Below, one piece after another: positions 1 to 64,000 of a DNA stretch of 64,000 nt. The notes beneath the pieces are model-generated. The model saw only the letters and a list, made by a program, of their open reading frames with translations, searched no databases and was not told the origin of the DNA. Both the position numbers and the translations under genes were made by a program. The stretch's first letter is position 1; every line of letters starts with the position of its first letter. The stretch is from positions 3,447,722 to 3,511,721 of the forward strand of contig NZ_FNUC01000004.1 of assembly GCF_900106035.1 (NCBI RefSeq), written 5' to 3'. The DNA comes from Jiangella alba (GTDB taxonomy: Bacteria; Actinomycetota; Actinomycetes; Jiangellales; Jiangellaceae).

Positions 1-99
1 AGCGAAGGCAATGCGAGGGCCGCCGAGGAACTCATCCGAGTCCATATCGAACGAAGCCGCCGGCGGCTCAACCGGCACCGAGATCTGTTCGATCAGTGA
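1..99 (+). CDS. GntR-family regulator, C-terminal fragment
   Basis: Only the last 32 codons lie in the window, in an open frame from the first base to a TGA at 97-99. The visible tail (...ARAAEELIRVHIERSRRRL...) has the alanine-rich helix and the His-Ile-Glu-x-Ser/Ala pattern that ends FCD (FadR C-terminal) domains of GntR regulators. The gene faces the amine operon tail to tail and overlaps the VOC gene by 7 bases (93-99). A GntR regulator beside a transport and catabolic operon usually controls it, so this protein is a candidate for the dyads near 6304-6388. The family call rests on a short fragment. Confidence 0.5.
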   Translation, partial: SEGNARAAEELIRVHIERSRRRLNRHRDLFDQ

Positions 100-587
100 G
101 TGCGTTCCCACACCGTGTCCGGCGGGCGCCGGGTCTGTGGGACCGCGATCAGTTCCAGGATGAGATCGACCTCCGGAACCGCGTCGAAGTAGGCGAATCC
201 ACCGTCACCGCCCGCCCCGTACCCGCTGCCGGTCTGCGCCGCGGTCGCGAGGGGTAGCCCCAGCGCATCGCTCGCCTCGCCGATGTCGTCGACGAACATG
301 CCGACGTGGTGGACGCCCGTGCCGCCTCGCTCGAGCCATTCCGAGTAGACGCTCCGGCCGTGCAACGGCTGGATGAGTTCCACCTGGGGCCGGGTCGCCG
401 AAAGGGCGAGGCGCATGGAATAGGCCGACGGTTCGCCGCGAAACGCCTGCTCGCTCATGACCGACGGGCCGTAGTCCCAGATCCGCCAGGGCGATCCAGA
501 GAAGATCGCGTCGTAGGCCGGCAACGCGGCGGCCAGATCGGGAACGACGAACGCCACCTGGTCGACGACGAAGCCATTCGGTGTCAT
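93..587 (-). CDS. VOC superfamily (glyoxalase/epimerase-like) protein
   Basis: A 164-residue protein with two beta-alpha-beta-beta-beta modules. The N-terminal module begins with VDQVAFVVPDL and the second with GTGVHHVGMFVDD, which is the arrangement of methylmalonyl-CoA epimerase-like VOC proteins. Candidate metal ligands are the first-module Gln/His, the His-His pair in the second module and a late Glu in LILELI. It is the last gene of the amine import and oxidation operon and its ATG overlaps the RidA stop codon (ATGA, 584-587). Its role is probably to convert a product of the amine oxidase. The substrate cannot be read from sequence. Confidence 0.75.
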   Translation of the reverse strand: MTPNGFVVDQVAFVVPDLAAALPAYDAIFSGSPWRIWDYGPSVMSEQAFRGEPSAYSMRLALSATRPQVELIQPLHGRSVYSEWLERGGTGVHHVGMFVDDIGEASDALGLPLATAAQTGSGYGAGGDGGFAYFDAVPEVDLILELIAVPQTRRPPDTVWERTH

Positions 588-1024
588 TTCGACCCTCCAG
601 TGGGACCAGTCGTGCGGCCGACGCCTCGAGTGGCGACGGCCGTCAGTTCGATGAGCATTCCGGGCACCAGGAGATCCGCGCGCACTGTCGTGACCGCGGG
701 CTGCGGATCCTTCAGGAACTCCTGACGCACCTCGACGAACACCGGCAGATCCTCGGGGCGTTGGAGATACACCGTCTGCGACACGATGCCGTCGAGAGAC
801 CCACCGGCGCGTTCCAGGACCGTGCGCAGGTTCGCGTACGTCGCACGGATCTGCGCGGCCGGGTCGCCCGGCGCGATCAGGTCACCCTGGTCGTCGAACG
901 GACCTTGGCCGGCAGTGAAGATCAACGGGCCGTTGGTCGTGACGGATTCCGAGTACGCGACGGTGCTCGACCACGGGTGGGCCTCGCGATCGCCGTAGCA
1001 GTAGAGGTCTCGAGCCACACTCAT
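584..1024 (-). CDS. RidA/YjgF family imine/enamine deaminase
   Basis: The protein has 146 residues from the ATG at 1024, which overlaps the oxidase stop (ATGA); the open frame extends further but that part is unsupported. It shows the RidA fold signatures GPLIFTAGQGPFD near the start, QIRATYANLRTVLERAGGSLDGIV in the middle and the C-terminal VRADLLVPGMLIELTAVA strand, whose Arg and Glu are the usual active-site residues. RidA proteins hydrolyse reactive enamines and imines to ketones plus ammonia. Next to an FAD amine oxidase, which makes imines, that role fits very well. Confidence 0.88.
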   Translation of the reverse strand: MSVARDLYCYGDREAHPWSSTVAYSESVTTNGPLIFTAGQGPFDDQGDLIAPGDPAAQIRATYANLRTVLERAGGSLDGIVSQTVYLQRPEDLPVFVEVRQEFLKDPQPAVTTVRADLLVPGMLIELTAVATRGVGRTTGPTGGSK

Positions 1025-2331
1025 CTCGTTCCTTCCCTCCCGATCGCCTTCCGGCTGTGACCAGCCGCGCGCAGGCCCGACTCGATGGCCCCGTCGATGA
1101 AGCCCGCCCACCCGTTGGCGATCTCCGTCGTCGCGAAGGCCAGTCCGCGCAGCGGCTGCTGGAGCGCCCGCAGGTGGGCGCTGATCTGTCCGGGCGGCGG
1201 GCACAGGTTGCCGCCCGACGACCACGGATCCTCCGACCAGCTCTGCCCGAGTACCGCGTGGACCTCGGTGATCTCCGGGATCACACGGCGCATCGCCGCC
1301 TCGACCGCGTCGGCGTCGTTGACGTCGAGCGACGCGCTGGAGTTGATCGCCATGATGATCTGGCCGTCCTCGACATCACGGAACGTCCAGAAGAAGTTGA
1401 GCGGTTCGGGCGCCGGAAGATGACCGAAGACGCGGCCGATGTCGCCGGAGACCTTGAGGAAGACCTTGTCCTGACGCGGCTTTCCCATCCACTGCCTCAT
1501 CGCGGCCCGATGCGTCTCGGGCAGCGGCGGGTCGAACTCGATCCGGTTCCAGGTGTTGACCGGTACGGCGACGATCACGTGGCGGCACGCGATCTCGGCG
1601 CCGCCGCTCGTGCGCACCAGCGCGCCGTCGTCGCCGTACCGGACGGACGCGACGGGGTCGGCCAGCCGGACGTCGACCTCATGTGGCCCGAGCATCGCGT
1701 CGAGGACCGCCGCCGTTCCGCCGACCGGCCGGTACCTGTTCATCTCGTACCACTGATCCGTACTCCAGTCGCAGAGCGCGAGCCACCGGACCACCTGCAG
1801 ATAGCCGGCCTCCCCGAGCTCGGTTCCCGCGATCTCGAACAACAGGCTGGTCAGGTACTCGACGTCCGCATCGGCGAGGTCGAGCTGCCGGAGGCGGTCG
1901 TCCATCGAGAGCCGGTCCAGCTCGGCGATCTGGTCGTACCGATGGAGCGGGTCGTGAGCGAGCGGCAGGCTCGCGCGATGCTCCCCGACGAAGCGCACGA
2001 ACAGGTCCTTCAGGCGGGCGAAGGTCTCCGGCGCCGGACGCCGCCGCGGCGGGCTCCCCATGATCGCGGCGTCGAAGTCCCAGTCGTCCTCCTGGATGGC
2101 GATCCCGTGGCGGGTGAGCTCCGACCAGATGTGCTGCTGGGTCCAATGGACCCAGGTCCCGCCCAGTTCCACCGGCTCACCCTCGAACTCCGTGGTCCAC
2201 GTGCGTCCGCCGAGGCGGTCGCGGGCCTCGAGCAGCACCACTGAGGCGCCCGTCGCGGCCATCTCCCGGGCGGCGGTGACGCCGGCGAAACCGCCACCGA
2301 TGACGACGACATCCGTGCGTTCATGGCTCAT
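1021..2331 (-). CDS. flavin monoamine oxidase family protein
   Basis: A 436-residue FAD-dependent amine oxidase. The N-terminal Rossmann motif VVVIGGGFAGVTAAREM, the LEARDRLGGRTWT flavin motif about 25 residues later and the C-terminal TEIANGWAGFIDGAIESG motif are classic for the monoamine/polyamine oxidase family. No signal peptide is present, so it is cytoplasmic. It should oxidise an imported amine to an imine with release of H2O2. Its ATG overlaps the ATPase stop, so it is translationally coupled to the importer, and RidA follows directly. The substrate is not determined. Confidence 0.9.
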   Translation of the reverse strand: MSHERTDVVVIGGGFAGVTAAREMAATGASVVLLEARDRLGGRTWTTEFEGEPVELGGTWVHWTQQHIWSELTRHGIAIQEDDWDFDAAIMGSPPRRRPAPETFARLKDLFVRFVGEHRASLPLAHDPLHRYDQIAELDRLSMDDRLRQLDLADADVEYLTSLLFEIAGTELGEAGYLQVVRWLALCDWSTDQWYEMNRYRPVGGTAAVLDAMLGPHEVDVRLADPVASVRYGDDGALVRTSGGAEIACRHVIVAVPVNTWNRIEFDPPLPETHRAAMRQWMGKPRQDKVFLKVSGDIGRVFGHLPAPEPLNFFWTFRDVEDGQIIMAINSSASLDVNDADAVEAAMRRVIPEITEVHAVLGQSWSEDPWSSGGNLCPPPGQISAHLRALQQPLRGLAFATTEIANGWAGFIDGAIESGLRAAGHSRKAIGREGTR

Positions 2332-3404
2332 CAGGCCTCCTGGACGGTGCGGGTGGGCACGCCGGTCCGGTTCGTCCGGGGGATCACGTGCAGGTCGTCA
2401 GGGTCGACCTCGACGCGGACCCGGTCGCCGGCGCCGAGCGAGAAGCCCAGTGCGGTGGACGTCAAGGTGAGGGCGACGGCGGGGTCGGCCTCCAGTCGCA
2501 CCCGCAGGCGATGGTGCGCGCCCTGGAAGCTCACGCTGTCGATGGTTCCCTCAGCACTCAGCCCCGACGGGTCCCGTTGATCGATCGGCCGAATCCGCAG
2601 CTGCTCGGGGCGCAGCACCGCGGTCCCGTCCGGAAGGCTGCCGCATCGCCCGAAGCACTGCATCGAGCCCTCGCGCACCTCGAGCAGGTTGGCCTCGCCG
2701 AGGAACCGCGCGACGAACTCGGAGGCCGGACGCCTGTACACGTCCTCCGGCGAGCCGCATTGCTCGATCCGCCCGTCGCTCATGACGGCGACCTTGTCCG
2801 CCATGGTCAGGGCCTCGACCTGGTCGTGGGTGACCGCCACGGTCGTGATGCCGAGGCGCCGCTGCAGGGCGCGGATCTCCAGCTGCATCGAGTCACGCAA
2901 CCGCTTGTCGAGCGCGGCCAGTGGTTCGTCCAGGAGCAACAGCCGCGGCTCGAAGACCACCGCGCGCGCCAGCGCGACCCGTTGTCGCTGCCCGCCGCTC
3001 AGTGCCGTGACACCTCGGTCGCCGTAGCCTTCCAGGCCGACCAGCCGCAGCACCTCCTCCACCCGCTCCCGGCGGCGGTCGCGGGGAACACCCCGGCGGC
3101 GCAGCGGGAACTCGATGTTCTTCCCGACGGTGAGGTGCGGGAACAGGGCGTAGCTCTGGAACACGATGCCGATGTCGCGGACGTACGGCGCAACCCCCGT
3201 GACATCGGCGGAGTCGAAGGTGACCAGTCCGGCGTCGGGTCGAGTGAACCCGGCGAGCACGTTGAGCGTGGTGGTCTTCCCGGAGCCGGACGGCCCGAGC
3301 AGCGCGACGAACGTCCCGGGTTCGATCTCCAGGTTCAGGTGGTCGAGTGCTTGGACCGATCCCAGGCGGACACTGACATCCTTCAGATTCGCTTGGACGC
3401 TCAC
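2331..3404 (-). CDS. polyamine-type ABC transporter ATP-binding protein (PotA-like)
   Basis: A 357-residue ATPase starting at a GTG (3404) that overlaps the permease stop (GTGA). It has Walker A GPSGSGKTTT, the Q-loop, signature LSGGQRQRVALARA, Walker B LLLLDEPLAALD and switch VAVTHDQ. A C-terminal TOBE-like region of about 110 residues (LRPEQLRIRP onward) follows, as in PotA/PotG. The length matches that family. The open frame runs upstream to 4052, but that part only shadows the permease gene. It energises the two permeases encoded just upstream. Confidence 0.92.
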   Translation of the reverse strand: MSVQANLKDVSVRLGSVQALDHLNLEIEPGTFVALLGPSGSGKTTTLNVLAGFTRPDAGLVTFDSADVTGVAPYVRDIGIVFQSYALFPHLTVGKNIEFPLRRRGVPRDRRRERVEEVLRLVGLEGYGDRGVTALSGGQRQRVALARAVVFEPRLLLLDEPLAALDKRLRDSMQLEIRALQRRLGITTVAVTHDQVEALTMADKVAVMSDGRIEQCGSPEDVYRRPASEFVARFLGEANLLEVREGSMQCFGRCGSLPDGTAVLRPEQLRIRPIDQRDPSGLSAEGTIDSVSFQGAHHRLRVRLEADPAVALTLTSTALGFSLGAGDRVRVEVDPDDLHVIPRTNRTGVPTRTVQEA

Positions 3405-4228
3405 GACGGCTTCCTCTTCATCAGCACGTTGACCAGGACGAGTAGCGCGGCGACCGTGACGGCCATGGCGATGACGACCATGCTCGCGGCCGCGATGGTC
3501 GGATCGGCCGATTCCCGGGTGGAGCCGAGGATCACGACCGGCAAGGTGCCTGCGCCGGGCGGGAGCAGGAAGTACGCCACGACGATCTCGTCGAACGACA
3601 TCGCCAGCGCGATCAGGCCGCCGGCCGCCACCGCCGGCTTCAGCAGCGGCAGCTCGACGAGCGTGAGCACCTTCCGGGCCGAGGCGCCGAGGCTGGATGC
3701 CGCGAGCGGCAACTGGTGGTCGCGGTTGGCCAGCGCCGCGCCGACCGTCACGAAGACCATCGGCGCCGAGAGCATCGCCTGTCCCACGATGACCGGCAGC
3801 AGCGAGCCGGTCGCGTCGAATCGCTGGGCGACGTCGTAGAGGCCGAGCGCGTACGTGACGATCGGGAGCACGAGCGGCGCGATGAACAGCGTCTGCAGGA
3901 CCCGGCGCCAGCGCCGGGCGTAGGCCAGGCCGAGTGCGCCCAGGGTTCCGACGACGGTCGCGATGACCGCCGCTGGCACGGCGATCCGCAGCGATGCGAG
4001 CAAGGAGTCGACCCACACGGGCGACGTGAAGAACGCGTCGAACCACTGCCACGACGCGAGGTCGGGCGGCCAGGTCAGCACGTGGTCGCGCGTGATCGAG
4101 ATCGGGAAGACGATCAGCAGCGGGATCAGCAGGAAGACGAGGACGATGACCGCGACGGCATGGATCGCCCAGCGCAGTCGGCCGAGACCCTGCGCCAGCG
4201 ACGACCGCAGCTCGTACTGGGAGCTCAT
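3401..4228 (-). CDS. ABC transporter permease, PotC-like
   Basis: A 275-residue inner-membrane permease with about six hydrophobic helices. The first is AVIVLVFLLIPLLIVF, preceded by an Arg-rich cytoplasmic start. The EAA-type loop (ASSLGASARKVLTLVELPLLKPAVAAG) contacts the ATPase, and the IVVAYFLLPPG segment is typical of PotC/PotI. The ATG at 4228 overlaps the stop of the partner permease (ATGA). With the PotB-like protein it should form the heterodimeric channel of an amine importer. Confidence 0.88.
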   Translation of the reverse strand: MSSQYELRSSLAQGLGRLRWAIHAVAVIVLVFLLIPLLIVFPISITRDHVLTWPPDLASWQWFDAFFTSPVWVDSLLASLRIAVPAAVIATVVGTLGALGLAYARRWRRVLQTLFIAPLVLPIVTYALGLYDVAQRFDATGSLLPVIVGQAMLSAPMVFVTVGAALANRDHQLPLAASSLGASARKVLTLVELPLLKPAVAAGGLIALAMSFDEIVVAYFLLPPGAGTLPVVILGSTRESADPTIAAASMVVIAMAVTVAALLVLVNVLMKRKPS

Positions 4229-5130
4229 CAGGACCTGAACCCCCTCGGCACCAGACTCACGAACCGGTCGATCACCAGGTAGATGGCGAGCACGAACACC
4301 AGCAGGACCAGTCCCATGACCGACGCGCCGGCAAGATCGAACTGCTGGTTGAACTGGCGATCGATCAGCGTCGCGATGGTCAGCTGCTGCGGCCCGCCGA
4401 TCAGCAGCGGCGTCACGTAGAACGCCAGCGACAGCAGGAACACCAACGAGCACGCGCCGGCGACAGCGGGGCGAAGCGCGGGCAGGACCACCAGCCACAA
4501 CAGCCGCGCGGGTCCGGCCCCCAGGCTCTGACCCGCTCGAAGGTCCTCGGAGCGCAGATCGAGGCACGCCGCGTACACCGGAAGCACGAAGTACGGCAGC
4601 ATCACGTGGATCATCGCCGGATACATCGCCGTCGTCGTCTGCAGCAGCCCGCCGGTCGAGTCGGTCAGCCCCATCGAGACCAGCAGCTGGCTCAGCGCTC
4701 CATTCGGCTGGAACACGATGACCCAGCCGAAGGTGCGCACCAGCAGCGAGATCCAGAACGACGCGAGCAGGCCCAGCAACAGCACCTTTCCGATCGACGG
4801 CGGTGCGGTGACCAGCGCCAGGGCGTAGATCGTTCCCAGCACCAGGCAGCAGGCCGTGACGACGGTGGACAGCAGCAGGGTGCGGACGGATGCGTCGATG
4901 AACACATCGCTCGACATCACCTGCGTGAACCCGTTCAGCCCGTCATCGGAGAGGGCCCGGCCGGTCAGTGAGACCAGCGGCAACACCAGGAACAGGAGCG
5001 CGGCACCGAGCGGGATGGCCAGCAACGCGGACACGCGAACCCGGGTGGGCTCGTCGTGGCGCGCAGGCAGGACACGCCGCACCGCACGCGCGGGCGAGCC
5101 GGCTGTCGCCGGCAGGGCTGGGCGGCTCAC
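4228..5130 (-). CDS. ABC transporter permease, PotB-like
   Basis: A 300-residue permease from a GTG at 5130 that overlaps the binding-protein stop (GTGA). An Arg-rich N-terminus is followed by LLAIPLGAALLFLVLPLVSL and five more hydrophobic segments. The EAA loop reads DLRAGQSLGAGPARLLWLVVLPALRPAVAGA. The size and order (binding protein, PotB-like, PotC-like, ATPase) match spermidine/putrescine and related POPT importers. Confidence 0.88.
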   Translation of the reverse strand: MSRPALPATAGSPARAVRRVLPARHDEPTRVRVSALLAIPLGAALLFLVLPLVSLTGRALSDDGLNGFTQVMSSDVFIDASVRTLLLSTVVTACCLVLGTIYALALVTAPPSIGKVLLLGLLASFWISLLVRTFGWVIVFQPNGALSQLLVSMGLTDSTGGLLQTTTAMYPAMIHVMLPYFVLPVYAACLDLRSEDLRAGQSLGAGPARLLWLVVLPALRPAVAGACSLVFLLSLAFYVTPLLIGGPQQLTIATLIDRQFNQQFDLAGASVMGLVLLVFVLAIYLVIDRFVSLVPRGFRS

Positions 5131-6197
5131 TCGCCGGCCGCCCACTCCAGGTAGCGCTGGTTGTATTCATCCATGTCGGCGCCCAGCCCAGCGCCGTCGA
5201 TCTCGCACGACACGTCGAGGTGGCTGTTCGGGAGATCCTGGACGACGTCGTCGTCGAGGTGTTCCAGCGCCTCCGAGTTCATCGGGCCGTACCGGGTCAT
5301 CTCGGCGAACGCCGCCTGGGCCTCGGGATCGGCCATCTGGTCGATCAGCGCCATCGCCGCGTCCTCGTGCTGGGCGAACTTGGGCACGGCCGGTGTCGTC
5401 CAGCTGTAGAGCCCGCCCTCCCACTGGAAGGCGACGGGCGAGCCCTGATCGCGAAGCGCGCTGATGCGGCCGTTCGGGGTGATCGTCATGGCGACGCTGT
5501 CCTGAGCCAGGTACTGCATCGCCTGCCCGAAGCTGTCGTAGAAGAGCACGTCGTCGCGGATCTCGTCGAGCTTGTCGAAGGCCCGGTCGAAGTCCAGCGG
5601 GTACAGGTCCTCACACGCCACGCCGTCGGCCAGAAGTGCGGCCTCGGCCTGGAAGTACGCGAACGACGGCAAGGCGCGCTGCCCCGGGAACCGGTCGGTG
5701 TCGAAGAAGTCCGCCCACCCTCGGGGCTCGTCGCCCGAGTCGGTCCGGTAGCCGATCCCGGTGCTGGCGTTGTAGCCGCCCGAGGCGTACTCCTGGAACT
5801 CCTCGGGCACCATGTCCGAGGCCGCGACGTCATCGCTGAGCGGTTCGAGCAGGCCCTGCTCGGCGAATCGGTACAGATCCCAGTTGTCGAGATCGATCAG
5901 ATCCCATTCCGCCCGCTCGTTCTCGACGAACAACGAGAGCTTCGACGGCGCCGCGTCCGCACTGACCGTGCGCACGCCGAACTCGTCGGCGAAGGGAGTC
6001 AGGAACGCCTCCTGGCGCGCCTCCCGGGTCGTCCCGCCGTAGTCCGCGACCACCACGGTGTCGGACTCCAGGCCGCCGTTCGTGGCTTCGGCGCCTGAAC
6101 ACGCCACGAGCAGCACAGCCGCGGATGCCACCACGGCCGGGCGCACCATCACGGTCCGCGCTGAACGTCGGTCGGTATTCGTCCGCGTGAGAGTCAT
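5127..6197 (-). CDS. extracellular solute-binding lipoprotein, PotD-like
   Basis: A 356-residue binding protein. The chosen ATG (6197) is preceded by GGGAGG about eight bases upstream and gives a clear lipoprotein signal with lipobox LVAC at Cys33; an open frame continues upstream but spans the promoter. The mature part (TVVVADYGGTTREARQEAFLTPF, then SGGYNASTGIGYRTD and PNGRISAL) follows the PotD/PotF-like periplasmic fold for amines and related compounds. It is the first gene of the seven-gene operon, and the amine oxidase downstream supports an amine ligand. Confidence 0.88.
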   Translation of the reverse strand: MTLTRTNTDRRSARTVMVRPAVVASAAVLLVACSGAEATNGGLESDTVVVADYGGTTREARQEAFLTPFADEFGVRTVSADAAPSKLSLFVENERAEWDLIDLDNWDLYRFAEQGLLEPLSDDVAASDMVPEEFQEYASGGYNASTGIGYRTDSGDEPRGWADFFDTDRFPGQRALPSFAYFQAEAALLADGVACEDLYPLDFDRAFDKLDEIRDDVLFYDSFGQAMQYLAQDSVAMTITPNGRISALRDQGSPVAFQWEGGLYSWTTPAVPKFAQHEDAAMALIDQMADPEAQAAFAEMTRYGPMNSEALEHLDDDVVQDLPNSHLDVSCEIDGAGLGADMDEYNQRYLEWAAGE

Positions 6198-6292
6198 CCT
6201 TGGCCTCCCTGGTGTTCGCCATCGCTTGGACCGCATCGCGAACGCATCCGCGTGATCAGCCCGGCATTCGATCCCTACCCGCTGAGTGCACG

Positions 6293-6320
6293 AGGCTACC
6301 CAGATTGAATCCAATGTCAA
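6293..6320 (-). promoter_or_regulatory. promoter of the amine import/oxidation operon
   Basis: On the minus strand a perfect -35 hexamer TTGACA (6320-6315) is followed by a 16-base spacer and TAGCCT (6298-6293), a TAnnnT-type -10 common in actinomycetes. It lies about 95 bases upstream of the binding-protein ATG at 6197. The spacer contains the dyad ATTGAATCCAAT, so a bound repressor would block polymerase. Confidence 0.65.
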
Positions 6321-6388
6321 CACCTAGCCGCAGCTGACGTGCTAGTGTCGCAGCATTGGACGCCAGTTCGCCAGGTTTGGGATCCAAT
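6304..6388. promoter_or_regulatory. repeated ATTGGAT-type operator sites
   Basis: The half-site ATTGGAY occurs three times: within the dyad ATTGAATCCAAT (6304-6315) in the promoter spacer, at 6355-6361 (inverted; part of the near-dyad TTGGACGCCAG), and within the dyad TTGGGATCCAA (6377-6387). Repeats positioned this way are typical of a dedicated repressor. The GntR-type gene at the left edge is the nearest candidate; that assignment is inference. Confidence 0.5.
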
Positions 6389-6393
6389 TTGAG

Positions 6394-6415
6394 GGGCGGC
6401 GCGCTCCGGCCGCCC
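6394..6415 (-). terminator. stem-loop after the corrinoid transporter operon
   Basis: A perfect 7-bp GC stem (GGGCGGC with GCCGCCC) and an 8-base loop lie 18 bases after the stop codon of the ECF S-component gene. There is no clear U-tract, so termination would be of the weak high-GC type. It separates the ECF operon from the amine operon promoter. Confidence 0.45.
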
Positions 6416-6433
6416 GACCGCACACCAGTGGCG

Positions 6434-7261
6434 CTAGCGGGGCGGGGTGAACTCGGCGACGGCGCCGAAGGAGGCGCGCCGGGAGGCGCGGCGGAACGTC
6501 GCCAGCAGTGCGGGACCGACCAGCAGGATCGCGACGGTGTTGGTGACGGCCCGGCCGGTGTCCCAGCCAGCGGTGGACGTCAGCAGCGTGAACACGACGA
6601 AGCGGTGCAGGTTCTCGGCCACCGGGGCGCCGGGGACGTAGGAGATGGAGCCGTCGTGGTAGTCGACCTCGGCGCCGGCGATGAACGGCCAGAACCACAG
6701 GTTCATCAGGAAGCCGAACCCGTACGCGGCGACGATCCCGTACCCGGCCAGCATCGCGATCTCCGCGCGCCCGGTGACGCGGCGGGGCAGCAGCCCGGCG
6801 CCCAGGCCGATCCACGCCGAGGTCAGCATCTGGAACGGCAGCCACGGCCCGACCCCGGCCGTGAGCAGCGCCGACGCGAACAGTGACGTGCAGCCGAGCA
6901 CGAACCCGAAGCCCGGCCCGAACACCCGCCCGGCCAGCACCAGCAGGAAGAACACCGTCTCGATGCCGGCGGTCCCGGCGCCGAGCGGGCGCAGCGCGGC
7001 GTTCACGGCGGACAGCACGCCGAGCATCGCCAGCGCCTTGGAGTCCATGCCGCCCTCGGTCAGCTCGGCCAGCACGATCCCGACCAGCACCGGGAGCACG
7101 GCGAGGAAGACCCAGGGGGCGTCGACGCCGTGCTGCAGGGGGTCCGGCTCGACGGAGGTGAACAGCGGCCAGCAGAACATCGCCAGCCCGGCCAGCGACG
7201 CGAGCGCCAGCACCACCGCCGACCGCGGCCCGACCCGCAGCGCGTGCACGTCCGGGGTCAT
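6434..7261 (-). CDS. ECF transporter S component (probable corrinoid)
   Basis: A 275-residue membrane protein with about six helices. The ATG at 7261 overlaps the ATPase stop (ATGA). The segment SAVNAALRPLGAGTAGIETVFF and the following VFGPGFGFVLGCTSLFASALLTAGVGPWLPFQM are typical of actinobacterial S components, where the conserved GFxLG and GxGPWxPFQM stretches shape the substrate pocket. It is encoded with EcfT and fused EcfA below a cobalamin riboswitch. A cobalamin or precursor ligand is therefore inferred from context, not from binding-site residues. Confidence 0.85.
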   Translation of the reverse strand: MTPDVHALRVGPRSAVVLALASLAGLAMFCWPLFTSVEPDPLQHGVDAPWVFLAVLPVLVGIVLAELTEGGMDSKALAMLGVLSAVNAALRPLGAGTAGIETVFFLLVLAGRVFGPGFGFVLGCTSLFASALLTAGVGPWLPFQMLTSAWIGLGAGLLPRRVTGRAEIAMLAGYGIVAAYGFGFLMNLWFWPFIAGAEVDYHDGSISYVPGAPVAENLHRFVVFTLLTSTAGWDTGRAVTNTVAILLVGPALLATFRRASRRASFGAVAEFTPPR

Positions 7262-8859
7262 GGCGCCTCCCGCAGCGCGGACCGGACGGCGCCGACGGTG
7301 AGCCAGCCGGCCCCGAGCACCTTCGCCACCTGCGGCGCGAACGCGGGCGAGGCGCCGATCACCTCGGCCGCCGGCCCGTCGGCGACGACGTCGCCCTCGG
7401 CCATGACGACGACGCGGTCGGCGGCGACGGCGGCGAACTCGACGTCGTGGGTGGCGACGACGACGGCGTGCCCGTCCGCCGCGAGGCCGGTGACGATCCG
7501 CGCGAGCCGCGCCTTCGCGCCGTAGTCGAGGCCGCGGGTGGGCTCGTCCAGCAGCACGACACCGGGCGCGGCGGTGAGCTGGATCGCCAGCACCAGCCCG
7601 AGCCGCTGGCCCTCGGAGAGGTCGCGCGGGTGCGCCGCCGGGTCGATCCCGGGAGCGATGCGCTCGAGCAGGTCGCGGCAGGTCCCGGGCGGCGAGCCGG
7701 ACTCGGCGTCGGCGGCCCGGCACTCGGCGCCGACGGTGGTGAGGTACAGCAGGTCGGTCGCCGTCTGCGGCACCAGGCCGACCAGAGTGCGGCCGCCGGC
7801 GGCGGGCAGTGTCGCCGGGTCGGCGCCGCCCACCCGCACCGTCCCGCCGGACCGCGGCCCGGACCCCTGCAGCGCCCACAGCAGCGACGACTTCCCGGAC
7901 CCGTTCCGGCCCATCAGCGCCGTCACCGTCCCGGCGGCGAGGGCGAGGTCGACGCCGCGGACCGCGACGACGTCGCCGTAGCGGACGACGACGGACGACG
8001 CCGTCAGCGCGGCCGCGGCCGGCTCGACATGGCGGGGCGGCGGCGGCTCGGGCAGCCGAGCCAGCACCGGACCGGCCAGGCGGCGGGCGTCCCGCACCGA
8101 CAACGGCAGCGGGTCCCAGCCGGCCAGCCGGCCGAGCTCGACGACCGGCGGCACGACCAGTGAGCCGGCGACCACGGCGGCCGGCGGCCCGGACACCACC
8201 GTGCTGTCGCCGGGCAGCACGACCAGCCGGTCGGCGTACTGCAGCACCCGCTCCATCCGGTGCTCCGCGACGACGACGGTGACGCCGAGGTCGTGCACCA
8301 GCCGGGTGATCGCCGCCAGCGCGTCCTCGGCCGCGGCCGGATCCAGCGCGGACGTCGGCTCGTCCAGCACCAGCACGGACGGGTTCGCCGCCAGCACCGC
8401 GCCGATCGCGACCCGCTGCTGCTGGCCGCCGGACAGCGTCCGCAGCGGCCGGTAGCGCAACTCGGCGATGCCGAGCAGGTCCAGCGTCTCCTCGACCCGC
8501 TTGCGCATGACCGGCGCCGGGACGGCCAGCTGCTCCATGCCGTAGGCGAGCTCCTCCTCGACGGTGTCGGTGACGAACCCGGCCAGCGGGTCCTGCCCGA
8601 CCATGCCGACGACGTGGGCGAACTCGCGCGGCGGCGCGGTGCGGGTGTCGACGCCCCCCACCGTGACGCGGCCGGCCAGGTGCCCGCCGGTGAAGTGCGG
8701 CACCAGCCCGTTGACGGCACGCAGCAGCGTGGACTTGCCGCTGCCGGTGCGGCCGGCGACCAGCACGAGCTCGCCCGGTGTGACGGTGAGGTCGACGTCG
8801 CGCAGCACCGGCGCCGCCGCTCCCGCGTACGTGACGCTGACCTGCTCGAAGATGATCAC
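7258..8859 (-). CDS. ECF transporter fused double ATPase (EcfA-EcfA')
   Basis: A 533-residue protein with two complete ABC domains in one chain. Domain 1 has GRTGSGKSTLL, LSGGQQQRVAIG and VLVLDEPTSALD. Domain 2 has GRNGSGKSSLL, LSEGQRLGLVLA and VVLLDEPTRGLD. The second signature is degenerate (LSEGQ), as often seen in asymmetric ECF ATPase pairs. A GTG at 8859 overlapping the EcfT stop (GTGA) is the natural start; the longer open frame upstream only shadows EcfT. Confidence 0.92.
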   Translation of the reverse strand: MIIFEQVSVTYAGAAAPVLRDVDLTVTPGELVLVAGRTGSGKSTLLRAVNGLVPHFTGGHLAGRVTVGGVDTRTAPPREFAHVVGMVGQDPLAGFVTDTVEEELAYGMEQLAVPAPVMRKRVEETLDLLGIAELRYRPLRTLSGGQQQRVAIGAVLAANPSVLVLDEPTSALDPAAAEDALAAITRLVHDLGVTVVVAEHRMERVLQYADRLVVLPGDSTVVSGPPAAVVAGSLVVPPVVELGRLAGWDPLPLSVRDARRLAGPVLARLPEPPPPRHVEPAAAALTASSVVVRYGDVVAVRGVDLALAAGTVTALMGRNGSGKSSLLWALQGSGPRSGGTVRVGGADPATLPAAGGRTLVGLVPQTATDLLYLTTVGAECRAADAESGSPPGTCRDLLERIAPGIDPAAHPRDLSEGQRLGLVLAIQLTAAPGVVLLDEPTRGLDYGAKARLARIVTGLAADGHAVVVATHDVEFAAVAADRVVVMAEGDVVADGPAAEVIGASPAFAPQVAKVLGAGWLTVGAVRSALREAP

Positions 8860-9998
8860 GACACCGTCTCCTTCACCCGGAGGTCCGCCTGGACGGGTGC
8901 GGCCGGCAGCGACGGCGCCGGCGGCGGCGTCAGCCAGGCCGGCAGCGCTCCCGCCAGCACGCCCAGCACGACGTACGGCGACAGCTGCGGCCAGCTCAGC
9001 GGCTTGAGCGTGGGGTTGATGTTGGCCGGATCGATGCTGCTGGTGAGGTACAGCACGACGCCGACGGCGACGCCGGACCCGGCGGCGACCAGTTCGGCGA
9101 GGCGCCACCGGTCCGGCCGGTAGCGGGTGCGCCGCACGCGCCGGCCGGTGACGACGAACCCGGCGCCGGCCACCGCGATCCCGGCCAGCAGCATCGGCAC
9201 GCCGAGCGTGCGCGGCGCGCTGCCGTCGAGCACGCCGTAGACGCCGACGCACACCCCGATCAGCCCGAGGATCGTCAGCGTGCCGGTGAGCAGCCGGACC
9301 CCGCGCGGAGTGTCGCCGGACCGGCCGTAGCCGCGCGCGTCCATCGCCGCGGCCAGCTGCAGCGACCGGTCCAGCGCGTCCTCCAGCACCGGCACGACGA
9401 TGCCGTGCAGCGCCCGCCGCCCGGATCCGGCGCCGCCGCGCAGCCGCCGGGCCCGGCGCACCCGCTGCACGCTCTCGGTCAGCTGCGGGAACACCGACAA
9501 CGCGACGACGACGGCGCTCCCGACCTCGTAGAGCGCGCCGGGCACGGCCTTGAGCAGCCGCTTCGGGTTGGCCAGCGCGTTGGCGGCGCCGAGGCAGACC
9601 ACCATCGTCGCCAGCCGCAGCCCGTCGTAGAACCCGCCGAGCAGCGACTCCAACGAGACCGGGCCGAACAGCCGGATCCCGGCGGCCCACGGCGGCAGCG
9701 GGATCTCCGGCAGCGTGACCAGCACCGTCGGCCCCTCGCCGCCGCCGAAGATCACCCGGTACGCCACGCGCATGACCACGATGAACCCGCCGAGGATCAG
9801 GTACAGCCGGAACGCCAGCGCCCACGGCGCGTCGCCGCGCCGGGCCACCACGACGAACCCGGCGACCGCCAGGATCAGCCCCAGCGTCAGCGGGTTCGTC
9901 GTGCGGCTGGCCGCGGCCGCCAGCCCGAGCGCCCAGATCCACCAGGCGCCCGGGTGCAGGCTGCGCGGCAGCCAGTAGGCGGCCCAGCGGGTCCTCAC
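8856..9998 (-). CDS. ECF transporter T component (EcfT)
   Basis: A 380-residue membrane protein. It has hydrophobic helices near the start (WWIWALGLAAAA and LTLGLILAVAGFVVV), a long cytoplasmic helical region rich in Arg (VQRVRRARRLRGG) and the coupling motif AAAMDARGYGRSG, the A-R-G box that docks on the ATPases. The GTG start at 9998 overlaps the preceding stop (GTGA). The C-terminal part is longer than in minimal EcfT proteins and adds several extra helices and a proline-rich tail. Confidence 0.9.
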   Translation of the reverse strand: MRTRWAAYWLPRSLHPGAWWIWALGLAAAASRTTNPLTLGLILAVAGFVVVARRGDAPWALAFRLYLILGGFIVVMRVAYRVIFGGGEGPTVLVTLPEIPLPPWAAGIRLFGPVSLESLLGGFYDGLRLATMVVCLGAANALANPKRLLKAVPGALYEVGSAVVVALSVFPQLTESVQRVRRARRLRGGAGSGRRALHGIVVPVLEDALDRSLQLAAAMDARGYGRSGDTPRGVRLLTGTLTILGLIGVCVGVYGVLDGSAPRTLGVPMLLAGIAVAGAGFVVTGRRVRRTRYRPDRWRLAELVAAGSGVAVGVVLYLTSSIDPANINPTLKPLSWPQLSPYVVLGVLAGALPAWLTPPPAPSLPAAPVQADLRVKETVS

Positions 9999-11014
9999 GT
10001 AGCGGAGCTCCGGCGTCGCCGAGCGGTGACGACGGCGGCCGCCGCGACCGCGATCCCGGCCGCCACGGCGATCAAGGTGGCGACCGGCACACCGCCGACC
10101 TCCGCGCCGCTGGCCACGGGTGCGGCGGACTCCTCGCCGCCGGTCCAGGTGGGCTGCTCGGACGGCGTCGCGGCCGGGGTGGCCGGCCGGCCCGGCACGG
10201 GCGGGGCCACGGACTCGCGGGGGAGCGGCGGCGGGAGCACGCCGTCGGCGGTCCCGTCCCCGGTGGTCCCGCCCTCGGCCGCGCCGCCGCCGTCCTCCGC
10301 GCCGCCGTCAGCGCCGCTGCCGGCGCCGCCGCCCGTTCCGCCGTCGGCGCTTCCGGACCCGCCACCCTCGGTGCCGCCGGGCCGCGGCGCGTTGTTGCCG
10401 CCACCCCCGCCGGGCGCCTGCTCGTCCGGGTCGTCGCTGGTGGGACGGGGTTGCGGGTCCTGCTGCGGCGGCTGGTCCGGCGGGTCGTCCGGGCGGACCG
10501 GGGCGATGCGCGGCGCCGGGTTCGACGCCGCGGTCGCGTTGAGCGAGAACGACCAGCCCTCGAAGCCGCCCGGGATCGCGTCGCGGTTCTTGACGCCCCA
10601 CTGGCTGTACTCCCAGGTCCCGCCGTTGGGCGCGTGCCAGTACGACCAGTAGGCGGCGGCCGGCGGTGTGTCGATGCAGGCCTCGACGTAGCCCCCGTTG
10701 CCCGTCACCGGGACCTGCTCGCCCGGCCCTGGGCGGCCCTCGACGCGGCAGATGAACGCCTCGCCCCAGCGGCGCACGCCCTCGATCTCGATGCCGGCGT
10801 CGTAGAGCGCGTCCAGCCCGGTGAAGCCGGGGCCGGCGGGCCCGGGTGCGCACCGGACGATCGTGGTGCCGCCAAGCGCCTGGAAGTCGATGACCACGGT
10901 GACGCCGCGGTCGTCCGGGCAGAAGCCGGGGCTGCCGCTGCCCGGGTCGACGGCGCTCGCGGGCGCGGCCGTGGCGAGCAGGACGGCGACTGTCAGCAGG
11001 GCCCGGCGGATCAT
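9995..11014 (-). CDS. secreted, membrane-anchored transcobalamin-beta-like protein
   Basis: A 339-residue protein with signal peptide (1-22, cleavage near PASA-VD), one globular domain (about 28-165), a long Pro/Gly-rich low-complexity linker and a C-terminal membrane helix followed by RRRR. The globular domain (VTVVIDFQALGG, LDALYDAG, WGEAFICRVEGRP, AAYWSYWH, GGFEGWSF) resembles the DUF4430-like beta domain of transcobalamins in motif order. The same domain heads the giant protein encoded just upstream. Its ATG overlaps that gene's stop. It is probably a surface corrinoid-capture or handover factor; this is inference from context and fold motifs. Confidence 0.7.
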   Translation of the reverse strand: MIRRALLTVAVLLATAAPASAVDPGSGSPGFCPDDRGVTVVIDFQALGGTTIVRCAPGPAGPGFTGLDALYDAGIEIEGVRRWGEAFICRVEGRPGPGEQVPVTGNGGYVEACIDTPPAAAYWSYWHAPNGGTWEYSQWGVKNRDAIPGGFEGWSFSLNATAASNPAPRIAPVRPDDPPDQPPQQDPQPRPTSDDPDEQAPGGGGGNNAPRPGGTEGGGSGSADGGTGGGAGSGADGGAEDGGGAAEGGTTGDGTADGVLPPPLPRESVAPPVPGRPATPAATPSEQPTWTGGEESAAPVASGAEVGGVPVATLIAVAAGIAVAAAAVVTARRRRSSAT

Positions 11015-14000
11015 GCGGCCGCGCCCCGGCGCCGGGTCGTGATCAGCCAGCCGAGCAGCACGCCGACGACGACCAGCGCGGCGCCGCCGCCGGCCGCGAC
11101 CGGCCACGGGACGTCGTCGCCGTCCCCCGGCACCGGCACGACGTCGCCGGACCGGTCGTCGGAGGCCGGCGCGGCCGCGGGGGCGAGGTCGAGCTGCCCG
11201 GCCGGACGTTCGACCGCGGGCCGCAGCAGGCCGGACGGCAGCGTCAGCAGCGAGCCGCCGGCCAGCACCGGCAGCGCCCGGGCGGTCGCGGCGACATCGC
11301 TCGGGTCGCCGGCCCGTGGCGGCAGCCCGCCGTCGCCGGACCGCACCGACTCCAGCCAGAGCCGGGTCGCGCTGACGTCCATCCCGGCGGAGAGCAGGCC
11401 GGTCGCGGCGCTGCCGGTGGCCGGGACGCTGCAGTCGCCGTCGCGGACCCAGGCGCCGTCGGCCCCGCACGCCTCGGCCAGCGCCCGGACCGCCGTCGTC
11501 AGCGCCGCGCCGCGGGTCTCGGTCAGCTGCGCGACCCGGCCGTCGCCGGGCGCCGCGTTGAGCGCCTGCAGCACGACGCCGCTGACCTCCGGCGATCCGG
11601 CGGCGCAGCCCTCCTCGCCGGGGATCCGCTCCGGGAACAGGCCGTCGACGCACTGGGCGGCGGCCAGCACCTCGGCGCCCGCGGCCGCGGCCGGCTGCTC
11701 TCCGGCGGCGGTCAGCGCGAGCACGGCCATCGCCTGGTCCTCGACGCCGACGTGGTCGCCCAGCCCGCTGACGTCGGCGAACCGGCCGGACTCGTCCTGC
11801 AGCGCCAGCAGCTCGGCGGCGAGGTCGGTCCCGCCGGCGGCGTGCGGGTCGGCGCCGGTCAGGGCGGCCAGCAGGACGAGGTCGGCCAGCGGGCCGGCGT
11901 ACCGGGCGGCGGTCTCGTACGGCTCGCCGTGCGCGTACCCGGCGACCGCGTCCGGGCCGAGCAGGAACGCCGTCACCGCCGGGTCCGGTGCGCCGGCCTG
12001 CAGCAGCGCGAGCGCCACGTCCGCCGTCAGCGCGTAGTCGACGTACGTGGCGCCGTCGACGGTGGTGAGCACGTGCGTGCCGCCGGTCAGCAGCCCGGTC
12101 AGATAGGCGACCGCGGCGTCGGCGGCCGAGGCGCCGGGGGTGGGTGACGCCGACGGCGTCGAGCTCGGCGCGGGGGCGGCGCCGCCCGGCCCGCCGGCGC
12201 CGCCGCCGGACCCGTCGGCCTGCGGGCCGGGCGCCGGAGGACGCGGCCCGGCACCGGCCGGTGGCCGGGGGAGCGGCGGGTCGGTGGCCGGCGGCGGGCT
12301 CGGCGCCGGCGTCGGCCGGTCGGACGGGGTCGGCCTCGGGGTGGGGCGATCGGTCGGCGTCGGGGTCGGCGTCGACGTCCGGGTGGGTGTGGGCGTCGGC
12401 TTCGGGGTCGGCGTCGGCGACGGGCCGGGGTCGAGGTCGTCCTTGCCGAGGTCGGCGAACGACACCGGCGCCAGCGCGAAGATCGCCTGCGCCGTCGCCC
12501 GGCGCCACTGGTCGCGACCCAGGCCCATGCCGCCGCTCAGCCCGTCGGCCAGCGACTGCGGGTTGTAGGCGATCGCGCCGACCTCGGCCAGCAGCGCCGA
12601 CCCGGCCGCGTTGTCGGCGGTGACCTGCAGCCCGCCGACCCACGCCGCGGCCGCCTCGTAAGCGGCGTCGCGCTCGTCCGCGGCCAGTGCCTGGGCGACC
12701 AGGCCGGTGCTGTTGGTGTTCGGCGCCTCGGTGGACACGCCGCCGCCGAACGAGCCGTCGGCGCCCTGCACGTCCTCGAACCAGTCCAGCGCGCGGTCGA
12801 TGTCGTCGTCCAGACCGCGCACCCCGGCGTCGCGGGCGGTCATCAGCGCCTGCACGGCCATCGCGGTGCCGTCGCGGTCCGGGCTGCTCTGCCCGCTGTC
12901 GCAGGTCGTCCCGTCGTTGTAGAACATCCGGAACCAGCCCTCGGCGCACTGCTGCTTCAGCAGGAAGTCGACGGCCTCCTGCGGCACCCCGCCGGAGCGG
13001 GCCAGCCCGATCACGGCCAGCGACTGGCCGAAGATGTTGCTCGTGTCGTTGAGCGGGTAGTCCGGGTTGTGGTCCTTCAGCCGACCGTGCTCGACGCCGC
13101 CGGGGTCGTCGACCAGCAGGTCCAGCGTCTCCTGCCGCACGTCACGGCCGCCGAAGCGGGTCCAGTCGGACTCCGCGACCACGGCCGCCACCAGCACCTT
13201 CGCCGTCGCGCCGGCGATGCGGGTGTCCGGGTGCGGGTACCAGCCGGGGCCGGCGTACTCAGCGACGTTCGTCTCGACGGCCGCGGTGATCTGCTCCGCC
13301 GCGGTCTCGCCGACTCCGGCCGCGTGCAGCGCGAACAGCGCGTCGATCGTCAGGCCCCAGTCGTAGCCGAACCCGGGCCCGGGCAGCGCGCCGTCGTCCA
13401 GCTCGCCGATCAGCCACGACGCCGCCGCCTCGCCGCCGGGACCGTACGGGTTCTCCTCCCAGGTGACGGTGAGGGTGGCGGCGCCGGTGGCCGCCTCGCC
13501 GGACGCGTTCGTGAACACCGCGCGGTACCGCGCGCCGTTCTGCGCCGAGGTGACGCCGTCGACGGTGTAGGTCGTGCCGGTGGCCCAGGCGATGTCGGCC
13601 CACTCGCCGCCGGGCGCGCGGCTCTGCCAGCGCACTGTGGGCGCCGGTTCGCCGGCCGCGGCGGCGGTGAAGGTCGCGGCGCCGCCGGCCGCCACCGTCA
13701 GGTCGGCCGGGTGGGTGGTGACCTCCGGCGCCCGGCCCGGCTCGTCGACGGCGAACGTGGTGCTGCCGGTGCGCCCGGCCGTGGCCCCGGTGGCGGTGAC
13801 GGTGCTGGCGCCGGCGGTCCCGGCGGCGGCGAACTCGGCCCGGTAGGCCCCGTCCGCGCCGGCCTGGGCGTCCGCGGGGGCGACGCCGGCGCCGTCGACG
13901 TCGACGCTCACCTGCTCGTACGGCGCCAGGCCGGCGACGGTGACCGCCTGCGCCGCGCCCGGCGCGACGCTGTCCGCGTCGGCCGTGACGGTCAGCGTCG

Positions 14001-14598
14001 CCTCGGCCGGTAGCGCGTACGCCGGGACGCCGGGGAACGGGTTGGTCTCGGCGGTCGCGTCGTGCGAGAACGACCAGCCCTCGAAGCCGCCGGGCACCGC
14101 GTTGCGGTAGGTGACGCCCCCGCTGCTGTACGTCCACCCGTCCCACTCCGCGCCGCCGCCCTGGTGCCAGTACGACCAGTACGCGGCCGCCGGCGGGGTG
14201 TCCCGGCAGGGCTCCAGGTAGGCGGGGTCGCCGGGGATCGCGATCGGCTCGTCCGCCGCCGGCCGGCCCTGCAGCCGGCAGATGAACGCCTCGCCCCAGC
14301 GGTCCGTCCCGGCCACCTGGATGCCGGCGCCCTTCAGCGCGTCCAGCCCGGTGCCCTCGAACGGCTGACCCGGCACCGCCGGCGGCGCGCACCGGACCAC
14401 CAGCTCGCCGTCGTGGCCGCCGAACGCGCCGAGATCCTGGAAGTCGACCACGACGGTGACGCCCAGCCCGTCGGTGCAGTACCCGGCGTGCCCGGCCGGC
14501 TGCTGCTGCGCCGTCGCCGTCACGGGCGCCGAGGCGACGACGAGCAGAGCGGCGGCGGCGAGCCCGAGCGGCGGGCGGAGGCGGGAGAGCCGGACCAT
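11011..14598 (-). CDS. giant surface transcobalamin/intrinsic-factor-like protein
   Basis: A 1195-residue secreted protein. The order is: signal peptide (1-30); a beta-type domain (about 37-190) paralogous to the next gene's domain; two Ig-like domains (about 200-285 and 289-380); an alpha/alpha-barrel with prenyltransferase/intrinsic-factor-like repeats (about 385-715, for example DGTAMAVQALM, ADGSFGGG and NTNSTGLVAQAL); a Pro/Thr linker (723-825); a second alpha-barrel (826-1110); and a C-terminal membrane helix with an RRR stop. Human transcobalamin pairs the same two fold types. It is the first gene after the cobalamin riboswitch, so corrinoid capture is the likely role. The ATG at 14598 has an AAAGGG stretch upstream. 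Confidence 0.75.
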   Translation of the reverse strand: MVRLSRLRPPLGLAAAALLVVASAPVTATAQQQPAGHAGYCTDGLGVTVVVDFQDLGAFGGHDGELVVRCAPPAVPGQPFEGTGLDALKGAGIQVAGTDRWGEAFICRLQGRPAADEPIAIPGDPAYLEPCRDTPPAAAYWSYWHQGGGAEWDGWTYSSGGVTYRNAVPGGFEGWSFSHDATAETNPFPGVPAYALPAEATLTVTADADSVAPGAAQAVTVAGLAPYEQVSVDVDGAGVAPADAQAGADGAYRAEFAAAGTAGASTVTATGATAGRTGSTTFAVDEPGRAPEVTTHPADLTVAAGGAATFTAAAAGEPAPTVRWQSRAPGGEWADIAWATGTTYTVDGVTSAQNGARYRAVFTNASGEAATGAATLTVTWEENPYGPGGEAAASWLIGELDDGALPGPGFGYDWGLTIDALFALHAAGVGETAAEQITAAVETNVAEYAGPGWYPHPDTRIAGATAKVLVAAVVAESDWTRFGGRDVRQETLDLLVDDPGGVEHGRLKDHNPDYPLNDTSNIFGQSLAVIGLARSGGVPQEAVDFLLKQQCAEGWFRMFYNDGTTCDSGQSSPDRDGTAMAVQALMTARDAGVRGLDDDIDRALDWFEDVQGADGSFGGGVSTEAPNTNSTGLVAQALAADERDAAYEAAAAWVGGLQVTADNAAGSALLAEVGAIAYNPQSLADGLSGGMGLGRDQWRRATAQAIFALAPVSFADLGKDDLDPGPSPTPTPKPTPTPTRTSTPTPTPTDRPTPRPTPSDRPTPAPSPPPATDPPLPRPPAGAGPRPPAPGPQADGSGGGAGGPGGAAPAPSSTPSASPTPGASAADAAVAYLTGLLTGGTHVLTTVDGATYVDYALTADVALALLQAGAPDPAVTAFLLGPDAVAGYAHGEPYETAARYAGPLADLVLLAALTGADPHAAGGTDLAAELLALQDESGRFADVSGLGDHVGVEDQAMAVLALTAAGEQPAAAAGAEVLAAAQCVDGLFPERIPGEEGCAAGSPEVSGVVLQALNAAPGDGRVAQLTETRGAALTTAVRALAEACGADGAWVRDGDCSVPATGSAATGLLSAGMDVSATRLWLESVRSGDGGLPPRAGDPSDVAATARALPVLAGGSLLTLPSGLLRPAVERPAGQLDLAPAAAPASDDRSGDVVPVPGDGDDVPWPVAAGGGAALVVVGVLLGWLITTRRRGAAA

Positions 14599-14764
14599 GG
14601 CGGGACCCTTTCGGCGCTGCGGTCGCCGAACGCGAGACCCGTGCGCCGAGGACACCGCGCCGCCCCTGAGCGCGCGCCGCCGCGGCGGCGCAAGGCGTCA
14701 GGCGAGGGGCACGGACCCGAGCGGTCCGGGCTCCGCCCGTAGACCTCGACGGGTGTCGTGGAGC

Positions 14765-14880
14765 CACGCGCCCGGGCAGGCATTCCGGCTCGCAGCGGAT
14801 GTCCGCTGCCTACGGTTGCGGGTCAGCGCCGGCTTCGGACCGGCTTCCCCCACCTGGGTGCGAGTGCGCCGGCGCCCGCA
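14765..14880 (-). ncRNA. cobalamin (AdoCbl) riboswitch
   Basis: On the minus strand the conserved core is clear: GGGGGAAGCCGGTCCGAAGC, then GCTGACCCGCAACCGTAGGC, then the B12 box AGCCGGAATGCCTGCC (14790-14775). These match the consensus GGGAA, GCTG-CCCGCAACxGTA and AGCCxGGAnACCTGCC elements in order and spacing. Downstream lie a CGGACC/GGTCCG hairpin (about 14712-14729) and a GC-only palindrome GCGCCGCC-GC-GGCGGCGC (14674-14691), which could form the expression platform. High cobalamin should switch off the five-gene ECF operon that starts at 14598. The outer limits are approximate. Confidence 0.9.
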
Positions 14881-14973
14881 TGGACGGAAACCGGCATCCG
14901 GATCGTATCGGGACGATGCATCCACCGCCACGCGACATCCGTCACATGATCACCGGGGCTCGTTCGCTCGGGG

Positions 14974-17337
14974 TCACTGCTTGTACATGACGACGCGGAA
15001 GAAGTCGGCCGGTTCCAGGAGGTGATCGTGGGAGTCGTCGCCGGCCTCCATCTCGATCCATTTGATGGTGCCGGTGAAGGCGTTGTCGGCGGCCGGGTAG
15101 TCGTCGGTGACCGGCGAGAGGATGTCGCGGCCGACGTCGGTGGGTTCGTAGCCGAAACCGATGGGTTCGGTGCGCTCGACCCGCCCGGCGCCGACGGGCT
15201 GGTCGTCGACGAGCAGGGTGACCGCTCCGCCCTTGCCGAGGCCGCCGCCGTCGTAGCCGAACTCGACCCGCACGCGGTGTTCGCCGGCGGGGACCGCGGC
15301 GTCGGCGCGGATGTGGGTGCGGTCGATGCCGAACAGGTTGTAGCAGAAGGTCGGCACGGAGTCCTTGAGGTAGAAGGCCCAGCCGCCGCTATGGCCGCCG
15401 AGGTTCATCAGCACGCCGCCGGCGCCGGTGTCGGGCATGATCACGGTCGCGGTCAGCGACCACGACTTGTTGCGCCAGTTCACGACGTGCTGCTCGGTGA
15501 GTCCGCCCATGCCGGGGAAGAGCAGCTGCCGGTGGCCGATCAGCTCGGGCTTCTTGCTGTACTCGGGCAGCACGCGTTCGAAGGAGCGGTCGTCCAGCGG
15601 CAGGACGTTGTAGCGGGTGGCCTCGATCAGGAAGAGCCGCTGCAGCTCGTGCAGCTTGCCGGGGTTCTCGGCCGAGAGGTCCCTGGCCTGGGTCCAGTCG
15701 CTGGAGCCGTCGTAGAGCTCCCAGCTGTCGTCGTCGAAGGCGATGCCGACGTCGCCGGTGGTCTGCCACGGCGTGCGGTGCTTGGTGACCGCGGACCAGC
15801 CGCGGTGGTAGATCCCGCGGTTGCCGAAGATCTCGAAGTACTGCGTGTCGTGCCGTTCCGCCGCGTCGGCGTCGTCGAAGCAGTAGCGCATGCTGGTGCC
15901 GTGCAACGGCTGCTGGGTGATGCCGTGCACCTGGACGGGGTGCGGCAGGCCGGCGGCCTCGAGCACGGTGGGGGCGACGTCGATGACGTGGCTGAACTGG
16001 TGCCGCATCTCGCCCTCGGCCCGGATGCCACGGGGCCAGTGCACGATGGTGCCGTTGCGGGTGCCGCCCCAGTGCGAGGCGACCTGCTTGGTCCACTGGT
16101 ACGGCGTGCACATGGCGTGCGCCCACCCGACCGCGTAGTGCGGGGACGACTCCGGTCCGCCCAGCTTCTCCAGCTGCCCGGTGAGGAACTCGGGCGTCTC
16201 GATCCCGGCCATGCCGTTCAGGCTGATCAACTCGTTGAAGGTGCCGTTGATGGTGCCTTCGGCCGAGGCGCCGTTGTCGCCGATGATCAGGTAGACGAGG
16301 GTGTCCTCGAGCAGGCCGAGTTCCTCCAGCGAGTCGATGAGGCGGCCGACGTGGTGGTCGGTGTGCTCCAGGAACCCCGCGTAGTTCTCCATCTGGCGCC
16401 GCAGCACGGGCTTGAGCGCGTCGTCCATGTCCTCCCACGCGGGGATCACCTCGTGCCGCACGGTGAGTTCGGCGTCGGCGGGAACGACGCCGAGTTCCTT
16501 CTGCCGGGCGAAGGTGCGCTCGCGTTGGGCGTCCCAGCCGTCGTCGAACCTCCCGGCGTACTTGTCGGCCCACTCCTTGGGCACGTGGTGCGGAGCGTGC
16601 GTGGCGCCCGGCGCGAGGTAGAGGAGGAACGGCTTGTCCGGGACCAGCGCCTTCTGCGCCTCCACCCACGAGATGGCGTGGTCGACGAGGTCCTCCGTCA
16701 GGTGGTAGCCCTCCTCCGGCGTCCCCCACGGCTCGACCGGGCGGGTGCCCTCGACGAGGTTGGGGTAGTACTGATCGGTCTCGCCACCCAGGAACCCGTA
16801 GAAGTGCTCGAAGCCGTTCCCCGGCGACGGCCACCGGTCGAACGGTCCGGCCTGGCTCGTCTCCCACAGCGGCACCTCGTGGCACTTGCCGATGTGCGCG
16901 GTGGCGTAGCCGTTGAGCTTGAGGATCTCCGGCAGCGGCGCGCACGAGTTGGGGCGCATCGAGTTGTAGCCCGGAGCCGAGGTGGACATCTCGGTGATGC
17001 CGCCCATGCCCACGCTGTGGTGATTGCGGCCGCTGATCAGCGCGGCACGGGTCGGCGAGCAGATCGCGGTGGTGTGGAACCGGGTGAACCGCAGGCCGCC
17101 GGCGGCCAGCCGCTCGGCCACCGGCGTGTGCACCGGCCCGCCGAACACGCTGGAGGCGGCGAACCCGACGTCGTCGAGCAGGATCAGGAGCACGTTCGGC
17201 GCGCCCGCCGGTGGGCGCAGCTGCTCGATCGGGGCGAAGTCCGCCTCCGGATCCTTCGCGTCGTACCAGATCGTGCCCGCATACGCCTGGTCCGGAATCG
17301 GCAGCACCGACCGCTGCGCACGACGTTCATCGGACAT
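14974..17337 (-). CDS. type I arylsulfatase (AtsD-like)
   Basis: A 787-residue cytoplasm-type sulfatase, the same length class as mycobacterial AtsD. It has the metal site LLDDVGF (Asp55/Asp56) and the formylglycine motif CSPTRAALISG with Cys93 to be oxidised by a formylglycine-generating enzyme that is not in this window. Later come GDNGAS (metal) and an extra C-terminal beta domain of about 200 residues (from roughly 590) seen in this family. The ATG at 17337 has GGGAGGGG upstream; the longer open frame lacks a signal. It is monocistronic and hydrolyses a sulfate ester of unknown identity. Confidence 0.93.
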   Translation of the reverse strand: MSDERRAQRSVLPIPDQAYAGTIWYDAKDPEADFAPIEQLRPPAGAPNVLLILLDDVGFAASSVFGGPVHTPVAERLAAGGLRFTRFHTTAICSPTRAALISGRNHHSVGMGGITEMSTSAPGYNSMRPNSCAPLPEILKLNGYATAHIGKCHEVPLWETSQAGPFDRWPSPGNGFEHFYGFLGGETDQYYPNLVEGTRPVEPWGTPEEGYHLTEDLVDHAISWVEAQKALVPDKPFLLYLAPGATHAPHHVPKEWADKYAGRFDDGWDAQRERTFARQKELGVVPADAELTVRHEVIPAWEDMDDALKPVLRRQMENYAGFLEHTDHHVGRLIDSLEELGLLEDTLVYLIIGDNGASAEGTINGTFNELISLNGMAGIETPEFLTGQLEKLGGPESSPHYAVGWAHAMCTPYQWTKQVASHWGGTRNGTIVHWPRGIRAEGEMRHQFSHVIDVAPTVLEAAGLPHPVQVHGITQQPLHGTSMRYCFDDADAAERHDTQYFEIFGNRGIYHRGWSAVTKHRTPWQTTGDVGIAFDDDSWELYDGSSDWTQARDLSAENPGKLHELQRLFLIEATRYNVLPLDDRSFERVLPEYSKKPELIGHRQLLFPGMGGLTEQHVVNWRNKSWSLTATVIMPDTGAGGVLMNLGGHSGGWAFYLKDSVPTFCYNLFGIDRTHIRADAAVPAGEHRVRVEFGYDGGGLGKGGAVTLLVDDQPVGAGRVERTEPIGFGYEPTDVGRDILSPVTDDYPAADNAFTGTIKWIEMEAGDDSHDHLLEPADFFRVVMYKQ

Positions 17338-17472
17338 CCTGACACCCCTCCCGAGCCGGCCTCGTCGAGGCGCGCGAACCCCGTCGCCGCCCCCGCTCAG
17401 CCGACCGCGGTCACCGGCACGGCGCCTCACCCGACACAGGTGAACCGTCGTGGTGCGCACGGCACCGGGACC

Positions 17473-19049
17473 TCAGCGGGCGCGCGTCAGCCGATGGCGC
17501 AGGTCGTAGGCCGTGATGGCGACGCCGATGGAGAGCAGGGACTCGGGTCGGTCCAGGTCGAATCCGGTGATCCGGGAGATGCGGGCGAGCTTCTTGTAGA
17601 CGGCCGGCCGGCTCAGATGGACGCGCTCGGACAGGCGCGTCTTGCTGCCGCCGAGGTTGACGTACTCGCGGAGCACGTCGACGAGACCGTCGTCGTGCTC
17701 GGCGTCGTGGGCCAGCAGCCGGCCCAGCTCTGACTCGACGAATCCCTGCACCCGCGGATCGTCGTGGAGAAGGGCGAGCAGTCCCGCCAGCCGGACGTCG
17801 CTGCTGCGGTAGTACGGCAGCCGCGCCAAGGACGAGAGGCTCGACGCCGCCTCGGCGACCTGCGCCGCGTGGCGGAGCTGGGCGCCGGCGCCGGCGATGT
17901 CCGGCTCCGGGTCGGTGACGCCGAGGACGACGCCGACGCCGTCGAGGGCCTCGGCCAGGCGATCGAGCAGCGCCGGTCGCCGCGTCGAGGGCTGCGCCAG
18001 CACCAGGCCCACCTGCCGGTCGTTGAGCGGGCCGATCAGAGCGTCGAGGCGTGCCGAGCGAATGCGTGCCGCCAGCCGTTCGACGAGTTCCCTGAGGTGA
18101 TGGCCGACGGGCTGGGCCACGGCCGCCAGGTATGCGGGCGCGTTCGGCAGGCCGAGGACTGCGCGCGGACGGCGGCATCGGCCCGCGTGAGCCGTTCGGC
18201 CGCGAGCTCGGCGAGAAACCCGCCCTGCGCCTGGAGCTCGAGTGCCAGCTGGTCCCGCTCGGCCATGCGGGCCAGTTCGAGCGCCGCGGCGGCCCGCTCC
18301 AGGACCATGGCGTTGCGTTCGTCGTCGGCCGGGTCGGGGTGCGGGAGCGTGAGCCGCGCCCACCGCCTGCCGGCCGTGCCGACCGGCGTCGTCAGCCAGC
18401 CCTCGGGCCCGGACCGGCCCGTGCGATCGAGCACGGCGGCGGCCCTGGACCGATTGGCCCAGTTCGCCAGCAGCGCCGCGGGCTTGCGGCCGCGGGCCCG
18501 GAAGGTGACCACCGAACGCCCCAGGTCCTCCAGGACCACCGAGGTGGCGCACAGGTCGCAGGCGGCGGCGATGATCTGGTTCGTGCTGGGGGCCTCCAGG
18601 CTGAGCCGGGTGAAGGTCTCGTGGACCTCCTGCGCGAACTCCAGCTGGACGAGCTGGGCGGACACGATGGCGCGATGGATCTGCTCGGTGATGTCGACGA
18701 AACGCACCTGCCGTGAGACGCAGACCAGCGGCAGCCCGGCCCGTTCGGCGCTCGCGACGACGGCGGCGGGCACCGCCGCGAACGCCGGGCCGAGCTCCAC
18801 CACGAGTCCCGCCGCGCCGGCGCCGGCCAGCTCCTCGATGTACCCGACGGCGGTGGCGGTGTCCCCGCGCAGGGGCAGGCCCGTGGTCAGGATCAGCTCG
18901 CCGCCGCTCAACAGCCCGCCGAGGTCCAGTACCTCGCTCACGTGCACCCACCGCACCGGCCGATCGAGGTGCTCGCCGCCGGCGAGCACCGTGGGCGCGC
19001 CCACCTTCAGGCTGGAGGACTCGAGCGCGCGACGGAGGGTGAGGGTCAC
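17473..19049 (-). pseudogene. PucR/CdaR-type regulator, broken by a one-base frameshift
   Basis: Two overlapping frames together encode one regulator of about 525 residues. The first, from GTG 19049, carries the N-terminal PucR domain (LRRALESSSLKVGAPTV, WVHVSEVLDLGGLLSGGELI). It runs as far as ...LTRADAAVRA and then reads out of frame. The second frame resumes with VLGLPNAPAYLAAVAQPVGH and ends with the PucR C-terminal helix-turn-helix (LREYVNLGGSKTRLSERVHLSRPAVYKKLARI). Joining them needs one extra base near 18160, so this is either a true frameshift mutation or a sequencing error. Divergent from mmsA/aminotransferase, it is their likely activator. Confidence 0.85.
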
Positions 19050-19139
19050 TCGAACAGGTTACGAGACGTCACGAGAACCCGCGGATGCGATACGAACCGT
19101 CACTCCCGCCGCGATGCTCCGAGCGTCATGCTGGCGACC

Positions 19140-20642
19140 ATGACCGCACCCACTGTCAGCCATTGGACCGGCGTGCCCTACGTGGGCGCCGCCGATCGCG
19201 TCGAGGACGTGACCAACCCCGCCACCGGGCGGGTGAGCGCCCGCGTCCTCCACGCCGGTGTCGAGACCGCGAACGCCGTCATCTCCGCCGCGGAGACCGC
19301 CGCGCGGGAGTGGGGCCGGAGTTCGCTGACCACCCGGACACGGGTGCTGTTCAGGTTCCGGGAGCTGCTGGACGCCCGCAAGGAGGAGCTCGCGGCGATC
19401 ATCACCCGCGAGCACGGCAAGGTGCTGGCCGACGCGCTGGGCGAGGTCTCGCGCGGGCAGGAGGCGGTCGAGTTCGCCTGCGGGATCCCGCACCTGCTCA
19501 AGGGGTCGTACTCCGAAGGCGTCTCGACCGGCGTCGACGTGCACTCCAAGCGCCAGCCGCTCGGGGTGGTGGGCGTGATCAGCCCGTTCAACTTCCCGGC
19601 GATGGTGCCCATGTGGTTCTTCCCGATCGCCATCGCCGCCGGCAACGCCGTCGTGCTCAAGCCGAGCGAGAAGGACCCCTCGGCGTCGATCTGGCTCGCC
19701 GAGCTGTGGCGGGAGGCCGGGCTCCCGGCGGGGGTGTTCACGGTCCTCCAGGGGGACAAGGTGGCGGTCGACGCCCTTCTGGACCACCCGGCCGTCAAGG
19801 CGATCAGCTTCGTCGGATCGACGCCGATCGCCCGCTACGTCTACGAGCGGGCCGGCGCCTGCGGCAAGCGCGTCCAGGCCCTCGGCGGGGCCAAGAACCA
19901 CATGGTGGTGCTCCCGGACGCCGACCTGGACGCCGCCGCGGACCACGCCGTGGGCGCGGGCTTCGGCTCCGCGGGCGAACGCTGCATGGCCGTCAGCGTG
20001 CTCGTCGCCGTCGGGTCGATCGCCGACCAGCTGGTCGCCGAGATCGCCGACCGCACCCGCGGGCTGCGCACCGGCGACGGAACCCGCGGCACCGACCTGG
20101 GACCGCTGGTCACCCGGGCCCACCGCGACCGCGTGGCGTCCTTCGTCGACGCTGGTGAAGCGGCCGGCGCCAAGCTCGTCGTCGACGGCCGCGCTCCTCA
20201 GGTCGACGGCGACGCCGGCGGCTTCTGGCTCGGCCCCACCTTGTTCGATCACGTGACGCCCGAGATGGAGATCTACACCGAGGAGATCTTCGGGCCCGTC
20301 CTCAGCGTCGTCCGGGTCGGTACGTACGACGAGGCGGTGCGGCTGGTCAACGCCAACCCCTACGGCAACGGCGTGGCACTCTTCACCGGCAGCGGGGCGG
20401 CGGCACGCGCGTTCGAGCTCGACGTCGAGGTCGGCATGGTCGGCATCAACGTCCCGGTTCCGGTGCCGATGGCCTACTACTCGTTCGGCGGCTGGAAGCA
20501 GTCGCTGTACGGCGACCATCACGCGCACGGCACCGACGGCGTGCGGTTCTTCACCCGCGGCAAGGTCGTCACGACGCGCTGGACCGACCCGGCCGTGCAG
20601 CCCGGCGGCGGGCCGGAGCTGGCCTTCCCGCAGAACAGGTGA
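19140..20642 (+). CDS. mmsA: CoA-acylating (methyl)malonate-semialdehyde dehydrogenase family protein
   Basis: A 500-residue aldehyde dehydrogenase. SPFNFPAMVPMWFFPIAIAAGN, FVGSTPIARYVYERA, the catalytic FGSAGERCMA motif (Cys282) and the EIFGPVLSVV stretch are the pattern of MmsA enzymes, which make acetyl- or propionyl-CoA from malonate or methylmalonate semialdehyde. The ATG at 19140 (MTAPTVSHWTG) matches the usual MmsA N-terminus; an in-frame ATG at 19128 is possible and neither has a strong ribosome site. The aminotransferase that follows could provide the semialdehyde, for example from beta-alanine or beta-aminoisobutyrate. Confidence 0.9.
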   Translation: MTAPTVSHWTGVPYVGAADRVEDVTNPATGRVSARVLHAGVETANAVISAAETAAREWGRSSLTTRTRVLFRFRELLDARKEELAAIITREHGKVLADALGEVSRGQEAVEFACGIPHLLKGSYSEGVSTGVDVHSKRQPLGVVGVISPFNFPAMVPMWFFPIAIAAGNAVVLKPSEKDPSASIWLAELWREAGLPAGVFTVLQGDKVAVDALLDHPAVKAISFVGSTPIARYVYERAGACGKRVQALGGAKNHMVVLPDADLDAAADHAVGAGFGSAGERCMAVSVLVAVGSIADQLVAEIADRTRGLRTGDGTRGTDLGPLVTRAHRDRVASFVDAGEAAGAKLVVDGRAPQVDGDAGGFWLGPTLFDHVTPEMEIYTEEIFGPVLSVVRVGTYDEAVRLVNANPYGNGVALFTGSGAAARAFELDVEVGMVGINVPVPVPMAYYSFGGWKQSLYGDHHAHGTDGVRFFTRGKVVTTRWTDPAVQPGGGPELAFPQNR

Positions 20643-21973
20643 GCACGATGACCAGCCGCACCTACGAGCTCGACCGGGCGCACGTGTTCCACTCGTGGTC
20701 GGCCCAGGCGAGCCTCGATCCGCTCGTCATCACGAAGGCGCACGGGTCGGCCGTCTGGGACGACGCCGGCCACCGCTATCTGGACTTCGCCTCCCAGCTC
20801 GTCTTCACCAACATCGGCCATCAACACCCGGACGTCGTCGAGGCGATCCGGGAGCAGGCGGCGACCCTGTGCACGATCGCGCCGCAGCACGCCAACGACG
20901 CCCGCTCGGAGGCGGCCCGCCTCATCGCCGGACTCGCGCCCGAGGGACTCGACCACGTGTTCTTCACCAACGGTGGCGCGGAGGCCGTCGAACACGCGGT
21001 CCGGATGGCCAGGCTGCACACCGGCCGGATCAAGGTGCTGTCGCGCTACCGCAGCTACCACGGTGGCACGGCGACGGCGGTCAACGTCACCGGCGACCCG
21101 CGCCGGTGGCCCAACGACTACGGTGCCGCGGGCACCGCGAAGTTCTTCGGGCCGTTCCTGTACCGCTCGGAGTTCGACGCCACGACGGAGGACGAGGAGT
21201 GCCGGCGTGCGCTGCGCCACCTGCGGCGCACCGTCGAGCTCGAAGGGCCGGCCACCGTCGCGGCGATCATCCTCGAGACCGTCCCGGGCACGGCGGGCGT
21301 CATGCCCCCGCCGCCCGGCTATCTCGCCGGCGTCCGCGAGATCTGCGACGAGCACGGCATCGTGATGATCCTGGACGAAGTGATGGCCGGCTTCGGGCGC
21401 ACCGGCGCCTGGCTGGCGCTCGATCACTACGGTGTTCGTCCCGACCTCATCACCTTCGCCAAGGGCGTCACCTCGGGCTATGTCCCGCTCGGCGGCGTCG
21501 TGATCTCCCGTGGGATCCACCAGACCTTCGCCCATCGTCCCTATCCGGGCGGCCTCACCTACTCCGGACACCCGCTCGCCTGTGCGACGGCCGTCGCCAC
21601 GATCCAGGTCATGCGCGACGAGCGCATCGTCGAGCGGTCGGCGCAGGTCGGCGGCGAGGTGCTCGGCCCCGGCCTGCGGGCCCTGGCCGAGCGGCACCCC
21701 TGCGTGGGCGAGGTACGCGGCCTCGGCACGTTCTGGGCGCTCGAGCTCGTCAGCGACCGGGCGACCAAGGACCCGCTGGCGCCCTACGGAGGGAGCAGCG
21801 CGACGATGGACGCGATCGCGGCGGCCTGCCGGCGCGAGGGCTTGCTGCCGTTCGTGAACGCCAACCGCATCCACGTCGTCCCGCCCTGCAACGTCTCCGA
21901 CGCCGACGTCGCGGAAGGTCTGGAGATCCTCGACCACGCGCTCCGGCTCGGCGACGCGGTGTCGCCGGACTAA
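20639..21973 (+). CDS. class III omega-aminotransferase
   Basis: A 444-residue PLP enzyme starting at GTG 20639, which overlaps the mmsA stop (GTGA); an ATG 9 bases later is the alternative. Class III motifs are FFTNGGAEAVEHAVRMAR, YHGGTATAVNVTGDPR, ILDEVMAGFGRTG and ITFAKGVTSGYVPLGG with Schiff-base Lys275. It resembles the beta-alanine/taurine-pyruvate aminotransferase group. Coupled to mmsA, it most likely deaminates an omega-amino acid to a semialdehyde. Its stop overlaps the convergent MmgE/PrpD remnant by four bases. Confidence 0.9.
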   Translation: MSTMTSRTYELDRAHVFHSWSAQASLDPLVITKAHGSAVWDDAGHRYLDFASQLVFTNIGHQHPDVVEAIREQAATLCTIAPQHANDARSEAARLIAGLAPEGLDHVFFTNGGAEAVEHAVRMARLHTGRIKVLSRYRSYHGGTATAVNVTGDPRRWPNDYGAAGTAKFFGPFLYRSEFDATTEDEECRRALRHLRRTVELEGPATVAAIILETVPGTAGVMPPPPGYLAGVREICDEHGIVMILDEVMAGFGRTGAWLALDHYGVRPDLITFAKGVTSGYVPLGGVVISRGIHQTFAHRPYPGGLTYSGHPLACATAVATIQVMRDERIVERSAQVGGEVLGPGLRALAERHPCVGEVRGLGTFWALELVSDRATKDPLAPYGGSSATMDAIAAACRREGLLPFVNANRIHVVPPCNVSDADVAEGLEILDHALRLGDAVSPD

Positions 21974-22743
21974 GGCCCCCACAAGGCGTCGCGCAGCGAG
22001 TCCGGCACGGAGGGCGCGTGCTCGAGCCCGGCGATGTCCGCGGCCAGGGCGGCATGGCGACGGCGTGCCGACGGGTCGGCGGGGAGCAGCGAGTCCAGTC
22101 GCCGCTGCAGGGCCGTCAGCGTGACGGCCGGGCGGACGGCGTCGGGCGTGAAGACCCGGGCCCGTGCCTCGCCCCGGACGCGAACCTCGAGCCGCGCGCT
22201 CGCCGGCTCGACCGAAGGGTCGCCGTGGAGCCGGACGCGGCGGGCGAGCTGCACCACCCGCGGATCGCTGCCGGGCGCGAGCACCTGGTGGTGGGTCAGC
22301 GTGCCGTGGACCAGCGCCGCGGCGACGCAGAAGGCGCCGCTCATCATCGCGGCGACCGGCCGTTCCGGCTCGGAGTTGGCGATTCCCGGGTAGGCGAGGT
22401 CGGCCTCGTCGAGTCTGACGGTGACGTCGTCGATGTCCGCGGCCACGGTGTCCAGGCCGGCCCGCGCTCGGCAGGCCAGCGCGACGGCGGTCTGGAGGAT
22501 GTTGCACGCCGGGTACTGCTTGTAGGACGCCAGGTCGATGGCCCAGCCGCCGGGCGACGGGGCGAGGTCTTCCTGGAGCGTCGCCCGAGCGCCTCGTAGC
22601 CCGGCCGCGGCGAGGTCGCCCGCGAGGCAACCGGCGTGACCGGCCCGGCCGAGCTGCACCAGCCAGTCGTCGGAACCCTCGACGAGGGTCGCACTGGCAC
22701 CGGCCGCCATGTCCGCGACGAGTAGTTCTGGACCGGCCCGCAC
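21970..22743 (-). pseudogene. 5'-truncated MmgE/PrpD family remnant
   Basis: The 257-residue open frame matches only the C-terminal half of MmgE/PrpD proteins, which are about 450 residues long. The stretch TLVEGSDDWLVQLGRAGHAGCLAGDLAAAG corresponds to the middle of the family and YKQYPACNILQTAVALACRAR to the conserved K-x-YP-C segment. Upstream in the same frame is a TGA at 22765-22767, and the space is then taken by the promoter of the divergent regulator. The N-terminal half is therefore gone. Translation from the GTG at 22743 is possible but a functional enzyme is unlikely. Confidence 0.65.
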
Positions 22744-22849
22744 ACGAACGCACCCGCCGTTTCCTCAGCGCCATGTGCTGACGACGGCGCCGCGTGTTCC
22801 GCGAGGTGGCACCGGCGAAACGCTAGGCTGCCGTGACCGGAGGTGGCGC

Positions 22850-23653
22850 ATGGCTCGCGAACCTGCCGACGAGGGGCGTAGCGCTCTCGCCGCGTTTCTC
22901 ACGTCGCGCCGGGGACGGGTGTCGCCTGAGGAGGCCGGCATCGCGCCGGGTGTCCGGCGCCGAACGCCCGGCCTGCGGCGCGAGGAGGTCGCCCTGCTCG
23001 CCGGGATCAGCCCCACCTGGTACACGTACCTGGAGCAGGGCCGCCGGATCCATCCGTCGCAGCAGGTGCTGGACGCGATCGCCCGGGTGCTGCGGCTGAG
23101 CGAGGACGAGCGGCGCTACATGCACGTGCTCGCGTTCGGCGCGGTCCAGAATCCGCAGCCGCTCGCGGGTGAGATCCCGGCCGAGGAGATCGTCCGCCAG
23201 CTCGTCGCGACCGCTGAGCACAGTCCGTACCCCGTGTATGCCGCCGACCTGTTCGGCGACCTCATCGCCTGGAACCGGGCGACGGCCGACTACTACGCCG
23301 ACTTCGACGCGATGCCGTCGGAGGACCGGAACATGATCCGCTGGCTGCTGTTCGACCCCGAGGCCAGGCGGCGGCTACCCGGGTGGGCGGCGGACGTGCC
23401 CGACATCGTCGGGCGGTGGCGGGCGATGGTCACGGCCCACAGCCACGTTCCCGGGCTGCTCGACCAGGCCGCGGAGTTCCGCCGTGGCTCCGCCGAGTTC
23501 GCCGAGGCATGGGACGGATACGAGGTGGTCGAGAGACGCACCCGCACCCGGACCTTCCTGATGCCCGGCGGGCACGTGGTCGTCATGCGGCTGATCGTCG
23601 TGCATGCACCCGAGTTCGAGCCGTCGCTGGTCGCGTTCCACGTGCCGGTCTAG
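22850..23653 (+). CDS. XRE-type regulator with MmyB-like ligand domain
   Basis: A 267-residue regulator. The ATG at 22850 has GGAGGT seven bases upstream. The N-terminal helix-turn-helix (about 10-90: RRRTPGLRREEVALLAGISPTWYTYLEQGR) is followed by an MmyB-like sensor domain (about 100-267; YAADLFGDLIAWNRATADYYADF). This architecture is common in actinomycetes, often next to an exporter or oxidoreductase that it represses. The MFS gene downstream in the same direction is the likely target. Confidence 0.9.
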   Translation: MAREPADEGRSALAAFLTSRRGRVSPEEAGIAPGVRRRTPGLRREEVALLAGISPTWYTYLEQGRRIHPSQQVLDAIARVLRLSEDERRYMHVLAFGAVQNPQPLAGEIPAEEIVRQLVATAEHSPYPVYAADLFGDLIAWNRATADYYADFDAMPSEDRNMIRWLLFDPEARRRLPGWAADVPDIVGRWRAMVTAHSHVPGLLDQAAEFRRGSAEFAEAWDGYEVVERRTRTRTFLMPGGHVVVMRLIVVHAPEFEPSLVAFHVPV

Positions 23654-23758
23654 AAACGGGTACCGCTGGTTCTACGACCACCACTGTCTACCCGCGCGAC
23701 CGGCTCGTGCCGAACGATCGACTCGTCCACCGACGGGTCGAGAGGCAGGAGCCCTGCC

Positions 23759-25012
23759 ATGTCCGTGCACACGGTCGACGTCCGCCGGGTCCAGCGGCGG
23801 ACGATGTCCCTGCTCCTCGTGATCCAGGTGCTCGGCAGCACCGCCGTGACGATGACCTTCGCCGTCAGCGGCATCCTCGCCGCCGAGCTGTCCGGCTCCA
23901 CCGGAGCCGCCGGCCTTGCCCAGGCGACGCTGACCCTCGGCGTGGGCGCGGCCTCCTATCTGCTGGCGGCCTGGATGAACCGGCGCGGGCGGCGCGTCGG
24001 CATGGCCGCCGGCTACCTGATCGGCGCGGTGGGCGCCGCGGTGTGCGTGGTCGCGGCCGAGGTCGGCAGCTTCCCGCTCCTGGTGGCGGGCACCGTCGCG
24101 TTGGGTGCGTCGGCCGCCTCGTCCAACGCCGCGCGCTACGTCGCCACCGACCTGGCCACCGCCGACCGGCGCGCGACCTCGTTGTCGCTGGTGGTGTGGG
24201 TCGCCACCGCGGGCGCCGTCGCCGGGCCGCTCATGGTGGACCAGGCGGAAGCGGTGGCCTCGGGCTTCGGCCTGCCGCCGCTGGCCGGGCCGTTCCTGTT
24301 CACCATGATGTGCGCGCTGGTCGCGGGGCTGGTGGTGTTCGCCTTTCTGCGGCCGGACCCGCTGCTGCTGGCCCGCGCGACCCTGCGGTCCCGAACGGCT
24401 CCGGAGGAGAGCGAGGCCGAGCCCGCGGGCCCGGTCTCCCGGTTCGCCGAGGTCGCGCCGACGGTGGCCGCCCTGGTCCTCGCGCACGCCACCATGGTCG
24501 CCGTCATGGTGATGACGCCACTGGAGATGCACCATCAGGGCGCGACGCACGCCACCATCGGGGCGGCCATCTCGGTGCACTTCCTCGGCATGTACGCCTT
24601 CTCGCCGCTGTCGGGACGGCTGGCCGACCGGATCGGCGTGCGGCCGTCGCTCACAGCGGGCGGTGGCCTGCTGATCGTCTCCGTCCTGGTGTCGGCCGGT
24701 CTGTTCGGCGCCTCGTCGTTCACCCACGGCCTCGGCCTGTTCCTGCTCGGGCTCGGCTGGTCGGTCTGCACGGTCGCGGCGTCGACGCACATCGCCGCGC
24801 TCTCGGCCGGGGACACCCGTCTCCAGGGCGGCGCCGACACCGCCATGACCGTCGTCTCGGCCGGTGCGGCGCTGGCCGCCGGCCCGATCATGGCCGTCTG
24901 GGGGTTCGCCGGCCTGCTCGCGATGGCGGCCGTCTTCTCCGCCGGCGTCGTGGTGGCCGCCCGTCGGACCCAGGGGAGTCGTCGACCTTGGTCGGTGGGC
25001 CGCCGGCGTTGA
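23759..25012 (+). CDS. MFS transporter (12 helices)
   Basis: A 417-residue membrane protein with twelve hydrophobic segments in two halves separated by a charged loop (about residues 205-235). The cytoplasmic loop LAAWMNRRGRRVGMAAGY between helices 2 and 3 and FSPLSGRLADRIGVRP in the second half are the MFS A-type motifs. A GGCAGGAG ribosome site lies about 12 bases upstream of the ATG. It follows the XRE/MmyB-type regulator by 105 bases and is probably a drug or metabolite exporter. Confidence 0.88.
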   Translation: MSVHTVDVRRVQRRTMSLLLVIQVLGSTAVTMTFAVSGILAAELSGSTGAAGLAQATLTLGVGAASYLLAAWMNRRGRRVGMAAGYLIGAVGAAVCVVAAEVGSFPLLVAGTVALGASAASSNAARYVATDLATADRRATSLSLVVWVATAGAVAGPLMVDQAEAVASGFGLPPLAGPFLFTMMCALVAGLVVFAFLRPDPLLLARATLRSRTAPEESEAEPAGPVSRFAEVAPTVAALVLAHATMVAVMVMTPLEMHHQGATHATIGAAISVHFLGMYAFSPLSGRLADRIGVRPSLTAGGGLLIVSVLVSAGLFGASSFTHGLGLFLLGLGWSVCTVAASTHIAALSAGDTRLQGGADTAMTVVSAGAALAAGPIMAVWGFAGLLAMAAVFSAGVVVAARRTQGSRRPWSVGRRR

Positions 25013-25148
25013 GTCAGGTCGAGGGTGGGCGGGCGGAACGAGTCGCGCCACGTTGCGGCGCGTGGACGCCGGCGTGCACGAGAGCTGTGGATCTACCTGC
25101 GCGAACGCGGCGCGCGGCCGCGAGGAACGCAGGCTCACCCTCAGCTTA

Positions 25149-25189
25149 GGTTGCACATATCAAATCAGTTGGTTGCGCATAGTGCAACC
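25149..25189 (+). promoter_or_regulatory. TTGCRCAT direct-repeat operator (copy 1)
   Basis: GGTTGCACAT (25149-25158) is repeated as GGTTGCGCAT (25171-25180), 22 bp apart on the same face. The second copy also forms the dyad GGTTGCGCATAGTGCAACC. The same pair recurs at 43582-43620 and, more weakly, at 46164-46202. Spacing of 21-22 bp is usual for AraC-type dimers, so the XylR-like regulator at 46226-47398 is the best candidate. IclR is the alternative because of the dyad. Confidence 0.55.
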
Positions 25190-25193
25190 AAAC

Positions 25194-25206
25194 ACAACGT
25201 TATAAA
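25194..25206. promoter_or_regulatory. LacI-type operator (ACAACGTTATAAA)
   Basis: ACAACGTTATAAA has the central CG dyad (TAyAACGTTrTA) typical of LacI/GalR operators. The same sequence with longer symmetry sits at 28883-28898 in front of the sugar transporter, and a degenerate copy CGACGTTGTAAA lies at 25272-25283. The LacI protein encoded at 27703-28737 is the probable ligand. Confidence 0.6.
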
Positions 25207-25271
25207 TGCGGCGCCAGAACCATTGACACCCTCCTGGCGGCGCCGCCAGCATGGGCGTCGGGCAAGTTTGC

Positions 25272-25283
25272 CGACGTTGTAAA
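25272..25283. promoter_or_regulatory. degenerate LacI-type operator
   Basis: CGACGTTGTAAA keeps the central ACGTTGTAAA of the operator at 25194-25206 but with a changed left half. It lies 78 bp from that site, a distance compatible with looping by a tetramer or cooperative binding. It may be a secondary site. Confidence 0.35.
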
Positions 25284-25408
25284 TGAGGGGCCCCGCCGCG
25301 TCGCATCGACCCGCCCGCACGGCCGAGGGTGATCGGCTCTCTCGGTAGTCGCATCCGTCGCGTCCTGCGCTGCGCGGGACGCCGGCGGACTCAGGACAGA
25401 GAGGATCA

Positions 25409-27601
25409 ATGGTGATGGCATCTCGCCAGAGACGAACGCACCGCGTTGGGTTCCGCCGACGTTTGGCGGCTCTCCTCGTCGTTGCGGCCACAGCAATGGG
25501 CGCCCTGGTGGCGGTACCACCGACAGTGGCGGCGGAGGCGCCATGGGTGAGCGTCGACGACGCCGGCTTCGTCACGTTCACCATCCCTGCCGACCAGGCA
25601 CAGAGCACGTTCGGCGACGTGACGCAGATCGTCGCGGAGGGCAACTTCGGCCCGTCGGCCAACTGGGCCCAGTGGGGTCTCACCCGGCGCGGCGCCAACT
25701 GGACGTCGGTGATGGGGCCGCTCGAACCCGGCCTGTACTACTACCAGTTCACCGCCGACGACACGAACGTCGTGAAGGACCCGACGAACCCCACGAGCGT
25801 GGCGTCGGAGCCGGAGTGGAGCACGCTGTTCATCCCCGGCGACTCGGCCGGCCTGCTGGCGGACGTGCCGGAGGGCCAGGGCGGAACCGTCGAGACGATG
25901 ACCTACCGCAGCACGGTGACCCGGGGGGAGCGGTCCGCGCTCGTGTGGACGCCGCCCGGCTACGACGCCGGCCGCAAGGAGCCGTACCCGGTGCTGTACC
26001 TGCAGCACGGGGGTGGGCAGGGCTACCGGGACTGGGTCGAGGTGGGCCGCGCCAAGCAGATCTTCGACAACCTCACGCTGCGCGGTGAGATGGAGCCGAT
26101 GGTCGTCGTGATGGGCGACGGCAACGTGCCGGACTTCCAGAAGGAGCTGCTGCGCAACATCGTGCGCGAGGCACGCCACGACTACAACATCTCCCGCCGG
26201 CCCTCCCAGCAGGCGCTGGCCGGCCTGTCGATGGGCGGCTACCAGACGTTGACCACCCTGTTCGAGCACCCGGGCGAGTTCGCCTACCTCGGTTCGTTCG
26301 CCGGATCCCGCGACGCTCCCCGCCTCGACGCCCGGAAGATCAACGAGGGCACGGAGCTGTTGCGCCTGTACACCGGCAACGTCACAGACGGTGCATACAA
26401 CCGCACCTACCGCCTTATGCGGCAACTCGACGAGGCCGGCGTCGAGTACCAGTTCGACGGCGTCAACCCGGATCGCGGCCACAACTGGAACGCGTGGCAG
26501 GAGAACCTGATCGACTTCGCGCCGCGGCTGTTCCAGGAGGTCGACGACGACGGCCCCAGCTCCGGGCACCTCCCGCTGGAGGGCGAGTTCAGTCAGCCTC
26601 CGGCCGGCACCACCCCGACGCCGTGGATCACCGAGGACGGGTTCGTCACGTTCGAGACGACGACGGCGTTCACGGACGCGCAGAACGTCACCGTGTGGGG
26701 CAACTGGGCGCCCGGCGGCAGCTGGATCCGCGTGGAGATGTCCCGCGTCGGCGACCGGTGGCGCGCCACCGTCGGCCCGCTGAAGCCCGGCTTCCACCAT
26801 TACCGGTTCATCGTCGACCGCGTGTCCACGAAGGACGCCTCGAACCCGACCCACGTCACCACGGAACCGACGTGGAGCACGTTCTTCATCCCCGGCGAGG
26901 AGGCGCGACTGCTCGCCGACGTGCCGGAGGGGCAGGGCGGCACCGTCGAGACGATGACGTACCAGAGCACCGTCGCGGGTGCCGAGCGGACGGCGTACGT
27001 CTGGACGCCGCCGGGGTACGACCCGGATCGGGCCGAGCCCTACCCGGTCTTCTACCTGCAGCACGGCGGCGGGCAGAACTACACCGACTGGATCGAGATG
27101 GGCCGCGCCAAGCAGATCCTCGACAACCATTACCTCGACGGCAACCTCGAGCCGATGGTCGTCGTGATGGGCAACGGCAACTCCTCGAACTTCACCAGGG
27201 AGCTGCTGGAGAACATCGTCCCGGTGTCACTCGAGCGGTACAACGTCTCCGACGATCCATCGCAGCGGGCGCTGGCCGGCCTGTCGATGGGCGGCGGGCA
27301 GACGTACACGGTGCTCAAGGCTCACCCGGGCGAGTTCGCCTACGTCGGGACCTTCTCGGCCGGGTTCGGCAGTGCCGCCGGGGTCGACGCCCAGGCCATC
27401 AACGACGGCACGACCCTGCTCAAGATCTATGTCGGCGACCCGACGGACTTCGTGTACCCGTCGTTCATGAGCTCGCTGACCGTCATGGACCAGCTGGGCA
27501 TCGACTACGAGTACGACGGGCCTACGCCTGGTCCGCACGGGTGGGACGCGTGGCAGCGGAATCTCGTCGACTTCGCGCCGCTGTTGTTCCGGCAGGGCTG
27601 A
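25409..27601 (+). CDS. secreted tandem esterase (two E-set plus CE1/EstD-like units)
   Basis: A 730-residue secreted protein: signal peptide (1-42), then two homologous units of about 352 residues each. Every unit has an N-terminal early-set beta domain resembling CBM48 (VTQIVAEGNF...GPLEPGLYYYQF and VTVWGNWAPGG...GPLKPGFHHYRF) followed by an esterase of the Fes/CE1 type. Nucleophiles lie in GLSMGG at Ser274 and Ser626, and the C-terminal His in RGHNWNAWQ and PHGWDAWQ. Both sites look intact. The ATG has GAGAGG upstream. Related enzymes remove acyl or feruloyl groups from plant xylan; the exact ester is unknown. Confidence 0.88.
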   Translation: MVMASRQRRTHRVGFRRRLAALLVVAATAMGALVAVPPTVAAEAPWVSVDDAGFVTFTIPADQAQSTFGDVTQIVAEGNFGPSANWAQWGLTRRGANWTSVMGPLEPGLYYYQFTADDTNVVKDPTNPTSVASEPEWSTLFIPGDSAGLLADVPEGQGGTVETMTYRSTVTRGERSALVWTPPGYDAGRKEPYPVLYLQHGGGQGYRDWVEVGRAKQIFDNLTLRGEMEPMVVVMGDGNVPDFQKELLRNIVREARHDYNISRRPSQQALAGLSMGGYQTLTTLFEHPGEFAYLGSFAGSRDAPRLDARKINEGTELLRLYTGNVTDGAYNRTYRLMRQLDEAGVEYQFDGVNPDRGHNWNAWQENLIDFAPRLFQEVDDDGPSSGHLPLEGEFSQPPAGTTPTPWITEDGFVTFETTTAFTDAQNVTVWGNWAPGGSWIRVEMSRVGDRWRATVGPLKPGFHHYRFIVDRVSTKDASNPTHVTTEPTWSTFFIPGEEARLLADVPEGQGGTVETMTYQSTVAGAERTAYVWTPPGYDPDRAEPYPVFYLQHGGGQNYTDWIEMGRAKQILDNHYLDGNLEPMVVVMGNGNSSNFTRELLENIVPVSLERYNVSDDPSQRALAGLSMGGGQTYTVLKAHPGEFAYVGTFSAGFGSAAGVDAQAINDGTTLLKIYVGDPTDFVYPSFMSSLTVMDQLGIDYEYDGPTPGPHGWDAWQRNLVDFAPLLFRQG
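25852..27360 (+). repeat. internal protein-level tandem duplication in the esterase
   Basis: The block around DVPEGQGGTVETMTY, the YPVxYLQHGGGQ segment, the MEPMVVVMGxGN segment and RALAGLSMGG occurs twice, offset by about 1056 bases (352 codons). Identity is high in the esterase cores and lower in the beta domains, so the duplication is not recent. Confidence 0.8.
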
Positions 27602-27623
27602 GTGACGGCTCAGCACGAGCGGA

Positions 27624-27653
27624 CGTGGCCGGCCGGCACCCCGGCCGGCCACG
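27624..27653. terminator. bidirectional terminator hairpin
   Basis: A perfect 13-bp stem (CGTGGCCGGCCGG paired with CCGGCCGGCCACG) with the 4-base loop CACC lies between the convergent esterase (stop 27601) and LacI gene (stop 27703). It has no long U-tract but great predicted stability, usual for high-GC actinomycetes. Confidence 0.75.
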
Positions 27654-27702
27654 CCGTCGGCGCCGAACCTCCGCAGCCGGCGCCGACGGCGCGGCCGCGC
27701 GA

Positions 27703-28737
27703 TCACCTGGCCCGGCCGGACCCGGTGGACTCGCGGGCGACGATCCGGAAATCGGGCTTGACGAGCAGCGGCGGAGGGTGTTCGCCGTCCTTCTCGTTGA
27801 TGCGCTCGACCAGCAGCTCGACCGCGGTCTCGGCGATCTCCGCGCGGCCGGGGTCGACGCTGGACAGGGAAGGAACGGAGAACCGGGCCTCGTCGATGTC
27901 GTCGAACCCGATGACGGCGACGTCGTCGGGAACCCGCCGGCCGGCGTCGCCGAGAGCGCGCAGCGCGCCCAGAGCGAGCGTGTCGTTGAGCGCGAACAGG
28001 CCGTCGAACCGGATGCCGGACGCGATGAGGTCGCGCATGGCCTCGGCGCCGTTCTCGCGGTGCCACGGCGCCACGGCGCGGACGAGCTGCGGATCGACGG
28101 GGATGCCGGCCACCTCGAGCGCGGCCTTGTAGCCACGCACCCGCAGATCGGACGAGCGGATCTCCTCGCGCTGGTCCGGGTGCGCGCCGATGAGCGCGAT
28201 GCGGCGCCGCCCGATCCCGAGCAGATGCTCGACGGCCGCCTGGGCGGAGCTGACGTTGTGCATCGTCACGTGGTCCGTGGGTCCGCCGAAGATCCGCTCG
28301 CCGAGCAGCACGAAGGGGAACCTGGGATGGATGAGGTGCCGGTCGGCCTGGCCGAGGCGTTCCGGACTGAACAGCAGCCCGTCGGTGAGGCGGAGCCGGC
28401 CGGCGCCCGTGACCGCGGCGATCTCACGCTCGCGATCGCCGCTGGTCTGCTCGACCAGGACGCCGAGGTCGTGCTTCTCCGCCGCCCGGATGATCTCGTC
28501 GGCCAATTCGGCGAAGTAGTTCTGCCGCAACTCGGGCACCGAAAGCCCGATGACCCCCGTGCGGCCGGACCGCAGCCCGCGCGCCGACAGGTTCGGCCGG
28601 TAGCCGAGCTCCTCGATGGCGGAGAGTACTCGCATGCGCGTCGACGGCCGGACGTGAGGGAAGTCGTTGATCACGTTCGAGACGGTCTTGATGGAGACTC
28701 CGGCCACCCGCGCGACGTCGTGCATCGTCGGGGCCAC
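27703..28737 (-). CDS. LacI-family regulator 1
   Basis: A 344-residue repressor. The N-terminal helix-turn-helix (MHDVARVAGVSIKTVSNVIN) with hinge (LSARGLRSGRTGVIGL) is followed by a periplasmic-binding-protein-like sensor (about 60-335; FDGLFALNDTLALGALRALG and VIGFDDID). The start is set at GTG 28737 because AGGAGG lies six bases upstream; more distant starts lack a ribosome site. It is divergent from the sugar importer and convergent with the esterase. LacI-type operators stand in front of both, so it probably represses both and responds to an imported sugar. Confidence 0.92.
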   Translation of the reverse strand: MAPTMHDVARVAGVSIKTVSNVINDFPHVRPSTRMRVLSAIEELGYRPNLSARGLRSGRTGVIGLSVPELRQNYFAELADEIIRAAEKHDLGVLVEQTSGDREREIAAVTGAGRLRLTDGLLFSPERLGQADRHLIHPRFPFVLLGERIFGGPTDHVTMHNVSSAQAAVEHLLGIGRRRIALIGAHPDQREEIRSSDLRVRGYKAALEVAGIPVDPQLVRAVAPWHRENGAEAMRDLIASGIRFDGLFALNDTLALGALRALGDAGRRVPDDVAVIGFDDIDEARFSVPSLSSVDPGRAEIAETAVELLVERINEKDGEHPPPLLVKPDFRIVARESTGSGRAR

Positions 28738-28743
28738 GTATTG

Positions 28744-28749
28744 CCTCCT
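28744..28749 (-). promoter_or_regulatory. ribosome binding site fixing the LacI 1 start
   Basis: A perfect AGGAGG on the minus strand, six bases before GTG 28737. It rules out the upstream ATG at 28782, which would add 15 residues without any ribosome site. Confidence 0.75.
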
Positions 28750-28836
28750 CGCTCCGGCGGCGCGCCCACGCCGCCCCTGCATTGTAGGGGCCGACCGGGC
28801 CTCCGACGTGGGAGGCAAGGGCCGGCCACGTCGGTC

Positions 28837-28865
28837 TTGACACGGGCGAGACCCGTTGCCATAGT
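28837..28865 (+). promoter_or_regulatory. promoter of sugar importer 1
   Basis: TTGACA (28837-28842), a 17-base spacer and CATAGT (28860-28865) form a strong vegetative promoter. Transcription should start near 28872, inside the LacI-type operators that follow immediately, leaving a leader of about 150 bases before the ATG at 29020. The leader (28900-29019) shows no riboswitch that I recognise. Confidence 0.7.
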
Positions 28866-28869
28866 CGGC

Positions 28870-28900
28870 TTTAACGCTAAATATACAACGTTATAAATAC
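28870..28900. promoter_or_regulatory. two adjacent LacI-type operators
   Basis: TTTAACGCTAAA (28870-28881) and TATACAACGTTATAAAT (28882-28898) overlap the expected transcription start of importer 1. The second is the best copy of the operator seen at 25194-25206. The first resembles TTGAACGTTAAA at 43527-43538 in front of importer 2, so two LacI proteins may act here. Confidence 0.6.
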
Positions 28901-29019
28901 TTCGCGGTAACCAGGCCCGGTGCGGGTGAGCGCCAGGAGCGCCTCGCCCTCAGCGCCGACCTCGGCCGCACGGCGACACGCCGATATCGGCGTCCTACGC
29001 ATCCCGAAGGGACCACGCA

Positions 29020-30393
29020 ATGAAGCGGAAGCCATTCTTCGCCGCGGCGGCGACGCTCGTCCTCGCCGGCACACTCGCCGCCTGCTCGTCCGGTGATGAC
29101 GGCACCACCAGCAGCGGTGGCGACGGTGGCGGTGGTGGGTCCGACGCCAGTTGCACGAACACCGTTCCCAAGGCCGACCTGCCGGTCGTGACGCTCTGGG
29201 CCTGGTACCCGAACATGGAGCTGGTCGTCGACAACTTCAACGAGCAGAACGACGAGGTCCAGGTCTGCTGGACCAACGTCGGCCAGGGCGGCGACGAGTA
29301 CGAGAAGTTCCAGACCGCCATCGCCGCGGGTACCGGCGCGCCCGACGTCGTCATGATCGAGGCCGACCGCATCCCGACCTTCCAGGTGCAGGACGCGCTC
29401 GTCGACATCAGCGACTACGGCTTCGAGGACGTCCGCGACGACTACAGCGAGGGGGCCTGGAAGGACGTCTCGATCGGCGACGCCGTCTACGGCGTGCCGG
29501 TCGACGGCGGCCCGATGGCGATGATCTACCGCAAGGACGTGTTCGCGCAGTACGGCATCACGCCGCCCACCACCTGGGCCGAGTACGAGCAGGCCGCTCA
29601 GACGGTGCGCGACGCCGGCGGGCCGCTGTTCGGAGACGTCGGCGCGAACGTGTCGGCCGTCATGATGGCCCTGCAGATCCAGAAGGGCGCCACCCCCTTC
29701 ACCTACGACAGCGCCGACCCGGAGAACATCGGCATCGCCCTGAACGACCAGGCGTCGAAGGACGTGCTCGAGTACTGGGGCGGCCTGGTCGAGAAGGGTC
29801 TGGTCGGCACGCAGGACCAGTTCACCCCCGAGTACATCTCGGGCGTCATCGCAGGCGACTACGCCACGTACATCTCCGCGGCCTGGGCGCCGGGCTACCT
29901 GACGGGGGCCGGCGTGGGCGAAGGGGCGGACTCGGGCCAGTTCGCGGTCGCACCGCTGCCGCAGTGGGATCCCGCCGACCCGGTACAGGTGAACTGGGGC
30001 GGATCGGCGTTCTCGGTGACCAGCCAGGCCTCGGACCCGGAACTGGCCGCGAAGGTCGCGTTCGGCATCTACGCCGACGAGGCGTCGCTCACCGACGGCT
30101 GGACCAACCAGGTCATCTTCCCGCTGAACCTCAACGCGCTCGACGACCCCGCCTTCGCCGACCTCGCCGTGGAGTTCTTCGGCGGCCAGCAGGCCAACAA
30201 GGAGGTCTACGTCCCGGCGGCGAACGCCTACGAGGGCTTCACCTACAGCCCGCTGCAGCAGTACTACTACGACGCCATGACGCAGCAGCTGGGCGCGCTC
30301 AACGAGGGCTCCATCAGCGGCTCGGACGCCGCGGACCGGCTGCAGGACGACGTCGTCGGCTACGCCGAGGAACAGGGGTTCACGGTTCAGTGA
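29020..30393 (+). CDS. sugar ABC transporter binding lipoprotein 1
   Basis: A 457-residue extracellular binding protein with signal peptide and lipobox LAAC (Cys22), a Ser/Gly-rich linker, then a family-1 fold (VVTLWAWYPNMELVVDNFNEQNDEVQVCW, DVVMIEADRIPTF, YGVPVDGGPMAMIYRKDVF). These features are typical of CUT1 oligosaccharide-binding proteins. It is the first gene of the importer 1 / GH51 / GH5 / dehydratase run, so arabino- or xylo-oligosaccharides are likely ligands. Transcription starts at the LacI-controlled promoter about 150 bases upstream. Confidence 0.9.
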   Translation: MKRKPFFAAAATLVLAGTLAACSSGDDGTTSSGGDGGGGGSDASCTNTVPKADLPVVTLWAWYPNMELVVDNFNEQNDEVQVCWTNVGQGGDEYEKFQTAIAAGTGAPDVVMIEADRIPTFQVQDALVDISDYGFEDVRDDYSEGAWKDVSIGDAVYGVPVDGGPMAMIYRKDVFAQYGITPPTTWAEYEQAAQTVRDAGGPLFGDVGANVSAVMMALQIQKGATPFTYDSADPENIGIALNDQASKDVLEYWGGLVEKGLVGTQDQFTPEYISGVIAGDYATYISAAWAPGYLTGAGVGEGADSGQFAVAPLPQWDPADPVQVNWGGSAFSVTSQASDPELAAKVAFGIYADEASLTDGWTNQVIFPLNLNALDDPAFADLAVEFFGGQQANKEVYVPAANAYEGFTYSPLQQYYYDAMTQQLGALNEGSISGSDAADRLQDDVVGYAEEQGFTVQ

Positions 30394-30403
30394 CCTGACG
30401 AGC

Positions 30404-30434
30404 GGGGCCGGCGCGTCGCCGGACGGCCGGCCCC
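30404..30434 (+). terminator. intercistronic hairpin after binding protein 1
   Basis: An 8-bp perfect stem (GGGGCCGG with CCGGCCCC) and 15-base loop follow the binding-protein stop and precede the permease start by about 35 bases. Such structures protect or attenuate the message, giving more binding protein than permease. A matching hairpin follows binding protein 2 at 42200-42226. Confidence 0.55.
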
Positions 30435-30470
30435 GGCCTCGACCTCACCCACAGACCTCGGAGCACGCGA

Positions 30471-31415
30471 ATGACCCTGCAGACCGCGCAGAGCGCGCCG
30501 CCGCGGGCCGAGCAGCCCGTACCCAGGAAGGCCAAGGCACCGCTGCGCGAGCAGCTGATCGGCTGGCTGTTCATCGGGCCCTTCGGTGTCGTCTTCCTCG
30601 CCTTCCTCGTCGCGCCCCTCGGCTACGCGCTCTACCTCAGCCTGTTCCGCAAGGCGCTGATCGGCGGGACGAGCTTCGTCTTCCTCGGCAACTACACGAA
30701 GGCGTTCACCGACCCCAGCTTCCTCGACGGCGCCTGGTTCGTCATCAGGTTCTCCCTCGTGCTCATCCCGCTCCAGATGCTCGTCTCGCTCGCGATGGCG
30801 CTCATCCTGGACATCGTCACGTCGTCGTTCGCCCGGTTCTCCCGGCTGATGATCTTCCTCCCGTATGCGATTCCCGCCGTCATCGGGGCGCTCATGTGGG
30901 GGTTCCTGTACAGCAAGAACTTCGGGCCGCTGGGCGACATCTTCGGCCTGTTCGGGGCCACGGCGCCGGACTTCCTCAGCCGCGGCGGAATCTTCTACGG
31001 CCTGCTCAACATCGTCACCTGGCAGTGGGCCGGCTACTACATGATCATCCTGTACGCCGCGCTGCAGGGCATCGATCCGACGCTGTACGAGGCCGCGCGG
31101 ATCGACGGCGCCAGCACCTGGCAGATCACGCTGCGGATCAAGATCCCGCTGATCACCCCGGCGTTGCTGCTCATCCTGGTCTTCGCGCTGATCGGAACGC
31201 TGCAGTTCTTCAACGAGCCACAGATTCTGCGCGATCTCGCCGCCGGGGCGATCGGATCGGACTTCACGCCCAACATGTACGCCTACCAGCAGGCGTTCGG
31301 CCTGGCGAACTTCAACTACGGATCGGCGATCTCGTTCGCCCTCGGCGGCGTCGTCTTCGTCTGCGTCTACGTGTTCCTGTTCGCCACCCGCAAGCGGGGG
31401 AGCTTCCTCTCATGA
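30471..31415 (+). CDS. sugar ABC transporter permease 1a (CUT1, MalF-type)
   Basis: A 314-residue permease. After a polar N-terminus of about 35 residues come six hydrophobic segments starting with LFIGPFGVVFLAFLVAPLGYALYLSLF. The EAA loop reads IDPTLYEAARIDGASTWQITLRIKIPLI, the canonical CUT1 sequence. It pairs with the permease encoded next (four-base overlap). No ATPase gene is in this operon, so a shared MsiK-type ATPase encoded elsewhere probably energises it, as is normal in actinomycetes. Confidence 0.92.
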   Translation: MTLQTAQSAPPRAEQPVPRKAKAPLREQLIGWLFIGPFGVVFLAFLVAPLGYALYLSLFRKALIGGTSFVFLGNYTKAFTDPSFLDGAWFVIRFSLVLIPLQMLVSLAMALILDIVTSSFARFSRLMIFLPYAIPAVIGALMWGFLYSKNFGPLGDIFGLFGATAPDFLSRGGIFYGLLNIVTWQWAGYYMIILYAALQGIDPTLYEAARIDGASTWQITLRIKIPLITPALLLILVFALIGTLQFFNEPQILRDLAAGAIGSDFTPNMYAYQQAFGLANFNYGSAISFALGGVVFVCVYVFLFATRKRGSFLS

Positions 31416-32296
31416 CCGTCCACCTCGACGCCGGCGCCCGCCGCCGGCGCGCCCAGCGCCACCTGCCGCTGCAGGTCCTGCTCGGGTTCCTGCTGGTCTA
31501 TTTCCTGGTGCCGTTCTGGTGGGTCGTCGTCAACAGCTCGAAGGACGCCGCCGGGCTCTTCGGCGGCGGCAACGCGCTGTGGTTCGCCGACGACGTCGAC
31601 TTCATCGGGAACCTCCGCGAGCTGTTCACCTTCAGCGGCGGGATCTACGCGCGCTGGTTGTTCAACTCCGCGCTCTATGCCTTCGTCGGCGGCGTCGGCG
31701 CCACCGCGCTGGCCGTGCTGGCCGGCTACGGGTTCGCCAAGTACCGCTTCGCCGGCCGGCGGTTCAGTTTCGCCGTCCTGCTGGGCGCGGTGATGGTTCC
31801 GGCCACCGCCCTGGTGATCCCGACGTTCATCCTGTTCTCCCGGCTGGGCCTGACGAACACGATCTGGGCGGTGATCCTGCCGTCGCTGCTCAATCCGTTC
31901 GGGGTGTACCTGATGCACGTCTACGCGCGCGACGCCGTCCCCGACGAACTGCTCGACGCCGCTCGCGTCGACGGCGCGGGGGAGGTGCGCTCGTTCCTCC
32001 AGGTCGCACTGCCGCTGATGCGCCCCGCGATGGTCACGGTCCTGCTGCTCTCGATCGTGGCCACCTGGAACAACTACTTCCTTCCGCTGGCGATGCTGTC
32101 GGACAACAACCTGTACCCCGTGACCGTCGGCATCGGCCAGTGGCAGGGCATCGCCTCGGCCAACAACGCCGGCGGCACCTCGCTCTGGAGCATCATCATC
32201 ATGGGTTCACTCGTCTCGGTCATCCCGCTGATCATCGCGTTCCTGACGTTGCAGCGGCATTGGCGCGGAGGCCTGGCCATCGGCAGCCTCAAATAG
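31412..32296 (+). CDS. sugar ABC transporter permease 1b (CUT1, MalG-type)
   Basis: A 294-residue permease starting at ATG 31412, which overlaps the previous stop (ATGA). It has six hydrophobic segments and the EAA loop VPDELLDAARVDGAGEVRSFLQVALPLMRPA. The C-terminal LTLQRHWRGGLAIGSLK end is typical of MalG-type permeases, whose tail contacts the ATPase. The longer upstream open frame is a shadow of the first permease. Confidence 0.92.
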   Translation: MTVHLDAGARRRRAQRHLPLQVLLGFLLVYFLVPFWWVVVNSSKDAAGLFGGGNALWFADDVDFIGNLRELFTFSGGIYARWLFNSALYAFVGGVGATALAVLAGYGFAKYRFAGRRFSFAVLLGAVMVPATALVIPTFILFSRLGLTNTIWAVILPSLLNPFGVYLMHVYARDAVPDELLDAARVDGAGEVRSFLQVALPLMRPAMVTVLLLSIVATWNNYFLPLAMLSDNNLYPVTVGIGQWQGIASANNAGGTSLWSIIIMGSLVSVIPLIIAFLTLQRHWRGGLAIGSLK

Positions 32297-32343
32297 GGCC
32301 CGCCCGCACCTGTGCCCCTCGCCCGTTGACCGATAAGAGGATC

Positions 32344-33852
32344 ATGAACCGCGCTCACCTGACCATCGACCCGTTCTTCACCGTCGGCGCCGTCAACCGC
32401 CGGCTCTTCGGCTCCTTCGTCGAGCACCTCGGCCGCTGCGTCTACGACGGCATCTACGAACCCGGCCACCCGGCCGCGGACGAGCACGGGTACCGCGAGG
32501 ACGTCATCGCCCTCGTCAGGGAACTCGGCGTGACGACCGTTCGCTACCCCGGCGGCAACTTCGTCTCCGGCTACCGCTGGGAGGACGGCATCGGGCCGCG
32601 CGAACAGCGCCCGCGGCGTCTCGACCTCGCGTGGCACTCGACCGAGACGAACGAGGTCGGCCTCGACGAGTTCGCCGCCTGGCTGCGCAAGGCCGGCAGC
32701 GAGCTCATGTACGCCGTCAACCTGGGCACGCGCGGTGTCCAGGACGCCTTGGACGTCCTGGAGTACGCCAACGTCCCGTCGGGCACCCACTTCTCCGACC
32801 TGCGCATCGCGAACGGCACTCCGGCGCCGCACGACATCAGGATGTGGTGCCTGGGTAACGAGATGGACGGCCTCTGGCAGCTCGGTCACGGCACCGCCGA
32901 GGAGTACGCGAGCATCGCCGCCAAGACCGCCCGCGCCATGCGGCAGATCGACCCCGGTCTCGAACTGGTCGTCTGCGGCAGTTCGAGCGCGCAGATGGCG
33001 ACATTCGGCAGCTGGGAGCGGACGGTGCTCGAGGCGACCTACGACCACGTCGACTACATCTCGTGCCACGCCTACTACGAGCCGAAGGACGGCGACACCG
33101 CTAGCTTCCTCGCGTCCGCCGCGAACATGGACCGGTTCATCGAGTCGGTCGCGGCGACGGCCGACCACGTCAAGGCCGAGCGCCGCAGCACGAAGACCAT
33201 GTACATCTCCTTCGACGAGTGGAACGTCTGGTACCAGTCGCGGTACCGAGGGGAGCGCCACACCCGCATCGACGACTGGCCGGTCGCGCCGCGGCTGCTG
33301 GAGAACACCTACTCGGTGATGGACGCGGTGGTCGTCGGCAACCTGCTGATCTCGCTGATCAGGCACGCCGACCGCGTGACGTCGGCGAGCCTCGCCCAGC
33401 TGGTCAACGTCATCGCGCCGATCATGACCGAGCCCGGTGGCCCGGCCTGGCGGCAGACGACGTTCTTCCCGTTCGCCCTCACCTCGCGCCTGGCCCGCGG
33501 CGAAGCACTCGAGCTCAAGCTCGACAGCCCCACCTTCACCTCGGCCCAGCACGGCGAGGTCACGGTCGTCGACGCCGTGGCGACCCACGATGCCGCGAGC
33601 GGCGCGACCGCGGTCTTCCTCGTCAACCGCGACCAGGAGACGGAGGCCGAGATCGAGATCGACGTCCGGATGCTCGGCCAGGTCGAGGTCGGCGACGCCT
33701 GGACGTTGAGCGACAAGGACCCGCATGCCGCCAACACCCTGGAGCAGCAGGACCGGGTGCGCCCGGTGGTCAACCCCACGGCGGCGATGAGCGACGGCAC
33801 CGTGACGATCTCCCTGCCGCCCGTCTCCTGGACAGCACTCACCCTCGGATGA
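32344..33852 (+). CDS. alpha-L-arabinofuranosidase, family GH51
   Basis: A 502-residue cytoplasmic enzyme of standard GH51 length with no signal peptide. The (beta/alpha)8 barrel carries the acid/base in CLGNEMDG (Glu173) and the nucleophile in SFDEWNVWY (Glu292), and is followed by a C-terminal beta domain. The family motifs SFVEHLGRCVYDGIYEPGHP and TTVRYPGGNFVSGYRWEDGIGP are complete. It should remove arabinose from imported arabinoxylo- or arabino-oligosaccharides. An AAGAGG site precedes ATG 32344. It follows the importer by 47 bases, so it is probably in the same transcript. Confidence 0.96.
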   Translation: MNRAHLTIDPFFTVGAVNRRLFGSFVEHLGRCVYDGIYEPGHPAADEHGYREDVIALVRELGVTTVRYPGGNFVSGYRWEDGIGPREQRPRRLDLAWHSTETNEVGLDEFAAWLRKAGSELMYAVNLGTRGVQDALDVLEYANVPSGTHFSDLRIANGTPAPHDIRMWCLGNEMDGLWQLGHGTAEEYASIAAKTARAMRQIDPGLELVVCGSSSAQMATFGSWERTVLEATYDHVDYISCHAYYEPKDGDTASFLASAANMDRFIESVAATADHVKAERRSTKTMYISFDEWNVWYQSRYRGERHTRIDDWPVAPRLLENTYSVMDAVVVGNLLISLIRHADRVTSASLAQLVNVIAPIMTEPGGPAWRQTTFFPFALTSRLARGEALELKLDSPTFTSAQHGEVTVVDAVATHDAASGATAVFLVNRDQETEAEIEIDVRMLGQVEVGDAWTLSDKDPHAANTLEQQDRVRPVVNPTAAMSDGTVTISLPPVSWTALTLG

Positions 33853-33854
33853 AC

Positions 33855-33858
33855 GGAG
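33855..33858 (+). promoter_or_regulatory. ribosome binding site deciding the GH5 start
   Basis: GGAG five bases before ATG 33864 favours that start over ATG 33849, which overlaps the GH51 stop but lacks a ribosome site. The choice changes the product by five residues. Confidence 0.45.
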
Positions 33859-33863
33859 TCACC

Positions 33864-35249
33864 ATGCTCAGAGTCGACGGGAGCCGGATCGTCGCCGGCG
33901 ACCAGCCGGTGGTGTTGCGAGGCGTCGGCCTCGGTGGCTGGATGAACATGGAGAACTTCATCACCGGCTATCCCGGTACGGAGTCGCAGCAGCGCAAGGC
34001 GCTGCGCCGGGTGCTCGGCGACGACGGCTACACGCGGTTCTTCGACCGCTTCCTCGACGCGTTCTTCACCGACGACGACGCGGCGCTGCTCGCCGGACTG
34101 GGCCTCAACTCGGTGCGCATCCCGTTCAACTACCGGCACTTCGAGGACGACGCGGCACCGTTCGAACTCGAGACCGAGGGCTTCGCCCGGCTCGACCGCG
34201 TGGTCGACGCCTGCGCGCGCCACGGCATCTACACGATCCTCGACCTGCATGCCGTGCCCGGCGCTCAGAACCAGCACTGGCACAGCGACAACCCCACCCA
34301 GTGGGCCCACTTCTGGAGCCAGCGGCAGTTCCAGGACCGGGTGGTGCACCTCTGGGAGCGGCTCGCCGACCACTACAAGGACCACCCCTGGGTCGCGGGA
34401 TACAACCCGGTCAACGAACCGGCCGACGTCGAGGGCACGACCATCGGGCCGTTCTACCGCCGGCTCGAGGCCGCCATCCGCGCCGTCGACCCCGGCCACA
34501 TCCTCTTCCTCGACGGCAACCGCTACTCGACCCAGTTCGACCAGCTCGGCGACCCGCTGCCGAACTGTGTGTACACCGCCCACGACTACGCCAAGCCGGG
34601 GTTCGTCGACGGCGGCCCGTACCCGGGCGTCAGCAGGGGCGAGTACGTCGACCGCGACCGGGTGGAGGAGACGTTCCTCGCCCGCACCGCGTACATGCGC
34701 GAGACCGGCACCCCCATCTGGGTCGGCGAGTTCGGCCCCGTCTACACCGGCGACCTGGCGCGCGACGAGCAGCGCTACCGGCTGCTCGAGGACCAGCTGG
34801 AGATCTACGGCCGCCACGAGGCGAGCTGGGCGCTGTGGACCTACAAGGACATCGGCCTGCAGGGACTGGTGACGGTCGACCCCACGTCGCCGTATGCCCG
34901 GCGGGTAGCGCCGGTCATGGAGAAGAAGGCGCGCCTCGGTGTCGACTCGTGGGGGTCGACTGACGCGGGCATCCGCGCGGTCATGCAGCCCATCGAGGAC
35001 CTGTTCGCGCGCGAGTTCCCCGACTTCCAGCCCTACCCGTGGGGCGCGACGCGGTGGATCCACGGGCACGTGCGCCATGTCATGCTCGCCGAGGCCATGG
35101 TGGGCGACTTCGCGAAGGCGTTCGAAGGCGTCACCCCGGACGAGGCGGAACGGCTCGCGGACTCCTTCGCGCTCGAGCGGTGCCGGGTGCGTGAGAACCT
35201 CGCCGAGGTCCTGCGCCGTGCAGCGGCAGTGGGGGAGCCGACCCGGTGA
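33864..35249 (+). CDS. glycoside hydrolase, family GH5-like
   Basis: A 461-residue cytoplasmic glycosidase with no signal peptide. The N-terminus MLRVDGSRIVAGDQPVVLRG and VGLGGWMNMENF start the clan GH-A barrel, with the acid/base in NPVNEPAD (Glu185) and the nucleophile in WVGEFGPVY (Glu289). A C-terminal helical extension of about 100 residues (after TSPYARRVAPVMEKKARLG) is not part of the barrel. The Gly-Trp-Met-Asn-Met-Glu-Asn stretch resembles exo-glucanase-like GH5 subfamilies, so the sugar may be a beta-glucoside or another hemicellulose fragment. Its end overlaps the dehydratase start. Confidence 0.82.
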   Translation: MLRVDGSRIVAGDQPVVLRGVGLGGWMNMENFITGYPGTESQQRKALRRVLGDDGYTRFFDRFLDAFFTDDDAALLAGLGLNSVRIPFNYRHFEDDAAPFELETEGFARLDRVVDACARHGIYTILDLHAVPGAQNQHWHSDNPTQWAHFWSQRQFQDRVVHLWERLADHYKDHPWVAGYNPVNEPADVEGTTIGPFYRRLEAAIRAVDPGHILFLDGNRYSTQFDQLGDPLPNCVYTAHDYAKPGFVDGGPYPGVSRGEYVDRDRVEETFLARTAYMRETGTPIWVGEFGPVYTGDLARDEQRYRLLEDQLEIYGRHEASWALWTYKDIGLQGLVTVDPTSPYARRVAPVMEKKARLGVDSWGSTDAGIRAVMQPIEDLFAREFPDFQPYPWGATRWIHGHVRHVMLAEAMVGDFAKAFEGVTPDEAERLADSFALERCRVRENLAEVLRRAAAVGEPTR

Positions 35250-36976
35250 CGCGCGTCGACGTCCGCCGCAGCCGGGCCTGGTTCGGCGCGGCCGGCCGGT
35301 CCGGCATGATCTACCGGTCCTGGATGCGCAACCAGGGGTTCGGCGCCGAGGTGTTCGACGGGCGGCCGGTCATCGGCATCGCCTCCACGTGGTCGGAGCT
35401 GGCGCCGTGCAACGCGCACCTGAACCGCGTCGCGGAGGCGGTGAAGCGCGGCGTCTGGCAGGCCGGCGGCTTCCCCCTGGAGTTCCCGGTCATGGCGACG
35501 GGCGAGACGCTGATCCGCCCGACGGCGATGCTCTACCGGAACCTGCTCGCCATGCAGGCCGAGGAGCTGATCCGGGCCAACCCGCTCGACGGCGTGGTGC
35601 TGCTGTCCGGCTGCGACAAGACCACACCTGGACTGCTGATGGGCGCGGCCAGCGTCGACCTGCCGGCCGTCATGGTGACCGGCGGGCCGATGCTCAACGG
35701 CAGGTTCCGCGGTCAGGACGTCGGTTCCGGCACGCACGTGTGGAGGTTCGAGGAGGAACTCAAGGCCGGCCGGATGACCCAGGACGAGGTGTTCGAGGCC
35801 GAGGGCTGCATGGCCCGGTCCAACGGGCACTGCATGACCATGGGGACGGCCTCGACGATGGCCTGCGTGGCCGAGGCGCTGGGCATGCAGCTGCCCGGGT
35901 CCGCGACCTGGCCGGCGGTGGACATGCGCCGGTTCGAGGTGGCGCAGCAGGCCGGCCGGCGCATCGTCGCGATGGTCGAGGAGGACCTGCGGCCGAGCGC
36001 GGTGCTGACGCGGGCGGCCTTCGAGAACGCGATCCGGGCCAACGCGGCCATCGGCGGGTCGACGAACGCGATCATCCATCTGCTGGCCATCGCCGGCCGG
36101 CTGGGCGTCGAACTGACACTGGACGACTTCGACGAGCTCGCCCGGCCGGTGCCCACCGTCGTCGACCTGATGCCGTCGGGCCGGTTCCTGATGGAGGACT
36201 TCTGCTACGCCGGCGGGCTGCCGGTGGTGCTGCGCGACCTCGACGAGGCCGGGCTGCTCGACGGCGGCGCGCTCACCGTCACCGGCCGGTCCATCGGGGC
36301 GAACGTCGCGGGCGCGGAATGCTGGAACCGCGAGGTGATCCGGCCCATGGCCGAGCCGCTGCAGCCGGCCGGATCCGGCACCGCGGTGCTGCGCGGCAAC
36401 CTCGCGCCCGGCGGCGCCGTCGTCAAGCAGTCGGCCGCCTCGCCGGAACTGCTGCGCCACACCGGCCGGGCGGTCGTGTTCGACACTCCGGAGCAGTACC
36501 ACGAGGTCTGCGACGACCCCGACCTGGACATCGCGGCCGACGACGTCATCGTCATCCGCGGCGCCGGGCCCCGTGGCTACCCCGGCATGCCCGAGGTGGC
36601 CAACGTCCCGATCCCGGCGAAGCTGCTGCGCGCCGGCGTCACCGACATGGTGCGGGTGTGCGACGGGCGGATGAGCGGCACCGGCTACGGCACCGTGGTG
36701 CTGCACGTGACGCCCGAGTCGGCGGCGGGCGGGCCGCTGGCGTTCGTGCGCACCGGCGACACCGTCACGCTCGATGTCCCCGCACGGACGCTCACCCTCG
36801 ACGTCGGCGACGACGAGCTGGAGCGGCGGCGCTCGGCGTGGAAGCCGCCGGCGCCCGTGCACGGCACGGGCTACGGCTGGCTGTACACCCAGCACGTGCT
36901 GCAGGCCGACCACGGCGCCGACTTCGACTTCCTCGTCGGCTCCCGCGGCGCGGCCGTGCCGCGCGAATCCCACTGA
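35246..36976 (+). CDS. IlvD/EDD family aldonate dehydratase (arabinonate/xylonate type)
   Basis: A 576-residue dehydratase that starts with GTG 35246, overlapping the GH5 stop (GTGA). It has the iron-sulfur cysteines in SGCDKTTP and EGCMARSNGHC and the C-terminal CDGRMSGTGYGTVVLHV motif. The N-terminal RSWMRNQGFGAEVFDGRPVIG and the length match sugar-acid dehydratases (L-arabinonate, D-xylonate) rather than biosynthetic IlvD. With GH51 upstream, L-arabinonate is the most likely substrate, giving 2-keto-3-deoxy-arabinonate. Substrate choice is inference. Confidence 0.88.
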   Translation: MTRVDVRRSRAWFGAAGRSGMIYRSWMRNQGFGAEVFDGRPVIGIASTWSELAPCNAHLNRVAEAVKRGVWQAGGFPLEFPVMATGETLIRPTAMLYRNLLAMQAEELIRANPLDGVVLLSGCDKTTPGLLMGAASVDLPAVMVTGGPMLNGRFRGQDVGSGTHVWRFEEELKAGRMTQDEVFEAEGCMARSNGHCMTMGTASTMACVAEALGMQLPGSATWPAVDMRRFEVAQQAGRRIVAMVEEDLRPSAVLTRAAFENAIRANAAIGGSTNAIIHLLAIAGRLGVELTLDDFDELARPVPTVVDLMPSGRFLMEDFCYAGGLPVVLRDLDEAGLLDGGALTVTGRSIGANVAGAECWNREVIRPMAEPLQPAGSGTAVLRGNLAPGGAVVKQSAASPELLRHTGRAVVFDTPEQYHEVCDDPDLDIAADDVIVIRGAGPRGYPGMPEVANVPIPAKLLRAGVTDMVRVCDGRMSGTGYGTVVLHVTPESAAGGPLAFVRTGDTVTLDVPARTLTLDVGDDELERRRSAWKPPAPVHGTGYGWLYTQHVLQADHGADFDFLVGSRGAAVPRESH

Positions 36977-37022
36977 ACCGGACGGGTCGTCGGTAGCCGG
37001 CCGGAGGGGCGATGATGGTTCC

Positions 37023-38039
37023 GTGGTGCGCATGACGGATGTGGCGGACGCGGCCGGAGTGTCGGCCATGACGGTGTCGAACGTGATCAACGGCCGGCCC
37101 GGGGTGGGCGCCGAGACCCGGCTGCGGGTGCTGCGGACGATCTCGAGGCTCGGCTACCAGGTGAACCACGCCGCGCGGCATCTCCGGGCGGGCCGCACCG
37201 GCGCCGTCGGGCTGATCGTGCCCGACATCGACCGGCCCTACTACGCGCAGCTGGCCAGCAGGCTCGCCAAGGGCGTGGAGAAGAGCGGCCTGCACCTCGT
37301 CGTCGAGCGCACGGGCGGCGACGCCGAGCGCGAGCTCGAGGCCATCTCGTTCGGCCGGCTGCGCATGTACGACGGCGTCGTCATCAGCCCGCTGCGGGTC
37401 GCCGCCGCCGACCTGGACCAGCTGCGGTTCGAGACGCCCGTCGTGTTCATCGGCGAGCGGCCGGTGCCGGCCACCTTCGACCACGTCATGATGGACAACG
37501 TCGGCGGTGCCAGGCAGGCCACGGAGCACCTGCTGAGGACCGGCTCGCGGCGCGTCGCCATCATCGGCGGCCGGCACGACGACCACGTCGACGACATGCC
37601 GTCGCTGCGCACCCGGGGCTACCGCCAGGCCCACGCCGAACTCGGCGTCGACGTCGACGAGCAGCTCGTGGTCGAGGTCGAGTCGTTCGACCCCGGCTCG
37701 GCGTTCCAGGTCGTCAAGCAGCTGCACGAGACCGGCGTCGGCTTCGACGGCGTGTTCGCGCTCACCGACGCCGCCGCGATGGGGGTGCTGCGGGCACTGG
37801 CAGACCTCGGGGTCGCGGTGCCACGCGACGTCCAGGTGATCGGGTTCGACAACGGCAACGAGACCGAGTTCCTGGTGCCTCGGCTGTCGTCGGTGGAGCC
37901 GGGCAACGACACCATGGCCGATCGCGTCCTGGAGCTGCTGCAGCGCCGGGTCGGCGCGTCCGGCGACGAGAACGAGACGCCGGACGCGCTGACCACCGTC
38001 GTGACGGCACGGCTGGAGCTGCGCGAGACGACGCGCTGA
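37023..38039 (+). CDS. LacI-family regulator 2
   Basis: A 338-residue LacI/GalR protein. The helix-turn-helix (MTDVADAAGVSAMTVSNVINGRPGVG) and hinge (ARHLRAGRTGAVGLIVPD) are followed by a sugar-sensor domain (FDGVFALTDAAAMGVLRALADLG and VIGFDNGNE). It starts at GTG 37023; a GGAGG lies about 15 bases upstream, so initiation at the ATG at 37032 cannot be excluded. It ends two bases from the convergent FAH-family gene. It may control importer 2 through the dyad at 43527-43538, or the neighbouring dehydratases. Confidence 0.9.
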   Translation: MVRMTDVADAAGVSAMTVSNVINGRPGVGAETRLRVLRTISRLGYQVNHAARHLRAGRTGAVGLIVPDIDRPYYAQLASRLAKGVEKSGLHLVVERTGGDAERELEAISFGRLRMYDGVVISPLRVAAADLDQLRFETPVVFIGERPVPATFDHVMMDNVGGARQATEHLLRTGSRRVAIIGGRHDDHVDDMPSLRTRGYRQAHAELGVDVDEQLVVEVESFDPGSAFQVVKQLHETGVGFDGVFALTDAAAMGVLRALADLGVAVPRDVQVIGFDNGNETEFLVPRLSSVEPGNDTMADRVLELLQRRVGASGDENETPDALTTVVTARLELRETTR

Positions 38040-38041
38040 GT

Positions 38042-39220
38042 TCAGAGCAGGCCCCGGCGCGCGAGATTGGTCATGAGCGCACGGATGCCGAAGTCCCACG
38101 GCGTGCACTCCTCGGCGTGCTGGACCCGGTTGACCAGTGTGCCCAGCGCCGGTGAGCTGATCTCGACGACGTCGCCGAGCTTGTGGGTGAACCCCTCTCC
38201 GGGACGGTCGCGGTCCTGGATGGGCGCGAACATGGTGCCGAGCATCAGGACCGCGCCGTCGGGATAGTGGTGGTGCGGGCCGATCAGCTGGTCCACCAGA
38301 GCCACCGGATCGCGCGAGATCTGCGACATCTCCGAGACCGCGTCGAGGCGGAACCCGTCGTCGCCGGAGATGTGCAGTCCCACCTCCAGCCCGCGCACGT
38401 CGTCCAGCCCGAAGCGGTCGTCGAAGAGCCGGATGAACGGTCCCAGCGCGCACGAGGCGTTGTTGTCCTTCGCCATCGGCAGCAGGAGCGCGGACCTGCC
38501 TTCGACGTCGCGCAGGTTCACGTCGTTGCCGAGGGTCGCTCCGACGATCCGGCCGCTGGACTGGACGACCAGCGCCACCTCCGGCTCGGGGTTGTTCCAG
38601 GTCGACGTGGCGAGCACCCCCACGGGCACGGCCGTTCCCACCGCGGACAGGACCTGGCCCTTGGTGAAGATCTCGGCATCGGGACCGATGCCCACCTCGA
38701 GATACTGACTCCACGCGCCCTCGGCGACGAGCAGGTCCTTGAGCCGTCCGGCCTCCTCGGATCCGGGCGACAGGTCGTGGAAGTCCACGCCCACGCCGGC
38801 GAGCATCCGGCGGCGGAGGTCCGCCGCGAGCGTCAGGTCTCCCCGGGCCCGCTCCTCGATGACCCGCTCGATCATCGACACGGCGAACGTCACGCCCGCG
38901 GCCTTCAGCGCCTGGAGGTCGACGGGGGCGAGCAGCCAGGGCCGTGCGTCGTCGCGGTGGGCGGCGCCGGTGTTGCCCAGCACCTCGTCGACGGTTCCGA
39001 CCCGCCGCCCGGCGAGTCCGGCGGCCACCGTCGCCGGCTCGGGCACCTCGCAGAGGTCACGGACTGTGGGAAAGCTCGAGCTGATGTCGATGACCTCGCC
39101 GTCGCGGACGACCACGGGCGACGGCCCGGCGACGGCGGGATCCCAGATCCGGCCGATCAGGACGCCGTCCCCGGCGGTGTCCGGCAGGGTCTCGGCGGCC
39201 GTTCCGAACCACGGCGTCAT
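38042..39220 (-). CDS. fumarylacetoacetate hydrolase family, XylX-like 2-keto-3-deoxy-aldonate dehydratase candidate
   Basis: A 392-residue protein from ATG 39220, which overlaps the preceding stop (ATGA). The C-terminal catalytic domain carries NNPEPEVALVVQSSGRIVG and TLGNDVNLRDVEGRSALLLPMAK, the FAH-fold metal site. The N-terminal domain (about 1-100) is the one found in the 390-residue branch that includes 2-keto-3-deoxy-D-arabinonate/xylonate dehydratases such as Caulobacter XylX. Those make alpha-ketoglutarate semialdehyde. The neighbouring aldonate dehydratases make this reading likely. Another keto-acid hydrolase role is possible. Confidence 0.78.
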   Translation of the reverse strand: MTPWFGTAAETLPDTAGDGVLIGRIWDPAVAGPSPVVVRDGEVIDISSSFPTVRDLCEVPEPATVAAGLAGRRVGTVDEVLGNTGAAHRDDARPWLLAPVDLQALKAAGVTFAVSMIERVIEERARGDLTLAADLRRRMLAGVGVDFHDLSPGSEEAGRLKDLLVAEGAWSQYLEVGIGPDAEIFTKGQVLSAVGTAVPVGVLATSTWNNPEPEVALVVQSSGRIVGATLGNDVNLRDVEGRSALLLPMAKDNNASCALGPFIRLFDDRFGLDDVRGLEVGLHISGDDGFRLDAVSEMSQISRDPVALVDQLIGPHHHYPDGAVLMLGTMFAPIQDRDRPGEGFTHKLGDVVEISSPALGTLVNRVQHAEECTPWDFGIRALMTNLARRGLL

Positions 39221-40398
39221 TCGTCGGCTCCCAGGTTGAAGAAGGAACGCTCGTCCTGCGGCCGGATGTCGTAGACGGCGTCGTCGAACAGGCGCATGGG
39301 GTGCGGGGTGAACGGATGGCGGGCGATCTCCTCCAGGTCGAGCTCGATGCCGAGTCCGACGCATGCGGGGACGAGCAGGTCGCCGTCGGCGGTCAGGGTG
39401 AGGCGTTCGTTGGTGATGTCCGGGCGCCAGGGCACGTCGGTCGCCATGATCTCCAGGTACCGGAAGTTGGGCAGGCTGGCGCCCAGTTGCAGGGTCGCGG
39501 CCGTGCTCAGCGGCCCGCTCGGGTTGTGCGGCGCGAAGCCCACGTAGCTGGTGGCGGCGAGGGTGGAGATGAACGCCAGTTCGGCCAGCCCACCCGCGTG
39601 CGTCACGTCGGGCTGGACGAAGTCGACCGCCTGACGTGCGAGGGCGGGGACGAAGCCCTGGCGGCCGAACCAGCGCTCGCCGGCCGCGATCGGCACCGGC
39701 GACGCGCGGCGCACGTCAACGAGAGCGTCGAGGTTGTCCGGCGGGCACGGCTCCTCGAACCAGACCGGGTCGAACTGCGCGATCTCGCGGGCGATCTTGA
39801 TCGCGTGGTGCACGTCGAAGCGGCCGTGACCCTCGATGAACAGCTCGACATCGGGGCCGACTGCCGAGCGCACGGCGTCGATCTGCGCGAGCACGCGGTC
39901 CAGTTGCCGGGAGGTGATGACGAGGTCGTAGTTCTCGAACGGATCCCATTTGAGCCCGCGGAACCCGGTGGCGACGGTGCGCGCGGCCGCGGCCGCGTAG
40001 TCCTCCGGCGTCGCGGCGCCGGAGAACCAGCCGTTCGCGTAGGCACGCACGCGATCGCGCGTGCTCCCGCCGAAGAGCCGCGACACCGGGACGTCCAGAT
40101 CGCGGGCGGAGATGTCCCAGAGCGCCATCTCCAGCGAGCTCAGCGCGGTCATGATGACCGGCCCGCCGCGCCAGTACCAGTCGCGCGCGAGTTCGTGGAT
40201 CGTGCCGGAGACGCGCGTGGGGTCGAGCCCGGTCACGGCCTCGGCGAGCTCGGCGATCGCTCCCTGGACGGCACGCTCCTTGCCTTCGAGCGTCGCCTCG
40301 CCGAGGCCGGAGATGCCCTCGTCCGTCGACACGCGCACGATGACGAGGTTGGTGCGGTAGAAGTCGACCACGAAGGTGTCGACCGAAGTGATCTTCAT
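39217..40398 (-). CDS. enolase superfamily sugar-acid dehydratase (mandelate racemase type)
   Basis: A 393-residue enzyme. It has the N-terminal capping domain and a barrel with metal ligands in ELFIEGHGRFD, WFEEPCPPDN and PIAAGERWFGR, then QPDVTHAGG and the late APHNPSGPLSTAA motif. This order is typical of galactonate/gluconate/arabinonate dehydratases (DgoD-like). The His of APHNPSGP acts as acid/base. It is the fourth gene of the importer 2 operon. Dehydration of a sugar acid taken up or made from the imported sugar is the likely role; the exact aldonate is not determined. Confidence 0.88.
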   Translation of the reverse strand: MKITSVDTFVVDFYRTNLVIVRVSTDEGISGLGEATLEGKERAVQGAIAELAEAVTGLDPTRVSGTIHELARDWYWRGGPVIMTALSSLEMALWDISARDLDVPVSRLFGGSTRDRVRAYANGWFSGAATPEDYAAAAARTVATGFRGLKWDPFENYDLVITSRQLDRVLAQIDAVRSAVGPDVELFIEGHGRFDVHHAIKIAREIAQFDPVWFEEPCPPDNLDALVDVRRASPVPIAAGERWFGRQGFVPALARQAVDFVQPDVTHAGGLAELAFISTLAATSYVGFAPHNPSGPLSTAATLQLGASLPNFRYLEIMATDVPWRPDITNERLTLTADGDLLVPACVGLGIELDLEEIARHPFTPHPMRLFDDAVYDIRPQDERSFFNLGADE

Positions 40399-40399
40399 A

Positions 40400-41230
40400 T
40401 CAACCCTTGACTGCGCCGGCGGTCATGCCGGCGACGACGTACTTCTGCGCGAACAGGTAGAACGCGACGGCGGGCAGCGTGAACATGAAGGCCACCGCCA
40501 TCACCGTCTGAACCGGAGTCCCGACCTCCCCGATGAAGCTGGCGATTCCCACCGAGGCCGGCTGCGTCTCCGGTGCGTAGATGAACGTCACCGCGAAGAC
40601 GTACTCGTTCCAGGCGTGGAAGAACGCGATGACCGCCGCGGCCGCGATCGACGGGCCGATCAGCGGCACGTTGATCCGCACCAGCATGGTGAGCGGCCGG
40701 GCGCCGTCGACCCGGCCCGCCTCCTCGAGCTCACGCGGGATGCCGTCGATCGCGCCCTTGAGGATGAGCGCGACGATCGGCAGCACGAACGCCGAGTTGG
40801 CCAGGATCAGCCCGGTGAGGGAGTCGAGCAGGTCGAAGCGGTTGAACAGCGAGAACAGCGGCACCACCATGAGCGCCTCGGGAAGCATCTGGGTGAGCAG
40901 CAGGACGACCGCCGTCAGGGTCTTGCCCCGGAACGAGAACCGCGAGAGCGCATACCCGAGCGGGATGCCCAGGCCGATCGACAGCACGGTCGTGCCGAGG
41001 GCGATCACCAGGCTGTTGCGCAGCCACCCCAGAGCCTCGCCGTCGGACAGCGCGTCGACGAACACCCCGAACTGAGAGAAGTCGGGGAGCAGGCGGGCGT
41101 CGGAGGCGAAGAGGTCGGCGTTGCTCGACAGCGCCGTGACGAACATCCAGTACAGGGGGAAGACCGCGATCCCCATCACCATGAGGACGGCGACGATGCG
41201 CAGCGTCAGGCCGATGCGGAGCCGGCTCAT
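40400..41230 (-). CDS. sugar ABC transporter permease 2b (CUT1, MalG-type)
   Basis: A 276-residue permease from ATG 41230 overlapping the upstream stop (ATGA). It has six hydrophobic segments, and the EAA loop reads IPRELEEAGRVDGARPLTMLVRINVPLIGPS. The C-terminus (FYLFAQKYVVAGMTAGAVKG) is the standard MalG-type end. The gap to the enolase-family gene is a single base. No dedicated ATPase is encoded in the operon. Confidence 0.92.
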   Translation of the reverse strand: MSRLRIGLTLRIVAVLMVMGIAVFPLYWMFVTALSSNADLFASDARLLPDFSQFGVFVDALSDGEALGWLRNSLVIALGTTVLSIGLGIPLGYALSRFSFRGKTLTAVVLLLTQMLPEALMVVPLFSLFNRFDLLDSLTGLILANSAFVLPIVALILKGAIDGIPRELEEAGRVDGARPLTMLVRINVPLIGPSIAAAAVIAFFHAWNEYVFAVTFIYAPETQPASVGIASFIGEVGTPVQTVMAVAFMFTLPAVAFYLFAQKYVVAGMTAGAVKG

Positions 41231-42168
41231 CGCAGCCCCTCCTTCTCGGCGGCACGGGTGACGAGCCGGCTGCCCGCGATGACGATCAGGGAGATGACGA
41301 CGCCGACCATGCCGATGGCCGCGGCGGTGCCGAGTTGCTTGGAGTCGAACGCCTGCGCGTAGAGGTCGATGACGAGCGTCTCGGTGGAGCCCACCGGGCC
41401 GCCCTTGGTCATCAGCCAGATCAGCTCGAACCGCCGGATCGACCAGATCGTCATCAGCAGCGCGAGCAGACCCACGGTCGGCTTGATGACCTGCCAGGTG
41501 ACGGCACGGAAGGTCCACCACCGCCCGGCGCCGTCCATCGTGGCCGCCTCGGTGAGGTCACGCGGCACCGCCTGCAGCGCGGACAGCAGCACCACCGAGG
41601 TGAGCGGGAAGAGCTGCCAGATGGTCGTCAGCAGGATCGCCGGAAGGGCGTAGGTCGAGCTGTCGAGGATCGCGCCGCCAGGAACGCCCAGCCCCACGGC
41701 GTCGAGGAACCGGTTCACGATGCCGTACTGGGGGTTGAGCATCCAAGTCGCGATCAGGGCGACCGCGATGCCGGGCGCTGCCCAGGGCACCGTGACGAGA
41801 GCGCGGACGACGCCCCGGCCGCGGAAGCTCCGGTTGAGCAGCAGGGCGACCAGCAGCCCGGCGCCCACGGAGCCGACGACGCAGGCGACGACGTAGACGA
41901 ACGTGGTGCGCAGAGTGCGGTGGAAGTCCTCGTCGGCGAAGATGTGGGCGTAGTTCTCCAGGCCCACCCAGGTGCTGTTCGTGGGATTGAGCAGCGAGGT
42001 CCGGGTGAAGCTCAGGAAGATCTCCTGAGCCAGCGGAACACCCTGGAAGAGGACGATGAAGATGGCGGCGGGCGCCAGGAACAGGTAGGGCGTCCACCTG
42101 CTGCCGAGGGGACTGCGCCGGCGTCCGGTCTCGGTCCGGGGCGCTCTCGTCTGCTCGAGCACGGTCAT
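41227..42168 (-). CDS. sugar ABC transporter permease 2a (CUT1, MalF-type)
   Basis: A 313-residue permease with N-terminal polar tail and six hydrophobic segments starting with YLFLAPAAIFIVLFQGVPLAQEIFLSF. The EAA loop reads VPRDLTEAATMDGAGRWWTFRAVTWQVIKP. ATG 42168 gives a normal MalF-type length; the longer open frame overlaps the binding-protein gene. It is separated from that gene by a 67-base spacer with a hairpin. Confidence 0.92.
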   Translation of the reverse strand: MTVLEQTRAPRTETGRRRSPLGSRWTPYLFLAPAAIFIVLFQGVPLAQEIFLSFTRTSLLNPTNSTWVGLENYAHIFADEDFHRTLRTTFVYVVACVVGSVGAGLLVALLLNRSFRGRGVVRALVTVPWAAPGIAVALIATWMLNPQYGIVNRFLDAVGLGVPGGAILDSSTYALPAILLTTIWQLFPLTSVVLLSALQAVPRDLTEAATMDGAGRWWTFRAVTWQVIKPTVGLLALLMTIWSIRRFELIWLMTKGGPVGSTETLVIDLYAQAFDSKQLGTAAAIGMVGVVISLIVIAGSRLVTRAAEKEGLR

Positions 42169-42199
42169 CGAGTGGTGTCCTTCGTCGCGGTGGTCAGGT

Positions 42200-42226
42200 G
42201 CCGGGGCGAGCGAGTCCCGCCCCGGC
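42200..42226 (-). terminator. intercistronic hairpin after binding protein 2
   Basis: A 9-bp perfect stem (GCCGGGGCG with CGCCCCGGC) and 9-base loop lie between the binding-protein stop (42236) and permease start (42168). It mirrors the hairpin after binding protein 1 and probably sets the protein ratio within the operon. Confidence 0.55.
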
Positions 42227-42235
42227 GCCGTCGGG

Positions 42236-43495
42236 TCAGCCGACCAGGTCGGTCGCCTGCTCCTGGGCGGTGTCCAGGGCGGTCTCCAGGTCGACGTCGC
42301 CCTGGAGCGCGGCGATGACGTTCTGCACGACGATCTTGCGGATGTCCGGCGTCTGAGCCTCGAAACCGAGCACGATCTGCGGGAGGCTCGACTCGGTGAG
42401 CTCGTCGAAGGCGGGCAGGAACGGCATCGCCTGCAGCGACTCCGCACTGCGCTCGGTCGCCGTCGCGACGCTGCTCGCGCCGAGGATCTCCTGCAGCGCC
42501 ACCTGGTTCTCGTCCTCCAGCGCCCACCGGATGAACGTGGCCGCCTCGTCCTTCGCCTCGCTCGCCTCGTTGATCACGATGGGCGCGAGGATCGTGCCCT
42601 GGCTGCGTTCCGGGAAGGGGATGGGCGCGACGCTGAAGTTCAGCCCGGGGCTCTCGGCGAGCAGGTGCGTCGCATAGCCGCCGTTGTTCAGCTCCATCGC
42701 GACCTTGCCCTCGGCGAACATGCGGCGGAAGGTCGCCGCGTCGGCGCCGCGCGGAATGACGTTCGCGTCGTAGAGGTCCTTGTAGGCCTGCAGGCCCTCG
42801 AGGTTCTCGGGCGCGTTGATGGTGAGTTCCTCACCGTCGGACCAGGCGCCGCCGAAGCCGTAGACGTAGTTGAAGATGTCCTGCCAGACACCGGCCTCCT
42901 CGGCCTCCGTCTGGCGGAACGCCAGCCCGAACACGTCGCCGCTGGTCAGCGACTGTGCCGTGGCGAAGAAGTCGTCGTAGGTCGTCGGCGGTTCGGGGAT
43001 CAGGTCGGCGTTGTAGAACATCGCGTAGTTCGAGGCCTCGAAGATGATGCCGTGACGCACGTCGTCGTGGACCATGAACCGGTCGGGCTGCTCGAGCAGC
43101 TCGTACTCGCCGACGTCGATCAGGTCGTCCAGGGGAGTGATCAGGCCGGCGTCGGCGGCCGCCTCGAACTCGGGCATGTCGAAGCGGACGAGGTCGGGTC
43201 CCTCGCCGCCGCCCATCTGCGTCAGCACGGTCTGACCGAACGTCGGGTACGGGACCGATGCGGCCTCGACACGGATCTCGTCCTGGCTCGCGTTGAACGC
43301 GTCGAGCCATTCCTGCAGGTGCGGCCCGCGGCCGGGGTCGCCGAAGGTCGAGGCGGCGAAGGTGAGCGTCGTGACGCCGCCGTCCGAGCCCGAACTCGAG
43401 CCGGAGTCGGAGTCGGAGCCGCATCCGGTCGAGACGGCAAGGCCGACGACGGTGGCCGCGGCGACCATGGCGCGGCGAACGCGTGGTGTCCTCAT
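42236..43495 (-). CDS. sugar ABC transporter binding lipoprotein 2
   Basis: A 419-residue lipoprotein with signal peptide and lipobox STGC (Cys25), then a Ser/Asp/Gly-rich linker and the family-1 fold (TTLTFAASTFGDPGRGPHLQ, DLVRFDMPEFEAAADAGLI, FEASNYAMFYNADLIPEPPTTYDDF). ATG 43495 has GAGGAG upstream. It heads a five-gene operon with two permeases, an enolase-type dehydratase and the XylX-like protein, which suggests uptake of a sugar or sugar acid. The promoter lies at 43549-43576. Confidence 0.9.
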   Translation of the reverse strand: MRTPRVRRAMVAAATVVGLAVSTGCGSDSDSGSSSGSDGGVTTLTFAASTFGDPGRGPHLQEWLDAFNASQDEIRVEAASVPYPTFGQTVLTQMGGGEGPDLVRFDMPEFEAAADAGLITPLDDLIDVGEYELLEQPDRFMVHDDVRHGIIFEASNYAMFYNADLIPEPPTTYDDFFATAQSLTSGDVFGLAFRQTEAEEAGVWQDIFNYVYGFGGAWSDGEELTINAPENLEGLQAYKDLYDANVIPRGADAATFRRMFAEGKVAMELNNGGYATHLLAESPGLNFSVAPIPFPERSQGTILAPIVINEASEAKDEAATFIRWALEDENQVALQEILGASSVATATERSAESLQAMPFLPAFDELTESSLPQIVLGFEAQTPDIRKIVVQNVIAALQGDVDLETALDTAQEQATDLVG

Positions 43496-43526
43496 CGGGT
43501 GCTCCTCATGGAGTCGTGACTCTGCT

Positions 43527-43538
43527 TGAACGTTAAAG
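43527..43538. promoter_or_regulatory. LacI-type operator (TTGAACGTTAAA)
   Basis: A near-perfect dyad around AACGTT placed just downstream of the importer 2 -10 box, at the expected transcription start. It resembles TTTAACGCTAAA at 28870-28881 more than the TATAACGTTGTA type, so LacI 2 (37023) is a candidate ligand. Confidence 0.5.
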
Positions 43539-43548
43539 GTCTGCAACG

Positions 43549-43576
43549 ATCGTAGGAACATATGCAACGCTGTCAA
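43549..43576 (-). promoter_or_regulatory. promoter of importer 2 operon
   Basis: On the minus strand, TTGACA (43576-43571), a 16-base spacer and TACGAT (43554-43549) lie about 55 bases upstream of the ATG at 43495. The spacer contains TTGCATATG, a half-copy of the repeated regulator site, and the LacI-type dyad follows at the start of transcription. Confidence 0.65.
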
Positions 43577-43581
43577 ATCAC

Positions 43582-43620
43582 GGTTGCACATCGTTACGTG
43601 CCCGTTGCGTATAGTGCAAT
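43582..43620 (+). promoter_or_regulatory. TTGCRCAT direct-repeat operator (copy 2) and IclR promoter
   Basis: GGTTGCACAT (43582-43591) is repeated as CGTTGCGTAT (43603-43612), 21 bp apart, and the second copy forms GTTGCGTATAGTGCAAT (43604-43620). The layout copies that at 25149-25189. TATAGT (43610-43615) is a very good -10, placing the IclR transcript start near 43621, directly before the ribosome site. Confidence 0.55.
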
Positions 43621-43621
43621 C

Positions 43622-43627
43622 AGGAGG
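43622..43627 (+). promoter_or_regulatory. ribosome binding site fixing the IclR start
   Basis: AGGAGG five bases before GTG 43633. The earlier GTG at 43627 overlaps the last base of this site and cannot be the start. Confidence 0.7.
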
Positions 43628-43632
43628 TGGTC

Positions 43633-44400
43633 GTGTCTCAGACGGTCCAGCGCGCGATCGAGCTCATCAGGAGGTCCGCGGAGCACCCGCTGAGCCTCGC
43701 CGACGCCTCGGAGGTCCTCGGTGTGCACAAGTCGACGGCCCTGCGGATCCTCCAGACGCTCGAGGCGGCGCGGTTCGTCCGGAAGACCGGTGCGGGGACG
43801 TACGTGGTCGGGAGCGGTCTGATCGAGCTGTCCGAGCTGGCGCTCGGCTCGATGGACCTGCGCGAGTTCGCCTCCGCGCACCTGCGCCGGCTCCAGCGGG
43901 AGACCGGCCATACGGTGCACCTCGCGCAGCTGACCGGCGACGAGATCATCTACATCGACAAGGTCGACAGCCCGGCCTTCGACGCCGTCAAGCTGCCCTC
44001 ACGGGTCGGCCGCGCCGTCTCGATCTACGCGAGCGCCGTGGGCAAGGTGATCCTGGCCCACCTGCCGCGAGACGAGCGCGACCGCCTGCTCTCACACGTC
44101 ACGTTCGAGCGCTACACCGACACCACGTTCGCCGACCGCGCGTCGCTCGAGCTCGAGCTGATCGAGGTGCGCGAGCGAGGCTGGGCGACCGACAACGGTG
44201 AGCACGACGCCTACGTGATGTGCGTGGCGGCGCCCATCCTGGACACCCGCGGCCGGGTCGTCGCCGCCGTGTCGATCACGGCGATCGAGGTGATCGCCAC
44301 GTTGCCGCAGCTGGAGGCGCGCCTTCCGCTGCTGCTCGACACCGCGGCGACGATCTCCGCCGAACTGGGCTACGCCGCGGGCGCCGCGCCGGTCGGCTGA
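43633..44400 (+). CDS. IclR-family regulator
   Basis: A 255-residue regulator. The N-terminal winged helix (about 3-65: SQTVQRAIELIRRSAEHPLSLADASEVLGVHKSTALRIL...) is followed by the IclR effector domain (about 75-250: TVHLAQLTGDEIIYIDKVDS, SIYASAVGKVILAHLP and RGWATDNGEHDAYVMCVAAPI). It is divergent from the importer 2 operon with 137 bases between the starts. That places it as a local regulator of sugar-acid catabolism, probably sensing a keto-acid intermediate. Confidence 0.93.
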   Translation: MSQTVQRAIELIRRSAEHPLSLADASEVLGVHKSTALRILQTLEAARFVRKTGAGTYVVGSGLIELSELALGSMDLREFASAHLRRLQRETGHTVHLAQLTGDEIIYIDKVDSPAFDAVKLPSRVGRAVSIYASAVGKVILAHLPRDERDRLLSHVTFERYTDTTFADRASLELELIEVRERGWATDNGEHDAYVMCVAAPILDTRGRVVAAVSITAIEVIATLPQLEARLPLLLDTAATISAELGYAAGAAPVG

Positions 44401-44418
44401 CCGGCGCGGCGCCCGGCG

Positions 44419-44458
44419 CCTGGGACGGCGCCTCGGATCGCGAGAGCGCCGTCCCAGG
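44419..44458. terminator. bidirectional terminator hairpin
   Basis: A perfect 13-bp stem (CCTGGGACGGCGC with GCGCCGTCCCAGG) and 14-base loop lie between the convergent IclR (stop 44400) and secreted esterase (stop 44474) genes. It serves both directions. Confidence 0.75.
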
Positions 44459-44473
44459 GTGACCAGGTGCCGG

Positions 44474-46063
44474 TCAGCCGGCCTCGGCCGGGATGCTGCT
44501 CGACTCGTCGAACAGGTCGTCGCCCCGGTAGCGGGCGACCACGGGATCGTCGAGCAGGGCCGCGTCGACCGGCTTGTGGAAGCGGGCGGCGCCGTCGCGG
44601 ACCCTGGCGGAGCCGAGGTGCTGCTCGCCGGCGTAGAAGTCCACCGTCCCCGAGGGTGCGGTGACGCTCGTCGTCACGGGGGCGACCGTGGCGACGGCGC
44701 TGAGGCGCACGTGGCGCCCGACCGGCTCGGTGGTGGCCGCGACGTCCGTGGTGGTGCTGCGGAAGGCGAGGTCGCGCACGTAGTGGTTCAGCAGTGGCCG
44801 CCAGACGTGCCAGGTGTGGACTCCCGGAACGTTGAACTCGTCGACGTCCACGCCGGCCGTCTTCAGCGCCGCGGCGTTGCGCTGCGAGTTCTCGGCGATG
44901 TTGCCCAGGTGGTCCTGGAGCCCCGTGCCGATCATGATGCCGCCGGCCACGTCCTTCATGCGGTCGATCTGCTCCTGGCCGGCCTGCGGTCCGCCCGCGC
45001 TCCAGGCGGCGTGGTAGCCGAACAGCTCCGTGTGGTCGTACATCAGCGTGTAGGCGCGGCTCCCGCCGGCGGAGAACCCGCCGAAGGCACGGTCCTCCGC
45101 CCTGGTGGAGACGTTGTAGTTCTGCTCGACGAACGGGAAGACGTTGTTCCTGAGCTCGTCGACGTAGCCCTGGTTGCCGCCGGGCAGTCCGTTGAAGTCG
45201 GTCGACACGATCACCATCGGTTGAGCGGCGCCGTCCCGGATCGCGTTCTCCAGGATGTGGTGGGCGACGCCCTGCATCGTCCATGCGGTCGAGTGGTCGC
45301 CGCCGCCGTGGCTCAGGTAGAGCGTCGGGTACGGCGTCGGCCGGTCCGGGTCGTAGTCGTGCGGCAGGTACACGACGACGTCGTGGACGCCGGCCGGGTT
45401 GGTGGACAGCGGCGACGGGTAGCGCCGCGTCTCCAGAGTGCCCGCCTGGTGCGGCCGCGGCGGCGCCTGGTAGTCGGTGTCGTAGGTCGGGAACTTCCTG
45501 CTCTCCGGCACGTAGACGGTGCTGCGCACGGCTCCCGGTGCGCCGGGATACTGCGGCTGGATCTGCCACGGGTTCGCCGGATCGTCGTGCAGGGTGCAGC
45601 CGGTGGCCAGCTCGCTGGTGCAGTCGTGCGTGAAGGCGTAGCGGAAGCTGCCCGCCGGTAGTGGCACCGTGACGGACCACACGCCGTCGTCGCCACGTTC
45701 CATCGGCAGGATCTGCCACGGTGTGGCCGCGATGTCGCCGGGCAACCACTGCGACGGCGCCCGGCCGTCGCCGCAGTCCTGACAGGTCACGCTCTCGGGT
45801 CGAGAGTAGAACCAGTCGCCGTAGACGTGTACCGACTCGACGCCCTCGGGCGCCTCGTACCGGAAGGTGACGGCGTATCCGGTCGGCGGCTGATCCGTGC
45901 GGACGACCTGCGGCCCGAGCGGTTCGGGTGGCGCCGCGGACGCGGCCGGCGCGGCCGCCGCGGTCGTCATCGCCGCGGCGGCCGTCAAGCCTGCGAGCAG
46001 TGAGCGCAGCGGACGCCTGCCAGGCGGAGCTGCCGGTGAACGGTGGAGACGTGCGAGGTGCAT
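44474..46063 (-). CDS. secreted esterase, CE1/EstD-like with Ig-like tail
   Basis: A 529-residue secreted protein: signal peptide (about 1-43), an N-terminal early-set beta domain (about 60-165; YAVTFRYEAPEGVESVHVYGDWFY), a Fes/CE1 esterase domain (about 200-430; nucleophile in GGFSAGG at Ser331, His in VHTWHVWRPLLNHY) and a C-terminal bacterial Ig-like domain (about 435-505; TAPSGTVDFYAGEQHLG). Four cysteines in the beta domain suggest disulfides. It is a distant relative of the tandem esterase at 25409 with the same beta-plus-esterase layout. It probably deacylates plant polysaccharide; the ester is unknown. Confidence 0.85.
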   Translation of the reverse strand: MHLARLHRSPAAPPGRRPLRSLLAGLTAAAAMTTAAAAPAASAAPPEPLGPQVVRTDQPPTGYAVTFRYEAPEGVESVHVYGDWFYSRPESVTCQDCGDGRAPSQWLPGDIAATPWQILPMERGDDGVWSVTVPLPAGSFRYAFTHDCTSELATGCTLHDDPANPWQIQPQYPGAPGAVRSTVYVPESRKFPTYDTDYQAPPRPHQAGTLETRRYPSPLSTNPAGVHDVVVYLPHDYDPDRPTPYPTLYLSHGGGDHSTAWTMQGVAHHILENAIRDGAAQPMVIVSTDFNGLPGGNQGYVDELRNNVFPFVEQNYNVSTRAEDRAFGGFSAGGSRAYTLMYDHTELFGYHAAWSAGGPQAGQEQIDRMKDVAGGIMIGTGLQDHLGNIAENSQRNAAALKTAGVDVDEFNVPGVHTWHVWRPLLNHYVRDLAFRSTTTDVAATTEPVGRHVRLSAVATVAPVTTSVTAPSGTVDFYAGEQHLGSARVRDGAARFHKPVDAALLDDPVVARYRGDDLFDESSSIPAEAG

Positions 46064-46163
46064 GTAACTCTCCCTCCGTTGGGCGAGTCGACCGGACCGC
46101 TGACGGCCGATCGATTACATCGTTGGAACCCTCGTGGAGCCGGCAGCCTTGTGTCAAGAGGAG

Positions 46164-46202
46164 ATTGCACATTTCGAGAAGAAGTGCTGCAATATATGCA
46201 AC
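46164..46202. promoter_or_regulatory. TTGCRCAT-type operator (copy 3) upstream of the secreted esterase
   Basis: ATTGCACAT (46164-46172) is followed about 22 bp on by TGCAATATATGCAAC (46188-46202), whose minus-strand reading GTTGCATATATTGCAG keeps the TTGC-N7-GCA symmetry of copies 1 and 2. It lies just upstream of a minus-strand TTGACA (46157-46152) for the esterase gene; a matching -10 is poor (GAGGGT at 18 bases), as expected for an activator-dependent promoter. Confidence 0.5.
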
Positions 46203-46225
46203 GCCCCCGCGTGGGCGACGAGAGG

Positions 46226-47398
46226 TCACTCCTGCCAGAACGCCTGGCGGGCGACGGCGCCGCCGACGGTGCGGCGGTACTGGCCGGGGGACTGCCCGGT
46301 GTGCTTCTTGAAGACGACGCTCATGTACTCGGAGTGGCTGAAGTTCAGTCGTTCGGCGATCTGCTGCAAGGTCCAGTCCGTCGACGAGAGCAGCTCGGCG
46401 ACGTGGGCGAGCCGGACCCTGATGATCTCGCTGTGCACCGTGCGACCCAAGGTCGCGGCGAAGCGGTAGTCGAGGGCGCGACGAGACAGGCCGACGTGGC
46501 GCAGGACGGTGGTGACGGCGAGGTTCTGGTCGGATCGGGCCCGGATGAATCGCAGCGCCTCGGAGACGAGCGGGTCGTCGACGGCGAGGATGTCGGATGA
46601 CTGGCGGGCGACGATGCGGGTCGGCTCGATGAGGCGCAGGCCCGCTTCGAGCGACCGGCCGTGCATCATGAGGTCGAGCAGGTGCGCCGCAAGATACCCG
46701 GACGCGGTCGTGTTGGGCTCGATGCTCGACAACGGGGGCGTGGTGAGATTGCCGATCAACTCGTCGTTGTCGACACCGAGGACGGCGACGGCGTCGGGGA
46801 CGGCGAGGCCGGCGATCTTGCAGGCCTCCAGGACCTCCTGGCCGGCGATGTCGTAGCAGGCCAGGACGCCGACCGGCTTCGGCAGCCCGGTGAGCCAGGT
46901 GGCGAGCCGCTCGCGGTCGGCGGCGCGCATGCCCGACGACTTCATCCGGAACTCGTGCGGGGTCGCGCCGTGCTGCCGGACGTGGCCGGCGAACCACTCG
47001 CTGCGGGTGATCGACCACGCGAAGCGTTCGTCGCCGCAGAAGGCGAAGTGGCGCAGCCCGCGTTCGGCGAAGTGCCCGACCGCCCAGCGGGCGATGGTGC
47101 CGTCGTCGGTCTCGACGCCGGGGAGTTCCGGGACCAGGCGGGCCGCGCTGAGGTCGACCGTCGGCAGGCCGAGTCGCCGGATGAACCGGGCGGTGCCCTC
47201 GTTCTCGATGCGGGCCAGGACGCCGTCGCCGTGCCAGCCCTCCAGCCAGGAGAAGTCGGTCTCGTGCCGGCTGTGCTCGGCGAGGTAGAGCGACCAGTGC
47301 GGGTGCTCCTCGACGTACTTCTTCACGCCGACGAGCAGGCCGCGGGCATAGGCGTTCGAGGTCTCGACCAGCAGCGCGACGTGCCGTGTCCCCGACAT
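46226..47398 (-). CDS. XylR-type regulator (LacI-like sensor plus AraC helix-turn-helix)
   Basis: A 390-residue regulator. Its N-terminal 270 residues form a periplasmic-binding-protein-like sensor (HVALLVETSNAYARGLLVGVKKYVEEHP, VLACYDIAGQEVLEACKIAGLAVP, AVLGVDNDELI). The C-terminal 100 residues form an AraC double helix-turn-helix (VLRHVGLSRRALDYRF, LQQIAERLNFSHSEYMSVVFKKHTGQSPGQYRR). This is the architecture of the xylose activator XylR. It lies between the secreted esterase and the Gfo/Idh gene, and TTGCRCAT repeats with AraC-like spacing occur at several promoters of the region. It is probably the pentose-sensing activator. Confidence 0.9.
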   Translation of the reverse strand: MSGTRHVALLVETSNAYARGLLVGVKKYVEEHPHWSLYLAEHSRHETDFSWLEGWHGDGVLARIENEGTARFIRRLGLPTVDLSAARLVPELPGVETDDGTIARWAVGHFAERGLRHFAFCGDERFAWSITRSEWFAGHVRQHGATPHEFRMKSSGMRAADRERLATWLTGLPKPVGVLACYDIAGQEVLEACKIAGLAVPDAVAVLGVDNDELIGNLTTPPLSSIEPNTTASGYLAAHLLDLMMHGRSLEAGLRLIEPTRIVARQSSDILAVDDPLVSEALRFIRARSDQNLAVTTVLRHVGLSRRALDYRFAATLGRTVHSEIIRVRLAHVAELLSSTDWTLQQIAERLNFSHSEYMSVVFKKHTGQSPGQYRRTVGGAVARQAFWQE

Positions 47399-47425
47399 GT
47401 AAGAAATCTAAGGTCTGCTGCTGGA

Positions 47426-47441
47426 TTGCGCATGGTTTGTC
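47426..47441. promoter_or_regulatory. possible fourth TTGCRCAT site
   Basis: ATTGCGCATGGTTTGT in the 85-base gap between the divergent XylR-type and Gfo/Idh genes matches the first ten bases of copy 1 at 25172-25188. The second half has decayed and no partner repeat at 21-22 bp is clear. Confidence 0.35.
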
Positions 47442-47483
47442 CCGTTGGGTCCTCCGTAGCCTTCACGACACAGGAGGTCAACG

Positions 47484-48587
47484 ATGACGCAGAGAGTACG
47501 CGTGGCCATCGCCGGGCTGGGATTCGGATCGGAATTCATCCCGATTTACCAGGCCCACCCGGACGCCGAACTCGTCGCCGTGTGTCAACGCACCGAGTCC
47601 GCTCTCCACGAGACCGCCGACCGGTTCGGCGTCCCCGGACGCTACACCGACATCGCCGCGATGCTCGATGACCCGGACATCGACGCGGTGCACATCAACA
47701 CCCCGATCCCGGACCACGCCGGCCAGACCGTCGCCGCGCTGCGCGCCGGTAAGCACGTCGCCTGCACCGTGCCGATGGCCACCACGCTCGAGGAGTGCCG
47801 GTCGATCGTCGACGCGGTCCGGGGATCCGGCAAGAACTACATGATGATGGAGACCGTGGTGTACTCGCGCGAGTTCCTGCACGTCAGAGAGCTCGCCGAG
47901 AACGGCACGCTGGGCCGCGTCCAGTTCCTGCGCGGGGCGCACCACCAGGAGATGGCCGGCTGGCCCGGCTACTGGGAGGGACTGCCGCCCATGCACTACG
48001 CGACACACGCGGTCAGCCCGGTGCTCTCGCTGGCCGGCGCGCTGGCCGAGAGCGTCGTCTGCGTCGGCTCCGGGCGCATCTCGCCCGAGCTGACGGCGAT
48101 GTACGGGTCTCCGTTCGCGGTGGAGAGCGCACTCATCACGTTGCGCGACTCGCCGGTCCGTGCGGAGATCGCCCGCTCGTTGTTCGAAACGGCCCGCGAA
48201 TACGTCGAGAGCTTCACCGTCTTCGGTGAACTCGCGACCTTCGAATGGGAGCAGACCCAGGGCTCCGGTCATGTCCTGCACGTCGGAGAGATTCCGAAGA
48301 CCGTCGAGATCCCGGATTTCGCTCACCGGCTGCCGCCGGAGATCGCGCCCTTCACGACCCGCGGCGTCTACGACGCCGAGAACGAGCACCTCTCCTTCGT
48401 CCAGGGCAGCGGGCACGGAGGTTCGCATCCGCACCTGGCGCACGAGTTCGTCCGCAGCATCGTCGAGGGCCGGGCGCCCGCGATCGACGAGGTCACCGCG
48501 GCGAACTGGACGTCCGTCGGCATCTGCGCCCACGAGTCGGCCATGAACGGCGGCGCCCGGGTGGCGATACCCGACTACACCGCCTGA
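47484..48587 (+). CDS. Gfo/Idh/MocA family oxidoreductase
   Basis: A 367-residue NAD(P)-dependent sugar oxidoreductase. The N-terminal Rossmann domain (VRVAIAGLGFGSEFIPIYQAHPDAELVAVC) and the motif GKHVACTVPMATTLEEC stand where most relatives have an EKP motif; here the Lys is replaced by Val-Pro (CTVP), which is unusual for the catalytic lysine position. The C-terminal alpha/beta domain includes HHQEMAGWPGYWEGLPPMHYATH. AGGAGG precedes the ATG. It could oxidise a pentose or act on another sugar derivative in this locus. Confidence 0.85.
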   Translation: MTQRVRVAIAGLGFGSEFIPIYQAHPDAELVAVCQRTESALHETADRFGVPGRYTDIAAMLDDPDIDAVHINTPIPDHAGQTVAALRAGKHVACTVPMATTLEECRSIVDAVRGSGKNYMMMETVVYSREFLHVRELAENGTLGRVQFLRGAHHQEMAGWPGYWEGLPPMHYATHAVSPVLSLAGALAESVVCVGSGRISPELTAMYGSPFAVESALITLRDSPVRAEIARSLFETAREYVESFTVFGELATFEWEQTQGSGHVLHVGEIPKTVEIPDFAHRLPPEIAPFTTRGVYDAENEHLSFVQGSGHGGSHPHLAHEFVRSIVEGRAPAIDEVTAANWTSVGICAHESAMNGGARVAIPDYTA

Positions 48588-48596
48588 CCCACGTCG

Positions 48597-48624
48597 CGGC
48601 CGGCGCCCGGCGTCACGCCGGCCG
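48597..48624 (+). terminator. terminator hairpin after the Gfo/Idh gene
   Basis: A 9-bp stem (CGGCCGGCG with CGCCGGCCG) and 10-base loop lie within 40 bases after the stop codon. It separates the pentose region from the LIV-type operon starting at 48689. Confidence 0.55.
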
Positions 48625-48688
48625 GTCACCACACGCACAGGTCGTCCCACGACGCTGCGCCGCTCGGCGCTGACCTGCGGAGGTACCG

Positions 48689-49762
48689 ATGACACCTGCC
48701 CTGATCGACGCGGACCGGGGCGCGCCGGCGAGCCGGGTGGCGCAGCTGCGCCGGCCCGCGGTGTGGGTCGCCGCCGCCGTCGCGGTGGCCGTGGCCGCCT
48801 GGGTGCTGTTCCTCGCGGACGGCACACCCGCCGGCGCCGCGGTGGACGACCCCGGGAAGTTCCTGGTCACCATCCTGGACGGGGTGACCTTCGCCGGGCT
48901 GCTCTTCGTCGCGGCGTCAGGGTTCACGCTCATCTTCGGGCTGATGCGCACCGTGAACATGGCGCACGGCTCGTTGTTCCTGCTGGCCGCCTACGTCGCC
49001 ATCCGCGTGCAGGAGGCGATGGTCGGGCGCTCACGCAACCTCGACCCGTCCGACGTCGGCCTGCTCGACTGGGTGGTCCCGATGCTGGCCGGCGCCGGGG
49101 TCGCCGCCGTGCTCGGCCTGCTGATCCAGCAGCTGTTCCTGCAGTGGAACGAGGGCCAGGAGTTGCGGCAGACGCTGCTGACCCTGGCCATCACGGTGGT
49201 GCTCGCCGACCAGATGCTGCGGGAGTTCGGCGGGCTGGCCCAGCGGGTGGTCTGGCCGGGGGCCGTGACCCACTTCCTCACCTTCGGTGGTGAGCGCTAC
49301 GCGGTCACCCGGCTGCTGCTGCTCGGCATCGCCGTGCTGGTCGGCCTGCTGTTGTGGCTGTGGCTGACCCGCACCGGCGTGGGCCTGATCATCCGTGCGG
49401 GCGTGGACGACCGGCAGATGGTGCGCGGCCTGGGGATCGACATCCGCCGGGTGTTCGCGCTCACCTTCCTCGTCGGCTCGTTCCTGGCCGGCCTGGGTGG
49501 GGTGCTCGGCGCGTCGTTCGCCGGCGCCGCGCCCGGCACGGACGGCAGCTGGCTGCTGAACGCGCTGGTCGTCGTGATCATCGGCGGGCTCGGCTCGCTC
49601 AAGGGAGCCGCGGCCGGCTCGCTGCTGTACGGCATGGTCGTCGCGTTCTCGCCCGCCTACCTGCCGAGTCAGTACACCTACTACGCGATCATCATGACGT
49701 TCGGTCTCCTGGCGCTCGTGCTGGCCGTGCGTCCCTACGGGCTGTTCGGGAGGCCGGCATGA
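48689..49762 (+). CDS. LIV-type ABC transporter permease (LivH-like)
   Basis: A 357-residue permease with about eight hydrophobic segments and the LivH signature FVAASGFTLIFGLMRTVNMAHGSLFLLAAYVA. The second half has GVDDRQMVRGLGIDIRRVFALTFLVGSFLAGLGG and VVIIGGLGSLKGAAAGSLLYG. The N-terminus is about 35 residues longer than usual. It is the first gene of a six-gene operon with four-base overlaps. Confidence 0.92.
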   Translation: MTPALIDADRGAPASRVAQLRRPAVWVAAAVAVAVAAWVLFLADGTPAGAAVDDPGKFLVTILDGVTFAGLLFVAASGFTLIFGLMRTVNMAHGSLFLLAAYVAIRVQEAMVGRSRNLDPSDVGLLDWVVPMLAGAGVAAVLGLLIQQLFLQWNEGQELRQTLLTLAITVVLADQMLREFGGLAQRVVWPGAVTHFLTFGGERYAVTRLLLLGIAVLVGLLLWLWLTRTGVGLIIRAGVDDRQMVRGLGIDIRRVFALTFLVGSFLAGLGGVLGASFAGAAPGTDGSWLLNALVVVIIGGLGSLKGAAAGSLLYGMVVAFSPAYLPSQYTYYAIIMTFGLLALVLAVRPYGLFGRPA

Positions 49763-50766
49763 ACCTGCGAGAACGCCTGACCGGCGAGACGCTCGCCCTC
49801 ACCGGACTGGTCATCGTCCTGATCCTGCTGCCCAGCCTGGCCACCGCGTTCTTCGTCAACTTCGTCATGACTCAGACGCTGATCCTGGGGCTGGCCGCGG
49901 CGACCATCGTGTTCCTCGCCAGGTACGGCGGCATGACCTCGCTGGCGCAGCTCCTGATGTTCGGGATCGCCGGCTTCATGTTCGGCAACGCCGCGCTGGA
50001 CGGTGGCGCTCGCGGCCTGAATCTCGGCTGGCATCCGTGGGCCGCCGTGCTGTTCGCGATCGTCGTCACGACGCTGGCAGCGTTCGTCCTCGGCGCGATC
50101 GCGAGCCGGACGACCGGCATCTACTTCCTGATGCTCACGTTGGTGTACGGGGTCATCGGCTACTTCGTCTTCGCCCAGATCGTCGAGATCTCCGGGCCCG
50201 GCGGCATCACCAGCATCCAGCGGCCGGACCTGCTCGGCCCGCCGGTCCGGCTGTACTACGCGGGCCTGCTGCTGTCGGTGCTGGCCTACGTGGGCTTCCG
50301 AGCGATCCGGCGGACGGCGTTCGGGTTGGCGCTGCAGGGCGTGCGCGACGACCCGGTCCGGATGGCGTCGCTGGGATTCGACGTGCCGCTGCACCGGACG
50401 CTGGCGTTCACCCTGGCCGGCTTCGTCGCCGGCCTGGCCGGACTGCTCAACGTGTGGTGGAACGGGCAGGTCGATCCCGCGTCCATCTCGATCGGGCCGA
50501 CGCTGATCCTGCTGATCATCGCCGTCATCGGAGGCATCTCGTCGCTCGAGGGCGCCTGGCTCGGCGCGTTCGTCTACGTCCTGGTCTTCACCTACCTGCG
50601 CGACCTCCCGCTCGTCGACCGCATCGGCATCACCGAGGCGCGGTTCAACACCGTCATCGGCGTCATCGTCCTGGTGATCATGGTCCTCTCGCCCGAGGGC
50701 CTGACCGGGATCGTCCGCCGGCTACCCGTACGCACCCAGAAGGAACTCGGAGGGACACGAGCATGA
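49759..50766 (+). CDS. LIV-type ABC transporter permease (LivM-like)
   Basis: A 335-residue permease from ATG 49759 overlapping the previous stop (ATGA). Motifs are LARYGGMTSLAQLLMFGIAGFMFGNAAL, YFLMLTLVYGVIGYFVF, RRTAFGLALQGVRDDPVRMASLGF and VIGGISSLEGAWLGAFVYVLV, all typical of LivM. It pairs with the LivH-like protein. Confidence 0.92.
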   Translation: MNLRERLTGETLALTGLVIVLILLPSLATAFFVNFVMTQTLILGLAAATIVFLARYGGMTSLAQLLMFGIAGFMFGNAALDGGARGLNLGWHPWAAVLFAIVVTTLAAFVLGAIASRTTGIYFLMLTLVYGVIGYFVFAQIVEISGPGGITSIQRPDLLGPPVRLYYAGLLLSVLAYVGFRAIRRTAFGLALQGVRDDPVRMASLGFDVPLHRTLAFTLAGFVAGLAGLLNVWWNGQVDPASISIGPTLILLIIAVIGGISSLEGAWLGAFVYVLVFTYLRDLPLVDRIGITEARFNTVIGVIVLVIMVLSPEGLTGIVRRLPVRTQKELGGTRA

Positions 50767-52238
50767 GCAGACAGAGGAGACGGACATCGCTGGCGCTGTC
50801 CGTGACGGCCGGCCTGGCCCTGCTGGCCGCCGGCTGCGGCGGCGGGGACGACGACTCGACCGGGCTGCCCGCCGACGAGCAGTCCGCCGCCGGCGGTGGC
50901 GACGGCTCGCCGTCCGGCGACGGGATCCGGCTGGGCATCCTCGGCCAGTGCGAGGGCCCGTTCGGCGGCTTCCACGAGGACGTCGTCGCCGGCACCACGC
51001 TGGCCCTGGCCCGGTTCGCCGGCGCCACGCCCAACTCGGCGACCAGCGCACTGGAGGGGTTCAGCGGCGCCGAGGTGGCCGGGACGCCGATCGAGCTGGT
51101 CGGCGTCGGCTGCGGCGACGACACCGCCGACCGCATCGTGCAGGAGGTGCGCCGGCTGGTCGAGCAGCTCGGCGCGAACGTCATCATCGGGCCGCTCTCC
51201 GGCGACGAGGGCATCGCGATCGCCGAGTACGCCAAGGCGAACCCCGAGCTGACGGTGTTCGCCGGCATCTCCGGGTCGCAGGAGCAGACGCTGCAGGTGC
51301 AGGCGCCGAACTACTTCCGCTTCTACGGCGACGGCGCGATCTGGAGCGCCGGCCTCGGCGACCTGCTGCACCACCAGGAGGGCTGGGACACGGTCGCCGT
51401 CATCGCCGACGACTACAGCTTCGGGCACACGTCGGCGGCCGGATTCGTGGCCGACTTCTGTGCGGCCGGCGGCGAGGTCACCCACCGCGTCTTCCCTCCG
51501 CTGGGCACCACCGACTACTCGTCCTACGTCGCGCAGCTGCCGAACCCGGACGAGGTCGACGGCTACTTCTGGGCCGTGGGCGGCACCGGCACCCAGGCCG
51601 CGCTGGAGGCCTTCGTCAACGGCAAGGGCGACCTCACCGGCGACCAGCACGCGGGCAACCTGTTCTTCAACCCCGACCTGGCGCAGGCCCTCGGCACGGA
51701 TATCGCCGGGGCGTACGTCGGCGGATTCGCCACCCTGCCGGCCGACGTGCAGACGCCGCAGATCGAGGAGTACCTGGCCGCCGCGGACGAGACCTGGGAG
51801 ACGATCCCGGGTTCGCTGAGCGGCAACGAGCCCGCGCCGCCGTCGGTCGCCGCCGAATTCGGCTTCTTCTACGGCTACTACACGGCCGGCGTCGCGCTGG
51901 TCGAGGCGCTGGAGGCGGTCGGCGGCGACATCTCCGACCTCGGCGCCTTCCATTCGGCGATCTCGGGCCTCACCCTGGAGCTGCCCTACGGCGACATCAG
52001 CCTGGACGAGAACCGCAGCGGCATCGTCGACGTCGGCTTGTCGCGTCTCGTGCTCGACGACGCCGGTGAGGTCGTCCAGGAGACGGTGGCCATCGTGCCA
52101 GGGGTCGACCAGACCTTCGGCGGCACGTTCAGCCCCGACACCCCCTCACCCGGCCGCGACTTCCCGGCCTGCGAGGAGCGTGAGCTGCCCTGGGAGGGCA
52201 ACGCCATCCCGGTCGTCGACGGCGTCCCGCAGAGTTAG
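50763..52238 (+). CDS. LIV-type ABC transporter binding lipoprotein
   Basis: A 491-residue lipoprotein (lipobox LAAGC, Cys25) from ATG 50763 overlapping the preceding stop. After a Gly/Ser/Asp-rich linker comes a LivJ-type fold (IRLGILGQCEGPFGGFHEDVVAGTTLALARF, ANVIIGPLSGDEGIAIAEYAK and WDTVAVIADDYSFGHTSAAGFVADFC). The N-terminal ILGQCEGPFGG and paired cysteines differ from amino-acid-specific members. It is longer than LivJ (about 370 residues), and its gene stands after, not before, the permeases. Confidence 0.9.
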   Translation: MSRQRRRTSLALSVTAGLALLAAGCGGGDDDSTGLPADEQSAAGGGDGSPSGDGIRLGILGQCEGPFGGFHEDVVAGTTLALARFAGATPNSATSALEGFSGAEVAGTPIELVGVGCGDDTADRIVQEVRRLVEQLGANVIIGPLSGDEGIAIAEYAKANPELTVFAGISGSQEQTLQVQAPNYFRFYGDGAIWSAGLGDLLHHQEGWDTVAVIADDYSFGHTSAAGFVADFCAAGGEVTHRVFPPLGTTDYSSYVAQLPNPDEVDGYFWAVGGTGTQAALEAFVNGKGDLTGDQHAGNLFFNPDLAQALGTDIAGAYVGGFATLPADVQTPQIEEYLAAADETWETIPGSLSGNEPAPPSVAAEFGFFYGYYTAGVALVEALEAVGGDISDLGAFHSAISGLTLELPYGDISLDENRSGIVDVGLSRLVLDDAGEVVQETVAIVPGVDQTFGGTFSPDTPSPGRDFPACEERELPWEGNAIPVVDGVPQS

Positions 52239-52247
52239 GGGACCGTC

Positions 52248-52997
52248 ATGGCGTCCGTCGTCCAGGTCAGCGGCGTCACGGTGGCGTTCGGGGGTCTGCG
52301 CGCCCTGCGCGGTGTCGACCTCGACATCGCACAGGGTGAGCGACTGGCCGTCATCGGGCCGAACGGCGCGGGCAAGACCACGCTGTTCAACGTCATCGCC
52401 GGGGACATCACCCCGACCACCGGCACGGTGATCATCAGGGGACAGGACTGCACCCACCGGCCGTCGCGGCACCGACCTCGCCTCGGCCTCGCACGGACCT
52501 ATCAGAAGGCACGTGCGTTCGCCGGGCTGACGGTGCGCGAGAACGTCTATCTCGCGCTCGCCGGGCACCGAGGCCGGCACCGGGCGCTCTGGCGGTCCCG
52601 CGCCGACCGGGCCATGCGCGTCCAGGCCGCCGAGGTGGCCGAGCGGGTGTGGCTGTCGCGGCACGTCGACGCCGTGGCGGGCGAGCTCGCCCACGGTCAG
52701 CGCCGGCAACTCGAACTGGCGATGGCGATCGCGACGGAGCCGGACGTGTTGCTGCTCGACGAACCGGCCTCCGGCCTGTCCCGCGGTGAGCGGGAGCGCC
52801 TCGTCGAGCTGCTCGAGTCCTTCGACGAGCGCCTGACCCTGCTGCTCATCGAGCACGACATGGACGTCGCGTTCCGGATCGCGCAGCGGGTCGTGGTGAT
52901 GGCCGACGGCGAGCAGATCACGGCCGGAACGCCGGAGCAGATCCGCACGGAGCCGCACGTTCACCAGATCTATCTCGGGACGGAGGCGGCGGCATGA
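52248..52997 (+). CDS. LIV-type ABC transporter ATP-binding protein (LivG-like)
   Basis: A 249-residue ATPase with Walker A GPNGAGKTTLFN, Q-loop GLARTYQKARAF, Walker B VLLLDEPASGLS and switch LLIEHDMDVAF. The signature motif is unusual: ELAHGQRRQLELA in place of the usual LSxGQ, although LAHGQ/LSYGQ variants are common in LivG. It starts ten bases after the binding-protein stop. Confidence 0.92.
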   Translation: MASVVQVSGVTVAFGGLRALRGVDLDIAQGERLAVIGPNGAGKTTLFNVIAGDITPTTGTVIIRGQDCTHRPSRHRPRLGLARTYQKARAFAGLTVRENVYLALAGHRGRHRALWRSRADRAMRVQAAEVAERVWLSRHVDAVAGELAHGQRRQLELAMAIATEPDVLLLDEPASGLSRGERERLVELLESFDERLTLLLIEHDMDVAFRIAQRVVVMADGEQITAGTPEQIRTEPHVHQIYLGTEAAA

Positions 52998-53728
52998 CGA
53001 AGGACGACCCGCTGCTCGACGTGCGCGACCTCCGCTCCGGCTACGGCGCGTCGCTGGTCCTCGACGGACTCAGCTTCAGCATGGGGGCCGAGGCGGTCGC
53101 GATCGTCGGCCGCAACGGCATGGGCAAGACCACCCTGTGCGACACGCTGGTCGGCTTCGTTCCGCAGTCGGGCGGTGAGATCCGGCTGGCCGGCCGCAGA
53201 CTCGACGGCCTGGCGCCGGAGACGATCGCGATCGCCGGCCTCGCCTACGTCCCGCAGGGCCGCAGGCTGTTCCCGTCACTCACCGTCGACGAGCACCTGG
53301 CCATGCTCGCCCGGAGAGCCCGGGGAAGGCGGTGGACACCTGAAGCCGTCTACGAGCTGTTCCCCCGGTTGGCGCAACGGCGCCACCATGGCGGCGCCGA
53401 GCTGTCCGGAGGCGAGCAGCAGATGCTCGCCGTCGGGCGGGCGCTGCTCCTGAACGCGCCCCTGGTCGTGATGGACGAGCCGTCCGAGGGGCTCGCGCCG
53501 GCGATCGTCGACGTGCTGGTGGACGCGGTCCACCAGCTCGTGGCCGAGAACGTGGCCGTTCTCGTCGTCGAGCAGAACCTGCGCGCGGCGGTGCGGATGG
53601 CGGACCGGCAGCTGGTCATGGTCTCGGGCCGCATCGAGGCCGAGTTCACGGGGGAGGAGCTGCTGGACCGGCCCGACCTGCAGCACCGCTATCTGGGCGT
53701 CGGCGCGACGACAGGAGAGTACGCATGA
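52994..53728 (+). CDS. LIV-type ABC transporter ATP-binding protein (LivF-like)
   Basis: A 244-residue ATPase from ATG 52994 overlapping the LivG-like stop (ATGA). Motifs are GRNGMGKTTLCDTL, the LivF-specific GLAYVPQGRRLFPSLTVDEHL, signature LSGGEQQMLAVGRAL and VVMDEPSEGLAPAIVD. It forms the nucleotide-binding heterodimer with the LivG-like protein. Confidence 0.93.
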   Translation: MTKDDPLLDVRDLRSGYGASLVLDGLSFSMGAEAVAIVGRNGMGKTTLCDTLVGFVPQSGGEIRLAGRRLDGLAPETIAIAGLAYVPQGRRLFPSLTVDEHLAMLARRARGRRWTPEAVYELFPRLAQRRHHGGAELSGGEQQMLAVGRALLLNAPLVVMDEPSEGLAPAIVDVLVDAVHQLVAENVAVLVVEQNLRAAVRMADRQLVMVSGRIEAEFTGEELLDRPDLQHRYLGVGATTGEYA

Positions 53729-54609
53729 CGAAGGACCGGGCGCTGGGCGCCAACACCTGGATCTGGACCTCACCCCTGACCGACCAGCGCCTGGCCGAGC
53801 TGGCACCACGGATCCGTGACTGGGGCTTCGACGTCATCGAGCTCCCGGTCGAGTCCGCGGGCGACTGGGACCCCGTACGGGCCGCCACGCTGCTCGACTC
53901 ACTCGGCCTGTCCGCCACCATCGTCGTCGCCATGGGCGCCGGTCGCGAACTGGTGGCCACCGACCGCGAGACGGTCGTCGCGACCCGTGACTTCCTGCGC
54001 CACGTTGTCGACGTGGCGGCGGCCGTCTCGTCACCGGTGATCGCCGGCCCGATCTACACGTCGGTCGGGCGGACGTGGCGCATCGACGACGCGGAACGGC
54101 GCGGCTGCTATGCGCAACTGCGCGACAACCTGGGACCCGTGGTCGAGCACGCCATGGACGCCGGCGTGACCGTCGCCGTCGAGCCGCTCAACCGCTTCGA
54201 GACCAGCCTGCTCAACACCGTCGACCAGGCCCTTGAGGCAATGGACGGCCTTCCCGCCGAGGGCTGCGGCCTGGGCCTCGACACGTTCCACATGAACATC
54301 GAGGAACGCAGCATCACCGAGGCGATCCGCCGGGCCGCCGGTCGCATCGCCCACGTGCAGGTCTGCGCGAACGACCGCGGTGCGCCGGGCGCGGACCACC
54401 TGAACTGGCCCGGCATCGTCGCCGCCCTGGAAGCGGCCGGCTATCGGGGCCCGCTCGTGATCGAGTCGTTCACCGGCGACAACGCGACGATCGCCACCGC
54501 CGCGTCGATCTGGCGGCCGTTGGCCAAGACACAGGACGCCATCGCTGTCGACGGGCTCGCGTTCCTCTCCGGTGTCGTGCGGGGAGGAGGTGTGTCCTCG
54601 CCGATCTGA
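53725..54609 (+). CDS. sugar phosphate isomerase/epimerase family protein (ketose 3-epimerase-like)
   Basis: A 294-residue TIM-barrel protein from ATG 53725 overlapping the LivF-like stop (ATGA). Metal-ligand motifs are VAVEPLNRFETSLLNT (Glu), GLGLDTFHMNIEE (Asp-His) and PLVIESFTGDN (Glu), with HVQVCANDRGAPGADHLNW between. This is the pattern of D-tagatose/D-psicose 3-epimerases and related ketose isomerases. Its coupling to a LIV-type importer suggests that the imported compound is a sugar or polyol rather than an amino acid. Confidence 0.88.
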   Translation: MTKDRALGANTWIWTSPLTDQRLAELAPRIRDWGFDVIELPVESAGDWDPVRAATLLDSLGLSATIVVAMGAGRELVATDRETVVATRDFLRHVVDVAAAVSSPVIAGPIYTSVGRTWRIDDAERRGCYAQLRDNLGPVVEHAMDAGVTVAVEPLNRFETSLLNTVDQALEAMDGLPAEGCGLGLDTFHMNIEERSITEAIRRAAGRIAHVQVCANDRGAPGADHLNWPGIVAALEAAGYRGPLVIESFTGDNATIATAASIWRPLAKTQDAIAVDGLAFLSGVVRGGGVSSPI

Positions 54610-54656
54610 ACACGTCGGGCTGTCCACATCCGCAACGAAGCGACGGTGAGAGGTCT

Positions 54657-57600
54657 ATGCGACGACTTTATCGTTACATCCCATTCGCGCTGCTGACGGC
54701 CTTACTGGCCTCCCTGCTCCCGGGCCTGGCCATCAGTTCCGCGCACGTCCCCGAGGACGAGTACCAGGTCCTGTTCTTCCACAAGACGACCGGCTTCCGG
54801 CACGACTCCATCCCGGCTGCTCTCAACGCCGTCGAGGAGCTCGGAGCGGAGCACGGCTTCACCGTGACCGAGACGCAGGACGCGTCGATCTTCACCGAGG
54901 ACGGGCTGGCCGAGTTCGAGGCCATCGTCTTCTACACCGACGGCGAGAACACCCTCGACGCCGCCCAGCGCCAGGCGTTCGAGCGCTACATCCACAACGG
55001 CGGCGGCTTCGCCGGCCTGCACTCGACGTCGAACATGGACAAGACGGACTGGCCCTGGTGGTCGGACCTCATGGGCGGAGCGTTCTTCCGCAACCACCCC
55101 TTGGGCGCCGACCAGTTCCAGGACGCCACGGTTCGGATCGAGGACGACACGCACCCGTCGACGGCCGGTCTACCCGCGGAGTGGGTCCGCGAGGACGAGT
55201 GGTACAACTTCACCGCCAACCCGCGCGAGAAGGTTCACGTCCTGGCCACGCTCGACGAGTCGACCTACAACCCGGGCTCCGGCGCCATGGGCGAGGACCA
55301 CCCGATCTCCTGGTGCGCCAACTTCGACGGTGGCCGCACCTGGTACACCGCGCTCGGCCACAGCTCGGCGTACTACGACGAACCGCTGATGCGCGAGCAC
55401 CTCCTCGGCGGCATCGAATGGGCCGCCGGAGCCGCCGAGGGCGACTGCGGCGAGCCGCGCGACGGCATTCCCACCGAGGCGTCCTTCGAGAAGATCGCCC
55501 TCGACGACAACACCGCCAACCCGATGGAGCTCGCCGTGGCGCCCGACGGCCGGGTGTTCTACGTCGAGCTGGGCGGCGCGGTGAAGGTCTACGAACCCGA
55601 GACCGGCGCCGTGAAGGTCGCCGCGCAGATCCCGGTGCACCGCGGCAACGAGAACGGGTTGCTGGGCATCGCCCTCGATCCCGACTTCGAGACCAACCAA
55701 TGGCTCTACCTCTTCTACAGCGCACCCTCGCCCGAGGTGCAGCACGTCTCCCGGTTCACCGTCGACGGCGACCAGCTCGATCTGGCTTCGGAGTCGGTGC
55801 TGCTCGAGATCCCGCACCAGCGGGAGGTCTGCTGCCACTCCGCCGGCTCGATGACGTTCGGGCCCGACGGCAACCTCTACATCTCCACCGGGGACGACAC
55901 CGCCCACTTCGCCTCGCAGGGCTTCGCCCCCATCGACGGGCGCATCTACGACAACCAGGTCAGCGAGGACGCCAAGCGCTCCTACGACGCCCGGCGGACC
56001 TCGGGCAACACCAACGACCTGCGGGGCAAGATCATCCGGATCACCCCCGAGGACGACGGCACCTACTCGATCCCCGAGGGGAACCTGTTCCCGCCCGAGA
56101 CCTCGGATCCGGACCTCACCCGGCCGGAGATCTACACGATGGGCCATCGCAACCCGTTCCGGATCGCCGTCGACGACGAGACGGGCTGGATCTACGCCGG
56201 CGAGGTCGGGCCCGACGCCGGCAGTGACAACCCGAACCGCGGGCCGCGCGGGTACGACGAGTGGAACCAGATCCGCGAAGCCGGCAACTACGGCTGGCCC
56301 TACTGCATCGCCGACAACCAGGCCTACCGGGAATGGGACTTCGCGACCAGCACACCCGGTGAGTTCTTCGACTGCGAGAACGGCCCGGCCAACGACTCGC
56401 CGTTCAACACCGGCCTGGACGTCGTGCCCCCGGCCAAGGACGCCTTCATCTGGTACCCGTACGGTGAGTCGCCGCAGTTCCCGGAGCTCCCCACGGGTGG
56501 CGGCCGCACTGCGTACGCCGGTGACGTCTACCACTACGAGGAGGGCCTGCTCGGCGACGGCCAGTTCCCGGAGTACTACGACGGCGCCGTGTTCGTCATG
56601 GAGTGGTCGCGCAAGTGGATCGGCGCCCTGCGGCTGGACGACAACGGCGACTACGAGAGCTTCGAGCAGTTCATGCCGAGCACACTGTTCCGCAGCCCGC
56701 ACGACATGGAGTTCGGGCCGGACGGCGCGATGTACCTCATCGAGTGGGGCATGGACTTCAACTACGCCGGGGGCAACGTCAACCCCGACTCCGGACTGTA
56801 CAAGATCAACTACACCGAGGGCGCCCGCACTCCGGTCGCCGAGGCCGGCGCCGACAAGGACTCCGGACCCACCCCGCTGGAGGTCACGTTCTCGAGTGAG
56901 GGCAGCAACGACCCGGACGGCGACGAGCTGACGTTCACGTGGGACTTCGGCGACGGCACCACCTCCGAGGAGCCGAACCCCACGCACACGTTCACCGAGC
57001 CCGGCGAGTACACGGTGCGGCTGACCGCCACCGACCCGTCCGGACGTTCCGGCAACTCCAACCTGACCATCACCGCCGGCAACACCCGGCCCGAGCTGAC
57101 CATCGAACTCCCGGCGCACGGCCAGGTCTTCGACTGGGGTGACGAGATCCCTTACAGCGTCACCGTCGACGATGCCGAGGACGGGTCCGGGCCGGCCATC
57201 GACTGCGAACGCGTCACCGTCCAGCAAGGGCTCTACCACGACGAGGGCGGCAACGCGCACGTCCACCCGGGTCAGCCGCAGACCGGCTGCGAGGGCGTCA
57301 TCGTCACGCAGGAGGACGCGGAGCACGGCGACGCCGCGGACATCTCGCTCACGGTGACGGCCAGCTACACCGACGACGGCGGTGAGACCGGCGCGCCGGC
57401 ACTGACCGGCGGCGTCACCCATCTGCTGCAGCAGCGGCGCAAGGAGACGGAGCACTTCGCCGAGGCGGAAGGCATCGAGGTCGACGAGGCGGGCGACGAG
57501 GAGACCGGCGGCGGTGAGGCCATCAGTGGCCAGAACGGTGCCTGGGCCTCGTACGAGCCGTACAACCTCGCCGGCATCGGCGAGATGACCCTGCGGGTGG

Positions 57601-58733
57601 CGACGGCCGACGACACGACGGTCGAGGTGCGGCGCGACGGGCCGGACGGCGAGCTGCTGGGCACGGCCGCGATCGAGGGCAACGCCGAGATCGGCCGGAC
57701 CGACGGTCCGGAGGGCTTCCACAGCGCCGTCCGGCTCGGTGGCTCGAGCCAGCTCGAATCCGTCGAGCTGCCCGACGGCGTGGTCAGCGGTCTCGAGGAC
57801 TTCACCGCCTCGGCGTGGGTGAACTGGTCGGGAGGCCAGTCGTGGGCGCGCATCTTCGACTTCGGCTCCGGGACCGGCACCTACATGTTCCTGACCCCGG
57901 CCGCCGGAGGGACGAACAACCTCAGGTACGCCATCACGACCGGCTCCGGTGAGCAGATCATCAACGGCTCGCAGCCGCTACCCAGCGACGGCTGGCACCA
58001 TGTCGCCGTCACACTCGCCGGCAGCACCGGCACGCTGTACCTCGACGGCGCGCCCATCGGGACCAACGCGAACATGACGCTGACCCCGTCCGACCTGGGG
58101 GAGACCAGCCAGAACTGGATCGGCGACTCCCAGTACTCGGCGGACCCGCTGCTCAACGGGGCGGTCGACGACGTCAACCTCTTCGGCCGTGCGCTGTCCC
58201 GGAGCGAGATCCAGGCGCTGGTGGCGGCTCCGGGCGGCGGCGAGGGCGGCGACGTCGCCTGGTACCGGTTCGACGAGGACGGCGGCAGCACCGCGACGGA
58301 CTCGTCCGGCCAGGGCAACGACGCGACGATCGTGATCGCCGACGACGCCGCGACGTGGCAGAACGTCACCGTCGACCTCATCCCGACCGAAGGCACGTTC
58401 CCGCTGCACCTCGTCTTCCCCGAGGGCCCGGTGCGGGTCAACTGGATGGAGCTCGCCGCCGGCGACGGCGGTCCGGGGACCTGTCCGACTCCGGATCAGC
58501 GAGAGACCGTGGTCGTCGGCGACGTCGACAGCGGCATCACCAACTACGGCGTCGACGGCGGCTGCACCGTCAACGACCTGATCCTGGACGAGGAACCATG
58601 GGCGGTGCGCGGCGAGTTCATCCGGCACGTTCGCCAGGTGACCGACCAGCTCGTCGACGACGGTGTGCTCAGCACCCGCGAGGCGCTGGCCGTGAGAATC
58701 GCCGCCGGCCGGAGTGACGTCGGCAAGGGCTGA
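54657..58733 (+). CDS. secreted ThuA / glucose-sorbosone dehydrogenase / PKD / CBM6-LamG protein
   Basis: A 1358-residue secreted protein. The order is: signal peptide (1-29); ThuA glutamine-amidotransferase-like domain (about 36-262; LFFHKTTGFRHDSIPAAL, GGGFAGLHST); six-bladed glucose/sorbosone dehydrogenase propeller (about 288-721; ENGLLGIALDPDF, MGHRNPFRIAVDDETGWIYAGEVGPD); PKD (about 725-808); a CBM6-like domain (932-1008 and 1232-1270) split by a LamG domain (about 1020-1195); and a C-terminal domain (1275-1358) common in these proteins. GAGAGG precedes the ATG. ThuA/PQQ-type proteins act on sugars outside the cell. It follows the epimerase gene by 47 bases. Confidence 0.88.
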   Translation: MRRLYRYIPFALLTALLASLLPGLAISSAHVPEDEYQVLFFHKTTGFRHDSIPAALNAVEELGAEHGFTVTETQDASIFTEDGLAEFEAIVFYTDGENTLDAAQRQAFERYIHNGGGFAGLHSTSNMDKTDWPWWSDLMGGAFFRNHPLGADQFQDATVRIEDDTHPSTAGLPAEWVREDEWYNFTANPREKVHVLATLDESTYNPGSGAMGEDHPISWCANFDGGRTWYTALGHSSAYYDEPLMREHLLGGIEWAAGAAEGDCGEPRDGIPTEASFEKIALDDNTANPMELAVAPDGRVFYVELGGAVKVYEPETGAVKVAAQIPVHRGNENGLLGIALDPDFETNQWLYLFYSAPSPEVQHVSRFTVDGDQLDLASESVLLEIPHQREVCCHSAGSMTFGPDGNLYISTGDDTAHFASQGFAPIDGRIYDNQVSEDAKRSYDARRTSGNTNDLRGKIIRITPEDDGTYSIPEGNLFPPETSDPDLTRPEIYTMGHRNPFRIAVDDETGWIYAGEVGPDAGSDNPNRGPRGYDEWNQIREAGNYGWPYCIADNQAYREWDFATSTPGEFFDCENGPANDSPFNTGLDVVPPAKDAFIWYPYGESPQFPELPTGGGRTAYAGDVYHYEEGLLGDGQFPEYYDGAVFVMEWSRKWIGALRLDDNGDYESFEQFMPSTLFRSPHDMEFGPDGAMYLIEWGMDFNYAGGNVNPDSGLYKINYTEGARTPVAEAGADKDSGPTPLEVTFSSEGSNDPDGDELTFTWDFGDGTTSEEPNPTHTFTEPGEYTVRLTATDPSGRSGNSNLTITAGNTRPELTIELPAHGQVFDWGDEIPYSVTVDDAEDGSGPAIDCERVTVQQGLYHDEGGNAHVHPGQPQTGCEGVIVTQEDAEHGDAADISLTVTASYTDDGGETGAPALTGGVTHLLQQRRKETEHFAEAEGIEVDEAGDEETGGGEAISGQNGAWASYEPYNLAGIGEMTLRVATADDTTVEVRRDGPDGELLGTAAIEGNAEIGRTDGPEGFHSAVRLGGSSQLESVELPDGVVSGLEDFTASAWVNWSGGQSWARIFDFGSGTGTYMFLTPAAGGTNNLRYAITTGSGEQIINGSQPLPSDGWHHVAVTLAGSTGTLYLDGAPIGTNANMTLTPSDLGETSQNWIGDSQYSADPLLNGAVDDVNLFGRALSRSEIQALVAAPGGGEGGDVAWYRFDEDGGSTATDSSGQGNDATIVIADDAATWQNVTVDLIPTEGTFPLHLVFPEGPVRVNWMELAAGDGGPGTCPTPDQRETVVVGDVDSGITNYGVDGGCTVNDLILDEEPWAVRGEFIRHVRQVTDQLVDDGVLSTREALAVRIAAGRSDVGKG

Positions 58734-58752
58734 GCCGGCTCGCTCGAGACAG

Positions 58753-58790
58753 GGGTGGCCCGGGGGACGCTGCGCGCTCCCGGGCCACCC
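58753..58790. terminator. bidirectional terminator hairpin
   Basis: A perfect 12-bp stem (GGGTGGCCCGGG with CCCGGGCCACCC) and 14-base loop lie between the convergent ThuA-protein (stop 58733) and helicase (stop 58795) genes. Confidence 0.75.
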
Positions 58791-58794
58791 TTCG

Positions 58795-61623
58795 TCACCG
58801 CCACGCCACGCGCAGCGCCGTCGTCGCCGCGAAGGGGTCGTGCCCACGGTGGGTGAGGAGGATCCCCTCGCCCTCGGGGGTGGCGGTGCGGACCGGGTCG
58901 CCGCCGCTCACCCAGCGGTTCCAGGCCGCGGCGAAGGCGCGCACCCGGCGCACGTTGGCGCCCAGGACCGACGGCACCGCGTGGTAGACCACCGCGTTCG
59001 GCGGGGCCTGGCCCGCGAGCCAGGCACGGCCGGCCCGGCGCAGCGCCTCGGGACGGTCCGGGATCGCCTCGACGAGGTAGCGCGGCACCACGTGACGGGG
59101 CGAGACCAGCGGCGCGAGCAGCTCGTCCAGCGCGGTGACGAACAGGGCGGACGTCTCGGCGCTCACGTCGGCGAGGACCAGCCGATACGTGCCGTCGGGC
59201 TCGACGGCGGCGGACACCGCGGCGGCGCCGGCCTCTGACAGGTCCGCCTCGTGCAGGGCGTCGGCGACGGCGCAGGCGAAGGCGAGCGGGTCCGGCCCGG
59301 CCGCCAGCCCGGCGAGGTCCTGTCCGGCGCGCAGCTGGACGGCGCGGACGCGGCGCACGCGTGCCCCGCCGGCGGCCGCGCCGAGCGCCAGCGTCGCGGC
59401 GGCCGGCCACCAGAGCGCCGCCACCGCCAGCACGGCCGTCAGCAGCGCCGCCAGCGCGGCCGCGGCCCACCACAACGCCCGCCGGCCGTACGGCCGAGCC
59501 GATGGGCGGCCGCTCGAGGCCGCGCCGTGCGCGGCCGGCACCAGGGCGGGCGGACGGGGGACCGGCCCGGCCACCGGCCGCGCGACGCCGGTGTGCTGCG
59601 GCGTCACCCGGATGGTGTGCACCAGCTCGTCGCGGTACGGCGTGCCGACCTGCCACAGCGCCCGCACCCGCGCGCGGTCCTCGGCCCGGGCCAGCATGAG
59701 GGCGTTCTCGGCGGCGAACTCGGCGACCGGCGGCGGCGCGTAGGGCGAGAGCCGGGGGTCGACGTGGCCGACTCCGGCGGCGATCTCGCCGGAGTCGGTG
59801 ACGGCGAAGTAGCCGTCGTGCTTGCGGACGAACCGGTCCCAGCCGCTGGTGCCGCCGGGATGCTCCTCGGAGACGCACACGACGCTCCAGGTGTGTGCGA
59901 CCTTCTCGGGCCAGTCCGGGTCGACGCGCAGCGCCCGGCCGCGGGTCTGCACCACCGCGGCCGGGGTGGTGGCGGTCGTCAGGTCGACCAGCGTGTTGAC
60001 GCCCCTGGCGTCCCAGCCCTCGCCGAGCAGCGCCCGCGTGCCGACCAGCGCCTGCGTCGCGCCGGTCTCGTAGAAGCGGGTGACCAGCGGCACCCAGTGC
60101 CGCGACCGCCAGCGGCCGGTGACGTCGACCGTCCCCGCGGCACCCTCCGGGACGTCGTCGAGGTCGAGGCCGGGCGCGTGCTCGCGGACGAACGACACCA
60201 GCTTGCGGGCCGTGGTCGCGTCGGCGGCCACCGCACGTCCGGTGACCAGCACCGCGTTCAGCACGGCGGTGCGCGGGTCGGACAGCAGCCGGGCGAGCAC
60301 CAGCCGCGCCGACCCCGCGTCGGCGTCGAGGACGCCGCGCAGGCGGGCCGGCAGGGTGGCCGCGGCCCGCTCGTGGTCGCACAGCACCAGGGCGCGCAGC
60401 CGATCGCCGAGGTTCGCCGCCTCGGCCGCCAGGATCTCCACCGTGGCATCGGTGGTCGCCTCGCTGCGGGCCAGCACCCGGTCGACGGGGGAGCGGCCGC
60501 GGCGGATGCCGCGCTTCGTGAGCTGGTACCCGATGCCCGGCAGCGCGCCCCTGATCGCCTCGACGGCGGCTCGGTCGCGCGGGTCGTCCGAGGTCAGCAG
60601 TGCCGCCGACACCCAGTCGTGCAGCAGCGTCACCCAGTCCTGCGCCGTGGGGTCGTGCCGGTGCTCCTCGCGGACGACGGCGCCGTCGGGCAGGGCGAGC
60701 AGCCCGGCGTGGTGGAAGCGGAGCGCGGCCGCCGTCACCTCCGGCGCCTCGCCCTCGAGCCGGGACCACGCGAGCGGTGGCGCGCCGGCGCCGGTCCGCC
60801 GCGCCACGAATCGCTCGTCCAGCCAGCTCAGCAGGCTGACGCTGGCGAAGTCGGGTGCGAGCAGGTCGTTCTGGAGCTCCGCGAACCGCTCGGCCTCCCC
60901 GGCCAGCCACTGCGACTCCGTCGGCGACGGCGACGTGAACCAGGCCAGCTCGGCGAACGGCGCGAGGTGCCCCTCCCGCACGACCGACGGGATCGACGTG
61001 CTGTAGAGCGGCGACCCGAACAGCCGGTCGACCAGGTCGGCCTGGCCGGCGGTCAGGGTGCTCGGCGGCGTCCCCGTCAGGCCGATGACGTGCGCCTCGG
61101 GCAGGTCGTCGAGCAGTTCGGCCAGCAGCCGGCCCCACACCTCGAGCAGGTGGTGGCACTCGTCGAGAACGAGGGTGATCGGCCCGGCCGACTCCAGCGC
61201 CTCGACCAGCGCGCGGCCGTTCTCGTGCAGACGGCCGCGCAGGCCGCCGGTGCGCCCGTGCCCCTCCTCGTCGACCTCCGCGTCCGGGTCGAAGCTGGCC
61301 AGCGCCTGATACGTCAGTGCCGTGACGGGCTGGCCCAGGTCGCGGCCGGTCCCCGCCGGGAGGTGCGCCGGGGTGAACTCGCGCCAGGCCCCGACCCACT
61401 GTCCCTGGATGGCCGTGTTCGGCCCGAGCACCACCATCGGCTGCCCCAGGCGGCGGCCCGCCTCCAGTCCGACGAGGGTCTTGCCGGCGCCGGGCGGCAG
61501 CACCACCCACGCGCGCCGCCGGCCCGCCGCGAACGCCTCGCCGAGCGCGTCGAGGGCCAGCCGCTGGTGCCGCCGGAACGGCCGCGGATACCCGGCCGCC
61601 GCCCACCCCGCCTCGTCGCGCAT
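58795..61623 (-). CDS. DEAD/DEAH-box helicase with C-terminal membrane hairpin
   Basis: A 942-residue superfamily 2 helicase. Motif I is LPPGAGKT (about 42-49), motif II DECH (154-157), motif III LTGTPP (182-187) and motif VI QTRGRALR (559-566). An unusual insertion of about 250 residues separates the two RecA lobes. After the core, residues 716-750 form two hydrophobic segments (WWAAAALAALLTAVLAVAA and AAATLALGAAAGGA) joined by Trp-Pro, then a soluble domain of about 190 residues. ATG 61623 starts just before the conserved RRHQ Q-motif region; no ribosome site is obvious. The function is unknown, and defence or nucleic-acid uptake are only possibilities. Confidence 0.85.
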   Translation of the reverse strand: MRDEAGWAAAGYPRPFRRHQRLALDALGEAFAAGRRRAWVVLPPGAGKTLVGLEAGRRLGQPMVVLGPNTAIQGQWVGAWREFTPAHLPAGTGRDLGQPVTALTYQALASFDPDAEVDEEGHGRTGGLRGRLHENGRALVEALESAGPITLVLDECHHLLEVWGRLLAELLDDLPEAHVIGLTGTPPSTLTAGQADLVDRLFGSPLYSTSIPSVVREGHLAPFAELAWFTSPSPTESQWLAGEAERFAELQNDLLAPDFASVSLLSWLDERFVARRTGAGAPPLAWSRLEGEAPEVTAAALRFHHAGLLALPDGAVVREEHRHDPTAQDWVTLLHDWVSAALLTSDDPRDRAAVEAIRGALPGIGYQLTKRGIRRGRSPVDRVLARSEATTDATVEILAAEAANLGDRLRALVLCDHERAAATLPARLRGVLDADAGSARLVLARLLSDPRTAVLNAVLVTGRAVAADATTARKLVSFVREHAPGLDLDDVPEGAAGTVDVTGRWRSRHWVPLVTRFYETGATQALVGTRALLGEGWDARGVNTLVDLTTATTPAAVVQTRGRALRVDPDWPEKVAHTWSVVCVSEEHPGGTSGWDRFVRKHDGYFAVTDSGEIAAGVGHVDPRLSPYAPPPVAEFAAENALMLARAEDRARVRALWQVGTPYRDELVHTIRVTPQHTGVARPVAGPVPRPPALVPAAHGAASSGRPSARPYGRRALWWAAAALAALLTAVLAVAALWWPAAATLALGAAAGGARVRRVRAVQLRAGQDLAGLAAGPDPLAFACAVADALHEADLSEAGAAAVSAAVEPDGTYRLVLADVSAETSALFVTALDELLAPLVSPRHVVPRYLVEAIPDRPEALRRAGRAWLAGQAPPNAVVYHAVPSVLGANVRRVRAFAAAWNRWVSGGDPVRTATPEGEGILLTHRGHDPFAATTALRVAWR

Positions 61624-61677
61624 CGGCTCATCATGCCCGAGGGCGCGACGGGACCGGGCCGCCTCGGGCGGCACACC

Positions 61678-62709
61678 CTAGCCGGCCAGAGCGTGGTGTG
61701 CCGCTGGGCGCACCCGCCGGCCGAGAGCGACCAGCACGAGTCCGCCGGCTGCCCAGGCGGCGAGCACCAGCACCGGGCTGCCGGCGGCGGCACCGTCGAA
61801 GTACGACGTCGACCGCAACAGAGTGCCGCCCGCGCCGGCCGGAAGTGCCTGGCCCAGCGTTCCCCAGCCGGTCGGCAGCAGCTCCGGCGCCGACGAGACG
61901 CCAGAGATCGAGTTGCCGATCAGGAACATGACGACGGCGCCGAGGCCGATGCCGGCCGGGCCGAGGAGTGCCACCAGGCCGGTGATGGTGAGGGAGATCG
62001 CGGCGACGATCAGCGCGACCGCTCCGGCGTTCGCCCAGGCGCTGCCCTGGAGGGTGCCGAGCCAGGCCTGCGCGATCAGCGTCACCACCCCGCCCGCCGC
62101 GAGGGCCGCGACGAGTGCGCCGGCCACCCGCCGCCACACGCCCGTCACCAGGAACGACATGAGGATGCCGACGATCATGCCGCCGAGCACCATCGGCAGT
62201 GCGGCCGCGGTGAAGGTGGCGCCGCGCGGGTCGTCGTCGGGCAACGGGACGACGTCCTCGACGGTGGCCGACGTGCTGGCCGGTTCCGCGAGGCCGTCGG
62301 CGATGCCGGCCAGCAGTTGCGCGACGACCGGGCCGGCGCCGGACGCGGTCAGCACCCGGGACGGGCCGGAGGGGCCGAGGACGATCGCGCCGTAGACCTC
62401 GCGCTCCTCGATGAGCGCGCGAGCGTCGTCGGCGCTCGTGGCCCGGCGCAGGTCCAGCGCGCCGGGCATGGTGTCGTCGAGCTGCTGCTCGAGGCGGTCA
62501 GCGGCGGCCGCTGTGCCGACGACGGCGACCGGGACGTCACGGGGCGACGACTCGGCCGGCGGCCAGGCGAACGCCGTCACGAGCACGCCGACGAGCGCGG
62601 CGAGGCCGAGCCCGAGGCCGATGGCGCGCCGCCAGCCGGTCGGCGCGGCGGACGACTCGGGCGGCCCGGCCTGGGCGGTGTCGTCGGTGGTGAGCTGGTC
62701 GAGTTCCAT
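61678..62709 (-). CDS. membrane protein, ABC-2/YhgE-like
   Basis: A 343-residue protein with one N-terminal membrane helix (about 29-48), an extracytoplasmic domain (about 55-165; DVPVAVVGTAAAADRLEQQL and REVYGAIVLGPSG) and five further helices in the C-terminal half. This layout is that of ABC-2-type permeases and YhgE/DUF3533-like proteins, which export lipids, drugs or toxins. No ATPase gene is adjacent. It is followed by the helicase on the same strand after 54 bases. Confidence 0.7.
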   Translation of the reverse strand: MELDQLTTDDTAQAGPPESSAAPTGWRRAIGLGLGLAALVGVLVTAFAWPPAESSPRDVPVAVVGTAAAADRLEQQLDDTMPGALDLRRATSADDARALIEEREVYGAIVLGPSGPSRVLTASGAGPVVAQLLAGIADGLAEPASTSATVEDVVPLPDDDPRGATFTAAALPMVLGGMIVGILMSFLVTGVWRRVAGALVAALAAGGVVTLIAQAWLGTLQGSAWANAGAVALIVAAISLTITGLVALLGPAGIGLGAVVMFLIGNSISGVSSAPELLPTGWGTLGQALPAGAGGTLLRSTSYFDGAAAGSPVLVLAAWAAGGLVLVALGRRVRPAAHHALAG

Positions 62710-62724
62710 GGTGCTCCTTCGGGT

Positions 62725-63783
62725 TCACGGCCGGGTGCGGCGGATGAAGTCGTCGATGGCGGCTGCCACCTCGTGCGGCTTGTCCTCCTGGAGGAAGTGG
62801 TGCGCACCCGTGAGGACGGTGTGCGGCTGGCCGGTGGCGCCGGGAATGCGGCCGCTCAGCTCGTCATGGCGGCCGCCGGTGACGTGGTCGTCCTGGCCGA
62901 ACACGCACAGGAACGGCAGGTCCAGCGTCTCCAGCACCTCCCATGCGGCCTCGAACGCGGGCGTGGCCTCGTCGTCAGGGGTCAGCGGGATGAGCACGGC
63001 GAACCGGCGGACGCCGTGCAGGTGACGGTCGTCGGGGAACGGTGCGTCGTAGGCGGCCAGGACCGCCGGATCGAGCGCCGACGTCGTGTAACCCGCGACG
63101 ATGCCGGACACGTTGAGCGGGTTCGTGCGCTGGGTGAACTGCAACCAGGTGGCGAGACCGCGCCAGCCCTCGGCGGGGAGCTCCTCGCGGCCGGTCCGCA
63201 GGCCGGTGTTCATCGCGACGGCCCGGCGGAACCGGCCCGGGTGCTCGGCAAGCAGCCGCAGGCCCAGCGTGCCGCCCCAGTCGTGGCAGACCAGGGTGAC
63301 GTCGCGCAGGTCCAGCCGCTCGATCACGGCCTCGGACAGCCAGTCCATGTGCTGCTGGTAGGTGTACAGGAAGCGGTCCGTCGGCTTGTCGGACTTCCCC
63401 ATGCCGACGAGGTCCAGCGCCACGCACCGGTGCCCTGCCGCGACCAGGGGCGGGATGACGTGGCGGTACAGGTAGCTCCACGACGGGTTGCCGTGCAGCA
63501 GCAGGATCGTCTCTCCGGATGCCCGCACCGGCCACGCCGGCCGTTCGTCCACGTAATGCATCCGGACCTTGGCGCGCGAGCCGTCGCCGAGCCGGAGGCG
63601 CAGGTGGTGCGGCTCGAACGGATAGTCCGGCAGGCCGGTGAAACGGTGGTCGGGCGTCCGGAGCACTCGCGGCCCGGGCGACGGCCTGCCGGCGGTCGCC
63701 GGGAGGGCCGAGGCCGCGCCCAGCGTTCCCGCGGTCAGCGCGGCCGTCCCGGCGAGCAGCCTCCGGCGGTCGATCTCGGTCAT
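62725..63783 (-). CDS. Tat-exported alpha/beta hydrolase, haloalkane dehalogenase-like
   Basis: A 352-residue hydrolase with a probable Tat signal (DRRRLLAGTAALTAGTLGAA, 5-24). The oxyanion motif LLHGNPSWSYLYR and nucleophile elbow CHDWGG (Asp168 in place of Ser) with following Trp are those of haloalkane dehalogenases. FTQRTNP in the cap and GAHHFLQED (catalytic His) complete the set. Dehalogenases are usually cytoplasmic and near 300 residues, so the export signal and roughly 30-residue N-terminal extension are unusual. Epoxide hydrolase or another ester or halide substrate is possible. Confidence 0.85.
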   Translation of the reverse strand: MTEIDRRRLLAGTAALTAGTLGAASALPATAGRPSPGPRVLRTPDHRFTGLPDYPFEPHHLRLRLGDGSRAKVRMHYVDERPAWPVRASGETILLLHGNPSWSYLYRHVIPPLVAAGHRCVALDLVGMGKSDKPTDRFLYTYQQHMDWLSEAVIERLDLRDVTLVCHDWGGTLGLRLLAEHPGRFRRAVAMNTGLRTGREELPAEGWRGLATWLQFTQRTNPLNVSGIVAGYTTSALDPAVLAAYDAPFPDDRHLHGVRRFAVLIPLTPDDEATPAFEAAWEVLETLDLPFLCVFGQDDHVTGGRHDELSGRIPGATGQPHTVLTGAHHFLQEDKPHEVAAAIDDFIRRTRP

Positions 63784-63868
63784 GGCGTTCTCCTTCTCGC
63801 GTGAGGTCGATGTCGATGGGGCCGGTCAGCACGTGATCGCGACGGACCGGCCGGCACGACGGTGAGCT

Positions 63869-64000
63869 TCATCGGGGCTGCCGCCCGCGGCCGAAGACAT
63901 CGGCGTGGTCCGCGACCCATTGGGCGAAGGTGAGCGCGGGCCGGCCGAGGATCTTCTCGACGTTGCTCGAGACCGGCTGCGGGGCGCCGGAGAGCCGCCC
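63869..64000 (-). CDS. NmrA/SDR-type NAD(P)-binding protein, C-terminal fragment
   Basis: The last 43 codons of a minus-strand gene that continues beyond the window edge. The tail SSNVEKILGRPALTFAQWVADHADVF has the V-x-x-x-x-G-R-P-x-x-T/S-F-x-x-W/F-x-x-D/E-H pattern that ends atypical short-chain dehydrogenases of the NmrA/NAD(P)H-binding group. Its stop lies 85 bases upstream of the hydrolase start on the same strand. The call rests on this short motif only. Confidence 0.6.
   Translation of the reverse strand, partial: GRLSGAPQPVSSNVEKILGRPALTFAQWVADHADVFGRGRQPR

Follow-up and report, generated by a model that had tools for sequence, protein, structure and literature searches.

How do actinomycetes import vitamin B12, and what might large surface proteins encoded beside an ECF transporter contribute? 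We found no answer to the first question in the open-licence PMC literature. Both are raised by an operon of Jiangella alba, in a stretch of 64,000 nucleotides analyzed here as a whole (the window), where a cobalamin riboswitch is followed by five genes, everything on the minus strand. The genes encode protein 1 (1195 aa, 11011..14598), protein 2 (339 aa, 9995..11014), protein 3 or EcfT (380 aa, 8856..9998), protein 4, an EcfA-EcfA' fusion (533 aa, 7258..8859), and protein 5, an S component (275 aa, 6434..7261). The initial annotation had described five genes with four-base overlaps behind a riboswitch, and the coordinates agree at all four junctions. We consider it likely that this operon serves to scavenge corrinoids (vitamin B12-type compounds) and import them. 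The computed support comprises the riboswitch, the operon itself, the fold types of its proteins, conservation in actinobacteria, and the presence in the genome of B12-binding domains without the corrin-ring genes searched for.

The leader (14755..14888, core 14765-14852) is a cobalamin riboswitch of the compact actinobacterial form. Such an element had been proposed from the sequence, with a covariance-model search named as a possible refutation; that search was run, and the leader scores as a cobalamin riboswitch. RF00174 matches at 14888..14758 with 32 bits (E 2.4e-4), above its gathering cut-off of 31.5, and a covariance model (R2) for which 22 related loci, the window excluded, supplied 24 leaders gives 86.1 bits (E 2.5e-26), the second-best match within the 64 kb scoring 5.9 bits. 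Among 89 leaders, 15 of 20 base pairs show changes on both sides; 95.7% of 1750 cells are paired, and in 284 cells both sides have changed, a number that none of 500 shuffles reaches. A further model, R1, detects the leader in front of the genes at 66 of 80 related loci in actinobacteria; it was not found in L047, L048 and L076, three loci whose upstream sequence is present. Since the leader, folded along with the sequence up to the start codon, is not clearly more stable than shuffled sequences (z -1.63; 7 of 100 as stable), we claim no expression platform.

The last three genes provide an ECF importer: a single operon encodes EcfT, a pair of ATPase domains and an S component. All three proteins match Pfam families above cut-off, as the initial annotation had them: EcfT matches CbiQ (PF02361, 39 bits) and carries a membrane extension matching DUF1129 (PF06570, 30.4 bits), the fusion protein matches ABC_tran (PF00005) in two stretches, and protein 5 matches ECF_trnsprt (PF12822, 33.8 bits; cut-off 30.7). 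Sequence alone does not identify the substrate of the S component. Protein 5 also matches PF07155 (ECF-ribofla_trS) with 23 bits, below the cut-off of 26.7, and gives a weak folate-type match in NCBIfam; 24 of 29 relatives hit the riboflavin-type S family, and 19 of the 29 hit the general ECF_trnsprt family. A 29-row profile, run against PDB sequences with E values allowed up to 10, retrieved nothing, a result to be read in light of the strong divergence of S components and the possible absence of the CbrT chain from the set.

What the cell might need to import can be gauged from the rest of the genome. CobN and CbiC/CobH were not found above cut-off in Jiangella alba, and CobI/CbiL was matched below cut-off only. 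CobS and CobQ are kept, the latter near another riboswitch, and there are five B12-binding domains. Because B12-binding domains are present and the three corrin-ring genes searched for were not found above cut-off, corrinoid import is probably needed, and the gene set fits a corrinoid auxotroph. These data also bear on the nature of the cargo. B12 riboswitches control cobalt importers as well, cobalt ECF systems being established riboswitch targets, and this, along with the match of EcfT to CbiQ, could be taken to mean that the operon imports cobalt instead of a corrinoid. However, none of the five operon proteins matches CbiM or CbiN, protein 5 belongs with ECF_trnsprt, and a genome in which CobN and CbiC/CobH were not found would have little need of cobalt for making corrin rings. 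Toroid and DUF4430-like proteins, such as those described below, are moreover not known to belong to cobalt systems. We therefore regard cobalt import as very improbable. A more serious possibility, if still the lesser one, is that corrinoid precursors or non-B12 cobamides (cobinamide or cobyrate) are imported instead of, or alongside, complete cobalamin. The late salvage functions CobQ and CobS are retained without the ring genes searched for, and ECF-CbrT of Lactobacillus delbrueckii imports both cobalamin and cobinamide, according to the available part of PMC5997447. As between precursors and cobalamin, mixed specificity would be the likelier outcome. The remark that no BtuF-type lipoprotein was in sight applies to the five operon genes, where none was found, but not to the genome, which elsewhere has a riboswitch followed by a gene for a BtuF-like binding protein.

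On the reading that a corrinoid is imported, the first two proteins become the candidates for its capture. Hydropathy predicts that both are exported and membrane-anchored. Protein 1 has a signal-like hydrophobic N-terminus, a beta domain, an Ig-like region, two alpha/alpha toroids, a proline-rich linker and a C-terminal membrane anchor with an Arg tail (residues 1163-1190; 11029..11112). Protein 2 consists of a signal-like N-terminus, a second beta domain, a low-complexity linker and a C-terminal membrane anchor. The beta-1 domain (residues about 40-180 of protein 1; 14059..14481) and the beta-2 domain (10493..10936) are 60% identical and fall in the same iterated profile family. In an AlphaFold model of residues 31-745 of protein 1, beta-1 has pLDDT values of 73-96 per ten-residue block after the first block, and its strands and helix, judged by eye, follow a beta-grasp-like order. 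When compared by hhalign, the beta family profile aligns with that of DUF4430 at a probability of 80.9% (E 1.3e-5, score 36.5); the best score among 20 column-shuffled control profiles, one of which gave no alignment, was 15.3. By profile comparison, then, the beta domain is a homologue of DUF4430, though too divergent for the Pfam DUF4430 model. The latter has no match in the Jiangella alba genome and none above cut-off among 62 beta members (two at E up to 1, the best 0.12); the beta domains of the window match nothing in Pfam even below cut-off, and a search of PDB sequences with the beta profile was empty up to an E of 10. NCBIfam SCO2322_fam (NF040672) is matched by 40 of the 62 beta domains at E up to 0.001, and by protein 2 with 27.8 bits, below the cut-off of 85. 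DUF4430 is the transcobalamin C-terminal family, of SLBB type.

The domain content proposed earlier for the 1195-residue protein, with beta, Ig-like and two barrel domains, is upheld, toroid 2 by profile. The Ig-like domain (residues 291-378; 13465..13728) matches I-set (PF07679) with 26 bits, above the cut-off of 23.7, and is poorly modelled, with pLDDT of 41-76 in the Ig region and below 50 in the preceding stretch (model residues 163-247). Toroid 1 (residues about 385-730; 12409..13446) is all-helical in the model, with pLDDT of 67-98 by ten-residue block, mostly above 90, and finds toroids in Foldseek and VIA. Toroid 2 (residues about 850-1140; 11179..12051) was delineated with an iterated profile from residues 856-1140, which gave 101 hits at 59 loci; starting from toroid 1 gave 102 hits at 60 loci. 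The toroid has Pfam matches below cut-off only. Cobalamin_bind (PF01122) matches one of 60 toroids (E 0.0039) and not toroid 1 of the window. SCO2321_fam (NCBIfam NF053823) is matched by 59 of the 60 at E up to 0.001, and in the window by toroid 1 with 80.4 bits and by the whole of protein 1 with 86.1 bits (cut-off 300). By sequence, terpene cyclases came nearest to the toroid, complement and macroglobulin toroids stood lower among the matches listed, and no transcobalamin appeared in the best 60. One could thus envision the toroids as exported terpene cyclases or glycan-active enzymes: squalene-hopene and drimenyl cyclases are the best matches in sequence and in VIA, and sugar epimerases and GH76 enzymes also occur among the VIA matches listed. 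The riboflavin-type and general relatives of the S component could likewise suit an operon that moves another B12-regulated small molecule, for example another vitamin. Yet DxDD, the catalytic motif of terpene cyclases, occurs in none of the 60 toroids, in which the position after the invariant Asp192 is occupied by A (24), S (20), T (8), G (6), V (1) or Y (1), and never by Asp. The predicted export and anchor segments, as well as the linkage to beta domains and to a B12 leader, also speak against enzymes, and we judge this alternative, in either form, improbable.

In animal transcobalamin and intrinsic factor, a toroid and a beta fold sandwich cobalamin. That the operon proteins share these folds, as the initial annotation maintained, is borne out by a relative and by the DUF4430 profile comparison; among the matches listed for the window's own model, it did not show. 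The relative, L026, comes from a related operon and is a naturally occurring fusion of toroid and beta domain (AlphaFold pLDDT 89.0); Foldseek places transcobalamin or intrinsic factor at ranks 1-6, 8-10, 12 and 13 among its matches, over 470-486 alignment columns. In the Foldseek alignments over both domains, this ligand-free model deviates from transcobalamin by about 23 A rmsd, which means that its toroid and beta domain are arranged differently. In VIA, cyclases come out on top for L026, with no transcobalamin in the best 50 matches. As for the window construct (residues 31-745), the best matches in Foldseek and VIA are terpene cyclases and other toroid enzymes, again with no transcobalamin in the best 50; little weight attaches to this, since a single domain takes up the whole match list. 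A fold relationship of the toroid and beta-grasp proteins to transcobalamin is supported.

This type of operon is widespread in actinobacteria and no oddity of Jiangella alba; Streptomyces, Micromonospora, Amycolatopsis and Nocardioides are represented in the 80 related loci. After exclusion of 11 loci cut by contig ends (seven by a scripted rule; L028, L038, L040 and L060 by hand), 69 with readable upstream sequence could be compared. The beta domain occurs in 67 of them and the toroid in 56, no toroid having been found in the fetched stretch of the other 13. Copy numbers of the two domains correlate (Spearman 0.69 over the 69 loci, kinship uncorrected); L016 was counted as having two beta domains, not three, as one domain there had been hit in two halves. 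The family alignments (A5 and A6) retain a few residues of noise. Toroid and beta domain share one open frame in 8 of the 69 loci, as well as in the window, and both domain orders are seen. In the L057 frame, an anchor-like and a signal-like stretch lie between the domains, which may therefore belong to two genes in one frame.

How could such a system work? At low cobalamin, the riboswitch would permit expression of the operon. The toroids and beta-grasp domains of the two exported, membrane-anchored proteins would jointly capture a corrinoid extracellularly and deliver it to the S component, with EcfT and the double EcfA powering its entry into the cell. The corrinoid as ligand, the closure of toroid and beta domain around it and the hand-over to the S component are steps that we infer. 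It is tempting to speculate, at slightly less than even odds in our estimate, that many actinomycetes possess a "split transcobalamin", separate anchored toroid and beta-grasp proteins closing on the corrinoid in trans and passing it to a dedicated S component. If so, this would be an ECF importer with an obligatory two-part extracellular receptor, and the human B12 carriers would have a bacterial equivalent that exists as halves. Those carriers would gain actinobacterial relatives, often as halves, and the dependence of an ECF transporter on an extracellular receptor would become directly testable. The operon offers a concrete and widespread candidate for B12 uptake in actinomycetes, and concerns two protein families that have names and no function.

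Transcobalamin and intrinsic factor are soluble carriers whose uptake is receptor-mediated. The likeness to them lies in the order toroid then beta-grasp and in their lead among the Foldseek matches for the L026 fusion; in contrast, the operon proteins are predicted to be membrane-anchored and adjoin an importer, and their corrinoid ligand and domain closure are putative. The SCO2321 and SCO2322 families cover most of the toroids and beta domains, under descriptions that name no function, and the window proteins score far below both cut-offs. Searches of the open-licence PMC literature yielded no experiments on SCO2321, SCO2322 or the operon itself; PMC9237094, the one paper found there to contain the term SCO2321, concerns a skin-delivery peptide, to judge from its available part. 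ECF-CbrT is likewise an ECF importer of cobalamin and cobinamide (PMC5997447, in part); its module is of Group II, common to several S components, and the S component of the operon has no PDB match. In acI actinobacteria in which no B12 pathway was found, a predicted ECF cobalamin transporter is led by a cobalamin riboswitch, like the window operon; the accessible portion of PMC5301498 does not mention a surface receptor. The idea of a surface corrinoid trap feeding an ECF transporter thus keeps its riboswitch, its importer, its predicted anchored toroid and beta proteins and an auxotroph-like gene set, but has a precedent: large receptors beside such transporters, which the initial annotation took to be mostly missing from described systems, were already predicted in 2007. 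In the available part of their paper, Burroughs et al. (PMC1796856) describe surface proteins that combine SLBB, toroid and Ig domains, in many cases accompanied by another SLBB paralogue, encoded beside CbiO and CbiQ, and propose B12 scavenging for them, in low-GC Gram-positives, planctomycetes and, less often, euryarchaea. Shared with that clade, as far as this part goes, are the exported beta-grasp domain and alpha/alpha toroid, sometimes an Ig domain, and the operons with ECF ATPase and CbiQ; the units studied here differ in belonging to high-GC actinobacteria, in a beta domain that has diverged beyond the reach of Pfam DUF4430, in being mostly preceded by a riboswitch, and in often carrying toroid and beta domain on separate proteins.

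The operon described here is real, widespread and under riboswitch control, and its products are predicted to carry out corrinoid capture and ECF import. The cobalamin riboswitch claimed for its leader (14888..14755, minus strand, 5' of the five-gene unit) passed the covariance-model check. In the Rfam scan the leader matched RF00174 with 32 bits against a cut-off of 31.5. Because this margin is thin, the leader was tested independently with covariance models of our own: R1, built from 11 leaders including that of the window, and R2, built from 24 leaders of 22 loci with the window excluded. R2 gave the window leader 86.1 bits (E 2.5e-26), the runner-up in the 64 kb reaching 5.9 bits. In an alignment of 89 leaders, which are related and were fitted to the structure in a way that favours it, 95.7% of 1750 cells are paired, changes occur on both sides in 15/20 pairs, and the observed covariation values were reached by 0/500 shuffles. 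Rfam was also run on 14 related loci. Eight (L005, L006, L013, L015, L032, L043, L051 and L054) have RF00174 or RF01482 on the plus strand, ahead of the genes for the surface proteins and ECF, and in L025 the match sits between the beta and toroid genes. In the other five (L008, L014, L022, L023 and L031) the expected place falls below the Rfam cut-off, despite which R1 or R2 detects a leader.

As the initial annotation stated, the five genes overlap by four bases at all four junctions, and the components it named are all found. The first protein (P0001, 14598..11011; 1195 aa) has a transcobalamin-like beta domain at residues about 40-180, two alpha/alpha-toroids, an I-set Ig domain above the Pfam cut-off and, judged by hydropathy only, a hydrophobic N-terminus and a hydrophobic C-terminal segment with an Arg tail. 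Its 339-residue partner (P0002, 11014..9995) has a single beta domain, 60% identical to that of P0001, and an anchor of its own predicted from hydropathy. The nearest NCBIfam families, SCO2321_fam and SCO2322_fam respectively, both score below cut-off. There follow an EcfT of the CbiQ family (P0003), a protein with two ABC ATPase domains (P0004, 8859..7258) and an ECF S component recognized by Pfam (P0005, 7261..6434). P0003 (8856-9998) also has an extra C-terminal membrane region matching DUF1129 above cut-off. Relatives of P0005 match both the riboflavin-type S family (24/29) and the general S-component family (19/29), so that its sequence does not reveal the substrate. The flanks (1021-6323 and 14974-17460) seem unrelated, with an ABC importer and its solute-binding protein adjoining an oxidase-like gene on one side and a sulfatase on the other; the oxidase-like gene and the ATPase were identified by eye.

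A search with the S component returned at least 557 relatives, the best 80 of which, all with actinobacterial titles, were retained. In 66 of these 80 loci R1 detects a leader 5' of the ECF genes, eight of the 66 having contributed sequences to R1. Eleven of the 14 loci without it are cut by a contig end (a split made partly by hand), and in L047, L048 and L076 R1 found no leader despite the presence of upstream sequence. Upstream sequence was readable in 69 loci; within the fetched stretches, 67 of these have the beta domain and 56 the toroid. Iterated profiles yielded 104 hits in 70 loci from either operon beta domain, and 102 hits in 60 loci and 101 in 59 from the two P0001 toroids. Several gene orders occur. 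L005-L013 and L016-L019, which come from Actinophytocola, Amycolatopsis, Asanoa, Actinokineospora and others, show toroid-toroid, beta, beta, ECF; the seven Micromonospora loci have a pair of leader-toroid-beta units; the order is leader-beta-ECF-toroid in L031, L033, L037, L050 and L059 (4/5 titled Streptomyces); and elsewhere there are lone toroid or lone beta genes, each behind its own leader. Single toroid genes with their own riboswitch leader and no beta domain in frame lie beside the operon in L006, L007, L012 and L019 (about 1600-3040, minus strand), L009 (16648-17849), L010 (10888-12067) and, on the minus strand, L017 (11464-12596) and L025 (10875-11995). A single open frame encodes both toroid and beta, in either order, in 8/69 loci and the window; this count includes L004, which is the window's own genome, and L057, possibly two genes within one frame. 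Copy numbers of the two domains correlate across loci with readable upstream sequence (Spearman 0.69, uncorrected for kinship). Fusion and correlated copy number argue for joint action of the two domains.

The claim of transcobalamin-like folds stood for a relative. The window's own model (residues 31-745, 58 rows) has a mean pLDDT of 78.0, with blocks of 73-96 in the beta domain after the first and 67-98, mostly above 90, in the toroid; the Ig region (41-76) and model residues 163-247 (below 50) are weak. Its 50 best Foldseek and VIA matches, mostly toroid enzymes with terpene cyclases leading, include no transcobalamin. By sequence, too, the toroid is nearest to squalene-hopene cyclases, and one could envision it as a terpene cyclase. 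The motif of these enzymes is DxDD. Asp192 is kept in 60/60 toroids and Thr194 in 59/60; the position between them is Asp in 0/60. The missing motif, together with predicted export and anchoring, makes a cyclase unlikely. For L026, which has a natural toroid-beta fusion, a model from 67 rows reached pLDDT 89.0 and pTM 0.77. Against 350,542 chains, Foldseek placed transcobalamin or intrinsic factor at ranks 1-6 (best 7qbg_C, E 3.2e-9) and again at ranks 8-10, 12 and 13, the alignments spanning 470-486 columns; VIA returned toroid matches, with no transcobalamin in the best 50.

The beta domain itself is divergent. Pfam DUF4430, located at the transcobalamin C-terminus according to a passage of PMC4350170, has 0 matches in the window's genome; across the phylum it is matched in 76/396 genomes, of which 74 belong to classes other than that of the window. 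Canonical DUF4430 proteins in those other classes (L109-L138 and others) include frames of 1000 to 2330 aa, and several genomes have two or more near one another. With hhalign, a profile of 30 DUF4430 domains aligned to one of 62 operon beta domains with probability 80.9, E 1.3e-5 and score 36.5, against at most 15.3 for 20 column-shuffled versions (one giving no alignment) and 10.6 for the toroid profile. The beta profile matched no chain among PDB sequences.

The window's genome (7.68 Mb, 4 contigs, completeness 100) was searched for the corrin-ring genes CobN, CbiC/CobH and CobI/CbiL. The first two have no match, and the third has sub-cut-off matches only, at three places also matching the CobA/CysG methyltransferase family. 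CobS, CobQ and five B12-binding domains are present; with this gene set the host is probably unable to build the ring and probably uses and remodels corrinoids. RF00174 exceeds cut-off at four sites in this genome, the operon leader among them. One (82.5 bits) precedes class I ribonucleotide reductase genes (alpha, beta) and then MntH (G000:C4:1435838-1441044), which suggests a manganese-using, B12-independent reductase made when B12 is short. Another (74.9 bits; G000:C3:3005617-3005855) overlaps the 5' portion of an open frame for a GntR-type regulator. The remaining one lies ahead of a gene for a BtuF-like binding protein; CobQ follows at a distance of about 3 kb and CobS is nearby (G000:C4:1155975-1162118), making this a candidate second locus for corrinoid uptake or salvage. 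The reported lack of a BtuF-type protein thus holds for the operon but not for the genome. This protein matches Peripla_BP_2 above cut-off; its NCBIfam BtuF score, 71.7, is far below the cut-off of 234.

Large receptors beside such transporters, initially considered unusual, are not new. The relevant passages of Burroughs et al. 2007 (PMC1796856) describe secreted proteins in which SLBB is joined to alpha/alpha toroids and, in some cases, to Ig domains. Their operons include CbiO and CbiQ and frequently a second paralogue; the hosts usually lack key B12-synthesis enzymes, and B12 scavenging was proposed. Passages of two other papers describe riboswitch-led ECF modules of acI actinobacteria predicted to be cobalamin transporters (PMC5301498) and the experimentally studied ECF cobalamin importer CbrT (PMC5997447). 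In the literature searched we found neither an experimental test nor the actinomycete branch, the divergent beta domain, the riboswitch units or the split form; the operon is a variant of the kind predicted in 2007. We infer that ligand would be bound by closure of toroid and beta and handed over to the S component. With the animal carriers, the predicted L026 fusion matches in toroid/beta order and local folds, whereas an rmsd near 23 A indicates that its two domains are oriented unlike those of the ligand-bound transcobalamin and intrinsic factor.
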